Of a stretch of DNA of 35,403 nt, positions 1 to 35,403 are shown in pieces. The notes beneath the pieces are model-generated. The model had not been told where the DNA came from and did not search any database. It saw nothing but the letters and a program-made list of their open reading frames with translations. Source of the stretch: a virus; the IMG/VR virus record IMGVR_UViG_3300043540_000306, positions 1 through 35,403 of that record. The stretch is one strand, 5' to 3'. Every line of letters starts with the position of its first letter. The stretch's first letter is position 1. The position numbers and the translations under genes are program-made.

Positions 1-91
1 CAGAGCATGCAAGCACGGCGCGCCAGTCGGGAAGCACGCACAGTCCGGCGAACGCTACTGTCATCAAGCCGGTTGCGGCCGCGCGTTTCAT
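1..91 (-). CDS. Truncated N-terminus of an exported or membrane protein
   Basis: Read leftward, an ATG at 91 opens a frame that stays open to the window edge, giving 30 residues beginning MKRAAATGLMTVAFAGLCVL. A lysine and arginine are followed by a hydrophobic stretch of about 14 residues, as in a signal peptide or an N-terminal membrane anchor. The start overlaps the clamp gene stop by four bases (ATGA), so translation is probably coupled. This overlap is the best support for a real gene. The rest of the protein lies outside the window, so no function can be assigned. Confidence 0.55.
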   Translation of the reverse strand, partial: MKRAAATGLMTVAFAGLCVLPDWRAVLACS

Positions 92-741
92 TCGTGCACC
101 CAGCGTGGCGCGCCCGTCGGGACGCTGCGCATCTCGGTGCGTAGCGGCATGAGCACGCCGATGAACTCCGGGCGCCCCTCGATGCCGATCAGCGCGGCGC
201 CGTTGTGCGTCACGGGCCCGCCGTCCTCCTCGGATCGATGCTCGGTGAACGTTCCATGCGCGACGCGAATCGATGACTCGGGGTATTTGACGCCGAGTTC
301 CTTTGCCACTTTTGCAAAGGCGGCGAGATAGCTGACATCGAATTGCGACGGCCGCGGATCCACGCAAGCACGCGGCGGGATCACGCGTCGGTAGTCGGGG
401 AACTGACCATCTAAAGGCTTGAAGATCTGGACGGCGCCTAAGTCATCGATCCGGCACCGGCCATCCGCCAGCGACTCGAAGACAACCGGATGGGTGTTTT
501 TTGACGCGATGGTCTGTAGCACGTCACGGGGGATGATGAAAGAAGCATTCTCGGAACCAGGGCCCCCGTGCCCTTCTTCGGTCACCATAAAGCATGCGAG
601 CGCGTGCCCATTGGTCGCAACGATCCGGCAATCGTTCGGGCGCACCTCGAGAAGCGCGCCGTTGAGGTAGTAGCGAAGATCGTCCTTTGGTGCCAGGTGC
701 AGCGCGGCGCGCAGGCTCGCGCGGGGTAGTTGGAGTTTCAT
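88..741 (-). CDS. Beta sliding-clamp-like protein, short form
   Basis: This 217-residue protein carries segments typical of the bacterial beta clamp (DnaN). Residues 24-51 (RYYLNGALLEV then VATNGHALACF) match the block usually read as YLNG...ATDGHRLA. Residues 110-120 (LDGQFPDYRRV) match the almost invariant DGxFPDYxRVxP block, and MPLR near residue 198 resembles the C-terminal MPMR motif. A bacterial clamp has about 366 residues in three domains; only material like domains 2 and 3 is present here. It may therefore assemble as a trimer of two-domain subunits, as PCNA and T4 gp45 do (inference). Its likely role is processivity for the phage DNA polymerase. No clear Shine-Dalgarno precedes the ATG at 741; the 3' end overlaps the next gene by 4 nt. 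Confidence 0.8.
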   Translation of the reverse strand: MKLQLPRASLRAALHLAPKDDLRYYLNGALLEVRPNDCRIVATNGHALACFMVTEEGHGGPGSENASFIIPRDVLQTIASKNTHPVVFESLADGRCRIDDLGAVQIFKPLDGQFPDYRRVIPPRACVDPRPSQFDVSYLAAFAKVAKELGVKYPESSIRVAHGTFTEHRSEEDGGPVTHNGAALIGIEGRPEFIGVLMPLRTEMRSVPTGAPRWVHE

Positions 742-773
742 GGTTCGGTCAGGTTGATCGCGGTGCGGATTGC

Positions 774-812
774 ACCCGCAAGCCCCGCACGCGGGGCAAG
801 CGGCTGCAGTCA
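774..812. repeat. 39-bp intergenic hairpin repeat, copy 1
   Basis: This 39-bp element recurs at 1419-1457 with one mismatch. Its core is the inverted repeat GCCCCGC/GCGGGGC around a 2-base centre. On the leftward strand the element begins with the TGA stop codon of the hexapeptide gene, then forms the hairpin just before the clamp gene. There is no T-tract, so it is more likely an mRNA stability or attenuation hairpin, or a mobile small repeat, than a classical terminator. Confidence 0.7.
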
Positions 813-1385
813 GGTGTTTCCGGTTTCGTCAAAAGCCCAGCCGCGGTAACCCGCGATCGCGACGGCGGATTGCATGAGGCACATGGTGAGGATGCGATCC
901 TCTTTCGACCCCCAGTGCTTCAGCGCATCGGCCAACGTGAACCACCGACACCCGGCGCCGATCCAGGCGACGCCTTTGACCATGCACAGGGTTTTTCGGT
1001 AGCCGTCGGCAAAACCAAGGTCGATTGACTCTTCGGTGTTGGCGCCGACCCTGGCCCCGTCGCCGACCCTGGCCCCGTCGCCGACCATAGCCCCGTCGCC
1101 GACCCTGGCCCAGTCGCCGATCCTGGCCCTGTCGCCGACCCTGGCCCCGTCGCCGACCGTGGCCCCGTCGCCAACCTTGGCCTTGTCGCCGACCATGGCC
1201 CCGGCGCCGACCCTGGCCCAAGCGCCGACCATGGTCCTGTCGCCGACCATGGCCCCGTCGCTGACCCTGGCCCCGTCGCCGACCAAGATGCGTGCGCCGG
1301 CAGCGATCCATGGCAGGCCTGGCGGCGCGATGCGCCACGGGCCTTCCGTAGCCCAGGAGGATGTAACCTCATCGAGTCTGATCAT
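810..1385 (-). CDS. Hexapeptide-repeat left-handed beta-helix protein
   Basis: The central part is about 14 tandem hexapeptides of the form [MR]VGDGA, encoded by an 18-bp-periodic DNA repeat near 1035-1300. They predict four to five turns of a left-handed beta-helix. The C-terminal 75 or so residues (GYRKTLCMVKGVAWIGAGCR, then a helical segment ending GYRGWAFDETGNT) form a separate conserved-looking domain. LbetaH folds are common in acyltransferases, but no catalytic histidine loop is visible, so enzymatic activity is not claimed. I chose the ATG at 1385 because GGAG lies 6 nt upstream; in-frame ATGs at 1391 and 1409 are alternatives. The stop codon is the first base triplet of the downstream 39-bp repeat. 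Confidence 0.75.
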   Translation of the reverse strand: MIRLDEVTSSWATEGPWRIAPPGLPWIAAGARILVGDGARVSDGAMVGDRTMVGAWARVGAGAMVGDKAKVGDGATVGDGARVGDRARIGDWARVGDGAMVGDGARVGDGARVGANTEESIDLGFADGYRKTLCMVKGVAWIGAGCRWFTLADALKHWGSKEDRILTMCLMQSAVAIAGYRGWAFDETGNT

Positions 1386-1506
1386 TGGCATCTCCGTTAC
1401 GTGGGTCAAAACGACTCCACCCGCAAACCCCGCACGCGGGGCAAGCGGCTGCAGTCAATCCGGTTTGGTCTCGATCCAGGTGAGAGCGCAGGCGGGGCGG
1501 AGACAT
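1369..1506 (-). CDS. Possible 45-residue Cys-rich small protein
   Basis: An ATG at 1506 with a G-rich sequence (GGGGGT) just upstream opens 45 codons, ending MSPPRLRSHL...CPACGVCGW...DANDQTR. The CxxCxxC cluster resembles half of a zinc knuckle. However, the cluster is encoded by the 39-bp repeat itself, which lies in a non-coding position in its other copy. Codon choice is mixed. The ORF overlaps the start of the hexapeptide gene. I regard it as possible but more likely a by-product of the repeat. Confidence 0.2.
   Translation of the reverse strand: MSPPRLRSHLDRDQTGLTAAACPACGVCGWSRFDPRNGDANDQTR
1419..1457. repeat. 39-bp intergenic hairpin repeat, copy 2
   Basis: Second copy of the element at 774-812, identical except for one base in the outer arm. 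It lies between the 50-residue ORF and the hexapeptide gene. As in copy 1, the leftward reading begins with TGA; here that TGA closes a short open stretch in the same frame as the 50-residue ORF upstream, after that ORF's own TGA. Confidence 0.7.
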
Positions 1507-1520
1507 AGCGGACCCCCGTG

Positions 1521-1673
1521 TCAGAACCCGAACCGGCGCAGGACGGCGCGCAACCAGTTGCGCGCGGGCTGCACGCGGCGCGGCGCGGGCTTGCAGAAGT
1601 GCGCGCCGACGCGCGCGGGCTCGCGGGCTGCGCGCTGCAGCGCATGGTGGGCATCGTGCTCGTTGCGGATCAT
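1521..1673 (-). CDS. Small basic hypothetical protein, 50 aa
   Basis: The ATG at 1673 is preceded by AGGAGA with 5-nt spacing, a strong leftward ribosome-binding site. The product starts MIRNEHDAHHALQRAAREPA and ends NWLRAVLRRFGF; it is rich in Arg, His and Ala with an amphipathic C-terminus. I do not recognise the family. It is the promoter-proximal gene of the leftward operon. The same frame continues for 21 sense codons after its TGA before the next stop at 1455, with good GC3, which raises the possibility of stop-codon readthrough. Confidence 0.6.
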   Translation of the reverse strand: MIRNEHDAHHALQRAAREPARVGAHFCKPAPRRVQPARNWLRAVLRRFGF

Positions 1674-2112
1674 GTCAGGTCTCCTGTAGTGGAGCCCCGA
1701 TTCTAAGGAAAAAACGATACCAACAGGTATAGGGGGGTATTGGAGGCTTAGATTGATTCGTCATAAGAAAACTCGATCTGATTACGCGCGGCTCGCGCGC
1801 CCCCCTCCGCGCCCCCCAACCAGCGGCCCGGAGCCCGACAACTCGCACAGGGAAAACCCTAATTTTGGGCTTCCGCCAGGTCGCGGAGTGCCGATCGGCG
1901 GCGCGGGAATCGCGGGAATCCGGCGGCTGGTTGGCGGTTTGATGTTAGCGCTTACTTATTTGGCGGCTGCTGCGCGGACTATTTGGGTCTTGAACTTGCT
2001 GCGTGCGGGCGCCCCTCACGTCCCCCCAAAAAACAAAATCCGAAACACGAACAGCTAAAAAAATTCTTTAGCGGCACACTAAAAACGATAATTCGGCTAC
2101 ATTGCGCACAGC
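1674..2112. promoter_or_regulatory. Divergent intergenic control region
   Basis: This 439-bp gap separates the leftward genes (start 1673) from the rightward late operon (start 2113). It holds AT-rich patches at 1700-1790 and 2030-2100 unlike the surrounding coding DNA. A perfect inverted repeat ATACC-AACA-GGTAT lies at 1717-1730, about 45 bp upstream of the leftward start, and could be a regulator site. A rightward promoter candidate sits at 2064-2092. A 101-codon ORF in the middle (1753-2058) has unconvincing composition and no start signal, and I do not call it. Confidence 0.6.
2064..2092 (+). promoter_or_regulatory. Candidate sigma70-type promoter of the late operon
   Basis: TTCTTT (2064-2069) and GATAAT (2087-2092) are separated by 17 bp in an AT-rich stretch 20 bp upstream of the first rightward ORF. 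The -10 is five of six to consensus; the -35 is weak. A weak -35 would suit a late promoter that needs an activator, but no activator is identified. Confidence 0.4.
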
Positions 2113-2370
2113 ATGAAGCATGAAGTACAGATATTGATTGAGCCTCATGGCCCGCCAGCCCCCGCCCGCAAGCCGCCGTCGGGGCGGCCGCAGGTTGAGT
2201 ACCCGTTCCATCTGCTCGAGGCGGGCGGGCCGCCGGCCCGGATCGCCCGGTCGGCGAGCACCGTGAGGCAGGCCATGCACCGGTATCTGAAGACGCCCGC
2301 GGGCGCGGGCTGCAAGTTCGTCATCCGCCCCATCACCCCGGCCATGTGCCGCATCTGGAGAACGCAGTGA
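2113..2370 (+). CDS. Small conserved phage protein, 85 aa
   Basis: First gene of the rightward operon. The product reads MKHEVQILIEPHGPP...VEYPFHLLEAGGPPARI...TVRQAMHRYLKTPAGAGCKFVIRP...CRIWRTQ. The layout of a YPF motif, a small spacer, an alanine-rich helix and a terminal KFxxRx(n)RIWRT resembles a family of small phage proteins of unknown function that often reads YPF..L..G.SF and ends RVWRT. A nucleic-acid-binding role has been guessed for such proteins; I do not claim it. The stop overlaps the GTG of the next gene (GTGA). Confidence 0.7.
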   Translation: MKHEVQILIEPHGPPAPARKPPSGRPQVEYPFHLLEAGGPPARIARSASTVRQAMHRYLKTPAGAGCKFVIRPITPAMCRIWRTQ

Positions 2371-2720
2371 GATACCCATCCCCCACGATCAACTCGCTGC
2401 AGCAGGGCTGCATCACTGACTTCCGCGTGGCCATCGCGATCGAACTGCTCAAGAGTGGCGCAGTCCCGCTGGCGCACGACCCGAACGCGATCAACCCGGC
2501 GGTGCGCGCGCTGGACGTCGCCGAGGATCTGATAGTCGAGGCCGAGCTGCGCGGCCTGGTGCAGCCGCTGCCGACCGACAGCGAGTTGCCCGCGCACGAG
2601 ATCGCGCACGTGCAGCGCAACGCCGGCGCGCAAGTGGTGGCGCAGGTGCACCATCAGCGCGCGGCGACCGAGGTCCAGCGCAACCAGATCGTGCCGGTGC
2701 GCGGAGGCCTCAATGGATGA
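2367..2720 (+). CDS. Hypothetical phage protein, 117 aa
   Basis: I chose the GTG at 2367 because GGAG lies 6 nt upstream and the start overlaps the previous stop; an upstream in-frame ATG at 2346 lacks such support. The product begins VRYPSPTINSLQQGCITDFR and is mostly helical. It lies two genes before the terminase, where small terminase subunits often occur, but no helix-turn-helix is evident. The stop overlaps the next ATG. Confidence 0.65.
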   Translation: MRYPSPTINSLQQGCITDFRVAIAIELLKSGAVPLAHDPNAINPAVRALDVAEDLIVEAELRGLVQPLPTDSELPAHEIAHVQRNAGAQVVAQVHHQRAATEVQRNQIVPVRGGLNG

Positions 2721-3042
2721 GAGTATCCGCGAGCGCTCCGGCGACGCGCATGGTGAGCGCCCCCGCCGGCGGCGCGACGACGCGGACCCCGCGACCACCC
2801 CGGCGGTGAGCGCCGGGGAGAAGGCCGCGGTGCTCGGCATCACCGACCGCCACCTGGTCGCCGCGTTCGACCGGCTCAGGAGTGGCGTGGTGCCGGCGGC
2901 GACGACCTGCACGGACGCCGAGGACGTGGCGAGCTATATCGTGCCCGGCGCGATGATCGTGCAGGTCTGGCGCGAAGCGACCGCTGCGCAACTCACCGCG
3001 GCGGTCAACTTCCTGCTCAAGGTCGCGGAGCAGCGGCGATGA
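2713..3042 (+). CDS. Hypothetical protein upstream of TerL; possible small terminase
   Basis: 109 residues with GGAGG 5 nt before the ATG. The N-terminus is charged and disordered (RERSGDAHGERPRRRR), followed by a helical region containing GEKAAVLGITDRHLVAAFDR and a C-terminal amphipathic helix TAAVNFLLKVAEQRR. Position directly ahead of the terminase (with only a 38-aa ORF between) makes it a candidate small terminase subunit by context alone. Sequence similarity to known small subunits is not apparent to me. Confidence 0.6.
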   Translation: MDESIRERSGDAHGERPRRRRDDADPATTPAVSAGEKAAVLGITDRHLVAAFDRLRSGVVPAATTCTDAEDVASYIVPGAMIVQVWREATAAQLTAAVNFLLKVAEQRR

Positions 3043-3155
3043 GGACGCGCGACTTCTTCATCGCGCTCGCCGCCGGCGGTGGCGCGGCCGCGTTCGGCAT
3101 CGCGCTGGGCCGCGCGCTGGCCGCGCTCTTCGCTGCGATCGCGCACACACTCTGA
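3039..3155 (+). CDS. 38-residue single-span membrane peptide
   Basis: The ATG overlaps the previous stop (ATGA) and the TGA overlaps the terminase start (TGATG), so the ORF fills the space between two genes exactly. The product starts MRTRDFFIALAAGGGAAAFG and is almost wholly Ala/Gly/Leu/Ile from residue 6, a plausible transmembrane helix with a positively charged N-terminus. Function unknown. The exact tiling is the main evidence that it is translated. Confidence 0.55.
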   Translation: MRTRDFFIALAAGGGAAAFGIALGRALAALFAAIAHTL

Positions 3156-4936
3156 TGTCCGCTGACTTCAGCATCGAGCGCTTCGAGGCCTTCTGTCGCA
3201 AACTGATGGTCGACACGAAGGAACGCGGGCGCGTGCCGCTGACGTGGCTCGGCACGCAACGCTACTTCGTGCAGGAGGTGTCCGCCGGGTTGAAGGCCGA
3301 CGTGCACACTTTCGTCGTGCTCAAGGGCCGGCAGCTGGGCATCTCCACCGTGAGCCTGGCGCTGGACCTGTACTGGCTTTTCAAGCACAGCGGACTGCAG
3401 GGCCTGCTGGTTACCGACACCGACGAGAACCGGGAGATCTTCCGCTCCTACCTCACGCAGTACATCGATTCGCTGCCAGCCAGCGCGAAGCCCCGCGGCG
3501 GTGGCGCGCACAACCGCACGCAGCTGACGCTGACCAACGCGTCGAGGCTCGTGTACCTGGTCGCCGGCACGCGCAAGCAGGGCAACCTCGGCCGCGGCAA
3601 GGCCGGCAACTTCATGCACGCGACCGAGTGCTCCAGCTGGGGCGACGAGGAGGGCTACGCGTCGCTGATGAACACCTTGGCGCAGAAGAACCCCGACCGG
3701 CTCTACATCTTCGAGAGCACGGCGCGCGGCTACAACATGTTCTACGAGACGTGGGAGACCGCGAAGAAGAGCAAGACGCAGCGCGCGATCTTCATCGGCT
3801 GGTGGCGCAACGAGATCTACCGCAAGGAGCGCAACACCACCGACTTCAAGACCTACTGGGACGGCACGCCCACCAGCGACGAGCGCGTGTGGATCCGCGA
3901 TGTCTTCGATCGCTACCGCTACAACATCCAGCCCGAGCAGCTTGCGTGGTGGCGCTGGTACGTCGCCGAGCAGATGAAGGGCGACGAGATGATGGCGCTG
4001 CAGGAGATGCCGCCGACCGAGGACTATGCGTTCCAGCTGTCGGGCAGCAAGTTCTTCTCCGGTGAGCGCGTGAACCTGGCGTTCCAGGCCGCGATGCGCA
4101 ACCCCGAACCGGGGTTCTACCGCTACAAGTTCGGCCTGCACTACGAGGACACCGAGTTCGTCGAGACCTCGGAAGAGAACGCCGAGGTGCAGATCTGGGA
4201 GATGCCGCAGGAGGGCGGCGTCTACGTGATCGGCGCCGACCCGGCCTACGGCTCGAGCGAGTGGGCGGACGAGTTCGCCGTGTGTGTGCTGCGCTGCTAT
4301 GCCGACCGTGTCGAGCAGGTGGCCGAGGTCGGCACGCCAGACTGGAACGAAGCCCAGTACGCGTGGGCCATCGCGCACCTCGCGGGCAGCTACAAGGGCG
4401 CGATGCTGTGCCTAGAGATGCAAGGCCCCGGCGGCGCGGTCTTCAACGAGTTGCAGAACCTCAAGCGTGCGGCGGCCAGCATGCCCCCCGGCGATCCGCG
4501 GCTCGGCCTGTACAACGTGGTCGGCGGCATGCGCGACTACCTGTGGAAGAAGCAGGACGCTCTCTACGGCTCGTTCGCCTATCAGTGGCAGACGAACGCC
4601 AAGGAGAAGATCCGCATGATGACTACCTTGCGCAACTACTTCGAGCGCGAGATGGTCATGCTGAACTCGATGGTGTGCATCCAGCAATTCCGCAACATCC
4701 GTCGCGACGGTGACCAGGTCGGCGGCGAGGGCCGGGCCAAGGATGACCGGGTCATCGCGCTGGCGATCGCAGTGGTCGCGTGGAACGACTGGATCATGCA
4801 GGAGATGATGGTCGACAACCGCACCTACGCGCTCGAGCACCGCCCGCCGGAAGAGTCCAAGCAGGTGACGACGGTCGAGCGTGCCGTGCTCAAGTATCTG
4901 ACGCACCAGGGCATCGAGTTCAACCCGCGGCAGTGA
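3155..4936 (+). CDS. Terminase large subunit (ATPase/nuclease)
   Basis: 593 residues, the usual size. The product is the packaging motor, which cuts concatemeric DNA and pumps it through the portal. The ATPase domain has a Walker A-like KGRQLGIST at 57-65 and a Walker B region ending in the catalytic-type glutamate E158 (HATECSSW), with a coupling-like YIFESTARG after it. The C-terminal RNase H-like nuclease shows D362 (VIGADPAYG), E421 (CLEMQGPG) and D530/D531 (KDDRVIALAIAV), the expected acidic set. The start overlaps the preceding ORF stop. No clear Shine-Dalgarno is visible, so coupling is likely. Confidence 0.95.
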   Translation: MSADFSIERFEAFCRKLMVDTKERGRVPLTWLGTQRYFVQEVSAGLKADVHTFVVLKGRQLGISTVSLALDLYWLFKHSGLQGLLVTDTDENREIFRSYLTQYIDSLPASAKPRGGGAHNRTQLTLTNASRLVYLVAGTRKQGNLGRGKAGNFMHATECSSWGDEEGYASLMNTLAQKNPDRLYIFESTARGYNMFYETWETAKKSKTQRAIFIGWWRNEIYRKERNTTDFKTYWDGTPTSDERVWIRDVFDRYRYNIQPEQLAWWRWYVAEQMKGDEMMALQEMPPTEDYAFQLSGSKFFSGERVNLAFQAAMRNPEPGFYRYKFGLHYEDTEFVETSEENAEVQIWEMPQEGGVYVIGADPAYGSSEWADEFAVCVLRCYADRVEQVAEVGTPDWNEAQYAWAIAHLAGSYKGAMLCLEMQGPGGAVFNELQNLKRAAASMPPGDPRLGLYNVVGGMRDYLWKKQDALYGSFAYQWQTNAKEKIRMMTTLRNYFEREMVMLNSMVCIQQFRNIRRDGDQVGGEGRAKDDRVIALAIAVVAWNDWIMQEMMVDNRTYALEHRPPEESKQVTTVERAVLKYLTHQGIEFNPRQ

Positions 4937-4959
4937 CCGCGCAACCTGAAAAGCAGACC

Positions 4960-5114
4960 ATGTACAACGCTGAGTCCCGTACAGCGACGACGCCATTGAG
5001 CAAGAGATCCGGGCCAGGGGCGTGACCGCACCGCGCGTCACGCCGGCCGACATCGAGGCGAGCATCGCCGGCGTCTGCTATTTCACCGCCGCCAACGCGG
5101 TCGACAAGATCTGA
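4960..5114 (+). pseudogene. N4 gp49/Sf6 gp66-like gene, frameshifted and shortened
   Basis: From the ATG at 4960 the frame reads MYNAES, then leaves the family sequence. One base over, the text reads YSDDAIEQEIRARGVTAPRV followed by TPADIEASIAGVCYFTAANAVDKI and TGA at 5112. This second frame has no start codon after its own upstream TGA. If one extra C is supplied in the CCC at about 4975-4978, the two parts join as MYNAESPYSDDAIEQEI, which is how members of the Phage_gp49_66 family begin (from memory). Known members then have about 50 more residues between YFTA and a C-terminal NAVDKIW; here YFTA and NAVDKI are adjacent and a TGA stands where the W codon would be. Either this is a decayed gene, or -1 frameshifting yields a 51-residue product. 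Confidence 0.7.
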
Positions 5115-5115
5115 C

Positions 5116-5481
5116 GTGTCCCCGCCACCGGTCATCGTCCCCAAGCACCAGCTGGTGATGCGGCTGCGCGCGCTGGAGGCGCGGCGCGGCCGACGCAAGG
5201 CAGTCAACACCGACATCATGATCGCCGACGTGTCGGCGTTCCTCGGCGTCGGGGTCGACACGCTGCGCCACGTCGCGCGCAAGAAGCGCGAAGTGGACGA
5301 CGGGCTGCAGCTTCAGCTATCGTCGTTCTTCACGCTGGTCGACGCCGGGGTGCTGGTCAAGCGCCACGAGAACGGGGTGCCCGTGATCGTGCGCATTCCG
5401 CCCCCGCCCGGCGCCCCACCGGCGGCGCGAGCGACAATAGACCTGTCCGGGCAGTGGCCCCGGGTGAAATGGAGCCGATGA
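5116..5481 (+). CDS. Putative HTH-type phage protein, 121 aa
   Basis: Starts at GTG two bases after the stop of the shortened gp49-like gene. The central segment NTDIMIADVSAFLGVGVDTL followed by RHVARKKREVDDGLQLQLSS looks like a Cro/CI-type helix-turn-helix with its third helix. The C-terminal 35 residues are Pro-rich. Position between TerL and portal is shared by similar small HTH proteins in other podoviruses, though their role is not known to me. DNA binding is inferred from the pattern only. Confidence 0.6.
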   Translation: MSPPPVIVPKHQLVMRLRALEARRGRRKAVNTDIMIADVSAFLGVGVDTLRHVARKKREVDDGLQLQLSSFFTLVDAGVLVKRHENGVPVIVRIPPPPGAPPAARATIDLSGQWPRVKWSR

Positions 5482-5482
5482 C

Positions 5483-5983
5483 ATGGCGGTGATGAAGGAA
5501 TGGAAGTGCGCCGCGCACGGCCACTTCGAGGGGACCCACCCGATCTGTCCCGCGCTGAATTGCTCGTCCGACCGTGTCGAGCGCGCGTTCGTCACCCCGG
5601 TGAGCATCAGCAAGGGGCGCTACGCATCCTTCGAGCGCGGCATGCGCAACACGGCCGAGCGCATGGGCATCAGCGACTTCCGCAGCGCGCGCGCCGGTGA
5701 CGTGTCGTTCGCGGGCCGCGGCCAGGACGCGCCGCTCGGCACCGAGGTGCTGTGGGGCAACGAGGTCGCCAGGCATCCGGGGATGGGCGGGCGCACCTTC
5801 GCGAACCTGACGCAGCAGGCCGCACAGCCGCTTACCGTCGCCGGCGTCGACCCGGAGGTGGACCCCTACCTGAGCATCAACAACGGCATGCGCGCCGCGG
5901 CGACGACGCTGGGCGTGACCAAGCGTGTGCTCCCGCCGGCGGAACTCACCGGCGAGTTGAAGCCAACGAGGAGCGCGGCGTGA
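5483..5983 (+). CDS. Zinc-ribbon-like hypothetical protein, 166 aa
   Basis: GGAG 8 nt upstream supports the ATG at 5483. The N-terminus reads MAVMKEWKCAAHGHFEGTHP then ICPALNCSS, giving C9, H12, C22 and C27, a plausible single zinc site. The rest is polar, ends with an Ala/Arg-rich tail, and holds no motif I recognise. Small Cys-bearing proteins of this shape commonly precede the portal gene in podovirus genomes. The stop overlaps the portal GTG. Confidence 0.65.
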   Translation: MAVMKEWKCAAHGHFEGTHPICPALNCSSDRVERAFVTPVSISKGRYASFERGMRNTAERMGISDFRSARAGDVSFAGRGQDAPLGTEVLWGNEVARHPGMGGRTFANLTQQAAQPLTVAGVDPEVDPYLSINNGMRAAATTLGVTKRVLPPAELTGELKPTRSAA

Positions 5984-7674
5984 AGATCCCGCGCGACCCG
6001 GTGGAGCGCCAACGGTTCTACGACGAGTTGACGCAGCAGTGCCTGGCGTCGCGTTCGGACCGCTTCGACTTCTACCGCACGCTGCGCAACTACTACCTCT
6101 TCGGCTCGTCCGACGAGTCGGGCGCCCCTTACAACAAGATCGGCTCGACGATCGACACGCTGGCGTCGTTCGTCTACGCACCCGACGCGGTGCGGTTCGC
6201 CATCAACATCGGCGTCAGTGCGGATCCGGGGGACGCGTACAAGGCGGCGCCGCTCGCACGCGAGCTCACCGAGCAGTGGCGCATGTCGGGCACGCACCTG
6301 CGGTTCGGCCTGGCCGCGAAGTGGTCGCTGGTCTTCGGTGCCATGCTGTTGAAAGTGCAGTGGAAGCGCGGCATCGCGCGCACCTACATGGTCGAGCCCC
6401 ACCAGTTCGGCGTGCTGCGCGAAGACATCGTCGACCTGGCGGACCAGGAAGCCTTCGTCATGTGCTACTCGACGACGAAGACGCAGCTGGGCGCCGACCT
6501 GGCGGGCAACCCGCGCCGCGAGTCGATCCTGGCGCGCGTCAACAAGGGCGCGGGCACCGGACAAAGCAACTTCTCGGACGGCATGACGCGCCTGCTGCTG
6601 TCCAACCCCGTCGGCGGCGTACCTGGATCGGTCGCGGCCAGCCATGGTACGGCGGGCGGTACCGTTGACGGCGGGCTGGCCGGCGGCCGCGCGCAGTACA
6701 GCTATGCGCCGCGCGTCGAAGCCGAGCTCGTCGACATGGTCGATCTGTACGTGTGGAACGACGACATCGACGACTACCAGATCGTGTCGATGGCTTCGCC
6801 CAGCGTCGTGATCTACGACCGTCCGCAGAAGGTCGTGGGCGTCGCCGGCATTCCGCACTTCGCCGTCGTGCGTGCGGAGTCGAACCTGTACGACTATTTC
6901 TGGGGCGACTCGTTCGCCGCGCGGCTCGCGTGGCTGCAGGAGTGGCGCACAGAGGACGTAGCCAATATCCGCAACCTGCAGAAAAAGCAGTCCGACCCCC
7001 CTATCAGCGGTACCGGCATGACCGGTATCGCCGAGGAGAAACTGCTCGCGCTGCGCCGCGCCGGTGGCTCGCTGTCGATGTCGACGCCGACGGCCAAGGT
7101 GCAGGTGCACGCGCCGACGATGCCGACGAACATCTTCGGCTCGCTGGCCGAGATCGATGCGATGTTCGACGACACTGCAGGCATAGGCCACATCCTGCAA
7201 GGCAAGGGTGAGGCCGGCGTGCGCTCGAAGGGCCAGGCCGACCTGATGGCCCGACTGGGGTCTTCGCGACCCAAGATGCGCGCGATCGTCGTCGAGGAGT
7301 CCGCCGAGGACGTGGCGACGCTGATGCTGCGCAACGTGCAGGAGAACAGCGACCAGAAGTTCCAGGCAACGATCCCAGGAAAGCCTGAAAAGTTGATTTT
7401 CGCGGCGGCGCAGTTTACAAAGGACTACGAGATCAAGGTGGACGCGCACAGTAGCTCGCCCATCTTCGTCGAGGACCGCAAGCATGACGCGATAACGCTG
7501 CTCGAGGCCAAGGCGATCGACCGCGAGACCTTCCTGGACATGTTCGACCCGCCCAACCGGCAGTTGCTCCAGGAACGGCTCAAGGTGATCGAGGCCCAGG
7601 AGGCGAAAGCGCAGCAGATGCAAGCCGCGGCGCAGGCGCAAGCCCACGGGGGCAAGCCGGCGGGCGGGAAGTGA
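5980..7674 (+). CDS. Portal protein
   Basis: 564 residues, forming the predicted dodecameric ring at the capsid vertex through which DNA is packaged. The GTG at 5980 overlaps the previous stop (GTGA) and has GGAG 6 nt upstream; the longer open frame back to 5752 is not coding. The text VKIPRDPVERQRFYDELTQQ, NYYLFGSSDESGAPYNKIGS and ADLMARLGSSRPKMRAIVVE fits portal proteins of podoviruses in order and size. The C-terminus is a Gln/Ala-rich helix and Gly-rich tail. Assignment rests on location after TerL, length and overall pattern. Confidence 0.85.
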   Translation: MKIPRDPVERQRFYDELTQQCLASRSDRFDFYRTLRNYYLFGSSDESGAPYNKIGSTIDTLASFVYAPDAVRFAINIGVSADPGDAYKAAPLARELTEQWRMSGTHLRFGLAAKWSLVFGAMLLKVQWKRGIARTYMVEPHQFGVLREDIVDLADQEAFVMCYSTTKTQLGADLAGNPRRESILARVNKGAGTGQSNFSDGMTRLLLSNPVGGVPGSVAASHGTAGGTVDGGLAGGRAQYSYAPRVEAELVDMVDLYVWNDDIDDYQIVSMASPSVVIYDRPQKVVGVAGIPHFAVVRAESNLYDYFWGDSFAARLAWLQEWRTEDVANIRNLQKKQSDPPISGTGMTGIAEEKLLALRRAGGSLSMSTPTAKVQVHAPTMPTNIFGSLAEIDAMFDDTAGIGHILQGKGEAGVRSKGQADLMARLGSSRPKMRAIVVEESAEDVATLMLRNVQENSDQKFQATIPGKPEKLIFAAAQFTKDYEIKVDAHSSSPIFVEDRKHDAITLLEAKAIDRETFLDMFDPPNRQLLQERLKVIEAQEAKAQQMQAAAQAQAHGGKPAGGK

Positions 7675-7733
7675 TTGACCGGGGTGTGGCTGCCCCCCAG
7701 GAAAGGTGGCCGCCTTCGACGAGGAGTGCAGAC

Positions 7734-7769
7734 ATGGCTCGCAAGATGCGGCGCGGCAAGCGCAAGTAG
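7734..7769 (+). CDS. 11-residue Arg/Lys-rich micro-ORF A
   Basis: ATG to TAG encodes MARKMRRGKRK. GAGGAG lies 7 nt upstream, as good as any site in the operon. The peptide is 8 of 11 basic residues. A near relative, MARRSRRSKRK, is encoded 78 bp downstream with its own strong site. The pair suggests a duplicated micro-gene. A role in compacting or neutralising DNA, or in capsid assembly, is only a guess from charge and place between portal and scaffold. Confidence 0.5.
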   Translation: MARKMRRGKRK

Positions 7770-7846
7770 GCCCTCGGGGTCTACACTCGGAACGCGAGCG
7801 CCGCAAGCGCACAGCGATCGTCTTCAACCCACCAACGGAGGCACAC

Positions 7847-7882
7847 ATGGCACGTCGTAGCCGTCGCAGCAAGCGCAAGTGA
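7847..7882 (+). CDS. 11-residue Arg/Lys-rich micro-ORF B
   Basis: ATG to TGA encodes MARRSRRSKRK, matching micro-ORF A at seven of eleven positions. GGAGG lies 5 nt upstream. The intervening DNA between the two ORFs is not similar, so selection on the peptide is more likely than a recent duplication. No homologue family is known to me. Confidence 0.5.
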   Translation: MARRSRRSKRK

Positions 7883-7893
7883 GCGCCAGGGCC

Positions 7894-7974
7894 ATGCAAG
7901 GGGCCTATTCGATTCGGTTGATCAAGGGGAACCCGCCGCCACCAGGGGGCGGGCACCCAGCACCCAAGAGGTGA
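7894..7974 (+). CDS. Possible 26-residue ORF
   Basis: ATG to TGA encodes a peptide starting MQGAYSIRLIKGNPPPPGGG and ending HPAPKR. Its ribosome site is poor (AGGG only 2 nt upstream). It spans a CCCGCC...GGCGGG hairpin at 7932-7953. It fills the space between micro-ORFs B and C, which is the only reason to list it. Confidence 0.2.
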   Translation: MQGAYSIRLIKGNPPPPGGGHPAPKR

Positions 7975-7977
7975 CCC

Positions 7978-8037
7978 ATGAATGAAGTCCTACCCGCCCG
8001 CAATCGGGGCTACGTCAAGCGGCGCTCTCGCCGCTGA
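7978..8037 (+). CDS. 19-residue basic micro-ORF C
   Basis: ATG to TGA encodes MNEVLPARNRGYVKRRSRR. GAGGTG lies 5 nt upstream. The C-terminal half (KRRSRR) is as basic as micro-ORFs A and B. It ends 5 bp before the next ATG, tiling the gap tightly. Confidence 0.45.
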   Translation: MNEVLPARNRGYVKRRSRR

Positions 8038-8042
8038 TCCGC

Positions 8043-8516
8043 ATGAGCGTCCCGCCGGAAGTCATTCAGCAGCTGATGGCCGCGCGCGGCGGTGCGCCAG
8101 GCGGTGCGCCAGGCGGCGCACCATCCGCTACCCCACCCGGCGCGGGCGGCCTACCCCCGGGGGGCATGGGCGGCCCGGCCGGCTCGCAGGGGCAGGCCCC
8201 CGGCGGCTCGCCGACACCCCAGCCACAGGACAAGCGTGGCCTGAAGAGCGCCGCGATGTCGAACCTGCACATCGCGCAGAACATGCTCGAGCAGGCACTC
8301 ACCGCCTTCCACCCAGGTGACCCCGAGTACAAGGTGATCCTGAAGTGCCTCACTTCGATGGCGCCGCTGGCCGGCAGGCGTGACGCAACGGACCTGGTCC
8401 CCGCGGAGGTCATGCGGATGGTCGGCCAAATGCCGCAAATGGGCGGCGGCACCGACGTGCAGCGTATGATCATGCAGCAGATGAACAAGCCGCCGCAGCC
8501 CGCGCCGGCCCAATGA
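8043..8516 (+). CDS. Hypothetical virion-region protein, 157 aa
   Basis: The N-terminus (MSVPPEVIQQLMAARGG) leads into a Gly/Pro/Ala-rich linker of about 45 residues with repeated GGAP units. A helical region (NLHIAQNMLEQALTAFHPGD, then YKVILKCLTSMAPLAG) and a Met/Gln-rich tail follow. Such proteins lie between portal and scaffold in several podovirus genomes and are thought to be structural or assembly factors. No function is claimed. Confidence 0.65.
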   Translation: MSVPPEVIQQLMAARGGAPGGAPGGAPSATPPGAGGLPPGGMGGPAGSQGQAPGGSPTPQPQDKRGLKSAAMSNLHIAQNMLEQALTAFHPGDPEYKVILKCLTSMAPLAGRRDATDLVPAEVMRMVGQMPQMGGGTDVQRMIMQQMNKPPQPAPAQ

Positions 8517-8528
8517 CGAGGTGATCCC

Positions 8529-8714
8529 ATGACCACTCGCTACCTTCAGCCCAGCCAGGACGGTCTGCGCAAGCCCACCGACCCGCAGAAGGAAAACGGC
8601 AACATCATCAACCCGCCGCGGTACGCCGAATTCGGCGGACTGACCGGCCCGAGCAAGGTCGCCACGCGCAACCCGCTCGTCATCAGCAAGCCCGGCGGCG
8701 GCCGCTCGGCCTGA
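8529..8714 (+). CDS. Small virion-region protein, 61 aa
   Basis: ATG at 8529 with GAGGTG 5 nt upstream. The product MTTRYLQPSQDGLRKPTDPQ ... is polar, Pro/Asn-rich and without predicted helices. It lies directly before the scaffold gene. It may be a minor capsid or assembly protein; no family is recognised. Confidence 0.6.
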   Translation: MTTRYLQPSQDGLRKPTDPQKENGNIINPPRYAEFGGLTGPSKVATRNPLVISKPGGGRSA

Positions 8715-8743
8715 CACACCCCCCGATGTCTCAGAGTTGACCT

Positions 8744-9331
8744 ATGAGCCTTGAAGACCTCACCACTGACCAGCTGCTCGCCCACGCGCGCAACCTGCAA
8801 GGGTCGCACAACCTGTTGCAGACCCTGCTGAACGACCCGGCCGCACGCGAGACCGTGCAGCGCCACCTGAAGAAGCTCCAGCCCACCCTGTCGATCCCCG
8901 AGATCGACGCCAAGGACGCCGTTCTGAGCGAGTTGAAGGCCGAGCGCGAGGCGCGCCAGGCACTCGAGCGGTCGATCATGGAGGGTCAGGTGCGCGACCG
9001 GCTCGAGAAGGCGCGGTCGGCGGCCAAGACCCGATACGGCCTGGACGAGGCCGACATGGTCGAAGTCGAGAAGCTCATGACCGACGCCGAGAACCCCATC
9101 CCGACCTACGACGCCGCGGCACGCGTGCACAAGGCCAGCAAGTCCACCGCCACGCCGACGCCGTCGGCGTTGTCCGCACCCACGTTCGACATGCCCGAGA
9201 AGGACGTGTGGGGCAAGGGCATCGGCAACAAGGCGATGCTGGACAAGATCGCGGTGAACGAGGCTTTTGCCGCCCTCAACGACATTCGCGCCGGCAAGGT
9301 TGCCGGGTTGGGGCCCGCCCGGGCCGCGTGA
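8744..9331 (+). CDS. Putative capsid scaffolding protein
   Basis: 195 residues, highly charged and helical. Residues 50-100 (LSIPEIDAKDAVLSELKAER then EARQALERSIMEGQVRDRLE) predict a coiled coil. Placement immediately upstream of the major capsid gene is the standard scaffold position. The C-terminus is Gly/Ala-rich. The leader CAGAGTTGACCT directly before its ATG recurs before the gene at 12100. Scaffold identity is inferred from place and helix content, not from a conserved motif. Confidence 0.7.
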   Translation: MSLEDLTTDQLLAHARNLQGSHNLLQTLLNDPAARETVQRHLKKLQPTLSIPEIDAKDAVLSELKAEREARQALERSIMEGQVRDRLEKARSAAKTRYGLDEADMVEVEKLMTDAENPIPTYDAAARVHKASKSTATPTPSALSAPTFDMPEKDVWGKGIGNKAMLDKIAVNEAFAALNDIRAGKVAGLGPARAA

Positions 9332-9358
9332 TTCTCAACAGCCTGCCGGTTGACCGGC
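9312..9358 (+). promoter_or_regulatory. Paired GC hairpins between scaffold and capsid genes
   Basis: GGCCCG-CC-CGGGCC (9312-9325) lies at the scaffold 3' end. GCCGGT-TG-ACCGGC (9345-9358) lies in the intergenic gap before the capsid gene. Neither has a T-tract. Hairpins at this point could protect the capsid message or partly terminate readthrough, giving more capsid than scaffold mRNA. This is inference from position. Confidence 0.35.
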
Positions 9359-9392
9359 GGCGGGCATCTGTAGCAGCAAGCAGGAGCTAGAA

Positions 9393-10409
9393 ATGCCCGT
9401 CCTCGGTACCGGTGTGATGCCTTCCGGTGGTGTCGGATCCCTCGGCCAAGAGTTGCAGTACGTCACACGGCGCGCCTTCGTCAAGAAGCTCGTCGTGCAG
9501 ATCTACAACACCAGCCCGCTGGCCGCCGCACTGATCGCCAACTCGCAGCCCGCGTCGGGCGGTATCTCGTCGGTGACCATTCCGGCGCAGGGCACGCAGT
9601 TCGTGAACATGCAGTGGGTCGGCTACGACGGTTCGTTCAACCAGCCGAGCCCCCAGCCCGGCGTGACGAACCTCGAGTTCAACCTCAAGGGCGCGGTGAT
9701 CCCCGTCCCTTACCTCGGCTTCGAGGGCCTGCTGCAAGACTCGCACGAAGTCATTCCGCTGCTCGCCGCGCGGATGAACGACGCGGGCAACGTCTACTGC
9801 GACGGCATTGCAACCGCGCTGTACGGCAACACGTCGAACAACCAGCAGGTGATCGGCCTGCCGGGCGCGGTCGACGACGGCACGAACCTGGTGAACTACG
9901 GCAACCAGTCGCGCACGCTGAACCCGTGGCTGAAGGCCAAGCGCTACGCCGCCGGCGGCACCAACCCGACGCGTGCGCTCGTGATGCAGTACATCACCGG
10001 CACGTTCAAGAACTGCGGCGAATTGCCGACCTTCGGCGTCATGGGCCCGGCCACCTGGCAGACCCTGGCGAACGACTTCCTGCCCAACGAGTCCTACGTC
10101 GTCACGCCCGAAAAGGGCTTCGACGACGAGCCGTGGGGTGCGCGCAGCGCCTTCCGTGCGCTGATGGTCGCCGGCGTGCCGATCTACTGCGATCCGTACT
10201 GCCCGGAAGGCACCATGTACCTGCTCAACACGGGATACGCGGCCTTCTACATCCACGAGCGCGCCGCCTTCGCCTTCACGGGCTTCGAGAGCACGCTGAG
10301 CAACTTCCAGATCGGCTACATCGGCGCGGTGCTGTCGCTGCTCGAGTTCGTGCTCGCGAAGCCGAAATCGTGCACGGTGGTGACCGGTTTCACCTTCGTG
10401 ACCATCTGA
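9393..10409 (+). CDS. Major capsid protein
   Basis: 338 residues with AGGAG 6 nt before the ATG, a strong site that fits high expression. The N-terminus (GSLGQELQYVTRRAFVKKLV) resembles the N-arm of HK97-fold capsid proteins. Segments such as YGNTSNNQQVIGLPGAVDDG and APIP-type beta strands near VAGVPIYCDPYCPEGTMYLL match the P- and A-domain pattern of phage capsids of this class. Location after scaffold supports the call. No protease gene is seen nearby, so maturation cleavage is not implied. Confidence 0.85.
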   Translation: MPVLGTGVMPSGGVGSLGQELQYVTRRAFVKKLVVQIYNTSPLAAALIANSQPASGGISSVTIPAQGTQFVNMQWVGYDGSFNQPSPQPGVTNLEFNLKGAVIPVPYLGFEGLLQDSHEVIPLLAARMNDAGNVYCDGIATALYGNTSNNQQVIGLPGAVDDGTNLVNYGNQSRTLNPWLKAKRYAAGGTNPTRALVMQYITGTFKNCGELPTFGVMGPATWQTLANDFLPNESYVVTPEKGFDDEPWGARSAFRALMVAGVPIYCDPYCPEGTMYLLNTGYAAFYIHERAAFAFTGFESTLSNFQIGYIGAVLSLLEFVLAKPKSCTVVTGFTFVTI

Positions 10410-10425
10410 CGCACAGGAGAGAACG

Positions 10426-11685
10426 ATGTCGTTCAACAAGATCTCGGGCCTGGCCGCGGCGACCATCGCGGCGGTGCCCATCGGCCTCGGCGCCGGCGAG
10501 GCCTTCATGCTGCCGGTGGGCCAGGGCATCGTCGGGGCCTTCGGCTCCGTCGTCACGCCGCAGATCGCCGCCGGCAACCCGCTGTCGGGTCAGTACATCG
10601 TGCAGCTGGGCATGTACTCGACGCTCCAGGTCTTCGACACGGGGCTGCAGTACTGGCGCAACATCCACGTGTTGCCGTTCAATTTGGTGACGGTGTCCTC
10701 GGACGGCACGAACTACCGCATCGCGAACACGACCGGCTGCCCGGTGGGCGCGCTGATCACGAACGCGGGGTCGGGCGGCACGAACGGCTGGTATGGCTTC
10801 ATCAATGGGGTCGCCAGCACGATCGTCAACGGTGTCGTCAGCGCCGGCAATTCGGTGTTCACGATCACGCCGAGCGCGGGCGCGAGCCAGTGGAACGCGA
10901 TTGTCGGCGGTGCGGTCAACACGACCATCAGCCTTGCCGGTACGGTCTACACCAACGGCCCGTTCAGCACGGCGGCCGTCGCCGCGACGGGTAGCGGTGG
11001 CGCCAACTACACGAAGCCGCCGCTGATCATCTTCACGCCGCCACCGAACCAGGGCGCGCAGCCCTACGTGCTGCCGACCGCGATCTGCACGATCTCGGGC
11101 GGCGCCATCAACTCGGTCACGGTGCTCGAGCAGGGCGCGGGTCTGCTGGGCCTGCCGGGCATCACCGTGATTCCGCAGCCTGGCGACACCACGGGCGCTG
11201 GCGCGGTGCTCGGGTGGCTCGCGGCCAACGTCGGCCAGGTCGGTTCGGGCACGGTTCTCGCCATGTACCCGGCCGCCAGCGGCACGCCGCTGACCGCAGT
11301 GCCGACCTTCACCTACGGTGGATCGTCGAACCCCGCGCCGACGGCCACCGCGATCATGAACTTCACGATCACGGGGTTCACGAACACGACCGCGGGCGTT
11401 GGCTACGTCAACGCCGGCGGGGTGATCTGGGGCGGCATCGTCGCGGGCAGCGCGGCCAACACGAACCCGTTCATGGACAAGGCGCTGTCGATCCCGATCG
11501 CGCCGCCGATCAACGTCGCGGCCACTACCGGCGTGCCATCGTTGGCCGGCCCGTTCCAGGGGTGCAACTACCAGGCCGTGCCGTCGTACAGCGCCTTTTC
11601 GACGGGCGCCGCGCCATCGACGGCCGCTGTGCAGCCGCCGACCGTGGGCGGGGCCAACGACGTCATCACGCTGATGTCCATCTGA
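10426..11685 (+). CDS. Virion structural protein with Gly/Tyr beta-repeat module
   Basis: 419 residues, AGGAG 6 nt before ATG. The N-terminal 90 residues look like a small capsid-associated fold (GEAFMLPVGQGIVGAFGSVV, QYWRNIHVLPFNLVTVSSDG). The rest is beta-rich, with strands such as GSGGANYTKPPLIIFTPPP, GGAINSVTVLEQGAGLLGLP and TAGVGYVNAGGVIWGGIV. These follow a GxGYxxPP...V...GxIxxVxVxxxGxGY pattern that also occurs in the genes at 12505 and 13356. It is probably a head decoration or capsid-vertex protein. Function is inferred from context. Confidence 0.65.
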   Translation: MSFNKISGLAAATIAAVPIGLGAGEAFMLPVGQGIVGAFGSVVTPQIAAGNPLSGQYIVQLGMYSTLQVFDTGLQYWRNIHVLPFNLVTVSSDGTNYRIANTTGCPVGALITNAGSGGTNGWYGFINGVASTIVNGVVSAGNSVFTITPSAGASQWNAIVGGAVNTTISLAGTVYTNGPFSTAAVAATGSGGANYTKPPLIIFTPPPNQGAQPYVLPTAICTISGGAINSVTVLEQGAGLLGLPGITVIPQPGDTTGAGAVLGWLAANVGQVGSGTVLAMYPAASGTPLTAVPTFTYGGSSNPAPTATAIMNFTITGFTNTTAGVGYVNAGGVIWGGIVAGSAANTNPFMDKALSIPIAPPINVAATTGVPSLAGPFQGCNYQAVPSYSAFSTGAAPSTAAVQPPTVGGANDVITLMSI

Positions 11686-11694
11686 GGAACTGAC

Positions 11695-12075
11695 ATGCCG
11701 ATGTCCAGGCTCGCCGCGCTGCGCGCGTTTCTCGCACACGCCGGTGGCGTGTTCCCGCGCGCCGCTGCGGTGACCGTTCACACGACGGAAGACGTGTGGC
11801 GGGAGCTCGAGGCCGACTTGGTCGCCGCGAAGGCATGGGCCGAAGCGAAGGCTGGCGGCACGTTCGCGGTGCACCTGCCGGCGGGTTTGTGGGCGGACAT
11901 GCACGACGCCGCGCAGGACGAGCCGGAGCCCGCGCCTGCGCCTGCGCCGGAGCCCGCGACTGCGCCTGCGCCGGAGCCCGCGCCCGCGACTGCGCCTGCG
12001 CCGACGGAGGCGCCGGGCCCTACCGAAGCACCCCCCGCTCCGGCGCCGAGCGTGCCGGAACCCCCGCTCGTCTGA
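11695..12075 (+). CDS. Hypothetical protein with Ala/Pro/Glu tail, 126 aa
   Basis: GAGG 7 nt before the ATG. Residues 1-75 form a compact helical region (LAALRAFLAHAGGVFPRAAA, EDVWRELEADLVAAKAWAEA). Residues 80-126 are a low-complexity PAPAPEPATAP tract encoded by imperfect 9- to 24-bp repeats. It ends EPPLV; the next gene and the SSB end DEPLV. Likely a virion or assembly protein by location. Confidence 0.6.
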   Translation: MPMSRLAALRAFLAHAGGVFPRAAAVTVHTTEDVWRELEADLVAAKAWAEAKAGGTFAVHLPAGLWADMHDAAQDEPEPAPAPAPEPATAPAPEPAPATAPAPTEAPGPTEAPPAPAPSVPEPPLV

Positions 12076-12099
12076 GCCACCGTCTCGCAGAGTTGACCT

Positions 12100-12492
12100 A
12101 TGCGCGAAATCTTCGTCACGAACAGAAACGACTTCCACCACTCGGACCGTTTTAACGGTGTCGACTTCGAGTTCCCTCCGAAGGAGCGCGTAGCGATCCC
12201 GGTGGAGGCCGCGGTACACATGTTCGGGTTCAACATGCCCGACAAGACCGAGGTGTTGACGCGCCTGGGGTGGGCCACGAAGTACGACCCCCGCGCGCGC
12301 ACGTTCGTCGACGACGCTGACGGTGTGAAGCGGCTCGCTAACTTCGTGTTCACGAAGGCGGTGATGATCGAAGCGCCGATCGACGCACCCGACCCCGAGC
12401 CGATGGGCCTGGCGGACGCGCCCGCACCACCCCCGGTGAAGGCGAAGCGGCTCGACTATCTGGCAGTGGGCAACGACGAGCCGCTCGTCTGA
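12100..12492 (+). CDS. Hypothetical virion-region protein, 130 aa
   Basis: The product begins MREIFVTNRNDFHHSDRFNG and continues with FEFPPKERVAIPVEAAVHMF and VLTRLGWATKYDPRARTFVD. It is a mixed alpha/beta protein with a Pro-rich, acidic tail ending NDEPLV. The start is preceded by CAGAGTTGACCT, identical to the leader of the scaffold gene. Its place between decoration and adaptor genes suggests a head-completion role, but I recognise no family. Confidence 0.65.
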   Translation: MREIFVTNRNDFHHSDRFNGVDFEFPPKERVAIPVEAAVHMFGFNMPDKTEVLTRLGWATKYDPRARTFVDDADGVKRLANFVFTKAVMIEAPIDAPDPEPMGLADAPAPPPVKAKRLDYLAVGNDEPLV

Positions 12493-12504
12493 TGCGGTTG
12501 AGCC

Positions 12505-13353
12505 GTGACGACGCTCAACCAGTACGAGGTCCAGGTCGCCGATCTTCTCCACGATCCGAACCAGCAGCTGTGGAGCCTGTCGCAGCTTGACCTCTACATC
12601 AACGAGGCCCGGCGGCAGGTGGTCATGGACACCGGCTGCCTTCGGTCGCTGCAGACCGCGTATCTCACCGCGGGGGTGGAGTCCTACACCTTCGGCCAGG
12701 TCACCGGTGGCGTTATTGCGACGCCGGGGACGGGGTATGTCAACCCTTCGGTCTCGTTCGCTGGTGGCGGGGGCAGTGGTGTAGCCGCTTCGTTGACGCA
12801 AAGTGGTGGCGCGGTCAACGCCATCAACTTCTCGGCCTTCGGCAGCGGCTACTCCACTGCCCCCGTCGCCACCGTCACCGACGGCGGCCCCGGCGTCAAT
12901 GCCGCGGTGACCGTCGGTGTGGTCAACGTGAACACCTACGACATCCTGGGCGTCAGTATCATCTGGGGCGCCGAGAGGTACGCGCTGCTGTGGCGCCCCT
13001 TCAGCGACTTCTCGGCCAAGCTGCGCGTGTGGCTGTCGACGGCCTACCAGCGCCAGCCGGCGATGTGGGCGGTCTACGGCAATACGCAGTTCTTCGTCGG
13101 GCCGCCGCCCGACCAGTCCTACCAGGTCGAACTCGACACCATCATCTTGCCGACCGCGCTGGCTGACTACCTCACCGCGGACCCGATCCCGGTGGTCATG
13201 CAGGACCCGGTCAAGTTCTACGCCGCGCACCTTGCGAAGCTGAACAACCAGGCCTACGGTGAGGCCGAGATGCTGCTCGCCGCGTACCAGCGGCGCGTGC
13301 GCGAGTGCGAGGCTGCGTACACCCGGCGGATCCCGAACCCCTATGAGGTGTGA
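12505..13353 (+). CDS. Head-tail adaptor protein with inserted beta-repeat module
   Basis: 282 residues from GTG. The N-terminal helices (YEVQVADLLHDPNQQLWSLS, YINEARRQVVMDTGCLR) and the C-terminal half (LLWRPFSDFSAKLRVWLSTA, QPAMWAVYGNTQFFVGPPPD, helical end with ARRECEA-type residues) fit the adaptor proteins that dock below the podovirus portal. Between them, residues 69-135 are a Gly-rich insert, GVIATPGTGYVNPSVSFAGG ... FSAFGSGYSTAPVATVTDGG, of the same repeat type as in the gene at 10426. The insert interrupts an otherwise continuous fold and probably projects outward. Confidence 0.75.
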   Translation: MTTLNQYEVQVADLLHDPNQQLWSLSQLDLYINEARRQVVMDTGCLRSLQTAYLTAGVESYTFGQVTGGVIATPGTGYVNPSVSFAGGGGSGVAASLTQSGGAVNAINFSAFGSGYSTAPVATVTDGGPGVNAAVTVGVVNVNTYDILGVSIIWGAERYALLWRPFSDFSAKLRVWLSTAYQRQPAMWAVYGNTQFFVGPPPDQSYQVELDTIILPTALADYLTADPIPVVMQDPVKFYAAHLAKLNNQAYGEAEMLLAAYQRRVRECEAAYTRRIPNPYEV

Positions 13354-13355
13354 CC

Positions 13356-15440
13356 GTGGCGACTCAGGGCGGTGGGGTCGGCCTTTCAGCGGATCCGAAG
13401 AGCAAGCAGCGCGGCGAGCAATCGGCTGAGTCGATCGTCCTGCGGCAGTTCGGCGGGGTCAACCTGCAGAGTCCGCGCGAGGACATCGGCGACGACGAGT
13501 TCGCGTGGCTCGAGGAGCTGATCCCGATCGCGCCGGGGAACCTGGCGCTGTCGCCGGGTCCGGGGACCGCGATCATCACCATCGCGGGCGAGAGCGGCAC
13601 GCCGAGTTACGTGCTGCCATTCAACGTGAGCGGCACCGACTACGTGCTCGCCATCTGGGCCAACTCGGGCAACGCCTGGATCGGCCCGGCCGCAACGGGC
13701 GTGGGGTGGGCCAAGATCGCCAGCGCTCTCTACACCAGCGGCAAGACGGCGGCGGCGCAGTGGAACAACCTTGGCATCGTCATCGTCGATCCCGTGGTCG
13801 GCATGCGCGACTGGAACATCACCGCGGCCAACACGCTGACCAACCTCTCTGGCCAGCTGTACGGCATCGCGGTGTCGGCGCAGAGCACGACGCAACTCAA
13901 TGGCAGTGTGCTGCCATCGCTTCGCGTCAGCGACCCGACGGGGGTGGGTGGCACCATCGGCGCGAGCCTGTCGATCGTGTCGGTCACCGTCACCGCCGGC
14001 GGGTCGGGGTACGCGGTCGGCGACGTGTTGCAGTTCACCGGGGGCACGCTCACGACGTCAAGCGCTGCCCCGGCGCTGCAGCAGAACCAGCCGACGGTCC
14101 TGAACGTCACGGGCGTCGACGGCACCGGCAAGATCACCGGCATCTCGATCGCCAGCGTCGGCTACTACCAAACCGTCCCGGGCAATCCGGTCTCTGTCAC
14201 GGGGGGGTCGGGAACGCTCGCGACGTTCACCGCGAACTGGGCCGTTGCGCACCCGTACATCATCACCGCGGGCAATGGCTACACCGCCCCGGTGGTGCAG
14301 GCATTCATCGGCGCCGTGTGGGTTGCCTACGCGATGACCATCAGCACCAGCGGCACGCTGCTGGGCACGTCCGTCGCGGTCTACGCCGGGCGGGTGTGGG
14401 TTGCGATTGGCCGCACGGTGCAGTTCACCGACGCAGGGTCTTACTCGTCGTTCGCGAACAGCGGGTCGGCCTTCACGATCGACGACGCCTATCTGCACAG
14501 TGGCATCACAGCGCTCTTTGCCGCCAACAACTATCTCTACATCTTCGGTGACGACAGCGTCGATATCCTGTCCAACGTCCAGGTGGTGAACGGCATCGCG
14601 CAATTCAGCCGGATCAACGCTTCGGCGTCGATCGGCACGACGCAGCCCCTGTCCATCTTCCCGTACCTGCGCACGATCGCTTTCGCGAATAACTCCGGGT
14701 TCTACATCATGTCCGGCGCGACGCCAGAGAAGGTCAGCGACAAGCTCGACGACCTCATGGCCGCGACGAACTTCACCGCCAAGATCTACGGTGCGCAAGT
14801 CATGGTGCGCAACATCCTTTGCGGCGCGTTCCTGATCAACTTCACCGACAGCTTCACGCAGACCCCGGCGGTGGCCCGATCGGTGCTCGTGGTGCTTCTG
14901 CGCGGCAAGTGGTGGTTCACCAGCCAGGTGACGACCAACGGGGGGCAACTCGGCGCACTGGCCGCGGTGCCGGTCGCGGGGCTGTCCTCGCTCTATGGCT
15001 GGTCGGGCCCGACGTTCTACCCGTTGCTCTCCCTGGCGGCCAACGCAAATTCGTGGCTGCTCAAGACGAAGCTGTGGGGTGCGCAGGCACCGATGCTCGA
15101 CAAGAGCGGCATTTTCGCCGGCATCGGCGCGGTGCTGGGCGGCGCAGGGACGGTGGGCTTCGACGTGTACGTGGAGACCGAGAAGAGCTCGGTGCTGAGC
15201 ACACTTGGCCAGGCTCCCGTCTTCGTCCAGTGGACCAGCAACGGTGGTGTGCCCGTGGCCTGGGTGAACAACTTCAACGCCACGGTGCTGTGGAGCCTCG
15301 CACCAGCGGGATACCAACTTTTCACCGCGCAGGCGAACAACGGCGGCGGCAAGTACATAGGACTGCGCGCTACCGGCAACAACAACACCACGCAGATCCG
15401 ACTGCTGGCGCTCGAGATCGAGCGCACGAGGCGCTGGTGA
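13356..15440 (+). CDS. Tail-hub / packaged-DNA stabilisation-like protein
   Basis: 694 residues. GTG at 13356 has GAGG 7 nt upstream; GTG at 13350 is an in-frame alternative. The protein is nearly all beta structure. Segments such as FGGVNLQSPREDIGDDEFAW, YVLPFNVSGTDYVLAIWANS, VYAGRVWVAIGRTVQFTDAG and YLYIFGDDSVDILSNVQVVN form propeller-like blades, resembling P22 gp10-type proteins that plug the portal. A GSGYAVGDVLQFTGG-type repeat (residues about 208-225) again matches the Gly/Tyr module. The assignment is moderate and by pattern and order. Confidence 0.65.
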   Translation: MATQGGGVGLSADPKSKQRGEQSAESIVLRQFGGVNLQSPREDIGDDEFAWLEELIPIAPGNLALSPGPGTAIITIAGESGTPSYVLPFNVSGTDYVLAIWANSGNAWIGPAATGVGWAKIASALYTSGKTAAAQWNNLGIVIVDPVVGMRDWNITAANTLTNLSGQLYGIAVSAQSTTQLNGSVLPSLRVSDPTGVGGTIGASLSIVSVTVTAGGSGYAVGDVLQFTGGTLTTSSAAPALQQNQPTVLNVTGVDGTGKITGISIASVGYYQTVPGNPVSVTGGSGTLATFTANWAVAHPYIITAGNGYTAPVVQAFIGAVWVAYAMTISTSGTLLGTSVAVYAGRVWVAIGRTVQFTDAGSYSSFANSGSAFTIDDAYLHSGITALFAANNYLYIFGDDSVDILSNVQVVNGIAQFSRINASASIGTTQPLSIFPYLRTIAFANNSGFYIMSGATPEKVSDKLDDLMAATNFTAKIYGAQVMVRNILCGAFLINFTDSFTQTPAVARSVLVVLLRGKWWFTSQVTTNGGQLGALAAVPVAGLSSLYGWSGPTFYPLLSLAANANSWLLKTKLWGAQAPMLDKSGIFAGIGAVLGGAGTVGFDVYVETEKSSVLSTLGQAPVFVQWTSNGGVPVAWVNNFNATVLWSLAPAGYQLFTAQANNGGGKYIGLRATGNNNTTQIRLLALEIERTRRW

Positions 15441-15838
15441 ACATCCAGATCGAGAGCCAGATGTTCTACGGGGACGAGCAGGCCTTGCGCTCGTTCTTCT
15501 TCGTGCACTACCTCGTCCACAAGCAGGTCGACAGCGTCATCGCGTCGCGCAGCCTGGGGAGCAACGCCAACGCGACGATCGACAGCAGTCGCGCGCTCGA
15601 CGGGCTCGTGCAAGCGATGCTCAAGCCGCCGCAGCGCGACGAGGGCGCGGCGCGCGCGCTTTCCGACTGGCTGCAGCTGCACGCCGACCTGCACCAGGCC
15701 GAGTACGCTGCGCTGCAACTCGGGCTTGCGCCCGACCTCGGCGTCGTGCGCTTCGAGGACGAGAGCGCGTTCTATGACTGGATGTTCGCGCACGCCGCCG
15801 TGCACGACACACTCGGCGCCGCCACGGGAATCCTGTGA
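15437..15838 (+). CDS. Hypothetical phage protein, 133 aa
   Basis: GTG overlaps the previous stop (GTGA). The sequence begins VNIQIESQMFYGDEQALRSF, then FFVHYLVHKQVDSVIASRSL, and is helical throughout, with two histidine-containing helices (LHADLHQAEYAAL, FAHAAVHDTL). It is coupled at its end to the GNAT gene by another GTGA overlap. No family is recognised. The tight coupling suggests a shared task with the acetyltransferase. Confidence 0.6.
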   Translation: MNIQIESQMFYGDEQALRSFFFVHYLVHKQVDSVIASRSLGSNANATIDSSRALDGLVQAMLKPPQRDEGAARALSDWLQLHADLHQAEYAALQLGLAPDLGVVRFEDESAFYDWMFAHAAVHDTLGAATGIL

Positions 15839-16272
15839 TCGAAGACTACGACGAGAAGCGGCACGCCACCGGCGTGCTGAGGTTGCTGGACCAGATGTGC
15901 GCCGAGGCGGCGGCCGAGTACTGGGAGCGCGAGCACGGGCTGATCCTCCACTTCCTCCGGCAGGAGTACGTCTTGTGCGCCGTCGCCAGCGCCGGGGGGC
16001 AGCTCGTCGGGCTGATAATCGCAGAGATCGGAGAGCCATTTTTCAGCCGAAAAGTTGGCGTCTACGAGCAGATCCTGTATGTTGAGCCGGCGCATCGGGG
16101 CGGCATCCATGCCGCCCGGCTGATCGCGCGGTGCGAGCGCTGGGCCCGCGCTCGCGGCGCGCAGGAGATGCACCTGTCACAGCGCACGGGCATCGAGGCG
16201 GACCGCACGCGCGACCTCTTCGCGCGGCTGGGGTTCGAGGTAGTCGGGTTCAACGCACGAAAGGTCCTGTGA
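15835..16272 (+). CDS. GNAT-family N-acetyltransferase
   Basis: 145 residues. Motif A is at about 80-100 (ILYVEPAHRGGIHAARLIAR), with RGGIHA in place of the usual R/QxxGxG/A acetyl-CoA loop. Strand beta4 (LVGLIIAEIG) precedes it, and the C-terminal ARLGFEVVGFNARKVL matches the usual end. The reaction is transfer of acetyl from acetyl-CoA to an amine. The substrate is unknown. GNAT genes among podovirus structural genes are not rare and may modify virion or host proteins. The start GTG overlaps the previous stop; the stop overlaps the next ATG. Confidence 0.85.
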   Translation: MIEDYDEKRHATGVLRLLDQMCAEAAAEYWEREHGLILHFLRQEYVLCAVASAGGQLVGLIIAEIGEPFFSRKVGVYEQILYVEPAHRGGIHAARLIARCERWARARGAQEMHLSQRTGIEADRTRDLFARLGFEVVGFNARKVL

Positions 16273-17576
16273 TGTGCAGCACCAGCAAGTTTCTCCGGGA
16301 TGCGGCAATGCTCGCGGCAGCCTACTACACCGGCGGCGCATCGCTGGCGGGTGGGAGCGCTGCCGACATCGGCGCCGGGATCACCTACGGCGGTGCCGGC
16401 GCGTTCGGGTCTTCGGCGGGGCTGACCGGTGGTCTCGACCTCACAGCCGGCGCGGGGCTCACCGGCGCCGGCGCGGGGTTGGCCGCTGACGCCGGCGTAG
16501 GGCTCACCACGGCCGCCGACATCGGCGCCGGGATCACCTACGGCGGCGCAGGCAGCTTCGGCACCGGCGCAGGGCTCACCGGGGGGTTGGACCTCACCGC
16601 CGCGCCGTCGCTCGCGTCGGGTGGCGCGACCTCGGGGTTCGCCACGCCCGACATCGGCGCTGCGCTGGAGAGCTCGGGCGCCGGCGCGCTCGGCGGGTCG
16701 TTCCTTCCCGTGACTGGCGCGGGTGGCGTCACCGGCGGCATCGGCCAGCTGTCGCCAGACCTCGCATCCTCGCTCGGCGTCTCGCAGGGCACGGGCGCCA
16801 CGGCGCCATCGCTCGTAGGCGCACCCGACGCGGCAGCGACTTTCTCGCCGTCGATCACTGGCGGGTCGGACCTCACCTCGGGGATGGGCACCAACGGCCT
16901 CGGTTTCCAGACCGGCGACATGTCGGCGATCGACGCCGCCGGCGGCGGCGCGGCACCGACGGCTGGCGGCAGCTTCGGCAGTGACATCGTGGGCGGCCTG
17001 AAGACCGCTGCGGGCAAGGCCGGCACGTGGGCCGCGTCCCACCCCGTCAACGCGCTCATGTACGGCAACGCGCTGATGACCGCGCTGTCGAAGCCGCAAC
17101 TCCCTGGCGCCGCGCAAACCGCGCTGGGCGCGTCGTCGCAGGCGGTGCAGCAGGCGCAGAGCATCCTGGCGTCCGGTGGCACGTCCTCGCCCCTGTGGGC
17201 GACGCAGAAGTCGTCGATCGACCAGTCGATCAACCAGAACCTCAACAACGCCATCGAGCAGCTGGTGCAGTCCGCGCAGACCAGCGGGCAGGGTGGCCGC
17301 GACTCGGCCGTCGTGCAGCAAGGCATCAACCGGCTGAACCAGCAGGCCGAAACACAGCGCCAGCAGCTTTACTCGCAGGCGCTGAACCAGATCGTGTCGA
17401 GTGCGGTCTCGGAGCTCTCGGGCGGCAACCAGACGCTTGGCGCCATCGCGCAGATGCAGATGAGTCAGTCGGCGCAGGCGCGCCAGGCCGCGTCGCAGAC
17501 GGCAGAGCTCGCGACGCTGCTCGGCGGTGACACAAGGCCGCCCGGGGGCGCTGGCGCGGCCGCCGGAGGGGGTTGA
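16272..17576 (+). CDS. Gly-rich putative DNA-ejection protein (first of three)
   Basis: 434 residues starting MCSTSKFLRDAAMLAAAYYT. An MC start and a short hydrophobic N-terminus recall internal virion proteins such as T7 gp14. Residues 30-120 are Gly/Ala/Leu repeats: ADIGAGITYGGAGAFGSSAG recurs 51 codons later. The C-terminal 150 residues are Gln/Ser-rich helices (ATQKSSIDQSINQNLNNAIE, INRLNQQAETQRQQLYSQAL) likely to form coiled coils. The gene starts a run of three large proteins in the usual place for ejection proteins, which leave the capsid and form a conduit through the cell envelope. Function by context. Confidence 0.6.
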   Translation: MCSTSKFLRDAAMLAAAYYTGGASLAGGSAADIGAGITYGGAGAFGSSAGLTGGLDLTAGAGLTGAGAGLAADAGVGLTTAADIGAGITYGGAGSFGTGAGLTGGLDLTAAPSLASGGATSGFATPDIGAALESSGAGALGGSFLPVTGAGGVTGGIGQLSPDLASSLGVSQGTGATAPSLVGAPDAAATFSPSITGGSDLTSGMGTNGLGFQTGDMSAIDAAGGGAAPTAGGSFGSDIVGGLKTAAGKAGTWAASHPVNALMYGNALMTALSKPQLPGAAQTALGASSQAVQQAQSILASGGTSSPLWATQKSSIDQSINQNLNNAIEQLVQSAQTSGQGGRDSAVVQQGINRLNQQAETQRQQLYSQALNQIVSSAVSELSGGNQTLGAIAQMQMSQSAQARQAASQTAELATLLGGDTRPPGGAGAAAGGG

Positions 17577-17578
17577 CC

Positions 17579-19003
17579 GTGGCCGACCCGCTCGCCCCGG
17601 CGATCCAACAGCGCACGCAGTCGCTCGACGCGCAGGAAGCGCAAGCCGCGCGCCGACAGTCTGCGCTTGCCGAGACGCAGAAGACCGAAGCGGCCAGCTA
17701 CGACAGCGAGGTGCGGCCGATCGAGGACGCGCTGTCGAAGTTGATGTCGGAGCCGCTGCCGCCGCCGCCCGACGCGCCGAAACTGCCACCGCCGCCCGAC
17801 ATCCGGCAGATGGTCAACCCGAAGGAGTACGAAGGCCTGTCCTTCGCGCTCATCGGCATGGCGCTGATCGGCGGGGCCGCGTCGCACGGTAACTGGCTGG
17901 GCGCCAGCAGCGCGCTCAACGGTGCGCTCAAGGGCCTGTACGAGGGCCAGCAGCAGAAGGCCAAGGACGAATTCGACCGCTACACGCGCGAGTTCAACGC
18001 AGCGAAGGCGCAGGCGGAAGAGTCCAACAAGGCCTACCAGACCGTGCTCGACAACCGCAAGTTGAGCATCAACGAGAAGCTGCAGCAGATCAAGATCCTC
18101 GCCGCGCAGCACGGTCGGGAGGACATCCGCGCCGCCGCCGAGCAAAAGAGCATAGACGCGCTGTACCGGCAGGTCGAAGCCGGCAGAACGCAGCTACTGA
18201 ACACCGTGCAGCGCCACGAGGACGTGACGGCGCGCATCGATGCGCAGCGCGCTGCGCGGGTCGCGACCGGCGGCGAGACGCAAGGCCTGACGGACACCGG
18301 CCGGTGGCTCATCGAGGGCGCCGCCGCCGGCGGGAACCTGGACCCGCTGCGCATGGTGTCGCGGCGCTACGGCAGCCAGTTCGCGGTGGACATCTTCAAC
18401 AAGCTCGGCGCGCAGATGGCCGCCGAGGGGCAGGACCCCCGCGAACTGAAGACGGCCACCATCACGGCTGCCGCAGACAAGACCGCGCTCACGCAGGCGA
18501 CGAACCGGGTGGCGGCAGTAAGCCGGCTCGCAACGTCGGTCAGCACGCTGCAGTCGCGCGTCGTGGACCTCACCCGGCAGCTGAATGGCGCGGGGATCCC
18601 GCCAGCGAACGCCACGGTCAACTACGTGCGGTCGCGCTTCGGCGATGGCGCGCTGCAGGAACTCAAGACGCTGGCCGGCTCGGTGGGCCGCCAGTACGCC
18701 GAGGCGGTCACGATGCCCGGCAGCAACGCCCAGCTGCACGCCACCGCGCAGGAGTGGGCCAGCGGCATGATCAACGAGAACATGTCGATCGAGCAGCTGG
18801 CGGGCACGCTGCGCGCCATGAACGCCGAGATCAACGCCACGCACGACGCGCTGCAGAAGCAGGTGGACGACATCCACAAGCACATCGGCGGCGTCGGGGT
18901 GGCGGTGGCGCCGCCGACGGGCGCTGCGCCGGCTGCGGCGCCCGCGCCGGCGCCCGGCGCGCCAATGAGCCTGGACGACTACCTCAAGAAGCACGGCCAC
19001 TGA
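17579..19003 (+). CDS. Putative DNA-ejection protein (second of three), coiled-coil
   Basis: 474 residues. GTG at 17579 has GGAGG 9 nt upstream; the TTG at 17573 is too close to that site. Residues 40-80 are Pro-rich (LPPPPDAPKLPPPPDIRQ), followed by a short hydrophobic segment (FALIGMALIGGAASHGNWLG). Residues 120-230 are a long charged helix (YEGQQQKAKDEFDRYTREFN ... REDIRAAAEQKSIDALYRQV), strongly coiled-coil in character. A Pro/Ala tail ends SLDDYLKKHGH. It resembles the middle ejection proteins of other podoviruses in layout, not in motif. Confidence 0.6.
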   Translation: MADPLAPAIQQRTQSLDAQEAQAARRQSALAETQKTEAASYDSEVRPIEDALSKLMSEPLPPPPDAPKLPPPPDIRQMVNPKEYEGLSFALIGMALIGGAASHGNWLGASSALNGALKGLYEGQQQKAKDEFDRYTREFNAAKAQAEESNKAYQTVLDNRKLSINEKLQQIKILAAQHGREDIRAAAEQKSIDALYRQVEAGRTQLLNTVQRHEDVTARIDAQRAARVATGGETQGLTDTGRWLIEGAAAGGNLDPLRMVSRRYGSQFAVDIFNKLGAQMAAEGQDPRELKTATITAAADKTALTQATNRVAAVSRLATSVSTLQSRVVDLTRQLNGAGIPPANATVNYVRSRFGDGALQELKTLAGSVGRQYAEAVTMPGSNAQLHATAQEWASGMINENMSIEQLAGTLRAMNAEINATHDALQKQVDDIHKHIGGVGVAVAPPTGAAPAAAPAPAPGAPMSLDDYLKKHGH

Positions 19004-19004
19004 G

Positions 19005-21359
19005 ATGCCCCAGGTCAAGATGCCCGACGGCACGGTGGTCGAGATGCCCGACAACCCCGACCCGGCACTGGTCGCGCGGCTGCAGCGTTTCCAGGCAGCG
19101 CAGGGCGCCGGCGGCGCGCCGCCGTCGCCCCGGGGGGGTGGGGGGGGGGGGGGTGGTGGGGGTGGTGGGGGTGGTGGTGGTGGTGGTGGTGGTGACGTGC
19201 TCGGCTTCATTTCTGGCAACATCGGAAAAGGAGAGGCGGGGCTGGCCGGCATTCCGGTGGACACCGCGCTCAACGTCGCGGACCTGGTCAAGGCCGCTTA
19301 CGGTGTTGCCAAGCACGAGATCACCGGCGGCGCACCGCCGGAGCTGACGGATCGAAGCGGGGTCGTCGGCTCGAGCGAGTGGATCATCAAGCAGGCGCAG
19401 CGCGCCGGCCTGATCACGCCGGCGGCCGAGCCGACGACGGCCGGCGGGCGGGTCGCCGCCGGCGCGCTGCAGGCGGTGCCATCGATCATGGGCGGCGGCG
19501 AGGCTTCCGTGGGGTCGCTGGCACGCCAGGCGGGTGCGGCTGCGGTGAGCGGAGGTCTGCCGCAGATCATCGAGCAGGCCGGCGGCTCGCCGAGTGAGCA
19601 GGTGCTCGGCAGCATGCTGCCCGGCATGGCCCACCAGGCGATGCCAGTCGGGAAGGAAGCACTGCGGCGCAAGATCGTCGGCGGCGCCGACGTGCGCGCC
19701 AACGTCGAGGAAGCACGCCGGGCGGGCATGCCCCGGCCGGACCCCGCTGCGGTGACCGGCAGCCGCATGCTGGGTGGCGCCGAGGGGACGCTGGCCAGGC
19801 TGCCGGGGGCGGGTAGCGTCATGGACGCGGCGGCCGAGCAGCGCGCCGCCGGCGTGCAGCGGCGCATCGGCGAGATCGCGCGCGAGATGTCCCCCGCCGG
19901 GCCGGTGAGCGCCGAGCGTGCGGGGCGCGCCATCACGCAGGGCGTCGAGGGTGCCGTCACGAACTTCCGCGCGCGGCAAGACCAGCTATACAAGAAGGTC
20001 GACGCGATGGTCGACCCGGCGTCGCCGATCGCGCTGAACAACTTCCGCGCCAAGATCCGCGAGTTCGCCAACCCGACCCCCGGCGCCGAGGCCACGAGTC
20101 GCTCGCTGGTCCCCGAGAAAGTGCGCGCGCTCTTCGAGGGCATTGAGACGGACCTCGCCGGTGTGCCGCCGCGACCGAAAGTCGACACGAGCGCGCCGGT
20201 ACCGGCCGAGAGCGAGCCGATGCCGAAGCCGCCGCGCAGTGACCGCGCGGTGGAAGTTGCGCGGTACCAGCAGGAGATGCGCGCCAGGCAGCGCAAGATC
20301 GACCAGCAACGCGCCGAGCGCCAGAAAGCGGCCGAGGCCGCGGCGGCACCCGGCGAGCGCTCGCTCGACGTCACACGCCGGCGCGATGGCCACCTCGAGA
20401 CCGTCGGCCGCAAGATCGCGGTGCAGGACATCGCACAGGAGGGCCGCGCGGCCAAGGACTCGTTGCCCTACCAGACCGTTGCGGGCATCCGCTCGCAGCT
20501 GGGCCGGTTGCTCGAGGACGGCATGCTCATGACCGACGCGCCGAAGTCGATGTACAAGGCGCTGTACCGCGCTCTGAGCGACGACGTGCGCGCCGCGCTG
20601 CCGCCGGACGCGAAGCAGGCATGGGAGCGGGCCTCGAGGTACACGCGCGCCGGACACGACCGCATCGAGACGGTCTACCAGCCGCTCGTCGACAAGCAGA
20701 CCCCGGAGAAGGCGCTGCGCGCGGCGCTGTCGGGAACGCGCGAGGGCGCGAGCGCCTTGCGCAAGATCATGGGCGCGCTGACGCCCGACCAGCGCAACGC
20801 GGTGGCGTCGCACGTCATCGAGAACATGGGCCGCGCGTCGCCGAGCCAACAGACCGCGGAGGGCAATCGGTTCAGCATCGAGACCTTCCTCACGAACTAC
20901 ACCAAGCTCGATCCGGCGGCGCAGCGCGCGCTGCTGCCGCCGAGTGCGCGCAAAGACCTGGAGACGGTAGCGAGCGCTGTGTCGCGGCTGCGCGAGGCCG
21001 GGCGGGGCACCTACAACCCGTCGGGCACCGCGCGCGCGGTGACGCACGCGGGCTTCGCCGGCGCGGGGGTCACAGGGGTGCTCATTCCGCTGATGTCGGG
21101 GCACCTCGGCACCGCCGCGGCCACGGGCGGCGGCCTGGCGGCCGAGCTCGCGCTCAATCACACGGTGGCCCGGGCCATGACCAGCCCGGAGTTCATCCAC
21201 TGGCTCGCCGAGGGCACGAAGGTGCCCCAGACCGATCGCGCGCGCTATGCCGCGCGCCTTGCGATCATCGCGAAGAACACCCGCGACCCGGAGACCGCGC
21301 AGGCGCTGCACGACATCAGCGGCGTGGTTGCCGGTCCCGACACAGCAGGAGGACAATGA
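19005..21359 (+). CDS. Putative large DNA-ejection protein (third of three) with poly-Gly tract
   Basis: 784 residues. The N-terminus MPQVKMPDGTVVEMPDNPDP is a short beta segment seen at the start of several phage internal proteins. Residues 44-63 are an unbroken run of about 20 glycines encoded by a G/T-only tract containing 14 consecutive Gs. Beyond this come Gly/Ala-rich helices (GGRVAAGALQAVPSIMGGGE), a long charged helix (YQQEMRARQRKIDQQRAERQ, residues about 420-450) and a membrane-active-looking GFAGAGVTGVLIPLMSGHLG near 700. No lysozyme motif is evident. A one-base slip in the G run would truncate the protein. Confidence 0.6.
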   Translation: MPQVKMPDGTVVEMPDNPDPALVARLQRFQAAQGAGGAPPSPRGGGGGGGGGGGGGGGGGGGGDVLGFISGNIGKGEAGLAGIPVDTALNVADLVKAAYGVAKHEITGGAPPELTDRSGVVGSSEWIIKQAQRAGLITPAAEPTTAGGRVAAGALQAVPSIMGGGEASVGSLARQAGAAAVSGGLPQIIEQAGGSPSEQVLGSMLPGMAHQAMPVGKEALRRKIVGGADVRANVEEARRAGMPRPDPAAVTGSRMLGGAEGTLARLPGAGSVMDAAAEQRAAGVQRRIGEIAREMSPAGPVSAERAGRAITQGVEGAVTNFRARQDQLYKKVDAMVDPASPIALNNFRAKIREFANPTPGAEATSRSLVPEKVRALFEGIETDLAGVPPRPKVDTSAPVPAESEPMPKPPRSDRAVEVARYQQEMRARQRKIDQQRAERQKAAEAAAAPGERSLDVTRRRDGHLETVGRKIAVQDIAQEGRAAKDSLPYQTVAGIRSQLGRLLEDGMLMTDAPKSMYKALYRALSDDVRAALPPDAKQAWERASRYTRAGHDRIETVYQPLVDKQTPEKALRAALSGTREGASALRKIMGALTPDQRNAVASHVIENMGRASPSQQTAEGNRFSIETFLTNYTKLDPAAQRALLPPSARKDLETVASAVSRLREAGRGTYNPSGTARAVTHAGFAGAGVTGVLIPLMSGHLGTAAATGGGLAAELALNHTVARAMTSPEFIHWLAEGTKVPQTDRARYAARLAIIAKNTRDPETAQALHDISGVVAGPDTAGGQ
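19132..19193 (+). repeat. G/T-only low-complexity tract with G14 run
   Basis: From 19132 to 19193 the + strand holds only G and T: seven Gs, T, then fourteen Gs (19140-19153), then GGT-type triplets. It encodes about 20 glycines. The tract has several runs of three or more Gs, so it can form G-quadruplex structure, and it is prone to replication slippage and sequencing error. Confidence 0.85.
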
Positions 21360-21361
21360 AC

Positions 21362-21562
21362 ATGGCTGGCAGGCCGCCGAAAGTCGAATCCCCGAACGCG
21401 AAGATCGACAAGACGATCGACGCGATGATGGACAAGTTGAGCGGCGGCGAGGCAATCGCCCCCGATGTCGCGGTAAAGATCCTCAACACCGCGATCTCGT
21501 GGGAGAAGGTCAAGCACCAGATCAAGGACGCCGAGAACCCATTCAACCCGGACGATCTATGA
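21362..21562 (+). CDS. Small hypothetical protein, 66 aa
   Basis: AGGAGG lies 9 nt before the ATG at 21362; an ATG at 21356 overlaps the site too closely. The product MAGRPPKVESPNAKIDKTID ... VAVKILNTAISWEKVKHQIK ends NPFNPDDL. It is basic at the N-terminus, helical in the middle and acidic at the end. A role as small terminase subunit has precedent for the position after ejection proteins in some podoviruses (T7 gp18), but I see no motif that shows it. Confidence 0.6.
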   Translation: MAGRPPKVESPNAKIDKTIDAMMDKLSGGEAIAPDVAVKILNTAISWEKVKHQIKDAENPFNPDDL

Positions 21563-21804
21563 ACCTGAACGACGCCAACCAGGCCGCGAAGACAGAGCAG
21601 GTCATGCTCATCGTAAACATCGCGCTGCGCGTGCTTTCGCACCGCGCGCTGGCGGTCTTCACACTGGTGCTCAACGCCGGCGTGTGCTCGTGGGCGATGT
21701 ACTCCGAAAGCTGGGTCCGGCTCGCCGGCGCCTTGCTCTTCGCCGTCACCAGCTGGTGCACCGTGAACCTCAAGCCACCGAAAGGGCTCGATCATGAATC
21801 GTGA
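21559..21804 (+). CDS. Two-span small membrane protein, 81 aa
   Basis: ATG overlaps the previous stop (ATGA). Two hydrophobic segments, LAVFTLVLNAGVCSWAMY (about 31-48) and LAGALLFAVTSWCTVNL (about 55-71), are joined by a short loop. The N-terminus is polar and the C-terminus basic. The layout fits a class II holin-like protein with both ends in the cytoplasm, but a three-span holin is also present at 24986, so its role in lysis is uncertain. Confidence 0.6.
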   Translation: MNLNDANQAAKTEQVMLIVNIALRVLSHRALAVFTLVLNAGVCSWAMYSESWVRLAGALLFAVTSWCTVNLKPPKGLDHES

Positions 21805-22102
21805 CATCTTCAACCGCGGCCCGCGCATGACGCACAAGTTCGGCGAGACCGAGCGTCGCAACGACCCGCTCGGCGCGCGCACGTTCGACCTGCCTCGCCC
21901 CACATTCCCGCGCCAGCGCTCGGCCCCGGTGACCGTGCACCAACACGGTGAGCACCGCTACTTCGACGCGCGCTCGCCAGTGCAGAAGCCCTCGGGCGGC
22001 CTGGCGTCGCTGAGCGGCCCGGCGCCAGACCTGCCGGGCATGGTGGCCGCGCCCATCCCGGTGAGCACCCGCCGGCGGCACAGCGGTGGAAAGAGGGGTT
22101 GA
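21794..22102 (+). CDS. Basic hypothetical protein, 102 aa
   Basis: The ATG lies 11 bp inside the 3' end of the previous gene, with AAAGGG upstream. The product MNRDIFNRGPRMTHKFGETE ... STRRRHSGGKRG is rich in Arg, Pro and His and predicted mostly disordered. It is probably a minor virion protein by location. No family recognised. Confidence 0.55.
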   Translation: MNRDIFNRGPRMTHKFGETERRNDPLGARTFDLPRPTFPRQRSAPVTVHQHGEHRYFDARSPVQKPSGGLASLSGPAPDLPGMVAAPIPVSTRRRHSGGKRG

Positions 22103-22104
22103 CC

Positions 22105-22428
22105 ATGAACGTCCCAGGCTACGACTCGACCGTCGTCGTCGCGAACACCGCCGGCGTCCTGCTCGGGGTTGTGGGCGCCGCCGCGGCGAGCGTCAACTCG
22201 GCCAAGATACTCGAGGGCCGACTGCGCTCCATCAGCGTCGGCTCCGACTCCACGGCGGTGACCATCACGGTCTACGACGCCTTGTCGGCGACAGGATCCC
22301 CGAGGTTTACGGCCGTTGTCCCGTCGGGGTGGAGCGAGTGTTTCATTCTCGACCTGCGGCTCGACACCGGGCTTTTCGTCGTCATCGCCGGGGGGACGAC
22401 GCCGACCATCACGCTCGCCTACGTCTGA
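22105..22428 (+). CDS. Small beta-rich putative virion protein, 107 aa
   Basis: ATG at 22105 has GAGGGG 6 nt upstream; a TTG two codons earlier is less likely. The sequence (GYDSTVVVANTAGVLLGVVG, GRLRSISVGSDSTAVTITVY, FILDLRLDTGLFVVIAGGTT) predicts eight or so beta strands, the length and shape of a small beta-sandwich. Such proteins between ejection and lysis genes are typically decoration or fibre-attachment proteins. Inference only. Confidence 0.6.
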   Translation: MNVPGYDSTVVVANTAGVLLGVVGAAAASVNSAKILEGRLRSISVGSDSTAVTITVYDALSATGSPRFTAVVPSGWSECFILDLRLDTGLFVVIAGGTTPTITLAYV

Positions 22429-22455
22429 AACCCACACACCGACCGGAGAACACGA

Positions 22456-22692
22456 GTGCTCGTCAATGAGAGGAACACTCCAGCTATGGACCGACGCGAA
22501 GGCAGAACGCTGTCCAACGAGGAGATCGACGCGATCGCGGAGCGCGCCGCCGAGCTGGCGCTCGAGAAGGTCTACGCGGACATCGGCAAGTCCGTCGTGC
22601 GCCGCTTCCTGTGGATCGTCGGCGCGGCCGCGGTGGCTATCGCCGCGTGGGCGCACGGCGCCGGTTACATCAACCTGGTGCCACCAAAATGA
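22456..22692 (+). CDS. Single-span membrane protein upstream of endolysin
   Basis: 78 residues from GTG, with GGAG 7 nt upstream; an internal ATG at codon 11 is an alternative. Acidic and basic residues alternate in an amphipathic helix (NEEIDAIAERAAELALEKVY), followed by one membrane span (FLWIVGAAAVAIAAWAHGAG). The stop overlaps the endolysin start (ATGA), so it belongs to the lysis cassette. It may be an antiholin, pinholin or anchor; the sequence does not decide. Confidence 0.6.
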   Translation: MLVNERNTPAMDRREGRTLSNEEIDAIAERAAELALEKVYADIGKSVVRRFLWIVGAAAVAIAAWAHGAGYINLVPPK

Positions 22693-23168
22693 ATTTCGAC
22701 GACGCATTCGCGCGCCTCACCGGTAATGAGGGGGGCTACGTCAACGACCCGAACGACCCTGGCGGTGAGACCAAGTTCGGCATCTCCAAGCGAGCCTACC
22801 CCGAGGAAGACATCGCGGGGCTGACGCTCGAGCGCGCAAAGTACCTGACGCAACGTGACTTCTGGGGCCCCGCCGGCTGCGACGCGCTGCCCGACGTGAT
22901 GAAGTTCCAGATGCTCGACATGGCGTTCAACACCAGCGCACCCGGCCGGCCGGCGACGGCCATCAAGATGCTGCAGGAGGCCGCGGGCGCGGACATCGAC
23001 GGCGTACTCGGGCCGCACACGCTCGCCGCGGTCAACTCGGCGGATCCGCAGCACGTGCTGCGCCGGTTGCAGGGGCTCCTCCTACGCTATTACACCGAGC
23101 TCGAGAACTGGCCCCGCTACGGCAAGGGCTGGGCCGGTCGGCTCGCCAGCAACATGATCGAGGTCTGA
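22689..23168 (+). CDS. Endolysin, GH108-type N-acetylmuramidase
   Basis: 159 residues. The N-terminus FARLTGNEGGYVNDPNDPGG then ETKFGISKRAYP is the hallmark of glycoside hydrolase family 108, with the catalytic glutamate E14 in NEGG. The C-terminal half (FQMLDMAFNTSAPGRPATAI, GADIDGVLGPHTLAAVN, ENWPRYGKGWAGRL) matches the associated PG_binding_3 domain. It cuts the glycan backbone of peptidoglycan. There is no signal peptide, so it needs a holin to reach the wall. Start overlaps the stop of the membrane protein gene. Confidence 0.93.
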   Translation: MNFDDAFARLTGNEGGYVNDPNDPGGETKFGISKRAYPEEDIAGLTLERAKYLTQRDFWGPAGCDALPDVMKFQMLDMAFNTSAPGRPATAIKMLQEAAGADIDGVLGPHTLAAVNSADPQHVLRRLQGLLLRYYTELENWPRYGKGWAGRLASNMIEV

Positions 23169-23172
23169 CCCC

Positions 23173-24972
23173 ATGCTCAACCTGCAACGCACGTTCGGCT
23201 CGCTCACCGGGCCCATTCCGACGAGCTATCTTGACGACAACTTCACCGCGCTGGCGAAGACTGTCGCCAACACGATCGCCGAACTGCGCACGCAGGTGAA
23301 GACCGGCGCGGGCGTGTGCTTCGTGCTCGGCTACTACGCTGCGGGGGACAGCGGCGGCGGCGCCTACCGGTACGATGCCAGCGACACCACCAGCTTAGAC
23401 AATGGCGGCACGATCATCGTCGCCGCGGACGGCGGCCGGTGGAAACTCGTCGTGTTGGAGTCGGTGACCATCGCGCAATTCGGCGCCGTGGGCGACTACA
23501 ACGGCACGACGGGCACCGACAACCTGGCGGCAATCCAGGCTGCGATCAACTGGGTCGCGTCCCTGGCAGTCAGCGGCGCCACAACCGGTGGGTTCCTGGA
23601 CATCCCGGAAGGCCGTTTCTACGTCAGTGGTGCGCTCACCGCCGCCGCTTTCGTGACGCTGCGGGGCCAGGGCAAGAAGGCCAGCCAGATCATCTCGAAC
23701 AGCGCGACCGACGCGATCAAGATGACCTCGCCGATCAATTCGTCGACGGCAGTCCACAACGGCCTGCGCGATCTCGGCATCATCATGAAGAACGGCGCCG
23801 CTACGGGCGGTTGCTATACCGATGTCGGTGGCACTTACGTCAACATCTCGGGGTGCTATTTCAGTGGCGGCAATTACGGGGTGATCTTCGACCAGACGGA
23901 AATAGCCACCATAGAAAAGAGCATCATCGAGAACCCAGTCACTGGTGGCGTGTGGCTTGTCAATGGTGCAGATCACACTCCTGGCGCCAACACCGGGTAC
24001 ACGAACAGAATAACGATCACTTGCAATCAGTTTAATGGTGGCGCTGCGGGATACGCCATCGTCGATGACGGTGGGGAAGTGCACTCGGTAGGTAATAACA
24101 ATTTCAACGGCTTCGTGCAGCACTACCGGGGCGCGAATGTCCAGACAGCCGACATCTACGATAACGAGATGGAAGCGGCGACCGGGCCGAACATGACATT
24201 CCAGGCAACGACGCTGGCCGGGACGTCGGTGGGGGTGGGGTCGGCGCTCACCATTCGGGGAAATGCTGTCATCCCCACTGCGGCGCAAAACGCTCTGCGA
24301 TTCATCCTGTGTGGGAGCGCGTTGCTCCTCGGCAATTCTTGGTCGTCGGCATTGAGCGCCGCGCCGGGTGTCGTCGTCACCAGCCTGGTGTTCCTGACGG
24401 CTATCGGGAATCGTAACTACTCCGGCGCGGTCTCGGGTTCTGCGACATACCAATACGTCAACGATCACTATTCCGGTAATGGGAGCGTCGCTCTCAACAC
24501 CGGGTTGACGCTGGGCAATGCGGCCCCCGCCAGCACCGGCGTGGTGACTAATAAAGTCGTCAATAACTACGAAGAAGGCACTTTCACTCCTGCGTTCAGC
24601 GCAACAGGGTGCACTTTCAGCTACGCGGCGCAAATAGGTGTCTACACACGCATAGGCAATTTTGTATTCTTCAACCTGCGCATCGTCCTCAATGGCACCG
24701 GCAATACCTTGGGGAGCAACACGCTGACGATCACCGGGTTGCCGTATGTCGGCGCAGCCGGGGCGACGTACCTCCTCGAGGCTGCGACGTGGGAGAACAT
24801 AGCCACCGCGCTCATCGGCTTGAGTGCCCAGATCTCCCCGTCGTCGGCCGCCCTTAGCCTGTTCAAGATGACCGCCGCGACGACGAGCGCGGGAGGGGCG
24901 CAGATGCTCGCGACTGACCTTAGCGCCACCGCGGGGTCGGTAATCCAGGTGGCAGGCAGCTACCAAGTCTGA
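23173..24972 (+). CDS. Tailspike with pectate-lyase-like beta-helix
   Basis: 599 residues. The N-terminal 90 residues are a particle-binding domain (YLDDNFTALAKTVANTIAEL, GYYAAGDSGGGAYRYDASD). VTIAQFGAVGDYNGTTGTDN at about 98-117 is the start signature of right-handed beta-helix (Pectate_lyase_3) tailspikes. The helix runs to about 420 with strands such as VNISGCYFSGGNYGVIFDQT. A C-terminal domain, YEEGTFTPAFSATGCTFSYA then GVYTRIGNFVFFNLRI, is common at the end of phage tailspikes and may trimerise. It should bind and perhaps cleave host surface polysaccharide. Codons in the middle are visibly more AT-rich than in neighbours. Confidence 0.85.
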   Translation: MLNLQRTFGSLTGPIPTSYLDDNFTALAKTVANTIAELRTQVKTGAGVCFVLGYYAAGDSGGGAYRYDASDTTSLDNGGTIIVAADGGRWKLVVLESVTIAQFGAVGDYNGTTGTDNLAAIQAAINWVASLAVSGATTGGFLDIPEGRFYVSGALTAAAFVTLRGQGKKASQIISNSATDAIKMTSPINSSTAVHNGLRDLGIIMKNGAATGGCYTDVGGTYVNISGCYFSGGNYGVIFDQTEIATIEKSIIENPVTGGVWLVNGADHTPGANTGYTNRITITCNQFNGGAAGYAIVDDGGEVHSVGNNNFNGFVQHYRGANVQTADIYDNEMEAATGPNMTFQATTLAGTSVGVGSALTIRGNAVIPTAAQNALRFILCGSALLLGNSWSSALSAAPGVVVTSLVFLTAIGNRNYSGAVSGSATYQYVNDHYSGNGSVALNTGLTLGNAAPASTGVVTNKVVNNYEEGTFTPAFSATGCTFSYAAQIGVYTRIGNFVFFNLRIVLNGTGNTLGSNTLTITGLPYVGAAGATYLLEAATWENIATALIGLSAQISPSSAALSLFKMTAATTSAGGAQMLATDLSATAGSVIQVAGSYQV

Positions 24973-24985
24973 ACGGGGTGAGAGC

Positions 24986-25576
24986 GTGGACTGGAAAGAC
25001 GTAGCGAAGAGCATTGCCGGGTACGCGCCGCTGCTGTCGGGCGTGCTGGCAGCCACCGGCGTCGGCGCGCCGATCGCGGCGGCGATCTCGGCCGCGGGTG
25101 CGCTCGTGTCGGGCGCGCTTGGCGTGCCCAACACCCCCGACGACGTGGCGCAGGCCTTGATCACCAACCCCGACGCGGCGGTCAAGATCAAGCAGATCGA
25201 AGCCGACCACGGGGAGCACCTGGCGCAGATCGCCGCGCAGCGCGAGGCCACGGAGTTCAACGCGCAGACCTCGGCACTGCAGACCGTCAACGCGACCATG
25301 CAGGTCGAGGACAAGACCCGGGTCTTCTCCTGGCGCGACTTCTGGGGCTACGTCAGCGGCGGCGCCTTCGCCTTCGTGGTCTTGATCGTCGGCTACCTGG
25401 TCGGCACCGCGGTCTATTACAACCGTCCCGAGCAGCTGGGGGCCATCCCCGCGATCGTCGGCGCCTTCAGCGTGCTCTTCGGCATCTCTGCGACCGTGCT
25501 GGGCGTGCAGAGCAGCATCCAGACGCACCATGAAGGCATGGCCGCGCGGATCGCGGCCGGGCAGGCTACGCAGTAG
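24986..25576 (+). CDS. Three-span holin (GTA_holin_3TM type)
   Basis: 196 residues from GTG. Hydrophobic stretches at about 15-45, 122-144 (GGAFAFVVLIVGYLVGTAVY) and 152-174 (AIPAIVGAFSVLFGISATVL) flank a charged helix (AVKIKQIEADHGEHLAQIAA). The pattern LGVPNTPDDVAQALITNPDA then KIKQIEADH is typical of the 3-TM holin family first noted in gene transfer agents. It would form membrane lesions that release the endolysin. The gene ends the rightward operon and overlaps the convergent helicase gene by 11 bp. Confidence 0.8.
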   Translation: MDWKDVAKSIAGYAPLLSGVLAATGVGAPIAAAISAAGALVSGALGVPNTPDDVAQALITNPDAAVKIKQIEADHGEHLAQIAAQREATEFNAQTSALQTVNATMQVEDKTRVFSWRDFWGYVSGGAFAFVVLIVGYLVGTAVYYNRPEQLGAIPAIVGAFSVLFGISATVLGVQSSIQTHHEGMAARIAAGQATQ

Positions 25577-26927
25577 CGCGCAGGGACGCCATCAGCGCGT
25601 CCATCACCGAGGCCTTGCCCGCGTTGCGCGCCAGCACCGCCTCGTCCGCCGTGTTGTCGGCGATGATCGAGTAGACGAACACCGGGCGCTTGTAGCCAGA
25701 CTGCATCTGGCGCAGCGGCCCGATGCGCTCGAGGATCTGCAGGTGCGCCTCCAGCTTCCACGTGAAGCCGAAGTACACCAGGATGTTGCCGCCATGCTGC
25801 AGGTTCAGGCCGTGCCCGGCGCTGTCGGGGTGTGCCACCAGGATCGGGATCTTGCCGGCGTTCCAGTCGTCCTCGTCCTTCTTGGTCTTCAGCCGACGGG
25901 CTTCGGGGAACGCCTTCAGGATCCGCTCGAGCTCGTGCACGTAGCTGTATGAGACCAGCACCGGCGCGCCGGCGGCTTCGTTGACGATGCTGCGCAGCGC
26001 GTCGATCTTCTCGTCGTGCGCCGGCGCCCACGAGCCGTCCTCGCGGTAGATCGCGCCACTGGCCAGCTGCAGCAGCTTCGTGCTCTTCGTCAGCGCGTTG
26101 ACTGCGCGGATCGGGTCACCGCCCAGAAAGGCCAGCAGATCGCGCGCCATGCGCCGGTACTCGCGGCGCGCAGCCTCGGGTAGCTCGACGCGCACCTCGA
26201 CGTGCACGGGCTCGTCGACGTGAAACCAGTCGGCGGCGCGGATCGACATCGTGGTCGGTCGCATGGCCGCTTCGATCTCGGCCTGCGTGTGCGCGAACGG
26301 CTGCGGTTTGGTGTGCTCACTGCCGCGCGGTGGCTTGTAGAACCAGCGCGACTCGAAAGACGAGAAGGACCGGCCGAGCGCGGCGCCACGGTCGACGAAC
26401 CACTGTTGCCCCCACAAGTCCAGAAGGCCGTTTGGGCTCGGCGTGCCAGTGAGGTTGATCCATCGCTTCGTGCGGTCGGCCGTGGTGGCGAGCGCGCCGG
26501 CGCGCCGGCCGCCCTGCTTCAGCCGGAAGCTCTTCAGCCGTGTGCTCTCGTCGGCGATCACCGTGGTGAAGGGCCACCGCGACGCCGGGATCTGCTCGAG
26601 CAACCACTCGACGTTTTCATAGTTGATCGTGTGGATATGTGCGCGCCGCTTCAGCGCCGCCAGGCGCTGCACGGGGTCGCCGATGATCGGCGCAACGGTC
26701 AGTCCGGTGAGGTGCTCCCACTCTGCGGCCTCGTCGCTCCATGTCTTGCGCGCCACGCGCAGTGGCGCCAGCACGAGCGTGTTCTCCTGGCTGCGCAGTT
26801 CACTCACCAGCGTCTCGATGATGAGTGTCTTGCCTGCGCCCATCTGCGCGAAGAGGTTTGCGCGCGGGGTTCGGTGGAGGAAGTCCAGCGCTATGGGCTG
26901 AAACTGTCTGAACTCGACGGCCTTCAT
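25566..26927 (-). CDS. SNF2-type DEAD/H helicase
   Basis: 453 residues, a compact superfamily 2 ATPase. Walker A is AQMGAGKT (K33), motif II IADEST (D126, E127), motif III NLTGTPSPNGLLDLWGQ, motif V DSAGHGLNLQHG and motif VI LERIGPLRQMQSG with its arginines. The length and motif spacing match phage SNF2-like helicases found next to VRR-NUC and DNA polymerase genes. It probably remodels or unwinds forks or recombination intermediates. The ATG overlaps the VRR-NUC stop (ATGA). The C-terminus converges on the holin gene with no room for a terminator between the two stops. Confidence 0.92.
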   Translation of the reverse strand: MKAVEFRQFQPIALDFLHRTPRANLFAQMGAGKTLIIETLVSELRSQENTLVLAPLRVARKTWSDEAAEWEHLTGLTVAPIIGDPVQRLAALKRRAHIHTINYENVEWLLEQIPASRWPFTTVIADESTRLKSFRLKQGGRRAGALATTADRTKRWINLTGTPSPNGLLDLWGQQWFVDRGAALGRSFSSFESRWFYKPPRGSEHTKPQPFAHTQAEIEAAMRPTTMSIRAADWFHVDEPVHVEVRVELPEAARREYRRMARDLLAFLGGDPIRAVNALTKSTKLLQLASGAIYREDGSWAPAHDEKIDALRSIVNEAAGAPVLVSYSYVHELERILKAFPEARRLKTKKDEDDWNAGKIPILVAHPDSAGHGLNLQHGGNILVYFGFTWKLEAHLQILERIGPLRQMQSGYKRPVFVYSIIADNTADEAVLARNAGKASVMDALMASLRATA

Positions 26928-27229
26928 CCCGACCCCAGCACCGCGTCGACGCTGTCTGTCGAATCGAACACGAGCACGATCTCGCCGTGCGCGCGCATCT
27001 CGTCGTGCTCGAGCAGCTGCGTCAGTGTAGGGCGCTCGCCCGGGCGCTTCAACTCCACCCAGAAAGGCTCGGTGCCCGGTACCGCGATGCGCCAGTCGGG
27101 CGCGTCTCGGCGACCTTCCCAGCGCACTTTGCGCGCGAATCCGCCGAGCGCAGCCACGCGCCTGAGCATATGCGCTTTGACGTCGCGCTCTTTCATCGGG
27201 TCGCCGACTTTCGGAACATCGCCGTTCAC
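26924..27229 (-). CDS. VRR-NUC domain nuclease
   Basis: 101 residues from GTG at 27229, with GGAG 5 nt upstream; the ATG 11 codons in (MKERDVKAHM) is an alternative. The fold shows an N-terminal helix (ERDVKAHMLRRVAALGG), PD at 44-45 (APDWRIAV), ExK at 59-61 (FWVELKRPGERPT) and a following glutamine, the PD-(D/E)xK set of the VRR-NUC family. These small nucleases act on branched or flap DNA and commonly sit beside an SNF2 helicase in phages, where they may work as a pair. Overlaps the helicase start. Confidence 0.9.
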   Translation of the reverse strand: MNGDVPKVGDPMKERDVKAHMLRRVAALGGFARKVRWEGRRDAPDWRIAVPGTEPFWVELKRPGERPTLTQLLEHDEMRAHGEIVLVFDSTDSVDAVLGSG

Positions 27230-27231
27230 GG

Positions 27232-29331
27232 TCACTCCTTTGCGTAGCGGTCCGTCTCGTGCGCAGCGACGGCCAGCGGCATGCCCGCGGCCCACGGCAC
27301 GTGAGTCATGCACCATTGCAGATCCTCGGTCGCCGACGCGTAGTTGTCGTCGACCTCGGCGATGTCCTCGTCGTGCACGTGCAGCACGAGGGGTAGCTGG
27401 ATGCTCTCGGCGTTGAGCATGCTTTCGGCCAGCAGGTCGCGGCACAGCCACTGCGTCACGTTCTCTGCCAGCTTCCCGCCATAGGTGCTCACATAGCCCC
27501 ACGTGCGGGTGTACTGGTTTTGCCCGAGGTAGCGCAGCGTGCCGTTGGGCGCCACCTGTGCGCCGGGGTAGCTGATGAAGTCGCCGGCGGGTCCGCCGAT
27601 GCGCACCCACGCGCCGACCTTGTCGATGCGCAGCAGGCCGATCTGCGCGCTGCGCACCGTGCCGCTGGCGACATGGGCAAACCCCTGCTCGAGATCGCCC
27701 CAGAACGCGACGATCTTCGGGTGCCGGCGGCGCCACATGCGCTTGAGCGCGTCGCAGACCCTGAACGTCATCTCGGGCAGCCCCAGCGTGCGCCGCTCGC
27801 GCACAGCCCACTCCCACATGCCCGCGGTCTCTTCGCGCACGTCCTCGGGCACCTTGGGCCATGCCGTGAGCACGAGCTCATCCAGGTCAACCTTGTAGGT
27901 CTCGGCCCCGGTGACGAATGCGCCAACGCCACCGCCATAGCCGAGCATCAGTTCCATGACCTTGCCGACCTGGCGCTCGACGCCGTCGTCGACGTCGTCA
28001 ACGTCCACGTCGAACGCGGCAGCGTAGGCCACCTTGTACAGGTCGGGGCCGACGCCGGCGTCGAAGTCGCGGAAGGCCTGCAGTTTCCACTCCTCCCCGG
28101 CGAGCCAGGCCAACCCCCGGCCCTCTACGTTGGAGTAGTCACCAACCACCAGCTTCTTGCCGCGCGCGGGTACCACGCAGCCCCGGATGGCGCTCGCAGC
28201 GACCTCGGGGAGGGGGTAGGCGCAGGCGATGTCGAACACGCCGGCCTTGATCGAATGGATCGCGTTGGCGATGGTCTTCTTCAGCGCCGCGCCGCGCAGC
28301 TTGCCGACCGCCGGGCGCGGCAGGTTGTGCGGCTGGAACCTGTTGCCGGCCCACCGCTTCGTGCGCATCGCGCCACAGTAGGTCGTCGTGCCGCGCGCGC
28401 GGCCGTCATCGCAGGTGACGCGCCCGATCGTCGTGTACTTGCTGGTGCTGGTGCGCGAGGACTGCAGGCGCAGCGCCAGCAGGTTGCGCACCTCGTCGGG
28501 CAGGTCGGCGTCGCCGAGCCGGCGCTCGAGCGTCTCGGCCGCGAGGTCGGGCAGGTTGACGCCATGCTCGGACAGCAGGTGCCAGAGCAGCGCGTCACGC
28601 TGGCGTGCGCTCTTCACGCCCGCGCCGGTCTCTGGGTCATAGCCGGTGGCGTCCTGCACCTCCTCGTCGAGCCGGTCGCTCTCGCTCTTCAGCAATATCA
28701 CAGCCTTGGCCGCAAAGTCGACATCGACGGCGAAGCCGCGGGCGTTGATGCGCTGGTCCGCGAGCCACACGGGATGGTCGAACGCGTCGTTCCACTTCGG
28801 GCACTTGCGGTGCACCTCGCGCATGGCAACGACGTCCAGGCCGCCGTACCGGACGAACCGGGCCCACTCGGCGGGGTGTGTCTGCTTGGTCGCCCACTTG
28901 CCGTCCTTCTGCGGCTTGCAGAAGAGAAGCACCAGCGCGCGGCCATCCTTCATCTTGGCCTTGTTGGCGTCGACCTTGAGAACCTCGCACAGCTTGTCCA
29001 GGCTGCCGGGAAGGCCGTGGCGGCGTGCCTGCGCCATCGTGCAGTACCAACGATCGAACCGGATGTCGACGCCATCGAGCGCGGTCTTCGCGGCGCGCGC
29101 GAACTCGTGATGCAGGATCGTCCGGTCGAACTCGGCGTTATGCGCGATGATGCGATCGGCCGCCACGAACGCGTCGAGAAACGCCGGGGTGATCTTCTCT
29201 TCGACGCGCACCTCGCCGTCGTCGATGGCCCATGAGTTGAGCATCACCGACGCGTGCGGCGCGTACCTGAAGACCCCGACCTGCGGCAGGCTGAGCAGGC
29301 TTCTCGTCTCGGTGTCCAGCCACAGGTCCAC
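27232..29331 (-). CDS. Family A DNA polymerase with 3'-5' exonuclease
   Basis: 699 residues. The exonuclease domain is intact: D6/E8 (WLDTET), N65 and D69 (IAHNAEFDR), Y162 and D166 (YGGLDVVAM). The polymerase domain has motif A VVGDYSNVEGRGLAWLAGE (D398), motif B RQVGKVMELMLGYGGG (R453, K457) and motif C LHVHDEDIAEV (D654, E655). Motif A reads NVEGR where most have QIELR, and motif B has LGYGGG, both as in phage enzymes of this type. No 5'-3' exonuclease domain. It is the presumed replicative polymerase. Starts at GTG two codons beyond the preceding gene's stop; VRR-NUC follows after 2 bp. Confidence 0.95.
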   Translation of the reverse strand: MDLWLDTETRSLLSLPQVGVFRYAPHASVMLNSWAIDDGEVRVEEKITPAFLDAFVAADRIIAHNAEFDRTILHHEFARAAKTALDGVDIRFDRWYCTMAQARRHGLPGSLDKLCEVLKVDANKAKMKDGRALVLLFCKPQKDGKWATKQTHPAEWARFVRYGGLDVVAMREVHRKCPKWNDAFDHPVWLADQRINARGFAVDVDFAAKAVILLKSESDRLDEEVQDATGYDPETGAGVKSARQRDALLWHLLSEHGVNLPDLAAETLERRLGDADLPDEVRNLLALRLQSSRTSTSKYTTIGRVTCDDGRARGTTTYCGAMRTKRWAGNRFQPHNLPRPAVGKLRGAALKKTIANAIHSIKAGVFDIACAYPLPEVAASAIRGCVVPARGKKLVVGDYSNVEGRGLAWLAGEEWKLQAFRDFDAGVGPDLYKVAYAAAFDVDVDDVDDGVERQVGKVMELMLGYGGGVGAFVTGAETYKVDLDELVLTAWPKVPEDVREETAGMWEWAVRERRTLGLPEMTFRVCDALKRMWRRRHPKIVAFWGDLEQGFAHVASGTVRSAQIGLLRIDKVGAWVRIGGPAGDFISYPGAQVAPNGTLRYLGQNQYTRTWGYVSTYGGKLAENVTQWLCRDLLAESMLNAESIQLPLVLHVHDEDIAEVDDNYASATEDLQWCMTHVPWAAGMPLAVAAHETDRYAKE

Positions 29332-29334
29332 GCT

Positions 29335-29484
29335 CTACCGCTTCTCTTTCTTGTGCCTGGGCGCCCGGCCCGTCGCCAGCGACTTGCCGGTCTTTGCTTG
29401 CGCGATGCGCGCGGCCTTGGCCTTGTCGCCGGTCTCGCGCTTTATCGCCTGGTAGATCTCGTCCACCTTCGTGCCTTTGGGCAT
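29335..29484 (-). CDS. Small basic phage protein, 49 aa
   Basis: ATG at 29484 with AGGAG 6 nt upstream. The product MPKGTKVDEIYQAIKRETGD then KAKAARIAQAKTGKSLATGR ends PRHKKEKR. The KAARIAQxxTGxSLATGR block is one I recall from many small phage ORFs of unknown function. It is basic, probably helical, and may bind nucleic acid. Lies between SSB and polymerase genes, 3 bp from the polymerase GTG. Confidence 0.75.
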   Translation of the reverse strand: MPKGTKVDEIYQAIKRETGDKAKAARIAQAKTGKSLATGRAPRHKKEKR

Positions 29485-29502
29485 GATCATCTCCTGGCAG
29501 GT

Positions 29503-29554
29503 GGGGGCCGCTGGCGTCGCTTCGCCGAGCTTTCAAGGACTGTGCCAGGCCCCC
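29503..29554 (-). promoter_or_regulatory. Long intergenic hairpin between SSB and small basic gene
   Basis: The arms GGGGGCC (29503-29509) plus TGGC (29512-29515) pair with GCCA (29544-29547) plus GGCCCCC (29548-29554), giving an 11-bp GC-rich stem with a 2-base bulge and a loop of 28 bases. No T-tract follows. It falls between the SSB stop and the Shine-Dalgarno of the next gene, so it could set the relative amounts of SSB and polymerase transcripts. Confidence 0.45.
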
Positions 29555-29560
29555 GTTGAC

Positions 29561-30124
29561 TTACACGAGCGGCTCGTCCTCGTCCTCGTCCTCGGTGCCG
29601 AGGTCCGGCACCTCGTCGGCGGTGGCCGGCGCGCCGCCGGCGAACGCGTCGCCATCGCGACGGAACTGCACCCAGCGCAGCGTCGCGTTGACACGCTTGC
29701 CCCACTGGTTGTCCTGCGCCCAGATCTCGACACTCGCGTCGACGTAACAGCCGCCGTAGGGCCTGCCGTCGGACTGCGCCAGCTGCGTGCGGTCGCGATC
29801 CACGACGAGCACCTTCGCATAGCTGCGCGCGCTCACGAAGTAATTGCCCTCGAAGCCCTCGTACTGGGCCTTGAGATCACCGTTGTGCAGCGCTACGGCG
29901 TCCTTGCCCCGCAACGCGCCCAGCACGGTCTTCGCCTTCGCCCCCCACTTCTCGGTGGCGACCTTGTCGATCATCTCGTTGATGGCGTCGACCTGCGGGT
30001 CGTCGGCCGCGATGAGGAAGGTCGCCGAGAAAGCGGGCTTGCCTTCTCCGTTGACCTGCTTCGCCTCGAAGAGTTGCGGGAACGCCAGGCGGACGTTCTT
30101 CAGATGGATCTGGTTCGTGCTCAA
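29561..30124 (-). CDS. ssDNA-binding protein (DUF2815/Enc34 SSB-like)
   Basis: 187 residues from TTG at 30124, with AGGAG 7 nt upstream. IHLKNVRLAFPQLFEAKQVN, GKPAFSATFLIAADDPQV, GYFVSARSYAKVLVVDRDR-like text and GGCYVDASVEIWAQDNQWGK follow the DUF2815 pattern, an OB-fold family with a known phage SSB (Enc34). The C-terminus is an acidic tail ending GTEDEDEDEPLV, like the partner-binding tails of bacterial SSB, though ending LV rather than PF. It should coat ssDNA at the fork. Lies between the nuclease and polymerase genes. Confidence 0.88.
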   Translation of the reverse strand: MSTNQIHLKNVRLAFPQLFEAKQVNGEGKPAFSATFLIAADDPQVDAINEMIDKVATEKWGAKAKTVLGALRGKDAVALHNGDLKAQYEGFEGNYFVSARSYAKVLVVDRDRTQLAQSDGRPYGGCYVDASVEIWAQDNQWGKRVNATLRWVQFRRDGDAFAGGAPATADEVPDLGTEDEDEDEPLV

Positions 30125-30218
30125 GGGTTTCTCCTGTAGTCGAGCGTTGGGGACCGTCTTGCCAGCGGGACCGCCGAAAAACAGCCGATGTTCCAGCTGG
30201 CGGCGGGGTGTTCTCTTC

Positions 30219-31460
30219 TCACAGCAAGTCCCTCGCGTCGTAGCTCTCGCCGTCGAACCGCGACGACGCGTAGGCCGGGCGGGGGTCGCTGACGGGCACC
30301 ACGCTGGCCTTTCCAGGGGCTTGCGTGATGAGCACCTGCAGCTGCTCCCAGATCGTGCTGTAGTCCTTCTTGATCCTCTTCTCGATGTCGGCCGGCGAGC
30401 GCAGTTCGGGCAGCGTCATGACGAGCTCGCGCGGGACGTGGCCGGACATCAGCACCGGCAGGACGGCGTCCTGCGACAGCCACTGGCGCGCGCCAGCGCG
30501 GCCTTCGACCAGCTTGAAGCCGTCGACGGCTTCGCCGTTCACCAGCAGCTGCTCGACCTTGGCGCGCACGTACTTGCACCAGGCCTCGATCTCAGGCACG
30601 CGGCGCATGAAGACCGGCAGCAGCGCAGCGAAATCCTTCGGCGAGCCGACGAACGACACCTCATCGATCGGCGTGATGCCCTCCTGCGTCAGGTCCTGCA
30701 TCTCACCGTAGACCGTGTCGTGCACCTGCTTGACCTTCGCCGGGCACTTGTGCTGCGCCTTGCAGAACCGGCATCCCTTCTCGCTCACCTGCAGGTGCCC
30801 GATCGCGGTGGCCGGGCCGTCGGCGAGGATCGCGAGCGCCTCCTGCGCGCGGGCCATCACCTCTTGCCCGAAGGCCTCGAGCTCCGGGATCGTTCGCGTG
30901 ACCGTCGTCGGCTCGGTGCGCAGCCGGGGCTGGACGATGGTCGTGTGCACGGTGCTGAAGTCGTCCATCAACCCGTACTTGGCGAGCGCGGCGAGCGCGT
31001 AGATCGGCAGCTGCCGCGTCTCGTCGTCGACCTCGACACCCCTGCCGTACTTCAGGTCGATGACGTGCATCTCGGCGTGGGTGGGGTAGCGCATGAGGAG
31101 CACGCAGTCGGCCGTGCCCGTCGCGCCACGCTCGCCGGTGACGTCCTGCAGCGGCAGCTTCTGCTCGACGAGGATGTCGACCTGGGCGCCGGCGCCGCGC
31201 GCCGCCTGCGCCTGTTGGAACACGAACTCCACGTAGATGCGCAGCGCAGCGTGCATGTCGACATCGGACAGCAACTCGGCCGGCGCTTGCTTGCCGGTGA
31301 GCCACTGCGCGGCCAGGTCGTGCGCTCGCGTGCCCTCCTCGGCCGCGTCGCTGGTGGTGTCGGGTTCATCCGCCTCCATCGCGACGGAGCCGGTGCAGAC
31401 CATCCAGCGATCGGCGGACGACGGCGCGCACAGCGCATGCAGTCGCACGGGCGCGTTCAC
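30219..31460 (-). CDS. RecB/Cas4-like nuclease (DUF2800)
   Basis: 413 residues from GTG overlapping the preceding stop, with GAGG 7 nt upstream. The nuclease core has H47 (EEGTRAHDLA), D118 (GTADCVLLM), D135-x-K137 (MHVIDLKYGRG) and the QLPIYALAAL helix (Q150, Y154), the PD-(D/E)xK order of RecB/AddB/Cas4 enzymes. C22 near the N-terminus and C230/C233/C239 (CRFCKAQHKC) form the one-plus-three cysteine layout that holds a 4Fe-4S cluster in Cas4 and AddB. It likely processes DNA ends in recombination with the SSB. Fe-S binding is inferred. Confidence 0.85.
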   Translation of the reverse strand: MNAPVRLHALCAPSSADRWMVCTGSVAMEADEPDTTSDAAEEGTRAHDLAAQWLTGKQAPAELLSDVDMHAALRIYVEFVFQQAQAARGAGAQVDILVEQKLPLQDVTGERGATGTADCVLLMRYPTHAEMHVIDLKYGRGVEVDDETRQLPIYALAALAKYGLMDDFSTVHTTIVQPRLRTEPTTVTRTIPELEAFGQEVMARAQEALAILADGPATAIGHLQVSEKGCRFCKAQHKCPAKVKQVHDTVYGEMQDLTQEGITPIDEVSFVGSPKDFAALLPVFMRRVPEIEAWCKYVRAKVEQLLVNGEAVDGFKLVEGRAGARQWLSQDAVLPVLMSGHVPRELVMTLPELRSPADIEKRIKKDYSTIWEQLQVLITQAPGKASVVPVSDPRPAYASSRFDGESYDARDLL

Positions 31461-31924
31461 TCGAGCGCCTCACGAAAAAGCCGCGTGGCTTCCCCGATCT
31501 TCTCGGGGGCCTTCTCCTTGAGCTCGCGACCGCTCGCGAACCCCAGCTTTGCGAACAGCGCGACCGCGGCGCTGCGGCCTCGCTTCTCGGCCACCGCGTT
31601 GACCGCCGCGGAGAGGTCCTCGTAGGTCGCCTCCGGCGGCGTGGCGAGGTCGGGCTCGGCCTTCGCCTTCACAGCGGCGGGGGGCGGCGCCGGGACGGGG
31701 GGTGCGGTGGCGGCGACGGCGGCGGCGGCGGCGGCCCCCAACGGCGCGGGCGGCGGCGCGGTGGTCGCCTTGGGCGGCCGGCCGGGCGGGCGCTTGTCGG
31801 CCGGCGGCGCGACCGGCACGATGGGCGCGGGCGGCGCGCGGTAGGCGGACGCCAGGTGCTGCAGCGCGTCGGTGTTCGCCGTGATTGCGTCGACGAGCGA
31901 CGCCAGCTTGTCTTCCAGGGACAT
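31457..31924 (-). CDS. Pro/Ala-rich replication-block protein, 155 aa
   Basis: First gene of the leftward block. ATG at 31924 has AGGAGA about 5 nt upstream; the longer frame to 32023 lies in the promoter. Residues 1-30 (MSLEDKLASLVDAITANTDA) form a coiled-coil-like helix. Residues 35-95 are a Pro/Ala linker with an AT-hook-like RPPGRPPK. Residues 98-155 (YEDLSAAVNAVAEKRGRSAA then VALFAKLGFASGRELKEKAP) form a small helical domain seen at the end of several phage proteins. A DNA-binding or recombination-mediator role is plausible. Not a known family to me. Confidence 0.65.
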   Translation of the reverse strand: MSLEDKLASLVDAITANTDALQHLASAYRAPPAPIVPVAPPADKRPPGRPPKATTAPPPAPLGAAAAAAVAATAPPVPAPPPAAVKAKAEPDLATPPEATYEDLSAAVNAVAEKRGRSAAVALFAKLGFASGRELKEKAPEKIGEATRLFREALE

Positions 31925-31966
31925 GTGCTCTCCTTGAGCGGTTGGGGGTTGGTCAACGGCGCTTGC

Positions 31967-31996
31967 AGTATTTATCTCCAGATATACACTTGTCAA
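31967..31996 (-). promoter_or_regulatory. Leftward early promoter with palindromic operator
   Basis: On the minus strand a perfect TTGACA (31996-31991) is followed after 18 bp by AATACT (31972-31967), four of six to the -10 consensus. The spacer contains the perfect palindrome TATCT-CC-AGATA (31973-31984), which is placed so that a bound dimer would block RNA polymerase. It drives the replication block starting at 31924. On the other strand TATACA at 31983-31988 could serve a rightward promoter for the Cro-like gene, so one operator could control both. Confidence 0.65.
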
Positions 31997-32023
31997 GCCT
32001 TCCCCCACCAATGTGACAACCAA

Positions 32024-32275
32024 ATGCTAAACCTCAGCACCCGAAAGAAGCGCACGGCGCTGGAGCGGGCTTACCGCGTGCGAGTGACGAATGCGCGCTT
32101 GCTGTTGAAGTCCTACCGTAGCAAAGCAGACTTCGCGCGAGCGCTCGGCGTGTCGGCCGCGTTCGTCGGCCACATCTGCGGCGACAACCCGATCCGCGCG
32201 ATCGGCGAGCGCCTGGCGCGGGACATCGAGCAGAAGCTCGGCCTGACCCCGGGGTGGTTGGACCAGATCCATTGA
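32024..32275 (+). CDS. Cro/CI-like HTH regulator, 83 aa
   Basis: The ATG lies 40 bp from the palindrome at 31973-31984. The product contains SKADFARALGVSAAFVGHIC (about 31-50), a helix-turn-helix of the HTH_3 type, then IRAIGERLARDIEQKLGLTP and GWLDQIH. The text LARxIEQKLGLxPGWLD is typical of Cro/CI-type phage regulators. At 83 residues it has no cleavable C-terminal domain, so it is Cro-like or a short repressor. It likely binds the operator next to it and balances the leftward and rightward genes. No strong Shine-Dalgarno is seen. Confidence 0.85.
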   Translation: MLNLSTRKKRTALERAYRVRVTNARLLLKSYRSKADFARALGVSAAFVGHICGDNPIRAIGERLARDIEQKLGLTPGWLDQIH

Positions 32276-32288
32276 GGGGTCTGTGACC

Positions 32289-34895
32289 ATGCGAGAAGTA
32301 CACCCCGGCGCGACGCGCGCGGAGTGGGATCACTGGTCGCTGGTGTTGGGCATGACTGCCGACATGCTGCCCGTGGTCTCGCGCGCGGACGCGAAGATCT
32401 CACCTCTCTCGACACTGAAGACCGTGGGCAAGGTGCCCAGCCGCTACGACGCTGACGGCCGCGTCGTGGGGATCGCCAGGTGGACCGCCATTCACGCCAC
32501 CGACGCACAGGTGGCAAGCTGGAGCAAAAACCATGACTACGGGATCAGTCTGCAGACACGACATGTCCGAGCAATCGACATCGACGTTGACGATCTTGCC
32601 GTGGCCGAGCGGGTCCGGGCTACCGTCGCTCGAGTGCTGGGTGTGCGGCTGCCTGCTCGCGCCCGGGCTGGCGTGGGACGTGTCGCTCTCGCGGCATGGT
32701 GTGAGGGTGAACTCTCCAAGCAGGTGGCTCGCGTTGCGGGCGGCGCAGTCGAGCTCCTCGCCGACGGGCAGCAATTCATCGTCGCCGGCGCCCACCCGAG
32801 CGGATCCCGATACTTCTGGGAGGGGGGCCTGCCGATCGAGTTCCCCGTCGTCACCGCGGAGCAGTTGCGCGAGTGCCTCGCCGCCGTCGCGCGCGAGCTC
32901 GGCGGCGCCGTCGACGCCGATGGTGCAGGCGGCGGACGACGTGGCGCAGTGGGCCGAAGAGGTGCACCGCAAGGCGCAGGAACTGGCACATCTGATGGAC
33001 ATGGACCGCTGGCTTCGGACCCAGTAGTCGCCTGGCTCGATCGCCGGGGGTGGCTGCGCGGCGAGGGCCGCAGCGGCGAGGCCCGGGTGTGGTGCCCGTG
33101 GGGTGACGAGCACACGGGCGACTCGGGTGAGACGGAAGCCGTGTGGTGGCCCGCAGGCACGGGCGGCTACCTGGCGGGCCACTTCAAGTGCCTGCACGCG
33201 CACTGCGCGAAGCGGACCGACGAGCAATTCCTCAACGCAGTCGGCTGGTACCTGGCGGCCACCGACGAGATACCGGAGATCGATGATGCTGACGACGAGC
33301 TGTGTGAACGCGGCCGACGTACCGGCGGGGCTCGCCCTCGCGGTGGCGCTGGCGCTGGCGGCGGTGCTGGGGCTGGTGCTGTTGGCGCTGCTGGTGGCGG
33401 TGCTGGAGGGGCTGGTGGACGTGGGGTTGCGGCTGCTGTCGGACCTGGCGCACCGGTGGCGGCAGCGCCGGGGGGTGGCAGCGCCGCGGCAGTCCCTGCG
33501 CTGGTGGCAGCGCCGGAGGTAGGTGGCGGGGACGGCGATGGCGGCGCCGGAGGGGGCGGCGATGGCGGCGCCGGAGGGGGCGGCGATGGCGGCGCCGGCG
33601 GGGGCGGCGATGGCGGCGACGTGATCCCCGACGACCCGACGGCCGAGTGGTCGTCGCCGGTTGCGGGGCGCGCGCTGGCGCGCACGCGCAAGGGCTGGGC
33701 CGCGACGGTGCGCAACGTCGCGCGCGCGGTGGCCACGCGGGGCTGGTGGCGGCGGCTGGGCTACGACGCTTTCCGCGACGAGATCATGTGGTGCGACTGG
33801 CAGGGGCCGATGGCCGGACAGTGGATCTCCTGGACCGACGAGGACTACACGCGCTGCAGGATCCAGTTGGAGGCCGACGGCTTCGAGCCGGTGGGTCGCG
33901 AGCTGATCCGCGACGCCATCAGCCTGGTGGTGCGCGACCGCGTGTTCGACTCGGCGCAGCTGTGGCTCAACCGGCTGCGGTGGGACGGCCGGCCGCGCGT
34001 CGACGCGTTCTTCGAGCGCTACTGCAGCGCCGAGCCAGGGAAGTACTCGCGCGCGGTCGGCGCTTACCTGTGGACGGCGCTGGCCGGGCGGGTCCTGGTA
34101 CCGGGGTGCAAGGCCGACATGGTGCCGATCCTGGTGGGCGCGCAGGGGGTGGGCAAGACCACGCTGGTCGCCGCGCTCGCGCCGTCGCGAGAGTTCACGG
34201 TGACGATCGACCTGTCGCAAAGAGACGCGGACCTCGCGCGGCGCTTGCGCGGCAGGCTGGTGGTCGAGATCGCGGAACTGCGGGGCCTGCACACACGGGA
34301 CCGGCAGGCGATCAATGACTTCGTCACCGCGCAGGACGACACATGGACGCCGAAGTACCGCGAGATCGCCACGCGCATGTTGCGCCGGTTCGTGATGGTC
34401 GGCACGACCAACGACGAGCAGTTCCTCGCCGACGAGACGGGAAACCGCCGGTGGCTGCCGTTGCACGTCGGTACGGTGGACGTGGCCGCGGTGCAGGAGG
34501 ACCTCGAGCAACTGTGGGCCGAGGCGGCGGACAGGTTCGTGATGAATGGCGTCGAGTGGCAGCTCGCGCAGGACCTGGCACGGCTCGAACACGGTCAGTT
34601 CTTGCTCGACGACTCTTGGTCGGAGGTCATCGCGGCATGGGTCGAAACCGCAGCGGAAGGGGAGTTATCCACAGGTGGCGGGCCGGCGGCGGAGCGGACG
34701 TGGGGCGCTTTGGGGTTCACGTCGCGCGAGGCGCTGGTTTTCGGTCTGGGGGTGGCACCAACCTCGCTGAACAGGGCTGCGGAAATGAAGGTTGGTGCCA
34801 CTTTGAGGGGTCTGGGGTTTTCGCAGAGACGCGGATCGAGGAAAGCGGGCCGAAAAACCCTCAGAGTTTGGTGCAGGACGGACGACACGGAGTGA
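32289..34895 (+). CDS. Primase-polymerase / VirE-type SF3 helicase
   Basis: 868 residues. ATG at 32289 has GAGGGG 10 nt upstream; GTG at 32283 is an alternative. The N-terminal Prim-Pol domain has VRAIDIDVDD with D97/D99 and LADGQQFIVAGAHPSGSRYF. A Cys/His segment follows (VWCPWGDEHT, FKCLHAHCAKRTDEQFL). The C-terminal VirE-like ATPase has Walker A VGAQGVGKTT (K623), Walker B VVEIAEL, a sensor VGTTNDEQFL and arginines in GNRRWLPL. Between them is a Gly/Ala linker (about 315-445). Two stretches (residues about 211-245 and 333-410) show GC3 collapse in this frame and coding signal in +1. The gene's 3' end carries a DnaA box and two iterons. Confidence 0.88.
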   Translation: MREVHPGATRAEWDHWSLVLGMTADMLPVVSRADAKISPLSTLKTVGKVPSRYDADGRVVGIARWTAIHATDAQVASWSKNHDYGISLQTRHVRAIDIDVDDLAVAERVRATVARVLGVRLPARARAGVGRVALAAWCEGELSKQVARVAGGAVELLADGQQFIVAGAHPSGSRYFWEGGLPIEFPVVTAEQLRECLAAVARELGGAVDADGAGGGRRGAVGRRGAPQGAGTGTSDGHGPLASDPVVAWLDRRGWLRGEGRSGEARVWCPWGDEHTGDSGETEAVWWPAGTGGYLAGHFKCLHAHCAKRTDEQFLNAVGWYLAATDEIPEIDDADDELCERGRRTGGARPRGGAGAGGGAGAGAVGAAGGGAGGAGGRGVAAAVGPGAPVAAAPGGGSAAAVPALVAAPEVGGGDGDGGAGGGGDGGAGGGGDGGAGGGGDGGDVIPDDPTAEWSSPVAGRALARTRKGWAATVRNVARAVATRGWWRRLGYDAFRDEIMWCDWQGPMAGQWISWTDEDYTRCRIQLEADGFEPVGRELIRDAISLVVRDRVFDSAQLWLNRLRWDGRPRVDAFFERYCSAEPGKYSRAVGAYLWTALAGRVLVPGCKADMVPILVGAQGVGKTTLVAALAPSREFTVTIDLSQRDADLARRLRGRLVVEIAELRGLHTRDRQAINDFVTAQDDTWTPKYREIATRMLRRFVMVGTTNDEQFLADETGNRRWLPLHVGTVDVAAVQEDLEQLWAEAADRFVMNGVEWQLAQDLARLEHGQFLLDDSWSEVIAAWVETAAEGELSTGGGPAAERTWGALGFTSREALVFGLGVAPTSLNRAAEMKVGATLRGLGFSQRRGSRKAGRKTLRVWCRTDDTE
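32920..33027 (+). CDS. +1-frame coding stretch inside primase gene (35 codons)
   Basis: In the +1 frame ATG at 32920 opens MVQAADDVAQWAEEVHRKAQ then ELAHLMDMDRWLRTQ and TAG. I count G or C at the third position in 30 of 35 codons here, against 12 of 35 in the long frame. The long frame gives a Gly/Arg string unlike either flank (GGGRRGAVGRRGAPQGAGTG). There is no Shine-Dalgarno. Either the gene holds two compensating one-base changes near 32919 and 33017, so the true protein reads the helix and rejoins at DPVVAWLD, or this is an overlapping mini-gene. Confidence 0.5.
   Translation: MVQAADDVAQWAEEVHRKAQELAHLMDMDRWLRTQ
33286..33522 (+). CDS. Nested 78-aa membrane protein in the +1 frame
   Basis: ATG at 33286 has GGAG 7 nt upstream. 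The product starts MLTTSCVNAADVPAGLALAV, runs through an Ala/Leu/Val membrane helix of about 25-28 residues (to about 40), and ends in a basic amphipathic part with LSDLAHRWRQRR and SLRWWQRRR. I count G or C at third position in 75 of 78 codons, against about half in the long primase frame, where the same DNA reads as a Gly/Ala linker. Spanning and charge are like small phage membrane effectors. No family is recognised. It may be an independent gene nested in the linker. Confidence 0.6.
   Translation: MLTTSCVNAADVPAGLALAVALALAAVLGLVLLALLVAVLEGLVDVGLRLLSDLAHRWRQRRGVAAPRQSLRWWQRRR
33534..33617 (+). repeat. 24-bp tandem repeat in primase linker
   Basis: Three and a half copies of a 24-bp unit (33534, 33558, 33582 and a 12-bp partial at 33606) with one base change. 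In the primase frame it reads GDGGAGGG repeated; in the +1 frame MAAPEGAA repeated to a TGA. It begins 12 bp after the nested membrane gene and ends at the start of the VirE domain, so it acts as a linker-length variable. Confidence 0.85.
34665..34673 (+). other. DnaA box 1
   Basis: Exact TTATCCACA inside the 3' part of the primase-helicase gene, upstream of the iterons. It matches the bacterial DnaA consensus TTWTNCACA at every position. An identical box lies at 35225-35233 on the far side, also followed by AGG and preceded by AG. Confidence 0.6.
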
Positions 34896-35137
34896 AGTGG
34901 CACCGACCAGGTTGGTGCCGGCACCAACCTTTTTTTGAGGTTGGTGCCACCTTTTTTGTGTTCTAGATCAACAACTTAGGCCCGGTGGCACCAACCTTAC
35001 CAACCTCTCTATATATGGAAGCTGGAGAACAGGGGAGGGGGCCGTAAAATAATGGTAATTAATTAGGGATTGTTACATATAGTAACCCTCCTGGGTAAAG
35101 TCTTGGAAGTAGGTTGGTGCCGGGGTAGGTTGGTGCC
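34754..35137. repeat. Eight 11-bp iterons (AGGTTGGTGCC) in both orientations
   Basis: Exact copies lie on the + strand at 34789-34799, 34909-34919, 34938-34948, 35111-35121 and 35127-35137, and on the - strand at 34754-34764, 34920-34930 and 34987-34997. Degenerate copies occur near 34865, 34898 and 34999. Two copies are inside the primase-helicase gene; two are back to back as a perfect palindrome. Iterons near a primase-helicase gene usually bind the initiator or a regulator. Confidence 0.85.
34909..34937 (+). terminator. Rho-independent terminator made from two iterons
   Basis: Two iterons in opposite orientation (34909-34919 and 34920-34930) form a 22-bp perfect palindrome followed at once by seven Ts (the last base of the palindrome adds one more). 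It lies 13 bp after the primase-helicase stop. The same DNA can act as a paired protein-binding site and, in RNA, as a stem with U-tract. Confidence 0.75.
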
Positions 35138-35224
35138 ACCCCGCTCGCGCGGCAGGCCCGGTGGTCGAACGCGGCGGCGCCGAGGTTCGGCGGGGAAAAA
35201 TAAAAGCGGCGCGTTACATGGAAG

Positions 35225-35233
35225 TTATCCACA
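35225..35233 (+). other. DnaA box 2
   Basis: Exact TTATCCACA, identical to the box at 34665 and in the same orientation. It is directly followed by the first unit of the 14-bp tandem array. Together the boxes bracket the iteron region. Confidence 0.6.
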
Positions 35234-35403
35234 GGCGCTGGCAGCCAGGCGCTGGCAGCCAGGCGCTGGCAGCCAGGCGCTGGCAGCCAGGCGCTGGCAG
35301 CCAGGCGCTGGCAGCCAGGCGCTGGCAGCCAGGCGCCGGCAGCCAGGCGCTGGCAGCCAGGCGCCGGCAGCCAGGCGCTGGCAGCCAGGCGCTGGCAGCC
35401 AGG
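35234..35403. repeat. 14-bp tandem array at right end
   Basis: Twelve head-to-tail copies of GGCGCTGGCAGCCA, plus two bases, run from the DnaA box to the end of the window. Two units have C for T (GGCGCCGGC). Each unit contains the short inverted repeat CTGG-CAG-CCAG when joined to the next. The array is cut by the window edge, as expected where an assembly stops in a repeat. It may belong to the origin or to the phage genome end. Confidence 0.9.

What the first reader, a model, noticed from the sequence alone, without database searches (positions are those of the whole stretch)
7734..8037. Cluster of tiny Arg/Lys-rich peptides between portal and scaffold
Two 11-aa ORFs (MARKMRRGKRK, MARRSRRSKRK) and one 19-aa ORF ending KRRSRR each have a near-ideal Shine-Dalgarno. 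The first two share seven of eleven residues while the DNA between them is unrelated. Protein-level conservation in such short ORFs is striking. Their place in the capsid-assembly cluster suggests small DNA- or scaffold-binding peptides.
Basis: seen in the sequence. Interest (0 to 1): 0.7.

Follow-up and report, generated by a model that had tools for sequence, protein, structure and literature searches.

The report
Tiny phage peptides behind RNA pseudoknot
A widespread group of uncultured tailed phages carries genes only about 11 codons long for strongly basic peptides beside the capsid genes, and most have a small knotted RNA just upstream of one of them, which suggests an unusually small, RNA-controlled phage gene whose function can now be tested.

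Summary
The window encodes MARKMRRGKRK (7734-7769), MARRSRRSKRK (7847-7882) and MNEVLPARNRGYVKRRSRR (7978-8037) after the portal gene. Of 31 non-redundant relatives found by portal similarity alone, 27 pass a strict test for such an ORF in this gap, and the other four have atypical versions. Such ORFs are about 670 times denser in the gap than elsewhere. A scan of all IMG/VR for the peptide plus Shine-Dalgarno finds it almost only here. Selection acts on the peptide (pN/pS 0.29), and Arg-codon and stop-codon use suggests high expression.

Unreported: an H-type RNA pseudoknot (window 7681-7711) lies usually 8-12 nt before the Shine-Dalgarno of the first peptide. Both stems covary strongly, Rfam has no match, and an RNA-only scan led to a tiny basic ORF in 30 of 30 loci.

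Best explanation: nucleic-acid-binding micro-proteins of the head operon whose translation is controlled by a pseudoknot leader, probably with feedback by the peptide. Gene and RNA are well supported; binding, feedback and a virion role are inferred. The 'scaffold' is more likely 8744-9331 than 8043-8516.

The parts
7681..7684 (+). Pseudoknot stem P1, 5' strand (GGGG)
   Evidence: Pairs with 7695-7698; P1 covaries across relatives
7685..7687 (+). Pseudoknot loop L1 (UGU); 3 nt in 42 of 51 elements
7688..7694 (+). Pseudoknot stem P2, 5' strand (GGCUGCC)
   Evidence: Pairs with 7705-7711; covariation at pairs 6 and 7
7695..7698 (+). Pseudoknot stem P1, 3' strand (CCCC)
7699..7704 (+). Pseudoknot loop L3 (AGGAAA); A-rich across relatives
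7705..7711 (+). Pseudoknot stem P2, 3' strand (GGUGGCC)
7722..7726 (+). Shine-Dalgarno of ORF1 (AGGAG). Upstream CCTT at 7713-7716 could pair with GAGG at 7721-7724; anti-SD pairing of >=4 bp is seen in 30 of 51 relatives, without a chance control
   Evidence: sequence
7734..7769 (+). ORF1, peptide A: MARKMRRGKRK, 11 aa
   Evidence: Orthologue of MAR[KRH]xRRxKRK peptides in relatives; the one preceded by the pseudoknot
7837..7841 (+). Shine-Dalgarno of ORF2 (GGAGG)
   Evidence: sequence
7847..7882 (+). ORF2, second copy of peptide A: MARRSRRSKRK, 11 aa; no canonical pseudoknot upstream
   Evidence: two-copy layout recurs in L052, L062, L079, L087, L091
7968..7971 (+). Weaker Shine-Dalgarno of ORF3 (GAGG)
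   Evidence: sequence
7978..8037 (+). ORF3: MNEVLPARNRGYVKRRSRR, 19 aa; second tiny basic family (PAR..RG(G)nxY plus basic tail)
   Evidence: Similar ORFs in L002, L004, L024, L025, L034, L065, L082, L096, L106 and others
5980..7674 (+). Portal protein (GTG start)
   Evidence: 40.7% identical to the annotated 'portal protein' of MW202825
8043..8516 (+). Disordered Pro/Gly-rich N-terminus and helical hairpin; function unknown
8529..8714 (+). Conserved 61-aa gene between P0001 and the scaffold candidate
8744..9331 (+). Scaffold candidate (195 aa, all-helical), directly before the major capsid gene
   Evidence: no PDB match; scaffold role is inferred from position and fold
9393..10409 (+). Major capsid protein
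   Evidence: PHROG 9953 major head protein, E 1.4e-25

Best explanation
ORF1 (and its copy ORF2) is a genuine micro-gene of the head operon. It makes an 11-residue peptide with about seven to eight positive charges that binds nucleic acid, most likely phage DNA (and RNA) in the late infected cell, acting as a small counter-ion or condensing peptide during head assembly and packaging. Its mRNA leader folds into an H-type pseudoknot that usually ends 8-12 nt before the Shine-Dalgarno, at the upstream edge of the 30S site, and controls how much peptide is made. The likeliest control is feedback: free peptide binds the pseudoknot and blocks initiation once nucleic-acid sites are filled, as T4 gp32 does on its own leader pseudoknot. 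Shown by comparison: the coding gene, purifying selection, high-expression signature, the paired RNA stems and their linkage to the peptide gene. Inferred: pseudoknot rather than alternative hairpins (both stems covary and the geometry fits), nucleic-acid binding (composition only), feedback (analogy), virion or packaging role (operon position).
For: Peptide: 27 of 31 portal-only loci pass a strict test and the rest have atypical versions; an IMG/VR-wide scan for the 11-mer plus Shine-Dalgarno gave 89 stretches, nearly all between a portal homologue (down to about 26% identity) and the capsid genes, while 257 Gb of bacterial and archaeal genomes gave one chance-like hit; pN/pS 0.29 and codon-position entropy 0.67/0.66/1.45. 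Expression: CGT is 44% of Arg codons against 14% in portals, higher in 51 of 59 phages (Wilcoxon p 3e-9), TAA stops 80 of 92 against 14 of 67 for portals. RNA: 51 distinct elements; P2 pair 7 is UA 23, CG 16, UG 5, GC 4, AU 2, GU 1; P2 has 16 double-change cells against 3.8 +- 1.7 in shuffles (0/500); P1+P2 together 100% paired, 25 against 4.8 +- 2.5 (0/500); L1 2-4 nt, A-rich L3 4-11 nt. A strict descriptor gave 104 hits followed by a tiny basic ORF and 2 others in 2.56 Mb of sequence, both strands counted; the RNA-only scan gave 30/30. No reading frame stays open through the element. In L055 and L069 the portal is inverted yet the peptide still heads the capsid genes.
Against: No expression, binding or virion data exist; no cultured relative was found. 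Some phages have the canonical peptide without the canonical pseudoknot (L052, L062, L130, L132), so the RNA is not strictly required or has been replaced. L153/L160 keep the canonical RNA with a different peptide. The CGT/TAA bias may partly reflect start-of-gene selection against mRNA structure. Energy folding of the window leader prefers a P2-extended hairpin, and its energy is not lower than shuffles (z 0.33; the program cannot form pseudoknots), so two alternative hairpins remain possible. Many loci are related, so counts are not independent events.
Confidence: 0.42

Rival explanations
1. The pseudoknot is not a peptide target but a passive mRNA element: it protects or defines a processed 5' end, or acts as a ribosome standby site, raising expression of the head genes relative to the portal. 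The peptide separately binds DNA.
For: The pseudoknot sits at the portal/head-gene boundary and its P2 sequence can be replaced while the geometry stays (L018, L028, L032: GUCGCGU/ACGCGGC, GGUCUCU/AGAGACC). Canonical RNA also occurs before a different peptide in L153/L160.
Against: In most phages P2 pairs 1-6 are nearly invariant, including a tandem G-U, more than a mere structural barrier should need. It precedes one particular peptide and not the second copy.
Confidence: 0.3
2. The peptide is an RNA-binding regulator like an arginine-rich N-type antiterminator, and the pseudoknot is its nut-like site controlling late transcription or translation; no virion role.
For: Arg-rich peptide next to a conserved RNA element, as lambda nutL lies just upstream of N (own knowledge); peptide size resembles minimal arginine-rich motifs (own knowledge).
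Against: The element lies inside the head gene cluster rather than before a terminator-controlled region; no terminator-like site was found near it in the window; N-type proteins need extra segments for RNA polymerase and NusA, absent in 11 residues (own knowledge); extra tiny basic ORFs without the RNA are common.
Confidence: 0.1
3. ORF1 is a leader peptide whose translation regulates the downstream gene (attenuation or coupling), with no function for the product.
For: Very short, strong Shine-Dalgarno, structured leader.
Against: Distance to the downstream gene varies from tens of nt to over 1700 nt (L017, L019 against L087, L091). Tandem copies occur. Codons look optimal rather than rare. 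Peptide sequence is selected.
Confidence: 0.07
4. Chance or compositional artefact of GC-rich intergenic DNA.
For: Short ORFs are common in GC-rich DNA.
Against: Enrichment of about 670-fold, conserved sequence and Shine-Dalgarno, synonymous variation, independent RNA-first recovery 30/30.
Confidence: 0.01

Closest known systems
Phage T4/RB69 gene 32 leader pseudoknot and gp32 (PMC3014915, PMC535899)
   Same: H-type pseudoknot in the mRNA leader of a phage gene whose product binds (gp32) or is thought to bind (here) nucleic acid; the gp32 operators diverge in sequence between phages.
   Different: gp32 is a folded ssDNA-binding protein, not an 11-mer; its pseudoknot is 67 nt upstream of the start codon with an unstructured A+U tract in between; here the gap to the Shine-Dalgarno is usually 8-12 nt. 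The 2010 review says the gene 32 pseudoknot may be the only viral example used in translational autoregulation.
Downstream-peptide RNA motif, RF01704 (PMC2864571)
   Same: Conserved structured RNA in the putative 5' UTR of short, conserved, uncharacterised ORFs.
   Different: Cyanobacterial/marine, ORFs of 17-100 aa, related to the glnA riboswitch candidate; our element has no Rfam match.
Microvirus protein J and adenovirus mu (own knowledge)
   Same: Tiny, strongly basic virion peptides that neutralise packaged DNA.
   Different: Other virus groups, longer peptides, no sequence relation known; virion presence here is untested.
Lambda/P22 N arginine-rich peptides with boxB (own knowledge)
   Same: Short Arg-rich peptide encoded next to a structured RNA.
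   Different: N has activation segments and acts early; the RNA there is a hairpin, not a pseudoknot; peptide-RNA binding here is untested.

Membership tests
T4 gene 32-type autoregulatory pseudoknot | Pseudoknot in the mRNA leader, supported by covariation | tested here: met
   Both crossing stems covary; alternating hairpins not excluded
T4 gene 32-type autoregulatory pseudoknot | Downstream product is a gp32-type single-stranded-DNA-binding protein | tested here: not met
   Product is an 11-aa basic peptide
T4 gene 32-type autoregulatory pseudoknot | Product binds the pseudoknot and represses its own translation | not testable with these tools
   Needs binding and reporter assays
Rfam families (including Downstream-peptide and riboswitches) | Match to a covariance model of Rfam 15 | tested here: not met
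   No match to this element at E<=1 in the window region or E<=5 in seven relatives
Virion DNA-condensing peptides (J / mu type) | Small size and strong net positive charge | tested here: met
   11-mers with 55-73% K+R
Virion DNA-condensing peptides (J / mu type) | Sequence homology to J or mu | not tested
   Peptides too short for a meaningful homology search
Virion DNA-condensing peptides (J / mu type) | Present in the virion and bound to the genome | not testable with these tools
   Needs virion mass spectrometry
N-type antitermination | Intrinsic terminators downstream that are overcome | tested here: inconclusive
   No terminator-like site in window 7400-8700; wider operon not tested
Leader-peptide attenuator | Fixed coupling to one downstream regulated gene | tested here: not met
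   Distance to the next conserved gene varies from tens of nt to over 1700 nt
Scaffold protein (label of 8043-8516) | Helical assembly protein directly before the capsid gene | tested here: not met
   8043-8516 is separated from the capsid gene by two genes and has a disordered N-terminus; 8744-9331 fits

The most novel reading that the evidence does not exclude
A self-contained peptide-pseudoknot switch: an 11-codon gene whose product recognises its own H-type leader pseudoknot and shuts off its own synthesis, while serving as a protamine-like peptide in the head of a large uncultured phage group; among the smallest autoregulated protein genes and a second viral example of a translational autoregulatory pseudoknot.
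Probability: 0.22. Interest if true: 0.92.

Novelty: new variant of a known kind. Interest (0 to 1): 0.78.

Why it matters
Genes of 11 codons fall below the size cut-off of usual annotation; here they are unannotated in the two GenBank relatives, both of which carry minus-strand gene calls in the gap instead. Strong selection, a distinctive high-expression signature and a dedicated covarying RNA show that such genes can be real and conserved across phages whose portals share only about 26-40% identity. A new, compact pseudoknot tied to a minimal basic peptide would be a tractable system for peptide-RNA recognition and for asking whether tailed phages use small basic peptides to manage DNA charge during packaging.

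Tried and rejected
Chance ORFs: rejected. Coding conservation as the cause of the conserved upstream block: rejected, no frame stays open and the distance to ATG is not constant modulo 3. Known RNA family: no match. Simple hairpin as sole structure: P1 and P2 cross and both covary, so a single hairpin does not explain both; alternating hairpins not excluded. Promoter/terminator reading: none found in the window region. Prophage/bacterial origin: the genome-contig scan gave only a chance-like site, MASSHQKSKRK in Paenibacillus. Distant capsid relatives Mx8, Mx9, a TM7 phage and MW202566 lack the tiny ORFs in the stretches examined. The hits MASKQHQSKSK (L054, L056, L093) have no neighbouring head-gene match and were treated as unrelated. 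Strict peptide-RNA co-evolution: suggestive in L018/L028/L032 (both differ) but contradicted by L052/L062 and L153/L160, so not claimed. Structure search for the scaffold candidate gave no match. Literature searches in the held library found no report of this element or peptide family; the library is not complete.

Full report
1. What is in the window. ORF1 MARKMRRGKRK (7734-7769) has AGGAG 7 nt before its ATG; ORF2 MARRSRRSKRK (7847-7882) has GGAGG 5 nt before; ORF3 MNEVLPARNRGYVKRRSRR (7978-8037) has a weaker GAGG. ORF1 and ORF2 share 8 of 11 residues. Only one of 3000 Markov resamples of the gap gave even one ORF of this kind.

2. Conservation, tested without circularity. Portal similarity alone retrieved 46 IMG/VR loci. 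After removing near-duplicates (window included), 27 of 31 loci have at least one ORF of 8-20 codons, at least half K+R, with a Shine-Dalgarno, within 450 nt of the portal stop; density 2.15/kb against 0.0032/kb elsewhere. The four strict misses have atypical versions: L002 MARRHRRGKRR behind AGGGG, L018 MQIAFRRNRRSRR, and L028 and L032 with 30-residue forms in which an amphipathic-looking segment precedes the basic tail. A scan of the whole IMG/VR collection for the peptide pattern plus Shine-Dalgarno gave 89 stretches; nearly all lie beside a portal homologue, down to 26% identity, and the head genes. L126 has a portal of another PHROG (156), not alignable by BLASTP to the window portal, and still has MARRKRHSKRK in the same gap. 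The same scan of 257 Gb of bacterial and archaeal genomes gave one chance-like site. The two GenBank relatives do not annotate the peptides.

3. The peptides are selected and look highly expressed. Among closely related 11-mers pN/pS is 0.29, and codon-position entropy is 0.67, 0.66, 1.45. CGT makes up 44% of Arg codons against 14% in portal genes (higher in 51 of 59 phages, p 3e-9), and 80 of 92 stops are TAA against 14 of 67 in portals. Part of this could be the usual bias at gene starts.

4. Organisation. Many phages have two tiny basic ORFs about 80-120 nt apart, and some have a further family (PAR..RG(G)nxY plus basic tail) to which ORF3 belongs. In L055 and L069 the portal is inverted but the peptide still precedes the capsid genes in their orientation, so it travels with the capsid module.

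5. An unreported RNA element. Aligning the gap in relatives showed a conserved non-coding block before one of the peptides. In most phages it is an H-type pseudoknot: P1 (3-6 bp), L1 (2-4 nt), P2 (7 bp, usually GGCUGCN/NGUGGCC), L2 (0-3 nt), L3 (4-11 nt, A-rich), then usually 8-12 nt to the Shine-Dalgarno. In the window: P1 7681-7684/7695-7698, P2 7688-7694/7705-7711. Among 51 distinct elements P2 pair 7 occurs as UA, CG, UG, GC, AU and GU and is always paired. On alignment A1, P2 has 16 cells changed on both sides against 3.8 in shuffles (0/500). On the subset without an L2 loop, P1 and P2 together are 100% paired with 25 such cells against 4.8 (0/500). Swapping partners drops P1 pairing from 43 to at most 32 of 51 and pair 7 from 51 to at most 40. 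L018, L028 and L032 have quite different P2 sequences in the same geometry; each alone has a 1-3% chance probability, so these are supportive only. No frame is open through the element in most loci and Rfam has no match.

6. Linkage of RNA and peptide. A strict descriptor over 2.56 Mb (both strands counted) found 104 elements followed by a tiny basic ORF and two others; many of these loci were retrieved by portal or peptide. A scan for the RNA alone found 30 loci, all 30 with a tiny basic ORF just downstream. The pseudoknot precedes one peptide per phage; the second copy lacks it. Exceptions: L052, L062, L130 and L132 have canonical peptides with other leaders that might form other pseudoknots, and L153/L160 keep the RNA with MFQPLEAKRGRKGRKHRR.

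7. Mechanism. The peptides are almost pure positive charge; nucleic-acid binding follows from composition but was not measured. The pseudoknot ends at the upstream edge of the ribosome site of a gene that looks strongly expressed, so translational control is the natural reading. Feedback by the peptide is modelled on T4 gp32, which represses its own mRNA through a leader pseudoknot described in a 2010 review as possibly the only viral example (PMC3014915); RB69 shows that such operators can diverge in sequence (PMC535899). Rough probabilities: real translated micro-gene 0.97; RNA structure with both stems 0.95; pseudoknot rather than alternating hairpins 0.85; translational control 0.65; feedback by the peptide 0.4; virion or packaging role 0.4.

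8. Limits. All relatives are uncultured; counts over related sequences are not independent; energy folding of the window leader is not better than shuffles and prefers a P2-extended hairpin, although that program cannot form pseudoknots.

Noticed in passing
L001, L012, L015, L022, L028, L032, L084 just after the portal stop: A further basic ORF of about 40-55 aa (..GHAYKRNFN.APxGxFxIRM.RP..SRSKSxRG) overlaps or abuts the portal stop in many relatives but is absent from the window.
   Followed up: partly
L139, L140, L142 upstream of the tiny ORF: In this distant clade the leader has a hairpin whose pyrimidine-rich loop (e.g. CUUCUCUC) could pair with the Shine-Dalgarno GAGAGGAG, a possible direct SD-sequestering variant.
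   Followed up: no
L062 and L052 leaders of the tiny ORF: A different possible pseudoknot (GGCG/CGCC with ACCCA/UGGGU or CCCUG/CAGGG) in place of the canonical one.
   Followed up: partly
L095, L071, L049, L061 and relatives, upstream of the P0001 homologue: A TTGACA followed by an inverted repeat GTTTGTAA.GTGG.TTACAAAC, possibly a promoter with operator.
   Followed up: no
L055 and L069: Portal gene inverted relative to the capsid genes.
   Followed up: partly
window 810-1409 (-): Hexapeptide-like repeats (VGDGAxVGDGA...), resembling a left-handed beta-helix.
   Followed up: no
window 19005-21359 (+): Run of about 20 consecutive glycines (PSPRGGGG...) in a 784-aa ORF of the structural region.
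   Followed up: no
window 16131-17576 (+): 481-aa ORF with internal repeats (ADIGAGITYGGAG..GLTGGLDLTAG).
   Followed up: no
window 8529-8714 (+): Conserved 61-aa gene between P0001 and the scaffold candidate, present throughout the group with no database match.
   Followed up: no

Follow-up and report, generated by a model that had tools for sequence, protein, structure and literature searches.

A Gly/Tyr-rich beta module in the adaptor, the post-capsid protein and, by indirect linkage, the hub of an uncultured podovirus

RESULTS

Genes at the locus

The window analyzed here, by which we mean the whole 35,403-nucleotide stretch of virus DNA (positions 1 to 35,403 of IMG/VR record IMGVR_UViG_3300043540_000306), belongs to an uncultured, short-tailed phage (podovirus). 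Elsewhere in the window are a fibre candidate at 23173 to 24972 and three unassigned long reading frames, at 27520 to 29235, 29844 to 31625 and 32283 to 34895. All features described below lie on the forward strand. The major capsid protein, which contains no Gly/Tyr module, is encoded at 9393 to 10409, based on its match to NCBIfam capsid_maj_Podo (E 1.2e-32) and to a PHROG major head protein. It is followed by a gene for a 419-aa protein (10426 to 11685), a gene for a head-tail adaptor (12505 to 13353) and a gene for a hub/nozzle protein (13350 to 15440). A preliminary description of this DNA took the gene at 10426 for a capsid gene, an assignment that we reject since the major capsid protein is the product of the preceding gene. 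The same description started the hub at 13356, which is in the correct frame and is a later in-frame GTG of the open reading frame (ORF) 13350 to 15440. A tRNA search found none, and a host search of species genomes gave five matches, on contigs labeled with unrelated bacterial groups, so that no host is named. Two scans, each with more than 600 matching stretches, supplied the relatives, and from either scan the 80 best loci were used; since these are the best-scoring loci only, the class proportions given below are not frequencies in nature.

The adaptor carries the module in a variable socket

The 282-aa adaptor is of the SU10/GP4/T7 type. It scored 39.1 bits against Pfam SU10_adaptor, above the cut-off of 27, and the same family matched 28 of 35 adaptor relatives (E up to 1). 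Its structure model (mean pLDDT 89.7) matched the solved adaptors GP4 (Z 15.9), SU10 (Z 12.6) and T7 (Z 9.7), and has helices at residues 4-14, 25-43, 234-247 and 251-267 around a beta region, which is the layout of a four-helix bundle with a fibre dock. The Gly/Tyr module covers residues 64-140 (12694 to 12924), in agreement with the motif noticed earlier at residues 69-135, and is modeled as six strands (residues about 66-139) lying within the beta region that separates helices 2 and 3, with the fold of this block predicted confidently (pLDDT about 92-95). A profile of hub modules from other genomes, containing no adaptor members, matched the window adaptor with an E of 4.9e-9, a score reached by none of 1000 shuffled sequences. 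In a sequence search of solved structures, the adaptor alignment gave a single match, to a tailspike over the module, which was not significant (E 0.16).

That the module interrupts the adaptor fold, as was proposed before, is confirmed by insert-free adaptors that occur naturally among the relatives. In the best-loci sample of 114 distinct adaptors, 19 lack an insert (for example L005, of 214 aa, and L029), 26 contain this module, and the other 69 have, at this place, a W/P-rich insert that is unrelated to it. Classes were assigned by length and pattern rules (19 without insert, 26 with the module and 64 with the W/P insert), after which five adaptors left open by the rules were added to the W/P class by eye; five partial adaptors were skipped in this count. 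The region is a socket: some relatives have nothing there, and others have an unrelated domain. The W/P-rich insert matched no Pfam family under E 0.1 over its length in the seven proteins searched, and its region was matched by phrog_6005 in four of eight cases and by phrog_19864 in four of eight. Hub modules were kept in all four empty-socket relatives for which both genes were available, so that the three copies need not occur together. A tree of the adaptor core, built without the two of the 114 that could not be cut (L054 and L086), shows 4 changes among the empty, module and W/P states, with a minimum of 2, and as its starred branches force only one change per class, independent gains are not proven.

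The protein encoded after the capsid gene

Comparing the slot that follows the capsid gene over the relatives placed the 419-aa protein there. Its Gly/Tyr module, residues 187-261 (10984 to 11208), was found both with the hub-only profile (residues about 187-261, E 5.2e-6, 0 of 1000 shuffles) and with the adaptor-only profile (E 5.6e-5), and a second, weaker stretch at residues 265-309 appeared when the protein was searched alone (E 0.0085). Judged by profile comparison, the protein may be a lengthened version, with modules added, of a cement-like protein (compare the cement/decoration protein GP4 gp1) that in its short form has about 106-126 aa. A profile of short post-capsid proteins matched the N-terminus of one long member (E 3.2e-6), and hhalign paired the short proteins with the subgroup of that long member at 63% and with the window's own subgroup at only 23%. 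A tblastn search of phages with this protein, and a sequence search of solved structures with its family alignment, gave no matches and no significant matches, respectively.

The hub contains a divergent copy

The 696-aa hub is predicted to be a beta-propeller (mean pLDDT 77.2), and its model has the hub fold of Pa223 (Z 25.6), SU10 (Z 23.5), P22 (Z 23.1) and T7 (Z 19.4). At the sequence level there was no match in Pfam or among solved structures to the P22 gp10/T7 gp12/SU10 gp17 family, and neither the hub alignment nor, in a separate search, one clear hub module stretch returned anything significant from solved structures. A related-locus search with the hub gave three stretches that fit a pattern, none of which was confirmed. 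The hub alignment reveals an inserted segment at about residues 156-340 (13815 to 14369), modeled as a low-confidence linker followed by strands, and within it lies the putative divergent module, at about residues 207-298 (13968 to 14243), assigned from its position in orthologs, hhalign and a weak similarity to the Gp18_dom_I family.

This copy is degenerate. The adaptor profile fails to recognize it (998 of 1000 shuffles score as high), and so does a profile built on hubs of other clades (19 of 1000 shuffles as high). It does occupy the alignment position of clear modules in orthologous hubs, a bridging hub, L099, has direct profile matches, hhalign pairs adaptor and hub modules inside the window's clade (see below), and its strand order in the models is the same as in the adaptor insert. 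The window hub copy is therefore only indirectly linked to the module group. Hub relatives carry one to several modules as whole units, with median lengths of 576, 664 and 742 aa for one, two and three modules as counted with a profile trained on hub modules. These modules come after the first two sets of propeller strands, a placement read from the secondary-structure string and strand order only.

One module type in three neighbouring proteins

The preliminary description claimed one module in the proteins at 10426, 12505 and 13356. This holds directly for the adaptor and the 10426 protein and, with the caveat given above, for the hub. In the best-loci sample, a profile of the 26 adaptor modules matched 22 of the 26 proteins related to the one at 10426, and 95 of 112 hubs. 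The hubs had been labeled with a profile in which the module is included, so that a foreign module protein could be mislabeled. At E<0.01 the adaptor-module profile had 125 matches among real ORFs, taken from the forward strand of the loci, versus none in 3474 shuffled and none in 3474 reversed ORFs. By hhalign the adaptor modules aligned with those of the 10426 protein at 96% and, inside the window's clade, with those of the hub at a probability of 87%; the pairing of the 10426 protein with the hub inside the clade was negative (0.3%), and pairings outside the modules did not exceed 17%. One relative, L169, has direct profile matches in all three proteins, within a single genome. Searching both strands of the window with profiles gave no further convincing copies.

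The module groups have columns in common, in a fixed order (G75, Y78, G113, P120, A133 and similar), and because these positions are shared between groups, the recurrent GxGY and GG positions are most readily explained as turns that determine the fold. BLASTP among the three window proteins gave a best E of 0.19, and DNA repeats across the genes form short, weak families only, with no sign of a recent duplication at the DNA level. In a word search of open-access literature, no title or start of an abstract described the repeat.

Copying among adjacent genes was also proposed in the preliminary description. As a recent event it is not supported, and we reject it: all 26 adaptor modules found their best match outside the adaptors in the hub of another genome, although this test is biased towards such an outcome, as far more modules lie in other genomes than in the same one and some genomes were without all three genes in hand. 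In a module tree of 79 columns and 115 rows, which has many open forks, modules cluster by protein, and a single starred clade is seen for just one of four groups, the window-type hub modules. The earlier reading is thus borne out in part, for the common module and the adaptor insert, and is not supported for copying among neighbours.

DISCUSSION

An accessory domain that may add contact surface

We think it rather probable that the module is an accessory six-stranded beta domain of ~75 residues, carried in surface loops of three podovirus virion proteins, where it adds contact surface. The 12-fold adaptor would carry it in its beta region and the hub in one loop of the propeller, the third carrier being the protein encoded after the capsid gene. 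By analogy with structural relatives the domains would face outward, they appear dispensable for the assembly of the core machine, and they would offer an extra surface for contacts. The most likely partner, as a first guess from comparison systems, would be tail fibres or spikes. These systems (SU10, T7, gp18 and Ig-like domains) are used here as described in published accounts (PMC9509320, PMC3004832, PMC9230969, PMC9698820, PMC11654681, PMC6702177). Fibre contact is favored on three grounds: in SU10 and T7 the fibre dock is formed by the beta region, where the adaptor insert is found here, the hub insert appears to be placed like the SU10 nozzle domains, which touch short fibres, and the nearest solved structure, domain I of the T4 sheath protein gp18, is a protruding insert that binds the retracted long tail fibres.

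Accessory domains of phages are usually described protein by protein; in this phage three neighbours share one module type. The adaptor site may be empty, hold this module or hold an unrelated insert, and this is a natural comparison through which the role of such domains can be tested in close relatives. The insertion sites look like sockets for exchangeable parts and mark points that tolerate foreign domains.

Other explanations

It is conceivable, if unlikely, that only the hub modules matter, as SU10-like nozzle domains that straighten at infection and extend the tail, the copies in the adaptor and the 10426 protein being incidental. The hub belongs to the right fold family, as its SU10 match indicates, in SU10 four Ig-like domains are reported to be inserted between blades 2 and 3 of the propeller, and the hub modules here follow the first two propeller-strand sets, as one to several tandem units. 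However, the assignment to blades comes from the secondary-structure string only, and this explanation is silent on the other two proteins.

We are more doubtful that the modules weakly bind host surface polysaccharide through many low-affinity contacts on head, neck and tail. The modules are rich in Gly, Ser, Thr and Asn, with 1.3% charged residues in the adaptor module versus 18.5% in the rest of the protein, some families of tail-fibre and head-decoration proteins include this type of module, and additional Ig-like sheath domains are discussed in this way in PMC9230969, which cites Fraser et al. 2006 on Ig-like domains. On the other hand, Pfam showed no carbohydrate-binding matches in the modules, the sole galactose-binding match lying outside the module (hub residues 619-652, E 0.048), and the conserved aromatics are the GxGY tyrosines only, with no Trp in the adaptor module.

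To a similar degree we doubt that the modules are structural spacers without a ligand, which stiffen or seal the particle. The turn-type residues at positions conserved across groups would suit such a role, as would the fact that the adaptor insert may be missing or swapped for another domain; yet the 19 empty sockets suggest that the adaptor works without an insert, and the swap for an unrelated domain argues against one fixed interface. Finally, the idea that the likeness is convergence on a Gly-rich composition rather than homology, suggested by the non-significant BLASTP comparisons and by the failure of the window hub copy against two independent profiles, is very improbable given the controls free of matches, the absence of equally scoring shuffles for the adaptor and the 10426 protein, and the fixed order of conserved columns, and for these two proteins it is already largely refuted.

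Comparison with known systems

The reading of the modules as accessory contact domains can be set against several systems. T4-like phages have similar sequences in neck, baseplate, fibre and head-decoration proteins. Among others, PHROG 460, 701, 19630, 4406, 708 and 5342 gave direct profile matches to Gly/Tyr-type stretches, phrog_460 (head closure Hc2) matching 25 adaptors and 22 hubs out of 35 of each, and tblastn found module matches in neck proteins of large cyanophages. The T4-like carriers bear annotations as neck, baseplate or fibre proteins or as virion proteins of great length, unlike the three proteins of the window, and the repeat alone is no ground for calling a protein neck, baseplate or sheath.

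At the level of the whole hub, SU10 gp17 is comparable, being of the same propeller family with domains inserted in the propeller. It has four Ig-like domains, whereas the window hub has one recognizable, divergent module and a longer linker. No Ig-like Pfam family is listed for the window proteins, with weak single matches only among relatives. The window adaptor shares with SU10 and T7 the layout of a helix bundle with a beta region, which contains the insert, and at 282 aa it exceeds the solved adaptor chains that matched best, which have about 180-243 residues.

The nearest solved structure to the modeled adaptor insert is gp18 domain I (PDB 3foa, 3fo8). The alignment pairs residues 67-138 of the adaptor with 99-185 of gp18 (Z 6.2, rmsd 2.9, 72 residues, 18% identity), a middling Z within the range where a common arrangement is possible. 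Gp18 domain I is a six-stranded accessory barrel placed within another domain, an arrangement that the adaptor insert, with its six modeled strands, may share; gp18 domain I has an alpha-helix (PMC3004832), whereas residues 66-139 of the adaptor model have none. With Pfam PF22639 (Gp18_dom_I) the best score shown was 22.3, below the cut-off of 27 bits. The family matched 8 of 35 hubs (E up to 1; best E 5.3e-5, without a printed score), none of 35 adaptors and none of 23 relatives of the 10426 protein, and the window hub showed weak similarity at residues 210-269 (E 0.14). Quite improbably, though in line with the T4 analogy, like barrels on a head-surface protein, the adaptor and the nozzle might form a line of docking surfaces, a holster that keeps folded tail fibres against the particle until the host is met, which would be the podovirus counterpart of the retracted fibres held by gp18 domain I. 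The W/P-rich insert found in relatives would then be an alternative holster, matched to other fibres. The difference from T4 is in the carriers, which here are the adaptor, the hub and the post-capsid protein of a podovirus.

Gene order and identity of the virion proteins

In the 35,403-base virus record, the gene for the major capsid protein (9393-10409) comes first in gene order and is followed, all on the + strand, by the gene for a 419-aa protein (10426-11685, the 10426 protein), those for two small proteins lying between 10426-11685 and 12505-13353, the gene for the adaptor (12505-13353), a member of the Pfam family SU10_adaptor, and that for the hub (13350-15440). The predicted adaptor model (mean pLDDT 89.7) matched podovirus adaptors of known structure (GP4, Z 15.9; cyanophage A4, 14.4; SU10, 12.6; T7, 9.7), and the hub model (mean pLDDT 77.2) matched hub/nozzle proteins (Pa223, Z 25.6; SU10, 23.5; P22, 23.1; T7, 19.4). 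Myxococcus phages Mx8/Mx9 and a TM7 phage encode distant relatives of the capsid protein, and the 11695-12075 protein ends in a Pro/Ala/Glu-rich tail encoded by a tandem repeat of 12-base steps (11910-12014). ORF 15835-16272, which lies amid the structural genes, looks by eye like a GNAT acetyltransferase. ORF 19005-21359 (784 aa) encodes a run of ~20 glycines at about residues 45-65, near its 5' end, and the N-terminal part of the 599-aa 23173-24972 protein gives matches to the tail fibre and EPS depolymerase families of PHROG.

A beta module common to three proteins

The preliminary description placed one Gly/Tyr-type beta module in three neighbouring virion proteins, here the adaptor, the 10426 protein and the hub. 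The first clue to module sharing came from L005 and L006, relatives in named phage records: the L005 hub is matched by the window adaptor module (E 3e-7), and the L006 hub by the 10426 protein (E 7e-5). A profile built from 26 adaptor modules was searched against 3474 distinct ORFs, with those adaptors left out, and gave 125 matches at E<0.01 and 124 at E<0.001, and none on either shuffled or reversed copies of the ORFs. At a domain E<0.01, this profile matched 95 of 112 hubs and 22 of 26 relatives of the 10426 protein, and 0 of 109 capsid proteins and 0 of 87 other adaptors; the seven matches among the 3140 remaining ORFs resembled truncated hubs or truncated adaptors in position and length. 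A profile made of hub modules only found the window adaptor (E 4.9e-9) and the 10426 protein (E 5.2e-6), with 0 of 1000 shuffles scoring as high in either case. Within a single genome, L169, the module was matched in the adaptor (8.6e-13), the 10426 relative (2.8e-12) and the hub (3.3e-8). Profile-profile comparison by hhalign, using clade-only profiles, supported the pairing of adaptor with 10426 protein (96%) and of adaptor with hub (87%) but not of 10426 protein with hub (0.3%), and pairings with the remainder of the proteins stayed at or below 17%, except for that between the two adaptor cores. Module sharing is thus borne out for the adaptor and the 10426 protein, and indirectly for the window's own hub copy.

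This copy is the weak link of the module sharing. It did not score above shuffles with the adaptor profile or with a hub profile from other clades, and its match to a pooled profile (E 1.5e-7) is not independent, as that profile contains its close relatives. Its indirect support is that in the alignment it coincides with the clear modules of orthologous hubs, that the L099 hub bridges the two module types, and that strand order and GxGY turn order agree between the adaptor and hub models.

Variation among relatives in the adaptor, the hub and the 10426 slot

The adaptor behaves as a socket for exchangeable inserts. Among 114 distinct full-length adaptors, including those from IMG/VR loci, 19 carry no insert (211-215 aa), 26 carry the Gly/Tyr module and 69 carry an unrelated, W/P-rich insert; the 214-aa adaptor of L005 (MW202825), for example, is without a counterpart of window residues ~54-131. 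A tree of the adaptor cores needs four changes to account for the three insert states, and its branch support does not compel repeated gains. The W/P-rich insert (e.g., in L006, L109, and L123) measures ~70-90 aa and aligns to the same adaptor region as the Gly/Tyr module.

In the hub, module number varies by whole units. The lengths of 100 distinct full-length hubs cluster at ~576, 664, and 742 aa, in which one, two, and three modules were detected, respectively, and overall one module was found in 16 hubs, two in 55, three in 9, four in 6, five in 1 and none in 13. Length rises with module number in steps of ~80-90 aa, as in L166 (576 aa), L005 (662 aa) and L075 (738 aa).

In 82 relatives, the slot of the 10426 protein holds a short protein (90-140 aa), the profile of which matches the long relative L054 (E 3.2e-6). 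With hhalign, this short protein paired with the long form at 63% for the L054 subgroup and 23% for the window's subgroup, and judged from these alignments, the N-terminal part of the 10426 protein may be the short protein. The capsid of GP4 bears a cement protein that has an Ig-like fold, a possible analogue of the 10426 protein.

Predicted fold of the module and similar sequences

Adaptor residues 66-139 are modelled as six strands (block pLDDT ~92-95). Structure matches limited to this segment were to domain I of T4-type sheath protein gp18 (3foa_C, 3fo8, 3j2m, and Klebsiella phage sheath chains), and the match to 3foa_C residues 99-185 (Z 6.2, rmsd 2.9, 72 aligned, 18% identity) is weak on its own, since a Z below 8 can mean a common arrangement. 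Of the Pfam families matched by hubs, Gp18_dom_I was the commonest (8 of 35 hubs, best E 5.3e-5). It fell at module positions in 4 of 10 hubs inspected, with scores there below the curated cut-off, and Pfam searches of 35 adaptors and of 23 relatives of the 10426 protein gave no match to it. For these reasons, we describe the module as resembling gp18 domain I and do not assign it to that family. PHROG profiles of the same sequence type include head closure Hc2, baseplate wedge, tail fibre, head decoration and virion structural protein, and in Enterobacter, Erwinia, Cronobacter and Klebsiella phages, hub-module matches fall in proteins annotated as head decoration, head outer capsid, capsid and scaffold, SGNH hydrolase or hypothetical. 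Glycines, tyrosines, prolines and alanines make up most of the columns common to the three module groups (adaptor, hub and 10426), a pattern that fits turns determining the fold better than it fits a conserved binding patch. Charged residues are nearly absent from the adaptor module (1.3%).

Origin of the modules

The preliminary description also had the module copied among adjacent genes, and in its recent form this was not borne out. Modules cluster according to carrier protein, and for all 26 adaptor modules the best-scoring non-adaptor module lies in the hub of another genome; in the window, the adaptor module scores 23 bits with the hub and 23 bits with the 10426 protein, against 63 bits with the best hub module from another genome, which speaks against recent copying between neighbours. 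Sequence comparison points either to ancient, separate acquisition from a shared pool or to ancient copying with later divergence. The long family phrog_6005 has matches to both inserts, to the Gly/Tyr module at profile positions 301-399 and to the W/P insert at ~1090-1160, which suggests that both come from the same pool of virion domains.

Proposed function and comparison with known systems

The adaptors of T7 and SU10 combine a helix bundle and an embracing segment with a beta domain that forms the fibre dock, and the SU10 fibre-dock loops stick out radially; in the SU10 hub, blades 2 and 3 of the propeller are separated by four Ig-like nozzle domains, of which domain 4 contacts the short fibre dock. 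In the model of the window adaptor, helix 2 and helix 3 flank the beta region that contains the insert, which would therefore lie in or next to the dock. In the hub model, the inserted segment comes after the N-terminal part and two sets of strands, consistent with the SU10 nozzle-domain site. Domain I of T4 gp18 is described as protruding, with no apparent part in subunit contacts, and as binding retracted long tail fibres, three mutations in the domain inhibiting retraction.

We favour outward-facing, dispensable contact domains, with fibre contact as the first candidate function because of the gp18 domain I analogy and the probable positions of the inserts, beside the dock in the adaptor and at the presumed nozzle-domain site in the hub. 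Extension of the tail, binding of glycans and plain spacing by the modules are candidates ranked after fibre contact. As far as the literature searched goes, the presence of such a module in three neighbouring proteins, together with an exchangeable adaptor socket, is undescribed; accessory beta domains on phage virions are themselves a known kind of thing.
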